64,000 nucleotides of DNA from Closterium sp. NIES-65 (taxonomy: Eukaryota; Streptophyta; Zygnematophyceae; Desmidiales; Closteriaceae). This document shows positions 1 through 64,000 of this stretch, piece by piece (the first letter of the stretch is position 1; every line of letters starts with the position of its first letter). The notes under the pieces are model-generated. The model saw only the letters and a program-made list of their open reading frames with translations, ran no database searches and was not told the origin of the DNA. The DNA is taken from assembly GCA_948144175.1 (NCBI GenBank), contig CANXME010002457.1:124001-188000 (forward strand), written 5' to 3'. Position numbers and translations under genes: made by a program.

Positions 1-3000
1 GGACAGAGAGCAACAAGGTTTTGGGGAAAGAGACATGGTAGAAAGAGGGAGAGGAGGAAGGTGGGGGGGGTGGGGGGGGAAGGGGGAGGGGGAAGGGAAG
101 GGGAGGGGGAGGGGGTGGTAAATAACAAAAACTGATACAATGCGAAGATAGAAATGAAACTGGTAAGAATATCCTTTACACATCGGTGTTGCCAAGTACC
201 CACCTTATGTTGATACTGTTGATCAATGTCTAATTTAAAACCAGGGGAGATGCTTTATCAGAATCACCTTATTTTGATACTGTTGATGCATGGCAATCTT
301 AAAATCCATCGAGTTTGTGATAATCAGCCAGCGCACTTCCAGGGGAGGGGGGAACCACCAGTCCTCCACTGCCTTGGGGGGGGGGGAGCATGGGCACAGA
401 GTGGGTGGGTAGGAGACAAGATGATGGAAGGAGGGGCGGTTAATCTAAGTTTGTGATAATCAGCCAGCGCACTTCCAGGGGAGGGGGGAACCACCAGTGC
501 TCCACTGCCTGGAAGGAAAGAAGCACGAGTCGAGTACGGAGCGGGCGGGTAGGAGACGAGTGTGGGAGGAAGAGGGCCACTATTGGAAGTTACCGCACTT
601 GCAGTTGAGGGGGGAACCGCCAGTGCTCCACTGCTTGTAAGGAAGCACCAGTACGGAGTGGGTGGGGAGGAGACAAGAGCGTGAGGGGAGGAGCAGCAGC
701 AGCTGTAGCAATTAGTGAAGCGACTGCTACAGCAGCCACTCTAGCAGTCAATGCAGCAATGTGCTGTTGCACGCACAGTATGAACCTACAGCGGTTGGGA
801 TGAGCAGCGCACCTGAGTGCAGCTCAGCAGCGCACCTGAGTGCAGCTCAGCAGCGGGCGGGCCACCTGCATGAGCCTCTCGACCTCAGCCTCGCCCAGCT
901 GCTTGGGAGCATCTTCGCCCTCCCCTGACGTGGTGCAATGCGGTGCAATGGGATGTGAAGGAATGGGATGAGATGGGATGGGATGGGATGGGATGGCATG
1001 AGATGAGATGGGACGGAATGGGATGAGATGAGATTGAGGCAAAGAATTATCATAAGCGACGTACAACAAGGCCTAAGCCATCCTCCCTCAGTGAGTGCGA
1101 CTCTTAGGAGGCACTTACTCAAGCACCCACTTACTCAAGGTTCACTCACTCACTCACTCATGTGGAAGAGCTACAGAAAAGGCATAGTACAGAAACGGCA
1201 TAGTACAGAAAAGGCATTGCATTGCCAAGAAGGAAAGAATCCTCACATGACATGGGCGTCAAAGCGAAATAGTTCATGCTGTATGATGTAGAAAGAAACC
1301 CTGCAATAACCTCGCTAAAATTTAGGACTCATGAGCACTATCACACCTGTTATAAACCACAAGAAGTACTTACCTCTCAGCTTGCTCCTTCCTAACAGTC
1401 ACTACGTTCTCACCTTTCCACGCCGCCCCATCAGTGAATCTGATGTGAACACAGATGGTCACCCACCCAGCCAAATCGTGAGCACGACACGTTCTCACAG
1501 GCACGACACGTTCTCACAGGCACGACACGTTCTCACAGGCACTACACGTTCTCACAGGCACTACACGTTCTCACCTTCCCACACCGCCCCATCAGTGAAT
1601 CTGATGTGAACGCCAGTAGTTACCAAGCCTGGTGCATGCACCTCCCTCTCCTGGTCCCTCACCTCCTTTTCCTACACTATGCTCTCAAGGCACGGAAATT
1701 TCACCTTCCCACACTGTCCCATCAGTGAATCTGATGTGAACGCCAATTGTCACCACACCAGGTGCATGCACCTCCCTCTCCAGGCCACTCAGAAGCTGCC
1801 GAACCTCTGCATTAGGTCTGGGAAGAAACATACGAAGGGGGGGGAGAGGGGAAGAGGGCGGGAAGGTGCCTTAGAATCCTGTCAGGGCAGGAAGTGAACA
1901 TGACTGTACAGTCGCCTTCTCATGGGATCGACTCTTCTCACAGAGAAGCAAAGTGGAAATGGCAGGAACCTTGGAACAGGGGTGTCAGGTGCATGCAGAG
2001 AAGCGCGAACCTGACTGTACTCATGTAATTGACTCATGAGGAGTCTACTCATGTAATTGACTCATGAGGAGTCTACTCATGTAATTGACTCATGAGGAGT
2101 CTACTCATGTAATTGACTCATGAGGAGTCTACTCATGTAATTGACTCATGAGGAGTCTACTCATGTAATTGACTCATGAGGAGTCTACTCATGTAATTGA
2201 CTCATGAGGAGTCTACTCATGTAATTGACTCATGAGGAGTCTACTCATGTAATTGACTCTTCCCATGATGCTATCTTCCTCTTACAGCCTCACTTGAGTA
2301 GGAAGCGCAGGATACAGCCAAGAGCGTACGGTGGGTGCAATGCAACGCAGCGGCTCAAAGACCCAGCCCTTGTCGCACTAATCCAAGCATTGTTTGCCTA
2401 GGTAGCTATCTGCCTCGTACAGCCTCACTTGAGTAGGAAGCGCAGGATACAGCCGAGAGCGTACGGTGGACGCAACCCGGTGGTGCGGAGCCGTGCCGCC
2501 CACTCGCTCTGCTCCTCCGTCAGCATCTGAGTCAGCACGCCGCGATTCCACGACAGCCTGACGTTGCGGAATTTGCTGTAGGGTGTGAAAGTCTCCTGTG
2601 CGGGGTTGAGGGGGTGTGCAGTCGTCTTTTAGAATTCGAAAAGTTGGCACATGACAACCTGACGCTGCACATGACAACCTGACGCTGCACATGACAACCT
2701 GACGCTGCACATGACAACCTGACGCTGCACATGACAACCTGACGCTGCAAATGACAACCTGACGCTGCGGAACCGGCCCATCTCCTTTTGAGGCGCCTAA
2801 GAAACTGACAAATTGAACGTCATCCACCCACCATTGCCTAGTTCTGAGTCGACTCAAAACTAGCCTCAGAAACTGACTAAGTGTGTGTCATCCAGCATTG
2901 CGTGTGTCCAGCATCGGCACATCATCCGACCCACGCCCATCTCTGCCTTTTGAGCCGACTCAAAGTCATCCAGCATCGGCACATCATCCGACCCACGCCC

Positions 3001-4632
3001 ATCTCTGCCTTTTGAGCCGACTCAAAGTCATCCAGCATCGGCACATCATCCGACCCACGCCCATCTCTGCCTTTTGAGCCGACTCAAAGTCATCCAGCAT
3101 CGGCACATCATCCGACCCACGCCCATCTCTGCCTTTTGAGCCGACTCAAAGTCATCCAGCATCGGCACATCATCCGACCCACGCCCATCTCTGCCTTTTG
3201 AGCCGACTCAAAGTCATCCAGCATCGGCACATCATCCGACCCACGCCCATCTCTGCTGCTTCTCTCTGCTCTGCTCCTGCCACCGTGCCGAAACGCGCGT
3301 ACGCTCGGTCTGTTGGATCTGAGTCGAATCTATTTTTCTCTCTGCTGCTTCTCTCTGCTCCTATCGCCATCACACCCAAGCACAATCACGCACCCACCTG
3401 CACGCTCCCGAACTGTGTGTCTCAAATGTCAAGCATCGGCACGTCATCCTCACCTATGCCCATCCCCTCCAACCGCATTCAACCATCATGCCAACCAAAC
3501 ACCCCACCCACCTGCACGCTCCAAAACTGCGTACCTCGGATGTCCAGCATCAGCACGTCATCCACGCCCATCTGCTTCTGTGCCCCGAATCACCGAGTCA
3601 TCCACGCCCATCCGCGTGTATGAAGATTTGTTTTGAGACGTCTCAAAACATGTCCAGCATCGGCACGTCGTCCACACCCATCTGCTTCTGTGCACCGACT
3701 CACCGAGTCATCCATGCCCATCCGGTTGCCACTACAACCAGGCAGGCACAGTCACAAGCACCACCCACCTGCACGCTCCCGAACTGCGTGTCTCGGATGT
3801 CCAGCATCGGCACGTCATCCATGCCCATCTCCTTTGTTTCCGGGCTGCCCGCAATTACCGACTCCGTCAAGATTTTCCGGGCAGGTACGAGCGGAATCTC
3901 ATCAATAGCCTCATCTGCCGCTGTGTCATTGCCAGAACCAGGGATGGTCAAGCCAGGGTCGTCGGATCCACGATCGGCCGAACCAGATGCTGACGTGGAC
4001 GGGAATCTCCAGTCGATAAGGTTCGGCTCGAAGGCGAATGGCAGGCAGCGGTGGCGAATCACCAGCGCGCGGCCGTCCAATAGCGCGACGACAAATGTCG
4101 AGGCCAGCCCTAGGAGCGTGTCGCCCAGGCCGCCGCAGCCATGGTACCACTCGTAGGTGAGGAAGCGGGGGAAGGCGGAGGGGGGCGAGGAGGGGGAGGC
4201 GGAGAAGGAGGCGGAAGGGGAGGGGGAGGAAGCAGGGGGAGCGGAGGACGATGGGGAGGGGGAAGAAAGGGAGCCCGGGGATGGAGCTGGGGAAGGGGAT
4301 GAGAGAAGGGGGTTTGATGATGGATGAGAGGATGAAGCTTCCTGGCTGTTGCTCCCTCTGATCCCTGCCCTTCCTGCTGTTTCGCGGCTGCTTCGTCTGT
4401 TTGCTGCTCGGATTTGCTCGTGCAAGGCGATGTACTCGCTATGCCATGACCCGCAAAGCGCTTCAGGGTAGCCGAAATGAAGGTCTGACGTGGACCGCGA
4501 ATGTTCTCCAGAGGCAGTGACTCCCAAAGAGGCTAAAACGAGAACTATTGTAGCGAAACAAGCTCTCGCCCATGGTCGAGAGGCGATTCGTCGCGTTTGT
4601 TCGCTGCACGCAGGCATTCTGGCGACCGGCAC
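1..4632 (-). CDS. Fucosyltransferase-like glycosyltransferase (GT37-type), multi-exon, 3' end unresolved
   Basis: Probable Golgi type II membrane glycosyltransferase that would transfer fucose or a related sugar to wall glycans. Exon 1 (4632 down to 3769, donor CAG|GTGGGT) starts MPVARMPACSEQ, has a hydrophobic anchor near residues 22-43 (ACFATIVLVLASLGV), a Ser/Pro-rich stem, then the motif CGGLGDTLLGLASTFVVALL with DGRALVIRH. This resembles the 'GLGNRxxxLxSAFLYALLTxRVLL' start of plant FUT catalytic domains. Further exons: 2575-2429, with VRLSWNRGVLT and PYALGCILRFLLK (FUT-like GCxxxFLF segment), and 924-836, with EVERLMQVARPLLSCTQ. Possible C-terminal pieces near 772-670 (VAVASL) and 380-315 (AVEDWWF...WLIITNS). 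Phases between exons 1, 2 and 3 do not join directly, so one or more exons are missing from my model. It is divergent from RLK1. Family call is moderate; the full exon chain is not solved. Confidence 0.55.
312..660 (-). repeat. Three partial copies of a putative FUT exon
   Basis: About 135-bp spaced copies at roughly 312-395, 446-515 and 590-660. Each reads on the minus strand as AVE(D/H)W(W/R)FPP.LEVR, and the outer two also continue into WLIITN. The G-rich tails differ in length. They look like duplicated pieces of one exon of the minus-strand glycosyltransferase; which copy is used is unclear. Confidence 0.5.
2021..2262. repeat. 28-bp tandem repeat, 8 full units
   Basis: Unit starts TCATGTAATTGACTCATGAG and is 28 bp. 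Full units run from 2021 and a partial ninth begins at 2245. Each unit holds GACTC-ATGAG-GAGTC, a 5-bp inverted repeat. It lies in a glycosyltransferase intron. A nearby segment (about 2285-2345) is a partial copy of the 3' half of exon 2575-2429, including its donor. Confidence 0.85.
2648..2767. repeat. 20-bp exon-derived minisatellite, 6 units
   Basis: Six units of CACATGACAACCTGACGCTG. On the minus strand the unit resembles the start of the neighbouring glycosyltransferase exon (CGCAACGTCAGGCTGTCGTG, about 2566-2547), differing at only a few of 20 positions, so it appears to be an amplified fragment of that exon just upstream of its acceptor. Confidence 0.75.
2899..3260. repeat. 62-bp exon fragment plus palindrome array
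   Basis: Five copies of TTTTGAGCCGACTCAAA, with the tgag at 2951, 3013, 3075, 3137 and 3199 (exact 62-bp period). They alternate with about 33 bp that on the minus strand matches the 3' end of glycosyltransferase exon 1 (MG(V/M)DDVPMLD region). The palindrome has one broken pair (GCCGAC). A degenerate relative of the palindrome also occurs at 2786-2800 and another (TTCTGAGTCGACTCAAAA) at 2842-2859. Confidence 0.85.
3400..3768 (-). repeat. Partial duplicates of FUT exon 1 end flanking a palindrome
   Basis: Intronic copies of the exon 1 3' end (minus-strand MGVDDVLMLDIRGTQF and variants) occur at about 3410-3440, 3525-3625 and 3650-3735. The last two are about 80-bp direct repeats separated by the perfect palindrome at 3631-3648. 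One copy keeps a donor-like GTGCAG|GTGGGT. Confidence 0.75.
3631..3648. repeat. 18-bp palindrome, ACGT core
   Basis: TTTTGAGACGTCTCAAAA, perfect. It lies at the junction of two ~80-bp direct copies of the glycosyltransferase exon/intron sequence. Confidence 0.9.
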
Positions 4633-6288
4633 TCCTGCCGGCTAGCCGTTCCCTCACCCGACAAAGCTTCCACTCTCGGGAAATCGAATGTGGCTTACTT
4701 GGTTGACGGTTCAAATGCTGATAATTGAAGAAGGAGGGTCGAAGAACTCGGCCTTTTCACCTGTACCTTACAAGAGCGCATCGGCCTCGCCATCCTCACT
4801 TTCTCCCTTCAATCCGCCGATCCCAGCAAAAGAAACCATTTCACGTCTGCAGATGCTCAGTTCGTCATGGCTCTTATCCAGGAACTAAAATTCGAGAAGG
4901 CATCACCTTGGGAAAGCCGAGCCCTGTCTACTGAGTTCTTCGCTGCAAACGGAGTATGAATCCATGAGGATTCGAGCATTATTGCCATGTATAAGTGGGT
5001 GAGCTTTACAAGCTTCTGTCTTTAAGTAATCGTTTGAATGCGGCTGAAAAGAAAGGTAATGGTCTCTAAAACATTATTCCCTGATAATGAAATAATAATT
5101 AATCTGGATTTTGCATCTCATTAATAAATCGCAATATTGAAGGTTTTGTTTTTTTCTGACCGAATTCTGCATCTGCTTGTTATACTTGTTTATGTACCAC
5201 CTGCTATTGCAGTCACTTAGTAGGGTTCTACAAGCTATGCTGTGCAAACGAAACGGGAATACAGTGCCGCGTCAGCCTGGTTTTCAGACCACGCGTCCCG
5301 ACCACGCCACGCTGGCCAATCTCAGACCAGACCCGGACGACTAAGTTGAATGAACGAGCCGTGGCGGACTCTCCGCAGCTTCCTCGGCACCCCAATCCCC
5401 CGCTTCCGCGCAGACTTTCAAGAAATTGTCAGCTCGCGCGGACAAAGCAACCAGGCAGGCAGTCATGCTGACCAATTCCGCGCTCGCTTATGCCAGCTCA
5501 TGTGCAGGTCCGAAAGTAGCCCTACCCCATCTCACCATTCTGAAATCATCTCAACCGTTGGTGGTTTCACTCAACACCGTCTTTTTCATCCCACACCCCC
5601 CAGAACCCCGCTTGTGACTCTGTTTTTCCAGCGCAGGGCTCGTCCCCGTAAACAGTTAGCAAGGGGGAAGTCCGTCAATTCTTCCTCCTGTGCGCATCAC
5701 CCGCAACATTCCTCCACCTTCTTGCGCACGCCCAGTGTCCGTCCTCCCCACCCCACCCCCTAACTCCCGTCCCTTCCCTCGCATCCTTCGTTTTCTTCCT
5801 TTTCCCCTCCCCTCAAAATTTCCATCACCTCACCCGCACATCCTGCTGTTTTTCTGTTACTGCAGGCGCATGTATTATTTGAGCAAGTTCAAACTAGGAG
5901 GCAGAATTTGATACTTGGTCGTTGTAGTTTACCCACCTTCTCAAGAATAGCTGTACGCAGCACTCCGTAGCGTTTTTCAGCGTCAAATATCGTCTGAAAT
6001 ATTTCGGGTTCTTTCTTTCTATCTCTGCGCGATTAGTTTGTAGTGCGTCACAATATTCTAGGGTTTCCGTTTCCAGCCAGGGCCTCTCTTTCTCTTCAGA
6101 ACCGATTTATTCAATCACAGCGTCAATAAGATACGATAGCAAATCGGGCAATTGCGTACAGTCTTATACAGAAGCAGTTTCCAAGTTCGGCCCGTTTTTT
6201 TTCGCCGAAAGGGCAACTTGCATTCAAAGTACTAGTAGTAGTGCATCTAAAGTACATAGTAGCTGGCACTTACGTAATAGACACCACC
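4633..6288. other. Divergent intergenic region between glycosyltransferase and RLK1
   Basis: About 1.65 kb between the two divergent start codons, AT-richer around 4950-5230. It should contain both promoters. I see no convincing core element, no coding segment and no RNA gene. The short open frames at 5350-5911 have no recognisable domain and are not called. Confidence 0.5.
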
Positions 6289-6819
6289 ATGATTGATCGA
6301 AAGATGGTGCGGTCGGCGCGAATACTGTCAAGTCCCGCGCGAGCTTTCCACCTCGCGATTCTCCTCCTCTGCTCCTCCCTCTTCGTCAACTCCGCGACTT
6401 CAGCAAATCCAGCTTCGACAAAACTTCACGAATCTCAACGTACGCGCATGAAATTTCAACCACCGCCATGCGCGGGATTTGAGTTATCACTTTCGCGTCC
6501 TAGGCACGGTTTTAGAAGTATCTGGTTTTAGAATCCTGACGGGCGATTGTACCTTAGTGGGCACCAGTGGCAGCTTTTTTTGTCTACTAATAATCCCCGT
6601 GTGTTGAGGCGATTATCTAGCCAAGTCAAAAATCGAGTCAAGCAGCACCATACCAGGCGAAGTAACGACACCATACCGAGCAATTTTTGAGGCGCCTCAA
6701 TGATAGCCAAGCAGCACCTGGTTCAGAAATTCTACCAGGCGATTATGTAGTGACACCAGGGGCAGAGCAACCACTGAACCTGTCCTTTAAGGCCTTTCCT
6801 TAATTTACCCGAGCTCCTC

Positions 6820-6864
<45 letters not shown>

Positions 6865-8724
6865 ACACCCCCTCTCTCCCCCCCCAGCTCGGCCGCTCCA
6901 GGCGCTGAGCAAAGCGTGGCGGCTACCTCCGTTCGCTCCGCCTTTCACAAAACTCATTTCTCCCTCTTCACTCCCTCATCTACCCATCTCCCTCCCCGGT
7001 TTCCCCTCCCCTCTTCCTCCCCGGCCCCCAGTGCGGCCGCTACAGGCGCTGAGCAAGGCGTGGCGGCTACCTCCGTTTGAGCAGTGCGACTTGCGGGCTG
7101 GTCTCACGTGCGACGCGCAGGGCATGGTGACGCGCATGTGAGTAGTATTGGCCTCACGTGCGACGCGCAGGGCATGGTGACGCGCATGTGAGTAGTATTG
7201 GCCTCACGTGCGACGCGCAGGGCATGGTGACGCGCATGTGAGTGATGGCCTATGAATACCGAGTCATACAAGCATGGGAGGGGCATTTAAGGAGGACGTG
7301 AGGAGCATGTGAGTAGTATTGGCCTCACGTGTGACGCGCAGGGCATGGTGACGCGCATGTGAGTGATGGCCTACGCCATTCCTCGTCAAGTAAACACTGT
7401 TACATTTTTATATTTGTCCCTCACGCTCTCTCGCATCCTCTCTCTCTCGTTCTATCACCACCCCAATCCTTCCCGTGTCCCCTCTGCAGCAACCTAGCCA
7501 GTCGCAACCTCACTAGAATCATCCCCAAAGCGATCTCCGCTTTTGCCAGCCTCCTTCCCTCACGCTCTCTTATCCCCGTCTCCACCCCTTTCCCAATCCC
7601 TTCCATGTCCCCTCCGCAGCAACCTAGCCAATCGCAACCTCACTGGAGTCATCCCCAAAGCGATCTCCGCTTTTGCCAGCCTCACTAACCTGTAAGGCCG
7701 CAGCAAGCAACCAGCTTCCCCGACTTTTGAGGCGCCTCAAAAGCCGCAGCAAGCAACCAGCTTCCCCGTTACCCCCTTTCTCCACAACTGTCTTTCGTTG
7801 AGATCACGGTTACACAGTAATCGTGGATCAATTGTTACATAATCAGTATCCCCTTCCATCCCCGAAACCACCCCCCCTCATCCCTTCTCCTCCTCCTCCT
7901 CCCCTTCTTCCCCTCCTCTTCCCCTCTCCCTGTGCGTGTGTGCGTCCAGCTCGCTACACGACAACCACCTGTACGGGCACCTGCCTGATATGGGGAGGCT
8001 GAAGCTGCTGAGAGAACTGTGAGTGGCATGGGGCGGCATGGATTGGCATGGGGCGGCATGGATTGGCATGGGTTGGTTGGCATGCGTTGGCATGGGGTAG
8101 AGTGAGGTGGCATGGTGTGGCATGGGTCGGCATGGGGTGGCATGGTTTGGCATGGGGTAGCATGAGCTGTACGTATGCTTTCCCCCACCCGTGTATCAAT
8201 CCGCCCACTAATGCATGCATCCATCATCCATCATCCATCATCCATGCATCCATCATCCATGCATCCATCATCCATGCATCCATCATCCATGCATCCATCA
8301 TCCATGCATCCATCATCCATGCATCCATCATCCATGCATCCATCATCCATGCATCCATCATCCATGCATCCATCATCCATGCATCCATCATCCATCATCC
8401 ATCATCCATCATCCATCATCCATCATCCATGCATCCATGCATGCATGCACCCATGAGTGCAGATACCTACACGGCAACAATCTCAAAGGCGCCGTCCCTG
8501 CTTCCCTCAGCCTCCTCTCAAACCTCGAAGCTCTGTGAGTCATGCTTGACCTTTCCCCACATCCCCGCTACTCCCTTTCTACTCCCTTGTACCGCGCACC
8601 ACTCCATCCCTCTCCATTCCCCCCCACCACCACGTACCCTCGTGACCACGCCCTGTCATGCCGCAAACCCAACGCCCTGTCAGTATTTTCTAGTTGACTC
8701 ACTCAAACCCCCCCTTCTCCCCCC

Positions 8725-8759
<35 letters not shown>

Positions 8760-10697
8760 CTCACCACCATATGCCTTCTTGAATGCCTTGCCACGCAGGA
8801 ACCTCGGCGAGAACGCCCTGTCAGGCGGCATCCCCGTGGAGCTCGGCAATCTTAAGGCGCTCATCCTCCTGTAAGCCTCTCAGGCCCTGCCCTGCCCTGC
8901 CCTGCCCTGCCCTGCCCTGCTAGCGAATCTCAAGGCGCTCATTCTGCTGTAGGCATGCAGCGCACGCAACGGTACCTTTGTTGTCCCAATACATGACTGT
9001 CGACCGTTCCTCTCCTGTGGCTTATAGCATCCTTCTTTATTTCTGTTCCTCTCCTCCTTCCAACCCTCTCCTCCCGACCCTCTCCCACCGACCCTCTCCT
9101 TCCAATTCCAACCTACTCCTTCTGTTCCTCTACGTCCGTCCCTCTCCATCTGTCCATGACTGCAGCAACCTCAACAGCAACCGCCTGGTTGGGAGCATCC
9201 CTGAAACTCTCGGAAAGCTTTCCAAGCTGCAGCACCTGTGAGTTTCTGCACTCAATCAACCCACCCGCCGCACCCCTCTTTATCCCACCCTCCTATATCC
9301 CACCCCCACAACTTCACCCCTCACTTCCTCTCTTCCTTGCTTCCTTTCTTCCTCTCTCCCACTCGTCTCGTTCAGAACTGCTCATGCCAACTGGTGTTTG
9401 GCTGTACCTCCACACCCATCTTCACCCCTCTCCATCTACCCCTGCTCTTCCTGTTCGTCTCCGCAGAGAGTTGGGAGGCAATGCGCTCACAGGACCGATC
9501 CCGGATGCATTTGCGGCGCTTACGAACCTGTTCACACTGTAAGAAGAGCAGAGCACTGCACTCCATCGCACTGCTCCGAACCGCACTGCATCGCACCAGC
9601 ACTGAATTCATGCCTGTGTGCGCGTCAGTCTCCATCATCTCTCCTTCTGCGCTCTTCCGTTTTGCTCTTCCATTCTGCTCTTCCATACTGCTTTCATCCT
9701 CAGCACCTCCACCATCCCATCCCACCGCTCCCTCCCCATCCCCTGCCTTTCCTTCTCCACCCGCGCCTGTTTTCCTTCCCTCCGCCCTGCCCTTTCCGTT
9801 GTGCAAGCAGTGATTTGAGTCCCAACCAGCTCTCAGGCCCCATCCCACCTGCCATCGGTGCCCTCAAGAAGCTCAAATGGGTGTGAGTAAAGAGGGGGGC
9901 TAATGCTGGGTGATGGTGGGTGGTAACGGGTTGACGATGGGTGTCGGGAGGGTTGATGATAAGGTATGGACTAAACATCCTCTTAGCTAAGCATCCTCTT
10001 GACTAATCATCCGCTCCACCCACCATCACCACTGTTTGCTTCCTGCAGGTACCTGTCGGGGAATCAAATCAGCGGCAGTCTGCCGCCCGCAATTGGCAAC
10101 CTGCAGGACTTGGAGCACCTGTAAGCCACCCACCCTGATGTCACAGCATTTCATTTGTTTCTTTGTTTTTTTCTTTTCTTTGCCACGTGTCCTCTTCTCA
10201 TGATATTCCTTCTTGCCACGTGTCACATTCTCTGCATGCCACGTGTTCTTCATGTGCAGGTGGATAGAGGACAACAAACTCACTGGTCCACTCCCTACCG
10301 AGATCGGTAACTGCACGAGCCTGCAGATTCTGTAAGCATCCAATCCAATCCAATCGAATCAAAACGAATCAAATATATTCCGAGTTGAATTCTTGTCTAA
10401 AACGTGGACTGGACTTCTGTTGATTTTCCTGTTCCCACCCATTCCCATCCCTTCCATCCTCCCACTAATCATATCTCTCCCCCTCTCTCCCCGCCCCTCC
10501 CTCCCCCTCTTCGCAGTTACCTATCCAACAACAGCATCAGCGGCAGTCTACCAGACAGCATAGGCCAGCTGTGGGCAATGCGGGACATGTGAGTCTTGGG
10601 TGGGGTGGGGAGGGTAAGAATGTTCTCTTTCTTTGAAAAGCCATCACCTTGCCATCTTCAAACTCACTGTTCTCGCCTTCTCCCTGCTATCCCTTTG

Positions 10698-10750
<53 letters not shown>

Positions 10751-13700
10751 AACGGGCCTTGGTATTAATGTCAGCAAGGTACACACATGGTAAGGCTACA
10801 GCAATCTCACGGCAAGGCTACAGCAAAACAGCAGCTAACCCCGCACTATCCCAGCCCCAGCCCCCCCCTCCCCGCCCGGCCCTAATGGCCGGAGGGGTCT
10901 TCTATCAACTGATACAGCTGCCCTTCACTCATTGGAGTAAACGGGCCCTGCAGGCCGAGCGCATCCGCCGTGAGGGCCTCATGGGTCTTATCCCTGAGGG
11001 CAGTGGCTTGCGCTCTCTGCAGGGTCACACTCCACCGCTGCCGGTACTCGGTGAGTAGCTTGGCGCATTCCCTCGACTTGGGGGTGGCGTTGAACCGCCG
11101 CATGGCCGCTAACTCCGCGCAGCTGCGAAGGAATTCCAGGACCCCACTCGAGGGGTAACCGTAGGTCTCAACCGCCAAGGCGTAAAAGCCCACCCAAGCG
11201 CTCCGCCTGGCGTATTTGCTTGCCTTCTTGTCCGCCTGCATTCTAGCAGCCCAACCGGGAGCTTTACGGGCGTATTCATCCTGGTGGGAGACGGGGTCCG
11301 TGACCGTGATGTCACAGATCCACACTTCACCGGTGTCGGGATGGCGGATAGAGATATCCGCTTTGAGGTTTTCGACCGGTGAGTAAGCCGTTGTCTCCTT
11401 ATGCACGGTGAAGCCCGCTTCCGCAGCTATCTTTGCGCACTCGTCCCGAAGGGCATTGTGGGTTGCAATTCTCCCCCCCCCCTTTCTCGCACCGCATCAA
11501 ATGGTTCGGTAGGCGGTCGTCGGGGAATGTGGTGCGGTATCTGCAGTCGCAGCGCCTTGGCACAGGTAGGGGGAGGCCTAAGCGGAAGGAGGCCGCTGTG
11601 GAGAACTGAGAGGGCCCGAGGCGGAGGGAGGAGATCAGCGGGACGGCGAGCAGCCAGTCCCCTGCGCCGGGGCCCAAGAGGGACTGCAGCCGCTGCGTGT
11701 GTCCGAACAGTGGGTTGAGCTCCATCTCCCGCGAGCTCTCGAGCAGTTGCATGAACCTTGCAGTTTGAACCGCGAGGGAGAGCGACTGTTGGAGCTTTGG
11801 CCCGTCCGGTCTCTGTCTCCCCACTTGGAGGGCCTCGATCCCCTCAGGAGGCAGCACGGCTTCTAGGGCAGCAAGGCGCCTTGGGAGGAGGGACGTAGAT
11901 TCCTCGTTGGAGTCCATTAGCGGCAGCAGTCCAGTGAGAGCAGGGTTTGCCGCGTCGCCGAAGGTTCGCAGCAGGTGTGCAGCAGCAGTGACTGCAGCCA
12001 GGTAGGCATGTCCCCCCTCCACTGCAGGGTTGGTGATGCCCAGGCCTCCCAGGGACGCGGGCAGGGCGGCCTGGTGCCAAATCCTCTCCCTCTCGACCCG
12101 GGCTCTGGGGATTTCTGTGTGTGCTGCGGCAAGGTAGGTATGGAACAGTTCTTCCCCCCAGGCGGACCATTCCCTCAGCGGTAGGGCTTCAAGCGGCGTG
12201 GCTCTGACCATGAACGAAGCGCGGCGGCTCACGCAGCGGGTAAGTAGGAGCAGGCAGAGTTGCGGGTCCATCTGGGAGAGGAGCGGGAGCGGTTCAGCAG
12301 CAGCTTTAAGGCGTTCCCGCACTCGGGCAGCGCAGCCGGCGGGGGGCCCAATCGGGCTGCCCAAGACGCGGATCCCGTCCCGGGAGATAGTGACGCCGTG
12401 GGGCAGAGCGGCGGGCTCCAGGGCTGTGGCGGCCCATGCTTCGCATTTCGCGGGGTTGTGGGACAGGCCGTGGCTGAGAAGTGCTTCCGTGAGGTGGTTG
12501 AAGGCCGCCGTGCAGCTCGCAGTCTCGCCTAGCAGGGTGATGTCATCTGCGTACGCGAGGAGCACCACCTCTGGGTGGGCCGTCGCCGTTGCAGCGAGAC
12601 AGGGGTGGATGCTGGCCGCGAACAGCATAGGCCCCAGTGGGTCTCCCTGGCGCACGCCTCGCGCGCTCTGTAGAGGCGCCGCCTCGAAATCGTGGTCGAG
12701 GTAGAGGGCTGATGGGCGGCCGTATGAGAGGCGGACGAGGGGGACCAGGGTGTCAAGCTTCGTGCCTTTCAGTCCTTCAAACACCGCCGCGCGCTCCACG
12801 GCATTGAAAGCGTTTGCCAGGTCGATCTGGAGGGCCGTTGCTCCGGGGAACTCCTCCAGGTAGGTGCGGGCCGCGTGTATCGCTGCCTCGATGCCCCCCG
12901 CGATCGCCACACCGAATTGTAGCGGGGTGAAGTGGTCGCGCGCTGCAGGGGCGGCCAGGAAGAGCGCCGCCTTTGTGACAATACGCAGCAGACATTCGCC
13001 CACGGCTATTGGCCTAGTTCCGCCTTGGGGTTTCGTGAAGGCGAGCAGGCGCGAAGCGGTGAGTAGATCTGCAGCCTCGGCGCTCAGTTTACCCGCTAGC
13101 GCCGTGTTGGTAAGCGCGTGCAGTTGTAGGAGGACGTCGGTGTTCCCAAGGGCCGCATCTCTCAAGTGCTCGAAGGTAGTCCCTGATGGCCCAGCCCCTA
13201 CGCCGTTGGGGCAACGGGCAAGCAGTTTCCTGAAGTCGCGAGCTGTGATTGAGGGCAGAGTCTCAGGGGCAAAGTCTTGCACCCAGACTGGGATGGCTGC
13301 GGTGGCCCTTGGGTGCCTGGCCGTGAGCGCAGCCAATACGTCAGGGGTTGGCGAGCAGACGGGCGTGGCAGTTAGCGACTGGAGGGACTTCGCCAGGTTT
13401 CCCCTTTTCGCTAATCCCTCGGCTCTCGCCAGCTTTCCCGTGGTGTCAGGTACGTGGCGTGGTTGGGGGTTGTTGTTCACTGCTTCTGCCGCCTCGTCGT
13501 AAAGGCCGCGCCACTGCCCTTGGCGAAATCTCGTCAGTCTGTCGCCCATTGCCTTCCAGTCTGGTTTTCGTGCAGATGACGAGCGCAGGAGAATTCGCGG
13601 GAGAAACATCAGCAGCTTCCAACCAGGAGTGGAATCAGGGGTTATGGCGAGGTGCAGAAGTGGGGTCAGCAGGCAGATGGCGAAGGATTCGCGAAGTGGG

Positions 13701-16159
13701 CGAGGAGGGTGGCGGGCAAGGGGTGGCTGTCTGCTGTCGCGCAGCGGGCCGAGGTCCCAGTTGGCGATGTCAGCGAAAAGGTCTTGACGTCTTGCCAGGA
13801 TGTCAGCGCTGATGATTGGGGCGGGGGTGGCAGGCGTTGGGCCCGCGTTACTGGCTGGGGCGGTGGTAACCGCAATGTTGGGGGCGGTTCGGTTTGGTCT
13901 CGCGGTCCGATTTCTGGGGGTTGGGGTTGCAGATGCGGCTCGGCCCAGGTTTGGGATTTGCCCCACACCTTCGGATCTGGTTTGGTTGGCAGGAACGCCT
14001 CGGGCACGTGGGCTGGGGACCTCCTCTCCTTGGAGTAGGCGATCCAACTCCTCGTCATCCTCCTCGACTTCAACCCCTAACAACCCCTCTCTTTCAGGGT
14101 TAAATAAGGGGTCCCCCTCGTCACTTCTCTCATTCTCCGTAGCCTCCTCAGCCTCCTCGCGAAGTTCCTCCTCGCCGCCTCTCGCGCTCTGACGTATCAG
14201 CCTCTCCGCGTTTCTCGCGAAGCCGCTGGCTCCTGTGCGGCGTCTGTTCGTGCCCCGCGCACCGCCGCCTCTCCGTCCCCGCTCGCTACCCCTTCGTCCG
14301 CGGCGACTGCCGCGTCCGACGCAGATTCCGCGCGTTGCTCTTGCTACTGCGACTCCCTCGCGCCCCGCCAGCGGCGCCGCGGTCGTCTCGCCTTCCCTTC
14401 GTCGGCGCGCTGGCATCTGCTGCGCTACGGTCGGGAGTGATGGACCCGTCCGCAAGACGGGATCCGGAGCTTGAGCATTCCGCGGAGAGCGCGCCGCGGG
14501 AGCCTGCGCCTGCCGAGACTCGGCCACGACTTCCTGCGCATCCCTCCGCAAGCGAGCCCGTTCACCGATTCGAGCGGGTGCAGACTCTTCCCCATCAGCC
14601 AGCCTCGCGCCTCTCCCCCCCTGAGTATTCGTGGGCTCCTGCGCGTGTAGCGTCGAACCGTCCTGACGGTCAGCAGCCGCAGCAGCGCGGGCGCTCGCCT
14701 CAGCGTCATCCCCAACGGCAGCCGTCTCCTCGTCGCCTATCTCCCGCGCGTCGCGAACACTATCAGCGCAGGGAGGGGGATCCGCGCTCCCCTGAGCGTC
14801 CTCGCTCTCCTCGGCGCCCGTCTCCTCGTGGTCGAGCAGGCCAGCGCTCACCCCGAGCGCGATCCCCCGCTCAACAATCACCTCGGCGAGCTCCGGCGAC
14901 GCGGGGGAAGGGGTCGCCTGGGCGTCGCTGGGAATCAGGTCGTCGCGAGCCGTCCCCTCCGCGTCCGAATTCGGGTGGTTCCGCTGGGCGGCGGGGCCGG
15001 CGGAATGGCGGAGGGCGCGGCTCATCTGGCCGCCAGCCGGATCCTGCTCTTGATCACGCTGCGAACACATTCGTGGATGTGGTGCGGCAGGCCCGGGCGA
15101 GCGGGGGGCCGACTCACGTTCACATCGAGGTGACAAATGGCCCTCCCTTTGCCGCGGATCCCGGCCCGGTGGCCCCACTGCGCGCGCCGATGTTGGCCGA
15201 GTATCTGCCCGCGCGGGTGGGGAGACCCGACTATCGCTCCCCTCGTCAGGTTCCTGGCTTCTCCGCTGGGTGCTTGACTGTTGGCCGCGTTCCTGGCTGG
15301 TCGGCGTCGTTTCCGCTCGAAGAGCAGACTGCACCTCACCCCAATCCCGTGGGGAGAGACCCCATGCTGACCATGTGCCGGATATTGAATCTGGCGGAGG
15401 CGTGCGAGGTGGTGGCGAACTTGCAGCTGGCAGTGTGTGGGGCCACCCGGAACTTTCCGAGCAGTTTCGGTCCAGGATCCCGAGGATCCTGCGTGACTTT
15501 GGCAGGATCGCTCGAGTCGCCGTTGGCGCCCGTGTCGGAAGCGCCCGCCGGGGTAGCTCCCTTAGCCCGTACTTTCCCCCGCCACGTGGGGGATCTTGTA
15601 GGGGCTGCTCAGGCCGGGACCCCCCTGGACGTGCTCCAGTCATCGGCGCATCTTCTTCTTGCGGTATCGGCGTGTATGCGCTCGATGCTTGAGATGGAGG
15701 GGGCGGAGCCGTACACGATGTAGGCCTCCGCCGCGTGTAATATTGCATGCCGTTCTCTCTTGCCTAGGCTCTGCTCCCTTGATTCCTGTGCATGCGTGTT
15801 TCTCCTGGAATAGCAGTCCACTGCCTTGTTCCTTGCCACCAGGAGCGCGCGGCCGAAGGCCGCGCTGGCGAGCGGCGGCGGCCGAAGGCCGCCGGCGCGA
15901 GCCGCCGGAAATGAACTCCACACGAAATAATGAGGAGGGGGAGAGAGAAACAGCCCTTAAATAGCTCTGGAGGGCGGAGGGCAGAGGGGTGAGGCAGAGG
16001 GCAGAGGGCTAAGGGGTATCCTCTCTCTCTCTCTCGCTCTCTCCCGCCGGAAATGAACTCCACACGAAATAATGAGGAGGGGGAGAGAGAAACAGCCCTT
16101 AAATAGCTCTGGAGGGCGGAGGGCAGAGGGGTGAGGCAGAGGGCAGAGGGCTAAGGGGT

Positions 16160-16258
<99 letters not shown>

Positions 16259-17951
16259 TCTCTTTTGTCCCTCCCACCCACCATCCACCGGCGCCCTATC
16301 CATCCTCACCCTTCTTGCCAGCTCCTTTTGCCGACCTGTCTTCTGTTTTGTCCCTTTGCGTCCTCCCTGCGCTGCGCCCCCCTTGTCTCGCACATCCCAG
16401 GCGGCTGGACAACAACGTGTTCTCAGGCGCCCTCCCTCCAACCATTTGCACTCTCTCCAACCTCACCGTTCTTGCCTTCTCTCCCTTTCATCCCTCTCCC
16501 TTTCATCCCTCTTCTTTCACCCCTTGGCAACTACCTCTTTTCCAGGCGGCTGGACAACAACATGCTCTCAGGCGCCCTACCGCCAACCATGGGCCTTCTC
16601 TCCAACCTCACCGTTCTGTGAGTCTTCTGTAACCTAGTGGCTACCGCGCAATCAGCAACCTACCTACTGCAACCAACCTACCTCCCCTCTCTCCCGGAGC
16701 ACTGCACTCCAACCAGCTCTCAGGTCCTTCACCGTCATGCTGGTTTCACTTATGAGGCGCCTCAAAAGCCTTCACCCGCCATGCTGGTTTGACTTACACA
16801 CCCGCTCTTCCTGCCCTCGCCCTGCCCTCTCCCTGCCCACCCTCTCCCACCGCTCTCAACCCCTGTTTTCCCCTCCACCCCGCCCCTCTCTCCCAGAGAA
16901 CTGCACTCCAATCAGCTCTCAGGAGCTCTGCCAGCCACGCTCGGAAAGCCTCTCCCTGCTGTCTCTCACCCGTTTCTCCCTGCTTACTCATATCTTCCTG
17001 TGGCCCTCTCCCACCTCTGTTTCCCCTCCACCCCGCCCCTCTCTCCCAGAGAACTGCACTCCAACCAGCTCTCAGGAGCTCTGCCAGCCACGCTCGGAAA
17101 GCTCTCCCTGCTGAAAGCACTGTAAGTTGACTTGACTGGAGGTACAGCAGCAAGGCACGGCCCCACTAATTTTAAAGACGTCTCAAAAAACCAGTATGGC
17201 GCACCTGTTTTACTGCCTTTTCTTTAGTGGTCTCTGGAATCGGATCGCTTCTCCCTTGCGGCTTGTAGTGAGTCGAGTTTTGAGTCGACTCAAAAGGACA
17301 AGACTCAAAACTCGACTCTCTGGAATCGGATCGCTTGTCCCGTGCGGCTCTTCTTTTGTTGCTCCTTACAGCGCGCAGCTTCTTGAGGCGCCTCAAAAAT
17401 CGTTTTTTTGGCGCCTAAAAAATTGTCTCTGGAATCAGATCGCTCGTGAATCGGATCGCTTGTGAATCGGATCGCTTGTCCCGTGCGGCTCGTCTTTTGT
17501 TGCTCCTTACAGCGCACAGCTTCTCTCCACCCGTGTTCTCTCGCCCTCCTCCCCCACTTGCCCTCCTCTCGCCCCATCCCACAGAACCATCAACGCCACA
17601 GCCCAGCCCTGCCCCGCCTCCTCGTCCCTCTGCCTAGTCTCCCAGTCCGCCTCGTCCTCCTTCTGCCACCTCTGCCCCGAGTTCTGCTCCTCCTGCGAGC
17701 CCCTTGAGGAGATGGCAGTAGAGAATGAGGGGGAGAGTGGGAGCGATGGCAACGGTGGTAGCGGTGGTGGGCTGAGCATGGCTGCAATCATTGCGGTGGT
17801 GTGCGGTTTTCTGCTCCTGCTCACGGCTGTGCTTGTGGCGTTCCTCGTGTGGTGCTGCTGTCGCCCAGGCTCCAACCCTTTCAAGCACGTTAAAGTTGTT
17901 GGTGAGTCTTCCCTTTGAGTGTTCCCTTCCTTCCCTGCTCCGGTCTTGCTG

Positions 17952-17998
<47 letters not shown>

Positions 17999-20900
17999 TC
18001 TGCTCCTGCTTCTGCTCTTGCTCACAGAGAAGCACTCACTCTCTTCCTCTCACTCCGTTTCATTCGCCCGTCTTCCATCCACCCCACCACCACTGCAGAC
18101 CAGGAGGAATTCGATGATGCGGGTCTGATCCCGTCGCTGTGCTGCCGCTACTCTCTGGTGGAGATCCGCCGAGCCACGGGCAACTGGAGCGAGGAGAACC
18201 GCATAGGCAGTGGGCAGCACAGCAACGTGTACAAGGGCACGTGCCCGTACAACCCCGCCAGCACGTGGGCTGTCAAGCGCTACAAGGAGCGCTCCACGCA
18301 CTTCGAGAAGGAGGTGCGTTGGGAAGGGCATAACCTGGTTACCAGGGGAGATAGAGAATGGATCTAGCTGGATAGACAGAGGGGAGGACAGAAACGTGTT
18401 GAAGGGCGTAACCTGGTTACCAGGGGAGGTACAGCAGGGTTATTAGCTGGATAGGTAGTGGGCAGCACAGCGACGTGCCCGTACAACCCCACCAGCACAT
18501 GGGCTGTCAAGCGATACAAGGAGCGCTCCACGCACTTCGAGAAGGAGGTGAGCGTTGGGAGAGCTGAGTGCATGTTGCCGAACCTGCTTCCGAACCTGCT
18601 TCTGAACCTGTTTCCGAACCTGTTGCCGAACCTGTTCCGGGATCTGTTGCCCATTCTCTTCCAATCACCCACCCCACCAGGTGGAGCAGATAGCAAGCAA
18701 GTGGCATCCCACCTTGGCCCACCTGCTGGGCTACTGCGTGGACTCAGACACGCGAGTTTTGAGACGTCTCAAAAGTCGTCTGTTGGGCTACTGCGTAAAC
18801 TCGGACGCGCGAGTGGAGGGCGGCAGGATGGTGCAGGGGGAGAGCAGAGCAGACCAGCTCACTCACCCCTGTGTTTGCCCCCTCGTGCCCTGTCCACTAC
18901 CCCCTCTCAAACCACACCAGGTGGAGCAGATAGCAAGCAAGTGGAGGGCGGGATGGTGCAGGTGGAGGAGCAGAGCAGATCAGCTCACCCACCCCTGTGT
19001 TCGCCCCCTTCCATGTACGCTGGTTGCCCATCCAATCACCCTCCCGAATCACCAGGTGGAGCAAATCGCAAGCAAGTGGCACCCGAATCTCGCCCACCTG
19101 TTGGGCTACTGTGCGGACTCAAACACGCGCGTGGAGGGCGGCAGGATGGTGCAGGTGGAGGAGCAGATCGGCTCACCCCCTACTCCTGTGTTCGCTCTGC
19201 CTGTACCCTGCTTGCCTCCCAACCAGGTGGAGCAAATCGCAAGCAAGTGGCACCCGAATCTCGCGCACCTGCTGGGCTACTGTGTGGACTCGGACACGCG
19301 GGTGGAGGGCGGCAGGATGGTGCAGGTGGAGGAGCAGATCGCAGTGTATGAATACGTGCACCACGGGGACCTCAGCCGCTACCTCTATCAAGGTTAGTGG
19401 CCTGTGTGACTGCCAGAAGTGATATTTCTCTAGTGCAGCAGCAGGTGCAAGGGAAGGGATGGTGCCGGTGGAGGAGCAGATTGCAGTGTATGAATACGTG
19501 CACCACGGGGACCTCAGCCGCTACCTCTATCAAGGTGAGCCATCACCGCATGCTATCCATTCCTGCAGTATCCTCATGGGCATGACGACCGCATGGTGCA
19601 TGCGTGGGGACCTCAAGCCCTTCTATGCGCCCTCTTCTTCCCTGTCTGATTGTGGCTCTCCCAGCAGAATCCTTCCGGGCGTCCTTTGCCCTGTGGGAGC
19701 GCGTGGACATCCTGATAGGCATGGCGCACGGGGTGCAGTACCTGCACTCGGTGGGCATGGTGCATGGGGACCTCAAGCCCGCCAACATCCTCATCGACAA
19801 GAGCTGGCAGGCCAAGGTCGCCAACTACGGGCTGCTGCAGCGCAACGAGCAGAGCGCCGTGAGCGCGGGAAAGCTGTTCGGCACCCCGGGATACGTGGAT
19901 CCTGTCTACCTCACGTCCCACATTGCCACCAAGGCCTCAGACGTGTTCAGGTGAGACTCCCGTAGGCGGCATGCATGTTGTAAAGGGGTGACATCTGGGG
20001 TGGGTGGGGTGGTCCTGGTGTGCTCTAGTGAGCTGGCAGGCCAAGGTGACCAATTACGGGCTGCTGCAGCGCAACGAGCAGAGCGCAGTGAGCGCTGGCC
20101 GGCTGTTCGGCACCCCGGGATACGTGGATCCTGTCTACCTGACCTCGCACATTGCCACCAAGGCCGCAGACGTGTTCAGGTGAGGCGGGGCTAGAAGGCG
20201 GGCTGGCTGTCTGTGTGAGGGTCACATGTGGGGTCGGGTGGGCGTGGGCGTGGGCGTGGGCGGGTGGGTGGGCGGGGTGAGCCTGCTCTAGCAGAGAGCT
20301 GGCCGGCCAAGGTCGCCAACTACGGGCTGCTGCAGCGGAATGAACAGAGCGCTGTCAACGCCGGGCGGCTGTTTGGCACGCCAGGATACGTGGACCTCGC
20401 ACATCGCCACCAAGGCCTCAGCCTTTTTCAGGTGATGCCCCACGTTGTGAGAGTCAGATGCGGGGTGGGTGGGTGGGTGGGTGGGTAGGGGCGGCCGTTG
20501 GTTTGAGCCGACACCTTACAAATGCTCTGCCCTTTCCCCCACCCCCTCTCCCCATTCGCACCATGCAGCTTCGGAGTCATCTTTCTCGAGCTACTGACAG
20601 GGCGGCCGCCGTTCATCCAGGTGCAGGCGGAGCACGGGGAGGACCACGAGCACATTGCAGACTGGGTGAGTGATGCTTGTTGAGTGGGCTGTGCACCGGG
20701 CTGAATATTGTGAGCATTGGGTGGGGGACATTGGGACAAGGGGCGGCCGCCGTTCATCCAGGTGCAGGCGGAGCACGGGGAGGACCACGAGCACATTGCA
20801 GACTGGGTAAGTGATGCTGGTTGTTCATTGCGTTAGAGTTACTGAGCAGTGGTTGGGAATACTGGGGCATGGGGCGGCCGCCGTTCATCGAGGTGCAGGC

Positions 20901-21691
20901 GGAGCACGGGGAAGACCACGAGCACATCGCAGACTGGGTGAGTGCTGATGCTGTTGCTGGCCAGGTGTTTCACTTGGGGGGAGGACCATGTGCTGTGCAC
21001 GTCACAGACTGGGTGAAAACGGCTAGAGCTGCCTCCTTCCCTCCCTGCACTCACCTGCTGCTCCCCTACCCTTTCTCCCCTGTTTCTTTCCCCACAAACC
21101 AGGCGGCGCCTCTTATCGACGAGCAGAGGAGCTCAAGGACCCCCACCTGGACGTGGCGGGTTCCTCCTTCCTCTCCCTCACCTGCTCATTCTCTCCCTTG
21201 CCGTTTTCTCCCCTCCCTCGCAAACCAGGCTGCACCACTCATAGATGAGGGCAAGACGGAGGAGCTAAAGGACCCCCACCTGGACGTGCCCGAGTCCTCC
21301 TTCCTCTCCTTGCTCCAAGCACTCACCTAACCCCTCATTGCCTTCCCTCTCCCTTGTTCATCCTTCTCTCCCCACCAACCAGGCGGGACCTTTAATCGAT
21401 GAGGGCAAGACAGAGGAGCTCAAGGACCCGCATCTGGACGTGCCCGAGTCGTCCTTCCTCTCTCTCGCCGAGCTCGCCATTCGCTGCACCGCCATGCCCT
21501 TCACCGACCGCCCGCCCATGGGAGAGGTGTTGGCGACGCTCAAGGCCATTCGGACCGACTTTTTCGGGCTCACGGACCCGGATGATGTTTATGGGGGCGA
21601 GGGGAGTGGCGGTATGGAGAGTGGGTTCGGTGGCGGTGATGGCGATGGTGATGCTCGGCCGGATTGGGGTGTTACGGTTAATGGTGTGTGA
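6289..21691 (+). CDS. RLK1: LRR receptor-like kinase with NYG in place of DFG (835-aa model)
   Basis: Exons: 6289-6439, 7032-7137, 7620-7691, 7950-8018, 8463-8534, 8799-8870, 9166-9237, 9467-9538, 9811-9882, 10049-10120, 10260-10331, 10517-10588, 16546-16617, 17050-17121, 17585-17901, 18099-18313, 19227-19392, 19665-19950, 20569-20665, 21383-21691. All are GT-AG, phases agree, total 2,508 nt. Signal peptide in exon 1 (LAILLLCSSLFVNSATS); LRR cap LQALSKAW...C...GLTCDAQGMVTRM; 12 LRR exons (about residues 86-373); Cys-rich module CPASSSLC...CHLCPEFCSSC; membrane helix about 437-461; kinase about 500-800. The Gly loop is GSGQHSNVYKG and the beta-3 Lys is in AVKR. The catalytic loop is HGDLKPAN (non-RD) and the metal-binding DFG is replaced by NYG (about residue 659), so catalysis is doubtful. 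DVFSFGV is intact. Many introns hold partial exon copies, and one holds a retrotransposon. Start chosen because exon 1 ends ESQ in phase with LxxLQAL, as in the two paralogues. Confidence 0.85.
6822..6864. repeat. Poly-C tract
   Basis: About 43 consecutive C in the first RLK1 intron. Similar runs occur at about 8727-8756 (C) and 32788-32810 (G). Length is likely to be unstable or unreliable. Confidence 0.9.
6880..7370 (+). repeat. Partial copies of the RLK1 LRR-cap exon
   Basis: A 5' fragment of the cap exon with acceptor lies at about 6884-6950. The real exon is 7032-7137. Downstream, 50-bp copies of its 3' end plus donor (ACGCGCAT|GTGAGT) follow at about 7151-7200 and 7201-7250, and again near 7322-7365. 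Upstream copies keep the acceptor and downstream copies keep the donor. Confidence 0.85.
7490..7556 (+). repeat. Truncated copy of the first LRR exon
   Basis: Copy of exon 7620-7691 with an acceptor (CTGCAG) but no donor. It breaks off after GCCAGCCTC and is followed by a repeat of the upstream pyrimidine-rich intron sequence. Confidence 0.8.
7725..7742. repeat. 18-bp palindrome, GCGC core
   Basis: TTTTGAGGCGCCTCAAAA, perfect. It is flanked by identical 26-bp direct repeats at 7697-7722 and 7743-7768, giving the arrangement of an insertion with a target duplication. Confidence 0.95.
8215..8445. repeat. 15-bp minisatellite (CATC-rich)
   Basis: About a dozen units of CATCCATCATCCATG in the intron directly upstream of LRR exon 8463-8534, ending a few bases before its CAG acceptor. 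Confidence 0.9.
10882..15748 (-). CDS. Retrotransposon polyprotein: reverse transcriptase + CCHC + restriction-like endonuclease, one frameshift
   Basis: Drives target-primed reverse transcription of the element. The first frame runs 15748 to 11399 (1,449 codons): an Arg/Pro/Ala-rich N-terminal half, then RT motifs, including LQIDLANAFNAVE (about residue 973), RQGDPLGP and the catalytic YADDITLLGE (about residue 1064), then CDCRY...HLMRCE (zinc-like). At a run of ten C on the plus strand (11473-11482; G on the coding strand) the frame is lost. The next frame over continues smoothly as RIATHNALRDECAKIAAEAG, then KADISIRHP and CDITVTDP, the PD-(D/E)XK-type core of R2/CRE-like restriction-like endonucleases, ending at 10882. 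With the run length corrected the protein would be about 1,620 aa. The indel could be a real inactivating mutation or a homopolymer sequencing error. I do not assign a clade. Confidence 0.82.
15837..15905. other. GC-rich inverted repeats near the retrotransposon 5' end
   Basis: GCGCGGCCGAAGGCCGCGC and GGCGGCCGAAGGCCGCC hairpins sit side by side upstream of the retrotransposon ORF (its 5' UTR on the minus strand). Confidence 0.6.
15905..16188. repeat. 142-bp direct repeat, two copies
   Basis: The segment beginning CCGGAAATGAACTCCACACG is repeated with a 142-bp period (first copy from about 15905, second from about 16047). Each copy ends in a CT tract. It may be tandem 5' UTR monomers of the retrotransposon or a target-site duplication. 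Confidence 0.8.
16160..16252. repeat. (CT)n microsatellite
   Basis: Nearly pure CT dinucleotide tract with one TT interruption. It matches the CT tract at 10701-10749 on the other side of the retrotransposon. Confidence 0.95.
16401..16478 (+). repeat. Truncated copy of LRR exon 16546-16617
   Basis: Starts after a CAG acceptor, matches the real exon through ACCGTTCT, then has TGCC instead of the donor GTGAGT. It cannot be spliced as a full exon. Confidence 0.8.
16700..16960 (+). repeat. Partial copies of LRR exon 17050-17121 with a palindrome junction
   Basis: Copies at about 16698-16740 and 16898-16970 precede the intact exon. The palindrome relative TATGAGGCGCCTCAAAA (16751-16767) sits between ~27-bp direct repeats at 16726-16752 and 16769-16796. 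Confidence 0.8.
17171..17520. repeat. Cluster of four palindromes between duplicated intron segments
   Basis: Palindrome relatives at 17171-17188, 17278-17295 (perfect, TCGA core), 17381-17399 and 17402-17421. They separate near-identical copies of a segment starting CTCTGGAATCGGATCGCTT (17231, 17319 and about 17426), part of which is repeated again as GTGAATCGGATCGCTT. Confidence 0.85.
17278..17295. repeat. 18-bp palindrome, TCGA core
   Basis: TTTTGAGTCGACTCAAAA, perfect, between duplicated copies of CTCTGGAATCGGATCGCTT. A second, inverted GACTCAAAACTCGACTC lies immediately downstream. Confidence 0.9.
17585..17901 (+). CDS. RLK1 Cys-rich module and transmembrane exon
   Basis: Single exon that fuses what are two exons in the paralogues. 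It holds CPASSSLC, then CHLCPEFCSSC, an acidic/Gly-rich linker and a hydrophobic helix (MAAIIAVVCGFLLLLTAVLV) followed by WCCCRP. It has no Pro-rich stalk. Donor G|GTGAGT. This is part of the RLK1 CDS. Confidence 0.85.
18099..21691 (+). CDS. RLK1 kinase-domain exon block
   Basis: Exons 18099-18313 (Gly loop, AVKR), 19227-19392 (alpha-C, EQIASKWHPNLAHLLGYC, hinge EYVHHGDL), 19665-19950 (catalytic HGDLKPANIL, NYG, activation segment GTPGYVDP), 20569-20665 (SFGVIFLELLTGRPPF) and 21383-21691 (C-lobe RPPMGEVLATLKAI and a Gly/Asp-rich tail). Asn replaces the DFG Asp and Tyr the Phe; Gly replaces the HRD Arg. This points to a pseudokinase or an atypical kinase. Part of the RLK1 CDS. Confidence 0.85.
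18445..19190 (+). repeat. Partial copies of RLK1 kinase exons 1 and 2
   Basis: A shortened N-lobe exon copy with donor (about 18450-18548) is followed by copies of the VEQIASKWHP exon start at about 18681, 18921 and 19055, each after an ACCAG acceptor. The first is split by the palindrome at 18757-18774, and the second has an internal deletion. The intact exon follows at 19227. Confidence 0.85.
18757..18774. repeat. 18-bp palindrome, ACGT core
   Basis: TTTTGAGACGTCTCAAAA, perfect, flanked by ~30-bp direct copies of kinase exon sequence (about 18727-18756 and 18784-18813). Confidence 0.9.
19455..19533 (+). repeat. Copy of the 3' part of RLK1 exon 19227-19392 with donor
   Basis: Repeats VEEQIAVYEYVHHGDLSRY and the donor CAAG|GTGAGC. 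It lies downstream of the intact exon and lacks an acceptor. Confidence 0.8.
20036..21060 (+). repeat. Extra copies of RLK1 activation-segment and FGV exons
   Basis: Activation-segment copies at about 20033-20179 and 20299-20431 (the second lacks the CCTGTCTACCT stretch), each ending in a donor-like GTGA. After exon 20569-20665, copies of its 3' part with donors follow at about 20742-20807 and 20873-20938, then a short relic at 21001. Confidence 0.85.
21104..21330 (+). repeat. Two partial copies of the last RLK1 exon
   Basis: Copies beginning after ACCAG at about 21104 (with a 6-7 bp loss, frameshifted) and about 21229 (in frame through ESSFLSLL), then intron sequence. The intact exon is 21383-21691. 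Confidence 0.8.
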
Positions 21692-22892
21692 TATGGCTAG
21701 AGTTATCTCACGATGTATGTTTCTGTATGGTGCTGTGCGTCTTGGTGTTTTATTTCCTATGTATGAGGTGGTGTGCTGCCAATTATGTTTTATGAAGGGG
21801 TGGTTTGCAAATGCCATACCAATTCGGTGATCAATAGGTACACAGATATGCAGTTTTAGGTGGGAAGGAATAAGAATTTACCCACCTGAAATGAGGACTA
21901 GCATGCACGCAATAGGCTGCACAATACAGTCTAGTAGTAGAGTAATACTTTTCTAAACTTGTAGAGAATGTATTTGTACAGTAGCAGAATCTGTGAATTT
22001 GCAAGAGAAATAGATTGCTGTTTATACGAGGCTCCGCGCTTGCTGCAGTCAACGAAGTCCGCGACACAAGCCCCGCTGGCAAATCTCACATGCCAGCATG
22101 ATAGAGGAAGCGGGTTGGCGACGAAGGCTATTGGTTTACGAAAGGTCGTCAGTCCACAGAAGCGCACTTCATCATCCCTGAAACCTAGAAATCTCCTCGT
22201 GTCGTCGTGGTCCAGCCCCCCAGAAATTTCAGCACGTCGGAACAGAAACCAAACCAGAACGCAACGGTGGCGATTTCGCCACAACCTGCAACCAATCGAG
22301 GTTGGGGGGTAGATTGGCACGAAATTTGTAAGCCAATCCTGAGCAGGCCAACTTTCAGAGGGGGGTTTGGGTTGTCAGAAAGCAGTAACTGCACCTCGCC
22401 ACCCAAGGATGGAGCGAAGCCCTGTGCTACCTGGTTTTCAAGTGATAAACCAGGTCCTCCCGCAGGAGGTATGTAGGCGACAGCTTTAACTGTGTTGGTT
22501 GAAATCAAAGTTCTCTTTACCTTTCTAGCCGTTAGTAATTTCCCTCACCCCCTCGATGCTAAATTCGGACCTTCTAGGTATTACGACTAATGAATATTAG
22601 TACTAACCTCGATGATTTTAGCATTAGTGCAACAAGCCTGAGTTCTTAAGAATCCCTGTGTTCAAGTTTTCCTATCGTAGACCTAAAGTGAATCTCCTCT
22701 TTGGAGTCGTCGTGTCGCTTGTTTGAAATAAACTCAAACCGTTTCGAACGCCTCAGCTCGCGGTTCCGAGGTGACTTCTGAGTTGAAAGTCACCTCGGAG
22801 CCGTTGTGTCCGCTAATAAACTCAAACCGTTTCGAACGCCTCGGGGCTCGCGGCTCCGCCGCGGCCTATAATCCCCTGTCGCCGCTTCCGCG
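21692..22892. other. RLK1-RLK2 intergenic region with a hairpin between direct repeats
   Basis: No coding segment seen. A 28-bp direct repeat beginning AATAAACTCAAACCGTTTCG occurs at about 22727 and 22816. Between the copies is a perfect inverted repeat, CCGAGGTGACTT (22766-22777) and its complement (22787-22798) with a 9-nt loop. A segment near 22047 (TCAACGAAGTC...ACAAGCC...GCTGGC) recurs near 37621 after RLK2. Confidence 0.75.
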
Positions 22893-25800
22893 ATGTCGAC
22901 GAATCGCGAATGGCCGACGGTGGCGGTGCTTCTGCTGTGCAGTATGCTGACGTCATGGGGAGCGCTGACAGCTCCAGTGCAGGGACAGACGATTGACAGT
23001 AGCCAGTGTGAGTGTAACGGGAAACCTCAAGTCATGCAGCCAACGCGGCAAACGCGAGGGTCTTTGCTTCTCAAGCCAAAGTCATTTTGAGTCATCTTGA
23101 GCCAATCTTAAAAATTGTTACGAGTCACTTTGATTCATCCTGACTTATCATGAGTCACCATGACGCATCGTGAGTCACTATGAGTCATCACGAGTCAACA
23201 TAAGTCGTCACGAGTCACATGAGTCACCACGAATCACTATGTGCCATCGCGAGTCACCATGGGTCATCACGAGTCACCATGAGTCATCACGAGTCACCAT
23301 GAGTCATCACGAGTCACCATGTGCGATCACAAATCACCATGTGCCATCACGAGTCACATGAGTCATCACGAGTCACCATGAGTCATCACGAGTCACCATG
23401 AGTCATCGCGAGTCACCATGAGTCATTGCAAGTCACCATGAGTCATCACGAGTCACCATGAGTCATCATGAGTCATCTTGACTCACCACGAGAGTCACCA
23501 TGTGCCGCTGGCACAGCATGACCCGCCCCAGTATGTTCCCTTTCCAGGCTCCTACACTGCGCACCCTCCCCTCCTCTCCCACCATTCCCCGCAACGTCTT
23601 TCCCCCTTTCGTCCCCCCAAAATCTCTCAAAATACCAACCCCCCTCCCCCCCACCCCCCCCCACCCCTCCCCTTTTCTTCCGCGTTCCCCCAACCTCCCC
23701 CATCCCCGCCTGCCCCACATCACATGCTGACGTCAGTGCAAGCATTATGGGACATGCAGACGTCATGGGGGGTGACTTTCGACCAATGGGACACCAACGG
23801 AGACTGCAGCATCGCGTACAACATATCATGCAACGCTGACGGCATGGTGACGTGGATGTACGTGGTGCTGATGTGGCGTGTTCAGAATTACGTGGCATGA
23901 GATGAGACAATCTGGCTACTGTATGGCTGTGGCTGGTCTGTGGCATCTTGCAGTGGGTGACGTGGCATGTTGTGACATGGCATGCTGCTGTGACTAAGCA
24001 CGTATTGGTCGGATTGTGTGTTGCTCCAAGAATCAGGATTTTTTTCCTGGGCCATTTGCTGGTTGCATGGGTGCGTGCATGCATGCACAAGCACAACACG
24101 CACACACGTATGCATGCACGTAGGCACACAAACATACACACTTACTTACCATTCTGACTGCCGTCCCGACTGCCGTCCCGACTGCAGTCCCGACTGCCGT
24201 CCCGACTGCCGTCCCGACTGCCGTCCCGACTGCCGTCCCGACTGCCATCCTGACTGCCATCCTGACTGCCGTCCTGACTGCCGTCCCGACTGCCATCCTA
24301 ACTGCTATCCTGAGTCCTGACTGCCGTCCTGACTGCCGTCCCGACTGCCATCCTCACTGCTATCCTGACTGCCGTCCCGACTGCCGTCCCGACTGCCGTC
24401 CTGACTGCCATCCTGACAGCCATCCTGACTGCCGTCCTGACTGCCGTCCCTACTGCCATCCTAACTGCCGTCCCGACTGCCGTCCCGACTGCCGTCCCGA
24501 CTGCCGTCCCGACTGCCGTCCCGACTGCCGTCCCGACTGCCATGCACGCAGCGTCCCAACCAGGAAGCCAACTTCCCTTGCCCGTCCCAACCAGGAAGCC
24601 AACTTCCCTTGCCTTTCCAGAATTCTCAAAATCCGCCCTTTCCTCCCATTGATACTCATTGATACTAAGCCTCCATTTCCAGAATTCTCAAAACCCTCCC
24701 TTTCCCTACCCATTGATACTCCCCCACACGGCTTGCACTGCAGAGACATCTCGGGGCTGGATCTGGGAGGGCCTCTCCCCGCCACCATCGGTGACCTAGC
24801 GGCTCTCTCACACCTGTGAGTGACTGATGCATTCTGCTTGCTGCCTGATGCTCTTAAAGCCCCTCTCAAGACACCGCCACCATCGGTGATCTGGTGGCTC
24901 TTTCGCACCTGTGAGTGGCTGCCGCATGCTGGTGCTGAAGCAACCCTTTTTTCCTTCCACCCGTTGCTGCAATCATGCCCCTAACCAAGTGTGTCCGCCA
25001 CTTAACAGCTTCCCCGACGCCACTGCTGCTTGGTTGCTTCATGGCGACGGTGGCAGGACAATGAACTGACCAAACGGCATCACAGGCTGCGTGCATTGCA
25101 TTGAGCAATGGCTACCCCTCCCCTCTGCCAGTGGCCAATGACCCACTCTCACTGCCCACTCTCACTGCCCACTCTCACTGCCCACTCTCACTGCCCACTC
25201 TCACTGCCCACTCTCACTGCCCACTCTCACTGCCCACTCTCACTGCCCACTCTCACTGCCCACTCTCACTGCCCACTCTCACTGCCCACTCTCACTGGCC
25301 ACTCTCACTGCCCACTCTCACTGCCCACTCTCACTGCCCACTCTCACTGCCCACTCTCACTGCCCACTCTCACTGCCCACTCTCACTGCCCACTCTCACT
25401 GCCCACTCTCACTGCCCACTCTCACTGCCCACTCTCACTGCCCACTCTCACTGCCCACTCTCACTGCCCACTCTCACTGCCCACTCTCACTGCCCACTCT
25501 CACTGCCCACTCTCACTGCCCACTCTCACTGCCCACTCTCACTGCCCACTCTCACTGCCCACTCTCACTGCCCACTCTCACTGCCCACTCTCACTGCCCA
25601 CTCTCACTGCCCACACTCACTGCCCACTCTCACTGCCCACACTCACTGCCCACTCTCACTGCCCACACTCACTGCCCACACTCACTGCCCACTCTCACTG
25701 CCCACTCTCACTGCCCACTGCCCATCCGTTGACTGTTGCTCATCCACCATTGACCATTGCTTGCTGCTTTGCTCCCTTGCTTGCTTTCTTGCTTGTTTGC

Positions 25801-28800
25801 TTTGTGGGGCGATGGTGGTGGGTGGCAGGACATTGGATAGGGACGGCATCACGGGCTCCATCCCATCCACTATTGGCCAGCTCACTGCCCTCACCTGGTT
25901 GTAAGTGCTGATAGCTAGCGAGTTGCGAGTGTTGCTGATGAGTCGCGGGTGGGGTGATCGCGGGTGTGATGCTTACAAGTTAGTCGCAAGTCAAACGGTT
26001 GTGGCAGTGCGCGATGCTTCCCAATCGTGAGTAAATGAAGTGAACCTGTGTGAGTGCTTGGAAGACGCAGTGCAGTTTCTGTTCGCAAGCTTGTTTCTTT
26101 AGTTCCTACCCTTCTCAGCTTTAGGTCCCTTCCCGCTCCCCACCCATCAGCTCTATGGCTCGCAACAGCCTCACTGGCAGCTTCCCCAAAACCTTCACCA
26201 ACCTGGTCAATCTGAGAGACGTGTGAGTCAAGTCAAGTCAACGAAGGTCAACTACAGTCAAGTCAACGCAAGTCAATTCAAGTGATTTCAGTGCGAGTCG
26301 ACTCAATTCATGCGTTCACTTGTCTTTCCAGTCGGCTCAGCAGCAGTCACTTCGTGACAAGAGCACACTAACATTGTTTTCTGAGTCTTCTGAAGAAAAA
26401 AATTTCAGCATGAGGAAAGTGATCTTCAGACATAATTCTTAGGGAGCAGCAGTAGTGAAGCTAGGCTTAAAAAAGATTCAGCATGAGTAAGGCCAAGTCA
26501 ACTCACCTCTATCCTCCCCTCTTTCTTTCCTTCTCTCCTTGCCTCTCTCCCCACCTTTCTCTCCTTGCCCCTCTACTCCCCCCTCCTCTCCTTTCCTTTC
26601 TCCTCCCCTCCTCCCTCGCTCGATCCTCCATCGCAGCTCCCTCTATACCAACCAACTCAGCGGCCCCCTTCCCTCCTCTCATCCTCTCATCCCCTCTTCC
26701 AATCCCCTCCCCCCCCCCTCGCTCGATCCCCCAACGCAGCTCCCTCTATGCCAACCAACTCAGCGGCCCTCTTCCCGACTTCAGACTCTTTCGCAACCTG
26801 CTCCAATGGTGCAAAACCTTCCCTTCCGCAACCTTCTCTTCCAACGCGTTGCTGCTACTCAACAGTCGCGACACTGTACTCTACTCTACGCGCCTCTTCC
26901 CTTTCGCCTCTTCCCTTTCGCCTCTTCCCTTTCGCCTCTTCCCTTTCGCCTCTTCCCTTTCGCCTCTTCCCTTTCGCCTCTTCCCTTTCGTCTCTTCCCT
27001 TTCGCCTCTTCCCTTTCGCCTCTTCCCTTTCGCCTCTTCCCTTTCGCCTCTTCCCTTTGCCTCTTCCCTTTCGTCTCTTCCCTTTCATCTCTTCCCTTAC
27101 ATGGTTTCATTCTTTGTCTCTTCCTTCCCGACTCGTTGCTGCTACTCAACAGTCATGCTGCTATACTCACACATGCACAAGCATTGACTTACTGATCACA
27201 TACTTGTGTGCACGTGTGCTTGTACGTGTGCTTGTAATGGGTGTGCTTATGGGCAGGGGTTCATCGAGCAACAACCTAACAGGGTCTATTTCATCACATA
27301 TTGGCGACTGCTCAGGATTGATAGCTCTGTGAGTGACGTGAGGTAGCCCACGGCCATTTGAGCTTGCCTATAGCAGAGTGCGGTACCCGATGGTTATGTG
27401 CGGCAGCCTATGGTAGTGTGCGGTACTCGCTGGTTATGTGCGGTAGTTCACGGTCATGTGCGGTAGCCGATTGACCAATAAATCGTCCCATGGACATCTT
27501 GCCACGGCCCCAGAGCCTCCCAGCTACTTGCAATAAAAAAAATCTGTTTGGCAGCAGCATCGCACGCTCTGTTTAGAGGCGCCTAAACTAAGACTCTCCT
27601 GCCATTTTGAGGCGCCTCAAAATGCACCTCACTACGCTCTGTTTAGAGACGTCTAAACTAAGACTCTCCTGCCACCCCCCCCCTTTCCCCGCTCCCCCTC
27701 CCCCTCCCCCCTGTCTCCCCAAACATCCCAATATACCCACAGGTACCTGCAAGAGACTCCTTTTCCCCATCCGCCAGGCATTATTCCAGACTCTCCTCGG
27801 TTCAGAGTCGCCTAAAAATCAGATTCCCACACAACCCCTCACTCCCTCCCGCACCCCACCCTCCCCAACACCCCATACCCTTCCTGACTTTTGATTCGAC
27901 TCAAAAGTACCCTCCCGTACCCCACCCTCCCCAACAACCCATACCCTTCCCAGATACCTGCAGGAGACTCCTTTCCCCCTTCTGTCATGTCAGACATTAT
28001 TCCAGAGTCTGTCTTGGTTTGGGGTCGTCTCAAAGCCGGACTCAAGCACAACCCCCCACTCTCTTTCACACCCCACCCTCCCCAACACCCCGTATCCTTC
28101 CCAGGTACCTCCAGGACAACCATCTGTCAGGCAGCATTCCAGACTCCATCACAAACCTAAGGGGCCTCACACACGTGTAAGCGAGCAGGGCTGCACCCTG
28201 TGGGGCTCGCACAGCTATAGCCGTGGGTGATTTTCGAGTCGTCTCTAAGCTATCTGCAGGAGAACCATCTGCCAGGCAGTATTCTAGTCCAGAGCCCATC
28301 ACAAACCCAAGGGGCCTCACACACGTGTAAGCGAGCAGGGCCGCACTCTATGTGCCCCAAAATCTAGTAAACACTTCTATCCTCCTTCACGCCCCTCTAT
28401 CCTCCTTCACGAATCACACCCCTCTGTGCTCCTTCAAACCCCTCTATAACCCTTCATACCCCTCTATCCCCCTGCACACCCCTCTATCCTCCTCCGCAGT
28501 GAGTCACACCGTCCCACGCCTCTCCCCACATCTCTCTAACCAGCTCCTCACTCTGTCTTTAGAAAGCTCAAACGTCCACAATCTCCCCCCGTGCGCTGCG
28601 CCCCTCCCGCCCCTCCACCCCACCCCACTGCACCCCACTGGACCCCACTCCCCCCATCTCCACCCCACTCCACGCATCTCCACCCCACTCCACCCATCTC
28701 CACCCCACTCCACCCATGTCCACCCCACTCCACCCAACTCCACCCCGCTCCAGTGACCTTTCGTACAACAGTCTGTCTGGCAGCATCCCTTCCAATATTG

Positions 28801-31800
28801 GCACCCTCAGCTGGCTCACCTCCCTGTCAGTCACGTTTGTCAGATGAGTCGACCTTCGAGTCGTGCTAAAGGCCATTTCATAAGTTATTTTGAGTTGCAT
28901 CAAGAGGCAACCTGCGTAGGCTTACCTATCTCTGAGACACGTTCGTCTGCCACACCACACAAGAATCACAAAGAGCATTGTTCGTCACACTGAAGGCAGC
29001 CTTGCTCCCAATTCCAAGACATCTTTTTAAAACCATCTCTGAGACAAGTTCGTTATACTGGATTGAATTCTGAAATTTCTCAACAATCTCTTAAACCATC
29101 TCCCCCTCTACCTGCTTGTGTGTTTTCTCTTCTCACTCCCTCAACCCGCCTCTCCTCCCTCCCATTCTTCAGTGCCTTGCGCAAGAATCGCAACAGTGGC
29201 ATCATTCCGAATTCCACCACCACCCTTGCTTGTTCCCTTTCTCCTCCCTCGCACCGCCCCCCTCTCCCCCACATCCCCCCCACCCCTACCAGCTTATTGA
29301 ACAAGAATCCCATTCGTGGGCGGTTCCGGGATTCTATCACTGCCCAACTCTTGCTTGTTCCCTTTCTTCATCCCCACTTCCCCTACATTCCCCCCACCTC
29401 TACCAGCTCGTTGCACAAGAATCGCATTGGTGGCATTGTTCCCGATTCCATTACCACGATGCTCGCCTTGTCACACCTGTGCGTATACCAGCCACACACT
29501 CAAAACTCATCGCCTTGTTGCGTCTTTGCGTATACCACACCACTCTTTATTGGAGATGATAGTAGATTCAGCTGAAGAATCGCATCGGCGGCACCATTCT
29601 TGATTCCATTACCTTTATGCTCGCCTTGTCGCACCTGTGCGTATACCACACCACGGTTAATTAAAGATGTTAGTTGTAACGCACTAACTCAAAGAAGTAA
29701 CATGCTCATATGAAGATCTAACATTTGTAATCGAAAATACAATGTTGTAACATGCTTATTTGAAGACGTAACGCACTCACATGAAGATGTAATGCGTTCG
29801 CACATGAAAAGGTAATGCAGTCACCTGCCCTTGCCATCTCTCCTGCAAATTCTCTCTCCAAATGCACTGACCTCTCACAAAACCCTCTCTGCCTCTGCCC
29901 TGCATCCATCTTTCCCACACAGCGACCGATCGTGCAGCCAGCGCTCTGGGACCCAGAGAGAACGCCCTCTGTAGTATCAATTTCTCAGTCAACTCAAACA
30001 CTCTGATAAATGGGAGTTTTTGAGACGTCTGAAAAACTCCCTCGCATCACCCAGCGCTCTGGGACCCAGAGACAACCCATTCGCAATATCGGTTTCTCAG
30101 TCGACTCAAGAACCCCCCTCTGCTGTCCATCTGTGGCCGTATTCTGCGCCCCTCTATCAAACACAGCGACCTATCCTACAACCAGCTCTCTGGCACCCTG
30201 CCGGCCAACATCGGTAACCTTCAGAAGCTCGTCGACCTGTACGTGTATCCCCTCTCCCTCTTCCTAAGGTGCTCATACAAACAGGGGAAGCCTCATGCTC
30301 ATACAAACAGGGGAAGCCTCATGCTCATACAAACAGGGGAAGCCTCATGCTCATACAAACAGGGGAAGCCTCATGCTCATACAAACAGGGGAAGCCTCAT
30401 GCTCATACAAACAGGGGAAGGGTTCCTCCTCATACGCAAAAAGGTAAAACAAAAACAAACAAAAAAAACAAACAAAAAAAACAAACAAAACTCAATAGCA
30501 CCCTCCCAAGCCATCTTGCACGAGTGCCCACCACCTCTCCTATTGCTCAGTTTTCTGGGACCCTGCCATACAACATCAGTGACCCCCAGAAGCCCATTCA
30601 CCTGTACGTTGATTCCAACTCAAAAGCGAATCCCTCCCAAGCCAAGCCATCTTTCACGAAAGCCCCTATTGGCCTCACATCTCCTATGTTCAGCTCTCTG
30701 GGACCCTGCCTGCCCTGCAATATTGGTATATCATGTGTACCTGACCACAGACACCCGTCCACCTGTATGTGAATTCTTGCCATCTCATCCATGTGTGCTG
30801 TATCGTGTGTTCTCTCCCCCTTGTAGAAAGAAGATTTTTGAGACGTCCTACGTCCATCGTATCTACGTCTCTAAAATCTTCTTTCTACACGTGGTATTGT
30901 GTGTTCTCTCCCCCTTTCCCCCTCCAACCGCCATCCATCCCCCCTCCCCAGCTATGTTGGCAATACGGACATGCAAGGGAGCTTGCCCGAGACCCTTGCA
31001 ACAATGACCCTGTTTGGGATAAATTTTTGAGTCGACTTAGTTGTAGTTGCTTGCTGCGTCACTTGACCCACCCCTATCCCTCCCCAGCTACGTCGGCAAC
31101 ACGGACATGCAAGGGAGCTTACCCGAGACCCTTGCAACAATGACCAACCTCAAAACCTTGTAAGTAATGCACCACTTTGCATTTCTCCCTCTCTCGCAAC
31201 CCTGTAACCGTTGTCGCTCTGTTGGTATCCTTATTGAACGCGCCTTCCTCTTTATAGCTTTCCCATGCCATCACCCCATGCCATCACCCAATGCCATCAC
31301 TCCTTCTATCACCTCCTATCATCGCATCCACCACTGCAGGTCGTACGACGGACGGGCTGCTCATGTCGTGCCCCACAGGGCTCTGCACTTTTGATGCTGT
31401 CAACACCAGCTTTCACCCCCCTTTCCATCACCATCACCCCACCCATTACCGCAGGTCGTACGACGCGCTGCTCATGTCGTGCCCCACAAAGCCTTGTACC
31501 GTTGATGCTGTCAACATGCGCTATCTCACCTTATGCTCCCACCCCTCTTTCCATCATCAGCACCCCACACCTCACCGCAGGTCATACGACAGCCTGCTCA
31601 TGTCGTGCCCCACAGGGGGCGTGCACCGTTGATGCTGTCAACAGCACCCTCTTCTGCTCCGACTGTTTTGGAATGCGTCAAACATGTTACCCTACACCCT
31701 TTGATGTTATACCCCCCCACGGCAGATCGTATGACGGCCTGCTCATGTCGTGCCCCACAGGGGCATGCACCGTTGATGCTGTCAACACCACCCTCTTCTG

Positions 31801-34800
31801 CTCCGACTGCTCTGTCTTCTGCTCCTCTTGCGGTGCCACACCTGGTAATAGCAAGCAAGCAACCAGCCAACTACCTGCCAGCTACCGGGAAACTACCTGG
31901 GAACACCAACCTCTGTCTACCTGCCAAGCAAGCAACCTGCCACCAACCTGGCAGAACCTGGCAGGCCACAAACTTTCTTGCTTCCCTCTGACACATTTTT
32001 TTTTTTTTTTTTTTTTTAATATTTCTCAAATACCACTTGTTGCAGGTGGTTTTTGAGAATTCTAGAAATTTATTCAAAACCTGGCAACTAAGTCTCTTGT
32101 TTCACTCTTCCCTGCTCCTCTTCCCCCCACATCCGCTTCCCCCCACTTGACGTCCTCCTCTTTCTGCTCCCCCCCACCTCTTTCCCGCCAACCAGCGCAA
32201 CCCTCCTCTCCAGTCCCAGCCAGCCCTCCGCCCGCCCCTCCTTCCTCCCCCTCGCCACCTGCCCCTTCCCCTTCCCCCCCGTCCGCGGAGGGGGGAGGGG
32301 GGGTGTCGACAGGGGTGGTTGTGGGGGTGGTAGTGGGAGCAGTGGTGCTGTTGCTGGGAGTGGTGCTTGTAGCGGTGTGCTTGTATCAGAGGAAGCGCAA
32401 GGCAAGAGCAGCAGCAGATCAAGGTGAGTCAGAGAGAAAAGAAACAGAACCCGTGTGAAGGGGTGTGAAGGGGTGTGAAGGGGTGTGAAGGGGTAGGAGA
32501 CTGTTAGGCGCTTGCCGATTCATGAGGTGAGGCAGAGAGGAGGGTGAATGCTATCACAGGGCTAGAGCAGCAGCAGATCTGATTGAAGAAGGGTTTTGAA
32601 TGCTATCACAGGGCTAGATCAGCAGCAGATCTGATTGAAGAAGGGTTTTGAATGCTATCACAGGGCTAGAGCAGCAGCAGATCTGATTGAAGAAGGGTTT
32701 TGAATGCTATCACAGGGCTAGAGCAGCAGCAGATCAAGGTGAGGCAGAGAGGAAAGAAACAGAAGGGGTGAGAAGCGGTGTGAAAAGGGGGGGGGGGGGG
32801 GGGGGGGGGGAGGGGATGGTAGAAGATGATTAAGGAGCCTAGGGATTACTAAGGTGTTTGCCGATTCATAAATTGAGGCAGAGAGGAGGGGACATCTGAG
32901 AACCTACAGTGGCAGTGCTGCTCCCCCTGGGAACCTGCAGTGGCAGTGCTCATGCGTTACAGACCTTGGGGCACCTGAGATTTGAACAAGCTGCTATCAA
33001 CGATTATCTTACACCTTTTTGCCTCTCCTCCCCACCCTTCATCCCCCCCCCCTTCCCCCCTAAGCAGCAGCAGCGGCGGGGATATCTGGGGGCGGGCAGT
33101 GCCAGCGCTACCCCTTGGCGGACGTGCAGCGGGCGACCAACAACTGGGCAGAGGCCAACCGGATTGGCAGCGGCGGGTTCGGGGACGTGTTCAGGGGAGT
33201 GTCGCCTCACGACCCCTCGGTGCTGTGGGCCGTGAAGCGAGCCACCGTCATCACCAGTGACTTCCGCCGAGAGGTACGTGGAGTGGTGAGGTGCGGGTGT
33301 GGTGGGGTGTGGTATGGTGCAGTGCGGTGCAGTGTGGTGTGGTGCGGTGTGGTGTGGTATGGTGCAGTGCAATGCGGTGTACCACCCAGCTAGTGTGCAG
33401 TGGGTCTGGGGATGTGTTCAGGGTAGTGTTGCAAGATGACCCATCAGTGGTTGGGGCTGTGAAGCGAGCCACCGTCATCACAAGTGACTTCCGCTGGGAG
33501 GTGCGCGGTACGGTGTGGTGTGTTGCTGTATGGTGCGGTGCAGTGCGGTGTGGTGTGGTGTGGTGTGGTGTGGTATGGTGCAGGGCAATGGGGGTACCTC
33601 CTAGCTACTGTGCGGCGGGTTCGGGGATGTGTTCAGGGAAGTGTTTTCCCCACGACCCGTAGGTGGTGTGGGCTGTGAAGCAAGTCACCGCGATCACAGG
33701 TGACTTCCGACAGGAGGTGCGCTGTGGTGTGGTGCGTGGGTCTGACGCAGTTGTGTGTGGTATGGTGTCTCATGCACTCTCCTTCTCCCCCCCACCCCCC
33801 ACACCTCGCCCTCCCCCAACCCCTCTCTACCTACTCCCTCCCTCCCCCCTCCCACCACAGATCAACGAGATGGCGTCAAAGCACCACCCCAACCTCATGC
33901 CCTTCCCCCCCCCACCTCCTCTCCTTCCCGTTCCCTCCCCTTCCCCCCCTTTCCCCTCACCACAGATCAACGAGATGGCATCGAAGCACCACCCCAACCT
34001 CGTGCGGCTACTGGGCTACTGCATCGAGGTGGATAAGGCAGCTGAGAGCACGGAGCAGATTCTCATCTATGAGTTCATGGATAATGGGGATCTGGAGAGG
34101 TGGATTGGACCAGGTTGGTACAATGCCTGCTTGCGTTGCCTGTTGTATCGAAGGTGCTGCCTCTGAAGCACGGAGCGGATTCTCAGCTATGAGTTCAGCT
34201 GGATTAGACCAGACCAGGTGGGTGGGTGTTGCCCTACCCTATGGTGGGTGGTATGGCTGTTGGGCTGGGCTACTGCATCGAGGTGGACAAGGCAGCTGAG
34301 AGCACGGAGCAGATTCTCATCTATGGGTACATGGATAACGGAGGCCTCGAGAGGTGGATCGGACGAGGCGAGGTGCGTGACCGTATGGGTTTTTCAGGGG
34401 CCCGAGAAGGCATCTCGTGCCTCGAAGCACCTCAGTACTCGTCAATGAGTTGAGTTTATGGACAATGGAGCCCTCGGGAGGTGGAGTAGACAAGGTGAGT
34501 GGGTGCTGCGCCTTGCCTTTCCTTCCTGTGGGCTAAGCTGTGAATGCCTGCTTCTCACCATTTGATATGCTTCCTCGCGTCGCCTGCAGTGTGGAAGTGA
34601 TGCCACCACGGCATTTTCACCTGTCGTGCCTAGCACATTCTCGTTCTGCAACCCATCCATTCTGACTTGAGTGTTTGCATTGTCCTACAAGGTTACTTTT
34701 GAGTCGACTCAGAAGTCACTCCTGACTTGAGTGTTTGCATTGTCCTACAAGGTTACTTTTGAGTCGACTCAGAAGTCACTCCTGACTTGAGTGTTTGCAT

Positions 34801-37228
34801 TGTCCTACAAGGTTACTTTTGAGTCGACTCAGAAGTCACTCCTGACTTGAGTGTTTGCATTGTCCTACAAGGTTACTTTTGAGTCGACTCAGAAGTCACT
34901 CCTGACTTGAGTGTTTGCATTGTCCTACAAGGTTACTTTTGAGTCGACTCAGAAGTCACTCCTGACTTGAGTGTTTGCATTGTCCTACAAGGTTACTTTT
35001 GAGTCGACTCAGAAGTCACTCCTGACTTGAGTGTTTGCATTGTCCTACAAGGTTACTTTTGAGTCGACTCAGAAGTCACTCCTGACTTGAGTGTTTGCAT
35101 TGTCCTACAAGGTTACTTTTGAGTCGACTCAGAAGTCACTCCTGACTTGAGTGTTTGCATTGTCCTACAAGGTTACTTTTGAGTCGACTCAGAAGTCACT
35201 CCTGACTTGAGTGTTTGCATTGTCCTACAAGGTTACTTTTGAGTCGACTCAGAAGTCACTCCTGACTTGAGTGTTTGCATTGTCCTACAAGGTTACTTTT
35301 GAGTCGACTCAGAAGTCACTCCTGACTTGAGTGTTTGCATTGTCCTACAAGGTTACTTTTGAGTCGACTCAGAAGTCACTCCTGACTTGAGTGTTTGCAT
35401 TGTCCTACAAGGTTACTTTTGAGTCGACTCAGAAGTCACTCCTGACTTGAGTGTTTGCATTGTCCTACAAGGTTACTTTTGAGTCGACTCAGAAGTCACT
35501 CCTGACTTGAGGGTTCGCGTTGTCCTACTGCACTCAAAGTCTGGCTTCCTGTTGAGAAGCCACTGAGCCTGCGGCAGCACTTTGACTCAGCTCATAGGGG
35601 TGGCTCAGGGGTGCAAGCAGTGGAGGCTCAGCACCTCCACTGCTTGCATCAGCTCCCACACACATTCACACGCTTGTGAATTCAGTATTTGCCTTGTCCT
35701 ACTGGACTCACCATTCGGCCTCCTCCCCCCACCACTACCAACCACCAGGTGTTGAGAAGCCGCTGACCCTGCGGCAGCGCTTTGACGTGCTCATCGGGGT
35801 GGCTCAGGGCTTGCAGTACCTCCACAGCTTCAACATTGTTCATCGCGACATCAAACCCGCCAACATCCTTCTTGACAAGAAAATGCAGGTGAAACACTTA
35901 ATAAGTTATAACACAAGCACACAACGACGCTACTCTCTCTGCCATTACTGATTCATCCTTTTTTGCAATTCTTCTGGTCTCACAGTGCGAATCTGTCTCC
36001 TGAACCATCATCTCCCTCGTCTCCCCTCTCCCCCTTCTCTCCTCTCCCCTCGTCTCCCCTCTCCCCCTTCTCTCCTCTCCCCTCGTCTCCCCTCTCCCCC
36101 TTCCTCAGACCAAGATAGCTGACTTTGGGCTGGTGAGGATGGGCGAGGGCACTGCAGTGGGTCACACGCGGGTGATGGGAACGCCAGGCTATGTAGATCC
36201 CGCTTATTTCAAGTCGCAGAAGGCCACGCCAGCCGCAGACGTGCATAGGTGAGGACGCGGGTGTGCGTGGGTTCAGACTGGTAACAAGCTGGTGGAAGGA
36301 ATGACATCAATAAGGCCACTACAGCAGCAGAGGTGCACATGCGAATGGAGAGCAAAAATGGGGTCTGAGCACCACCACCGGTGTAGACTTTTAAGGCGCC
36401 TTTCGTCTCATCACCCGCGATTGTGAGGCGCCTCAAAAGTCACCACAGCAGCAGAGGTGCACATGTGAGTGGAGAGCAAAAGTGGGGTCTGAACACAAGG
36501 TACAGGGGCCAGGCCACAAACAACCACCTCTGCTACATGCACCCATCCAAGCACCGTTATCACTGTGCTGGTCCCCTCTTCACCCCTCCCTCCCAGCTTC
36601 GGAGTGGTGATGCTGACAGTCATTACTGCCCGCAAGGCTCTAGACTCTTTGGACGACAACCAAGTAAACCTCAAGAAATGGGTGAGTTTGGTACGGATTT
36701 GAGAGAGGGCATTGTTGTTGTCGTCGTCGTCGTCGTCGTCGGTATGATTACTATCATCGTAGTTATTATCGGTATTAATGCTATTACAAATACAATCACC
36801 ACGATAGCTATAATTAATGTAATCACTTGTAACATTCCACTCATGCCCTTCCCCTCCTCCAGGTGGAACCATTCTTGGAGGCCGGAAATGCAGATGCTAT
36901 CAAAGACCCGCGGCTGGACGCCCCCAGCGATGTGGTGCTCAAGCTCGCCTGCTTCGCCCTCTCCTGCACCGCCACGCCCGTGGCCACCCGCCCGTCCATG
37001 GCGCGCATTCTCTCCGACCTCATCGCCATGAAGGAGGAGTTCCTCGGAGCTGATGTGGATCCAGTGCTGGTGAATATTGACAGTGACCTGGCAGATCGCA
37101 AGGGCTCGAACTTCTCGCAGGAGATTCGGCGGGCACAAGAGGTGGCCTCGGAGCGTGAAGGGGTGTCGGGTTTGAGCATTGGGATGGTGTCAATTGGGGA
37201 GATGGATTCCTCTGATAGCGGTGTATGA
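22893..37228 (+). CDS. RLK2: LRR receptor-like kinase (794-aa model)
   Basis: Exons: 22893-23007, 23737-23857, 24744-24815, 25829-25900, 26151-26222, 26740-26808, 27257-27328, 28105-28176, 28754-28825, 29407-29478, 30167-30238, 31088-31159, 31726-31844, 32196-32423, 33068-33273, 33966-34113, 35749-35888, 36109-36248, 36597-36681, 36863-37228. Phases agree and the total is 2,385 nt. Plasma-membrane receptor: signal peptide ([16 protein letters not shown]), LRR cap [18 protein letters not shown]...CSIAYNISC, ten LRR exons, Cys module (SCPTGACTV...[11 protein letters not shown]), a short Pro-rich stalk of about 30 residues, membrane helix ([20 protein letters not shown]) and kinase. Gly loop [26 protein letters not shown] in [17 protein letters not shown]; all catalytic residues are present, so it is probably an active RD Ser/Thr kinase. 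The kinase exon could start 3 or 6 nt either way at a CAGCAG acceptor run. Confidence 0.88.
23117..23490. repeat. 20-bp GAGTCACCATGAGTCATCAC repeat
   Basis: About 18 imperfect units in the first RLK2 intron. The intron also contains a C-rich tract near 23640. Confidence 0.85.
24157..24543. repeat. 12-bp GACTGCCGTCCC minisatellite
   Basis: About 32 units with CCGTCC/CCATCC/CTGTCC variants in the intron before LRR exon 24744-24815. Confidence 0.9.
24850..25090 (+). repeat. Partial LRR exon copies around the intron 24816-25828
   Basis: A copy of the 3' half of exon 24744-24815 with donor (CACCT|GTGAGT) lies at about 24872-24916. A degenerate copy of the start of exon 25829-25900 (GGTGGCAGGACAATG...GGCATCACAGGCT) lies at about 25048-25087. 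Confidence 0.65.
25143..25721. repeat. 12-bp CCACTCTCACTG minisatellite, about 48 units
   Basis: Very homogeneous array just upstream of LRR exon 25829-25900. The exon itself contains CTCACTGCCCTCACC, so the unit may have been seeded by exon sequence. Confidence 0.9.
26633..26700 (+). repeat. Truncated copy of LRR exon 26740-26808
   Basis: Acceptor plus CTCCCTCTATACCAACCAAC through GGCCCCCTTCC, then intron-like sequence. There is no donor. Confidence 0.75.
26893..27095. repeat. 14-bp CTTCCCTTTCGCCT minisatellite
   Basis: About 14 units in the intron after exon 26740-26808. Polypyrimidine, so it could also act as a decoy polypyrimidine tract. Confidence 0.9.
27566..27674. repeat. Palindrome flanked by 39-bp repeats that themselves carry core-swapped palindromes
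   Basis: Perfect TTTTGAGGCGCCTCAAAA at 27605-27622. Flanking direct repeats 27566-27604 and 27636-27674 are identical except inside an inner palindrome relative: AGGCGCCT on the left, AGACGTCT on the right, that is, two symmetric changes. Confidence 0.92.
27745..28335 (+). repeat. Partial copies of LRR exon 28105-28176
   Basis: Copies with acceptor at about 27742 and 27954, both decayed, precede the intact exon, and a near full-length copy with donor (CACGT|GTAAGC) follows at about 28250-28330. TTTTGATTCGACTCAAAA (27889-27906) lies between ~39-bp direct repeats at about 27847-27885 and 27911-27949. Confidence 0.8.
29170..29640 (+). repeat. Copies of LRR exon 29407-29478
   Basis: Copies at about 29173-29220 and 29299-29345 with acceptor-like CAG but no donor come before the intact exon. 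One copy at about 29568-29638 with donor GTGCGT comes after it. Confidence 0.8.
29924..30770 (+). repeat. Copies of LRR exon 30167-30238, with palindrome at 30013-30040
   Basis: Decayed copies near 29924 and 30050 flank an extended palindrome with 14-bp arms and one mismatch at 30013-30040. Downstream copies at about 30548-30602 (with GTACGT donor) and 30688-30730. Confidence 0.7.
30269..30425. repeat. 26-bp minisatellite, 6 units
   Basis: Unit GCTCATACAAACAGGGGAAG plus CCTCAT, just downstream of the donor of exon 30167-30238. Confidence 0.9.
30823..30888. repeat. Inverted repeat with 24-bp arms containing the GAGACGT half-site
   Basis: Arms 30823-30846 and 30865-30888 match at 23 of 24 positions with an 18-nt loop. 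The inner part of each arm is the TTTTGAGACGT half of the dispersed palindrome. The whole is bracketed by direct repeats CGTGTGTTCTCTCCCCCTT / TTGTGTGTTCTCTCCCCCTT. Confidence 0.9.
30957..31040 (+). repeat. Truncated copy of LRR exon 31088-31159 ending in a palindrome
   Basis: Acceptor plus exon copy through ACAATGACC, then TTTTTGAGTCGACTTAG (31025-31041), then the intact exon. Confidence 0.8.
31339..31720 (+). repeat. Three partial copies of the RLK2 Cys-module exon
   Basis: Copies start after CAG at about 31340, 31460 and 31580, each reading TTATGTC-like SYD..LLMSCPT. Only the fourth (31726-31844) keeps frame and donor. Confidence 0.85.
32547..32742. repeat. 52-bp repeat containing the RLK2 TM-exon 3' end
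   Basis: About 3.7 units (AATGCTATCACAGGGCTAGA...). Each carries AGAGCAGCAGCAGATC, the last bases of exon 32196-32423, and the final unit regains the donor CAAG|GTGAGG. Confidence 0.85.
33068..37228 (+). CDS. RLK2 kinase-domain exon block
   Basis: Exons 33068-33273 (Gly loop, AVKR), 33966-34113 ([19 protein letters not shown], hinge YEFMDNGDL), 35749-35888 ([16 protein letters not shown]), 36109-36248 (DFG, activation segment), 36597-36681 ([16 protein letters not shown]) and 36863-37228 (C-lobe [17 protein letters not shown] and tail). Exon lengths 148, 140, 140 and 85 are identical to those in RLK3. Part of the RLK2 CDS. Confidence 0.88.
33400..33720 (+). repeat. Two decayed copies of the RLK2 N-lobe kinase exon 3' part
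   Basis: Copies at about 33402-33501 and 33606-33717 repeat GGGGATGTGTTCAGGG...GACTTCCG..GAG and the donor GTGCGC, with indels that break the frame. Confidence 0.8.
34663..35502. repeat. 60-bp array, 14 exact-length units with a TCGA-core palindrome
   Basis: Unit starts TGACTTGAGTGTTTGCATTG and contains TTTTGAGTCGACTCAGAA (one arm mismatch). All 14 units are 60 bp and appear identical. It lies in the RLK2 intron between exons 33966-34113 and 35749-35888, and the host part of the unit resembles intron sequence near 35685. A decayed copy of exon 35749-35888 follows at about 35560-35620. Confidence 0.95.
36300..36500. repeat. ~55-bp direct repeats around two palindrome relatives
   Basis: CACTACAGCAGCAGAGGTGC... 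(about 36318) and CACCACAGCAGCAGAGGTGC... (about 36440) flank CTTTTAAGGCGCCTTT (36389-36403) and TGAGGCGCCTCAAAA (36424-36438). Confidence 0.85.
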
Positions 37229-38476
37229 GGGCCGGTGGTGTATGGTGCGTACGGTGTTACTTTAAGAGGGGGTGTTAGCACTGAGGAGGCGTGAGCATCT
37301 CCTGGTACGGGTGGGCGGGGTGACTCTATAACATGAAGGTGCATTGATTCGATTGGAGTAGAATCGCATCAAATGGCAGCTTCAATTGATATGTACGTTC
37401 CGTATGTGTTTATGGAATATAGTTCCGAAGTTGTTGGGCCTCATTGAAATCCAAACGGAACGGAATAATTGACACTGAGACGAGGAGTCTGAGGGAGCTC
37501 CTTATGTGACCTGGCCATTGGCTTCTTTTTAATACAGATTATCGATTTATGGATACTTCAATGCTAAGTATATATTTCAGTGAAATATGTTCCAGTCTTC
37601 CACAAGGCTCGGATCCTGGCTAGTCAACGAAGTCATGACGACAAGCCTTGCTGGCGGTAACACGTGTCGTCACCGTGGCTGAAAATTTGGATTGGCCACC
37701 GAGAGATTCCCCCCTAGAGAGCTCGGAGTTTTCCACGCTTGGGTGGAAAGCTGGCACGCAGTGTTTCGCCGAGCCCCAGCTTGGTTCCCCCGCAATCTCC
37801 CCACGTTCTTTTTCTTTCCCCCTTTCCCGCTCCCAATTCCCTTTGCCCGTTCCCCGTTTCCCGTCACCCCACCATCCCCTTTCCGCCTTCATCCTTCCGC
37901 TTACCCTTTCCCCTCGCCGTAAATCTACCCACCACAGGTGGATCATACACAAGCAACCGACGGGTTGGATTCTTTCTTGGTTGTCGGCGAGTCGGCGGCG
38001 CTTGTTCCACTCCAGCATTTCCCGTGACGAAGGTTTCGCTGTCCTTCGCAAGGTGCTACGTTTAGCCGCAGCCCTTTCGAGAAATCGCCGCAGCCCTTTC
38101 GAGAAATCGCCGCAGCCGCGGCATTTCGTCGCATTCCGTACGACAATCCGCCGCACCGCATTCCACACGGGCCGTGCATCCCGCCGCATTTCACGCTACA
38201 TCCGCCGCAGCTCATGCAAAACACCCCGCCGCTTAACACGTCGCTGCATCCGCCATATTCCACGCTGCCGGCCAAGAGGGTCGCGCTAGAGCCCGCAACT
38301 CGCGCTACAACCCCCCCGCGCCGCGGTGCGACTCGCGCCACAACCAGCCATTCGCCATTCGCGCTACAAACCCACCACGCTACAACTCGCCGCTTGCTAC
38401 AACCCCCACGCGCCGCTCCACTCGCGCAACAGCTCCGTCACGCGACATTCGCGCTACAACCAGCCGCTCTGAGATC
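37229..38476. other. RLK2-RLK3 intergenic region
   Basis: No gene recognised. The segment from about 37621 resembles one at the same distance (about 360-390 bp) after RLK1. The 3' half (38050-38470) is CG-rich and carries many CGCTACAAC and CGCCGC motifs. The RLK3 promoter should lie here. Confidence 0.6.
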
Positions 38477-60275
<21,799 letters not shown>

Positions 60276-61779
60276 GGTTTGTTCTAATGTGTCGTGGTGG
60301 GTTCGATGTTGAGTGGCATTCACTTTGTTCAAGGATGTGTTGTATGGATTACCGTACTATGGGGATTCTTGCCTGTGAGATTGCCATAACTCGTCGGCAA
60401 AATCGCAAAGTTCATTATTCAGCACTATGTTAATTGAGCTTGCTGCAGGAGGGAGTGAATGATCTGAGGTGGTACAGTTTTAGCACCCTTTCAATACTAT
60501 TTTTCATAACAGAGAAACAATAGCCAGCGGGATGGGCAGAAGGGTTAGCGAAGTGTGAGGGAGTTAAGGGAGTAGGATGGAGGGTTCTGTATTAGCACTT
60601 CGACAGACCAATAAAGAGTTAGCACTCCTAACAGCACATCCTATCACACAAGGACACACAAACAGACAGACCTTCCAATCCAAGCATCTCCAGACACAAC
60701 TCGGAAAAGGCACACAGGTGGGTGGAGGCTCAACTCGGAACAGGATCCCAGGTGGTTGGCGGATCCTGAAAACCCGCAATGCAAGCTGTGAGGCGTCTCG
60801 AAACACGACTACACCAACGCATATGGATCGTCCTCAGGGTCGGCGGCAGGCGGAGCAGCAGCACCAATGGGCTCTTCCTCAGCCCTTGGAGGCAGGGCCC
60901 TAGATATCAGACTTTAAAGTCTGATTCAGAGTCCGTTCAGACTTCTTTTTTTTACCTAGTCTGAAGTCTAGGATTTTTTTTATGTACCTTGTCTGATTTT
61001 TCAGAGGTTTTTTTATTGAGTTGTCTGAAATTTCAGCCTAATTTTTTAAGCGTAGGCTGTGCCTCAGACTTGTATCGGGGGTACACTCTGCGCGCTTATC
61101 GAAGAGAAGTTTCTTGGAAGTTTCCTTTCAATATGCTCATGGAGTGCCAGGACGTGAGCAACGCACACTTCAACAGCTGGGACATCCGAATACACTCGTT
61201 CGTCGAGAATATCTTCCAGTTACGCTGAGGAAATGGTTGCGTGATTACAGGATTTTTAAGACAAATCTCGTCACATGTAAGTTATTGCTAATGTATTGTA
61301 AAGAATAGGAGACTTTGATGCTCACACGCCACGCCAAGCAACAGTTTCTGCCTGCTGACAGCTCAGCTGCGTGGCACTTGGCCCACCTGATACAGATCGG
61401 GTGAACGATGACATCGCTAGAAAGGCAAATCCAAAATTGACAAAATTGGCACACAGGCGAGAAAATGGGTACAGAACGGTAATCACACACACGACAAAAC
61501 GAAATGAGATTAGCAGAAACAACCATGCGCTGCACGTGACAAAAACACCAGAACGCCGCTGACCTGAACAGTGGCGATGCACGAGCACGTTGCCTGATGT
61601 GTTGGCAGGCTGTAATCAGCTTCAATGCTATTATAGCTATGCTGTTATGAAACAATTGAAGTAACTCTGATAGTTCAGACAAAAAAAATTATGCTGGTCT
61701 GAATTTTCAGACTAAAAAAAATAGGTAACTCTGACAGCCAGACTAGGAAGAGGGGTGTACTCTGAGGCGTCAGACTACC
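60276..61779. other. Intergenic region with an AT-rich, possible terminal-inverted-repeat element
   Basis: Between RLK3 and the Ala-rich gene. The segment about 60905-61775 begins and ends in CAGACT-rich, T-run sequence: TTTTTTTTACCTAGTCTG on the left, and on the right CAGACTAAAAAAAATAGGTA, roughly its complement. This could be an old MITE-like or DNA element. A short open stretch ending at 61228 (MLMECQDVSNAHFNSW...) is not recognised. A decayed palindrome, GAGGCGTCTCGAAA, lies at 60790-60803. Confidence 0.45.

Positions 61780-64000
<2,221 letters not shown>

What the first reader, a model, noticed from the sequence alone, without database searches (positions are those of the whole stretch)
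7697..7768. A dispersed palindrome family sits at the junctions of local duplications
Read across the window, TTTTGAG-NCGN-CTCAAAA and close relatives occur at more than 30 separate sites plus the arrays. At nearly every one, the sequence immediately left of the palindrome is repeated immediately right of it. The cleanest case is here: 26 identical bases on each side of TTTTGAGGCGCCTCAAAA. Other junctions: 3631 (~80 bp), 16751 (~27), 17278, 18757 (~30), 27605 (39), 27889 (~39), 30013 (~60), 36389 (~55), 44603 (~45), 48449 (~33), 50406 (~70). The variable repeat length argues against a fixed-stagger transposase. It fits either a tiny palindromic insertion with long target duplications, or repair of staggered breaks that captures or builds a palindrome. 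I know of no described element of this kind, so it may be new.
Basis: partly seen in the sequence, partly recalled or inferred. Interest (0 to 1): 0.95.

Follow-up and report, generated by a model that had tools for sequence, protein, structure and literature searches.

The report
Mobile palindromes flanked by target duplications
The genome of a Closterium alga carries about 25,000 exact copies of a tiny palindrome, and at most of the copies examined the neighbouring DNA is repeated on both sides, as if a break had been patched with the same short sequence each time; no element I know behaves like this.

Summary
TTTTGAGNCGNCTCAAAA occurs 24,964 times, exactly, in the window's own 874-Mb genome, against 0 for the reversed control. 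The organism is a Closterium alga. At 20 of 22 further loci, fetched without seeing their flanks, the flank is duplicated on both sides of the palindrome. Ungapped duplications run from 11 to 85 bp. Two paralogues in the window clearly show the empty state, one flank copy and no palindrome; a third does so in part. The window's arrays have the form A(pal A)n.

Inserts have a fixed centre (TCGA, ACGT, GCGC) and arms of variable length. Their boundaries show excess microhomology. One locus has six head-to-tail half units meeting one inverted unit. A transposase with fixed stagger does not fit.

Best reading: staggered breaks are filled in, both ends receive the same short templated tail ending in a self-complementary 4-mer, and the tails anneal. 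This would work like telomerase-made interstitial repeats with another template. No template or enzyme was found, and arm counts partly favour a ready-made palindromic donor. The phenomenon is shown; the mechanism is inferred.

The parts
7697..7722 (.). left copy of the 26-bp target duplication
   Evidence: identical to 7743-7768
7725..7742 (.). palindrome TTTTGAGGCGCCTCAAAA, GCGC type
   Evidence: exact copy
7743..7768 (.). right copy of the 26-bp target duplication
2907..3256 (.). array A(pal A)n, 62-bp unit, palindrome with changed centre CCGA
3540..3724 (.). 75-bp duplication (3540-3614 and 3650-3724) around ACGT-type palindrome 3631-3648
16726..16793 (.). about 24-bp duplication around GCGC-type palindrome 16750-16767 (approximate ends)
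17231..17349 (.). 33-bp copies flanking a 53-nt insert that holds the TCGA-type palindrome 17278-17295 and further inverted copies
18723..18813 (.). 34-bp duplication inside a kinase-like coding stretch around ACGT-type palindrome 18757-18774
19215..19338 (.). empty paralogue of the 18757 site: one copy of the 35-bp flank, no palindrome
27564..27674 (.). 41-bp duplication around GCGC-type palindrome 27605-27622; each copy holds an older related palindrome (27572 with GGCGCC, 27642 with GACGTC)
27844..27950 (.). 41-bp duplication around TCGA-type palindrome 27889-27906
29935..30109 (.). about 62-bp duplication (gapped) around ACGT-type palindrome 30018-30035 with arms GGGAGT/ACTCCC
30823..30893 (.). 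two ACGT-type half units in inverted orientation joined with an 18-nt filler; outer CACGTG at the right
34662..35528 (.). array A(pal A)n, 60-bp unit, TCGA type
36317..36496 (.). 56-bp duplication around GCGC-type palindrome 36421-36438 (left copy ends 48 nt before it)
49002..49262 (.). cluster of four palindromes with nested duplications, including the 28-bp GTGAC...GTCAC copy at 49081-49108
50336..50495 (.). 70-bp duplication (90% identical) reaching over a kinase-like exon start around ACGT-type palindrome 50406-50423
51527..59798 (.). 8.2-kb array A(pal A)n, 50-bp unit, ACGT type, in a kinase-like exon; paralogous exon 59853-59951 is empty

Best explanation
The palindromes are patches made during repair of staggered breaks. 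Two nicks on opposite strands, some 11-100 bp apart, leave overhangs that are filled in, so the stretch between them is doubled. Each 3' end is then extended on a short template (probably RNA) whose copy ends TTTTGAG plus a self-complementary 4-mer: TCGA, ACGT or GCGC, perhaps AATT. The end aligns anywhere on the template by a few nt of homology and is copied to the template's end. The two identical tails anneal through the 4-mer and are sealed, which gives a palindrome of fixed centre and variable arms between two copies of the target. Unequal exchange between the copies later makes arrays A(pal A)n. Shown: palindrome, duplication, empty state, fixed centre, variable arms, microhomology, compensated centre, head-to-tail half units joined to one inverted half unit. 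Inferred: the nicks, the fill-in, the template and the enzyme, which would act like telomerase on broken ends.
For: Variable duplication length (16-85 bp, median 31, in the 31 sites; 11 and 13 bp at two more; about 100 bp gapped at L003). Empty paralogues: 18757 against 19215-19338, and the 51527-59798 array against 59853-59951; for 50406 only the right side of the exon at 36106-36253 aligned. Constant centre with varying outer ends. Excess microhomology: of 34 junctions, >=2 nt in 11 against 3.1 expected, p 1.3e-4 (two first-of-array values dropped, 12 further junctions uncountable because they lie outside the known arm, and the loci picked by the 28-mer left out). L023:1468, where the target supplies TTTTG and CTCA and only AGACGT is new. 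L057: six TTTTGAG half units head-to-tail, 17 nt apart (the first partial, two of the five joints TTGA instead of TCGA), then TCGA, then one inverted unit. Half units begin and end with the same 4-mer: TCGA in L057; for the ACGT type CACGTG stands exactly 12 nt outside the half unit in 6 of 31 arms (5 distinct hexamers, two cores with one change). Window 30823-30893: two ACGT half units joined by filler instead of annealing. The full arm CGAGGTGACTTTTGAG not followed by C at the expected place is rare, 76+87 genome-wide; many of those listed have TCGA and then a changed base. In the 280,414 bases held, TCGA-type tail-to-tail joints number 89 (<=1 mismatch, arrays and overlapping loci included, most loci chosen for it), head-to-tail 5 (all in L057), head-to-head 1 (<=2 mismatches, in the LINE frame). 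Detection of the duplication falls as the palindrome decays.
Against: No template RNA, reverse transcriptase or endonuclease was identified. Counts of the GTGAC arm on the TCGA type are 2,276 and 2,338 one-sided; the two-sided 28-mer numbers 1,054 for any NCGN centre, 49 of the first 50 listed being TCGA. With about 13,000 TCGA copies (26 of the first 50, extrapolated; the direct count did not complete), independence predicts about 410. The excess of two-sided copies favours a two-armed donor, although arrays inflate these counts. Several loci (L042; L035 and L036; window 30018) are palindromic in arm sequence that differs between loci, which requires both tails to come from the same template variant. 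One ACGT-type head-to-head joint was seen (L035). Head-to-tail units could arise by later slippage. 16 of the 34 junctions show no microhomology, and some inserts carry extra bases that fit no arm.
Confidence: 0.45

Rival explanations
1. A ready-made palindromic DNA or hairpin (36 bp for the TCGA type, about 54 bp for the ACGT type), excised or copied from existing elements, is captured by end-joining at staggered breaks whose overhangs are filled in. Its ends are nibbled before joining.
For: Both arms are present together more often than independent tails predict. L047 carries the complete 36-bp palindrome. Locus-specific arms remain palindromic (L042; L035).
Against: L057 with six head-to-tail half units against one inverted; L038 with different arms on its two sides; L023:1468, where both target ends overlap the inside of the palindrome; two half units with filler at 30823-30893.
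Confidence: 0.27
2. Target-primed reverse transcription of a very short hairpin RNA by a LINE-type machinery, giving variable target duplications and truncated inserts.
For: Variable duplication lengths and microhomology suit target-primed reverse transcription; a LINE-like frame with a reverse transcriptase domain lies in the window.
Against: No body or tail is seen beside the palindrome and its arms in the typical insert; the end stretches of the one LINE read show GA repeats and nothing like the palindrome; the constant point is the centre, not one end.
Confidence: 0.13
3. A minimal cut-and-paste transposon (two inverted ends and nothing between), moved by a transposase in trans.
For: High copy number, inverted repeats, empty sites.
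Against: Duplications from 11 to 85 bp; most copies lack part of one or both arms. DDE transposases make duplications of fixed length and need both ends (established knowledge).
Confidence: 0.05
4. The palindrome was there first and causes duplication of its neighbourhood by replication slippage.
For: Palindromes are known to be unstable (general knowledge), and arrays grow here.
Against: The empty paralogues have neither palindrome nor duplication; single sites have two copies of the flank but one palindrome at the join.
Confidence: 0.07
5. Assembly or library artefact.
For: The motif is short and always at a join.
Against: Copies of many duplications have diverged, in some by nearly 20%, arrays show their own mutations, and an identical second copy of the 7725 site lies on another contig.
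Confidence: 0.03

Closest known systems
Interstitial telomeric sequences inserted at double-strand breaks by telomerase (Nergadze et al. 2007, PMC2246262; outline and found passages seen)
   Same: A short templated sequence is added at break ends, 1 to 8 nt of microhomology at the break is common, and empty orthologous sites exist.
   Different: There the insert is telomere repeat and duplication is a minority outcome (4.6% of 130 rodent and 16% of 25 primate events in the passage seen). Here the insert is a palindrome not known to be telomeric and duplication is the rule.
Tandem duplications from fill-in of staggered breaks (Schimmel et al. 2021, PMC8355091, abstract and outline seen; patch-mediated repair in rice and paired nicks in Arabidopsis, recalled)
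   Same: Small tandem duplications from breaks with complementary overhangs.
   Different: No constant palindrome is set between the copies, as far as the abstract says.
Short palindromic repeats of Volvox and other green-algal organelles (PMC2670323, PMC7235400; search listing only) and mobile DNA of yeast mitochondria (PMC4478555; listing only; GC clusters recalled)
   Same: Small dispersed palindromes, apparently selfish.
   Different: Those are organellar; the copies here lie in a large, gene-bearing nuclear assembly and carry long variable duplications.
REPINs of bacteria (PMC3116915; search listing only)
   Same: Short dispersed mobile DNA with palindromic parts (recalled).
   Different: Bacterial and linked to a RAYT transposase (recalled); I know of no such duplications there.
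MITEs (general knowledge)
   Same: Inverted repeats, high copy number, no coding capacity.
   Different: Fixed duplication length and longer bodies.

Membership tests
MITE / DDE transposon | target duplication of fixed length | tested here: not met
   16-85 bp in 31 sites; 11 and 13 bp at two more
MITE / DDE transposon | both terminal inverted repeats intact | tested here: not met
   against the 36-bp TCGA-type palindrome, one or both arms are short at most sites
SINE / LINE copy | element body with a defined 3' end or tail | tested here: not met
   typical inserts are palindrome core and arms (the test admits at most 36 nt). A few inserts are longer and hold further palindromes or unexplained bases (17231-17349; L043, L047; L055)
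SINE / LINE copy | variable target duplications | tested here: met
Telomerase-made interstitial telomeric sequence | insert equals the species' telomere repeat | not tested
   the Closterium telomere repeat was not determined; three-fold TTTAGGG and TTTTAGGG (<=2 mismatches) absent from the 280,414 bases held
Telomerase-made interstitial telomeric sequence | microhomology between break and insert | tested here: met
   >=2 nt at 11 of 34 junctions against 3.1 expected
Telomerase-made interstitial telomeric sequence | head-to-tail repeats of the template | tested here: inconclusive
   clear in L057, few in the listing
REPIN/RAYT | RAYT transposase gene in the genome | not tested
   no search made
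Fill-in tandem duplication | single copy in the empty allele | tested here: met
   two paralogous exons clearly, a third in part; paralogues, not alleles

The most novel reading that the evidence does not exclude
Closterium has a dedicated, telomerase-like activity that caps or mends staggered breaks by adding a short non-telomeric tail to both ends. The tail ends in a self-complementary 4-mer, so any two tailed ends fit each other. The mark left behind, a palindrome between two copies of the target, has been made thousands of times and has seeded part of the genome's tandem-repeat content.
Probability: 0.3. Interest if true: 0.93.

Novelty: categorically new. Interest (0 to 1): 0.8.

Why it matters
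If the tail model is right, this is a general adaptor for joining broken DNA ends that leaves a readable scar, in an algal relative of land plants. It would also give a direct route by which satellites are born: a single palindrome between two copies of a flank becomes an array A(pal A)n. The scars are datable and countable, so break positions, overhang lengths and repair in a natural genome could be read directly. If the donor model is right instead, it is among the smallest mobile DNAs I know of, without a recognisable transposition mechanism. Closterium strains that mate with each other differ in the copy number of about 30% of genes (PMC10407611, abstract), so the system could be tested in living crosses.

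Tried and rejected
LINE in the window as source: the end stretches read (521 and 601 bases) lie in GA repeats and show nothing like the palindrome. Rfam at gathering scores: no match in the window. Viral contigs: GACTTTTGAGNCGNCTCAAAAGTC has 0 matches. Empty allele by genome search: the 7560-7900 region has one further full copy, 100% identical, on contig C1052, so it is not informative. A one-sided arm hypothesis (one fixed, one truncated end), suggested by loci picked from the 28-mer list, was not borne out: two-sided arms are commoner than independence predicts. Isolated half units: of the 163 half-arm hits about 100 are listed, many with TCGA and then one changed base, as in mutated palindromes; of the three opened one is a mutated palindrome between 56-bp copies (L055), one looks like a degenerate palindrome (L056) and one is the tandem L057. 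A first control with satellite-rich random loci was useless; it was looked at per locus and redone without satellites. The best-alignment test finds only 14 of 22; at L033, L035, L036, L037, L043 and L052 the ungapped tests find the duplication. Palindrome mismatches and duplication identity do not correlate among detected cases (rho -0.02, 59 cases). NIES-64 protein P0003 carries the kinase stretch of the 50406 site once, but splicing to the second copy would give the same, so it does not decide. One search was a script with a syntax error, rerun. Not answered, hence not known: counts of GKTGACTTTTGAGTCGACTCAAAAGTCAMC (discordant arms), CACGTG-N12-TTTTGAGACGT, head-to-head AAGTCACCTCGAGGTGACTT, and the TCGA-type total.

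Full report
What was given. A reader saw TTTTGAG-NCGN-CTCAAAA at many places in the window, each between two copies of the neighbouring sequence, with 7697-7768 as the cleanest case.

The observation. It is exact at the given place. The pattern has 208 hits with at most two mismatches in the window (arrays included) and none in 100 shuffles. The genome in which the window lies has 874,075,685 bases in 2,400 contigs; it holds 24,964 exact copies, the reversed control none. With four free central bases there are 30,327, the control 4, so about 82% have CG in the centre. The other centres in the capped listing include TTGA/TCAA and ACAT, which look like decayed CG, AATC, and AATT, a further self-complementary 4-mer. 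Of the first 50 sites listed, 26 have TCGA, 14 ACGT, 10 GCGC and none CCGG (counted by hand).

Organism. An open frame at 47154-48170 matches proteins of Closterium sp. NIES-64 (100% over 44% and 15% of the query) and Naga37s-1. The assembly size fits NIES-65 (876 Mb) in table 1 of PMC10407611 (abstract, section 7 and found passages seen). The strain is inferred. That main text does not contain 'palindrom'.

The duplication. With one ungapped test, score >=11 was reached at 18 of 29 window sites and 20 of 27 sites in other loci, against 110 of 693 random window positions and 54 of 880 random positions in non-satellite loci (inner array units of the window dropped, four units of one L009 array still counted). 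The genome is rich in tandem repeats, so the background is not zero. Of the 22 loci L033-L054 (14 picked from the list, 8 from the 28-mer list, chosen for standing alone and without sight of flanks), 20 reach 11 in at least one; L039 and the central site of L046 do not. alone gives 14 of 22, against 3 of 462 mismatched flank pairs and 124 of 1,100 random positions. Detection falls with decay of the palindrome: 36 of 42, 10 of 15, 8 of 14, 5 of 18 for 0, 1, 2 and 3 mismatches; among the 59 detected cases identity does not correlate with mismatches. Fifteen of the 59 duplications are letter-perfect, so some events are probably young.

Empty sites. The window holds paralogous exons. For 18757 the paralogue at 19215-19338 has one copy of the 35-bp flank and no palindrome; for the 51527-59798 array the paralogue at 59853-59951 is empty. 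For 50406 the exon at 36106-36253 aligns with the right side only, so this third case is weaker. Duplication and palindrome therefore appear to arise together. The three palindrome arrays read in the window begin and end with the flank and have the palindrome between units, A(pal A)n.

Anatomy of the insert. The centre is fixed and the outer ends vary. The TCGA type has arms that can reach CGAGGTGAC on both sides (L047, 36 bp perfect). GTGAC on one side is found 2,276 and 2,338 times; on both sides 1,054 times for any NCGN centre. The ACGT type has another arm: CACGTG stands exactly 12 nt outside TTTTGAGACGT, without mismatch, in 6 of 31 arms (5 distinct hexamers; two of the cores have one change). 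By my reading of that output the 12 bases vary but keep AG in the middle. The GCGC type shows no clear arm consensus beyond the first base (11 sites). The half unit of the TCGA type begins and ends with TCGA and that of the ACGT type with ACGT. L057 shows six half units head-to-tail, 17 nt apart (the first partial, two of five joints TTGA), then TCGA, then one inverted unit. At 30823-30893 two ACGT half units are joined by an 18-nt filler. At L023:1468 the target itself supplies TTTTG and CTCA and only AGACGT is new. Some inserts are longer than the usual and hold several palindromes or unexplained bases (17231-17349; L043 and L047; L055).

Junctions. Among 34 junctions in sites not chosen by the 28-mer and with two first-of-array values dropped, microhomology of at least 2 nt is found in 11 against 3.1 expected (p 1.3e-4) and of at least 1 nt in 18 against 10.2 (p 0.004). 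Twelve further junctions of those sites lie outside the known arm and could not be counted. The boundary is defined by the longest possible duplication, and the expectation allows 0.3 per base.

Mechanism. Variable duplications, truncated arms and microhomology speak against a transposase with fixed stagger. The fixed centre, the same 4-mer at both ends of the half unit, unequal numbers of half units on the two sides, and ends primed inside the element suit two tails copied from one template and joined by annealing. In the 280,414 bases held the TCGA type shows 89 tail-to-tail, 5 head-to-tail (all L057) and 1 head-to-head joint, most loci having been chosen for the first. The known case closest in working is telomerase adding repeats at breaks, with microhomology and sometimes target duplication (PMC2246262, outline and passages). 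Fill-in of staggered ends as a source of small tandem duplications is known (PMC8355091, abstract). The counter-evidence is the excess of two-sided arms and the palindromic, locus-specific arms of some sites, which suit a ready-made palindromic donor. I put 0.45 on tails and 0.27 on a donor.

Novelty. Eight searches of the paper library, for Closterium with palindromic, for Closterium repeats, for palindromes with target duplications, for palindromes with filler DNA or paired nicks, for fill-in and patch-mediated duplications, for short palindromic repeats in Volvox-like organelles and for interstitial telomeric insertions, listed no nuclear element of this kind among the titles and abstracts shown; most subscription papers are not in that library. 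I rate it categorically new as an element, while its likely mechanism would be a relative of known templated repair.

Noticed in passing
window 10882-15763, minus strand: A LINE-like open frame with a reverse transcriptase domain (Pfam RVT_1), set between GA dinucleotide repeats.
   Followed up: partly
window 51527-59798: An 8.2-kb, 50-bp-unit array lies within a kinase-like exon; the gene may need to splice around it or be dead.
   Followed up: partly
window 27572 and 27642: Within the two copies of one duplication an older palindrome differs by two matched changes, GGCGCC against GACGTC, so its symmetry was kept.
   Followed up: no
window 7560-7900 and G000:C1052:108936-109276: The region has a 100% identical second copy on another contig, in line with the duplications reported for these strains (PMC10407611).
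   Followed up: no
L035 (G000:C9:117415-117832): Two ACGT-type elements stand head-to-head sharing one CACGTG, perhaps one inserted at the end of the other.
   Followed up: no
L043 and L047: Inserts holding two or three palindromes in a row, as if copying had restarted on the template.
   Followed up: partly
window 2018-2259, 23080-23502: Other arrays made of GAGTC/GACTC words that resemble pieces of the palindrome.
   Followed up: no
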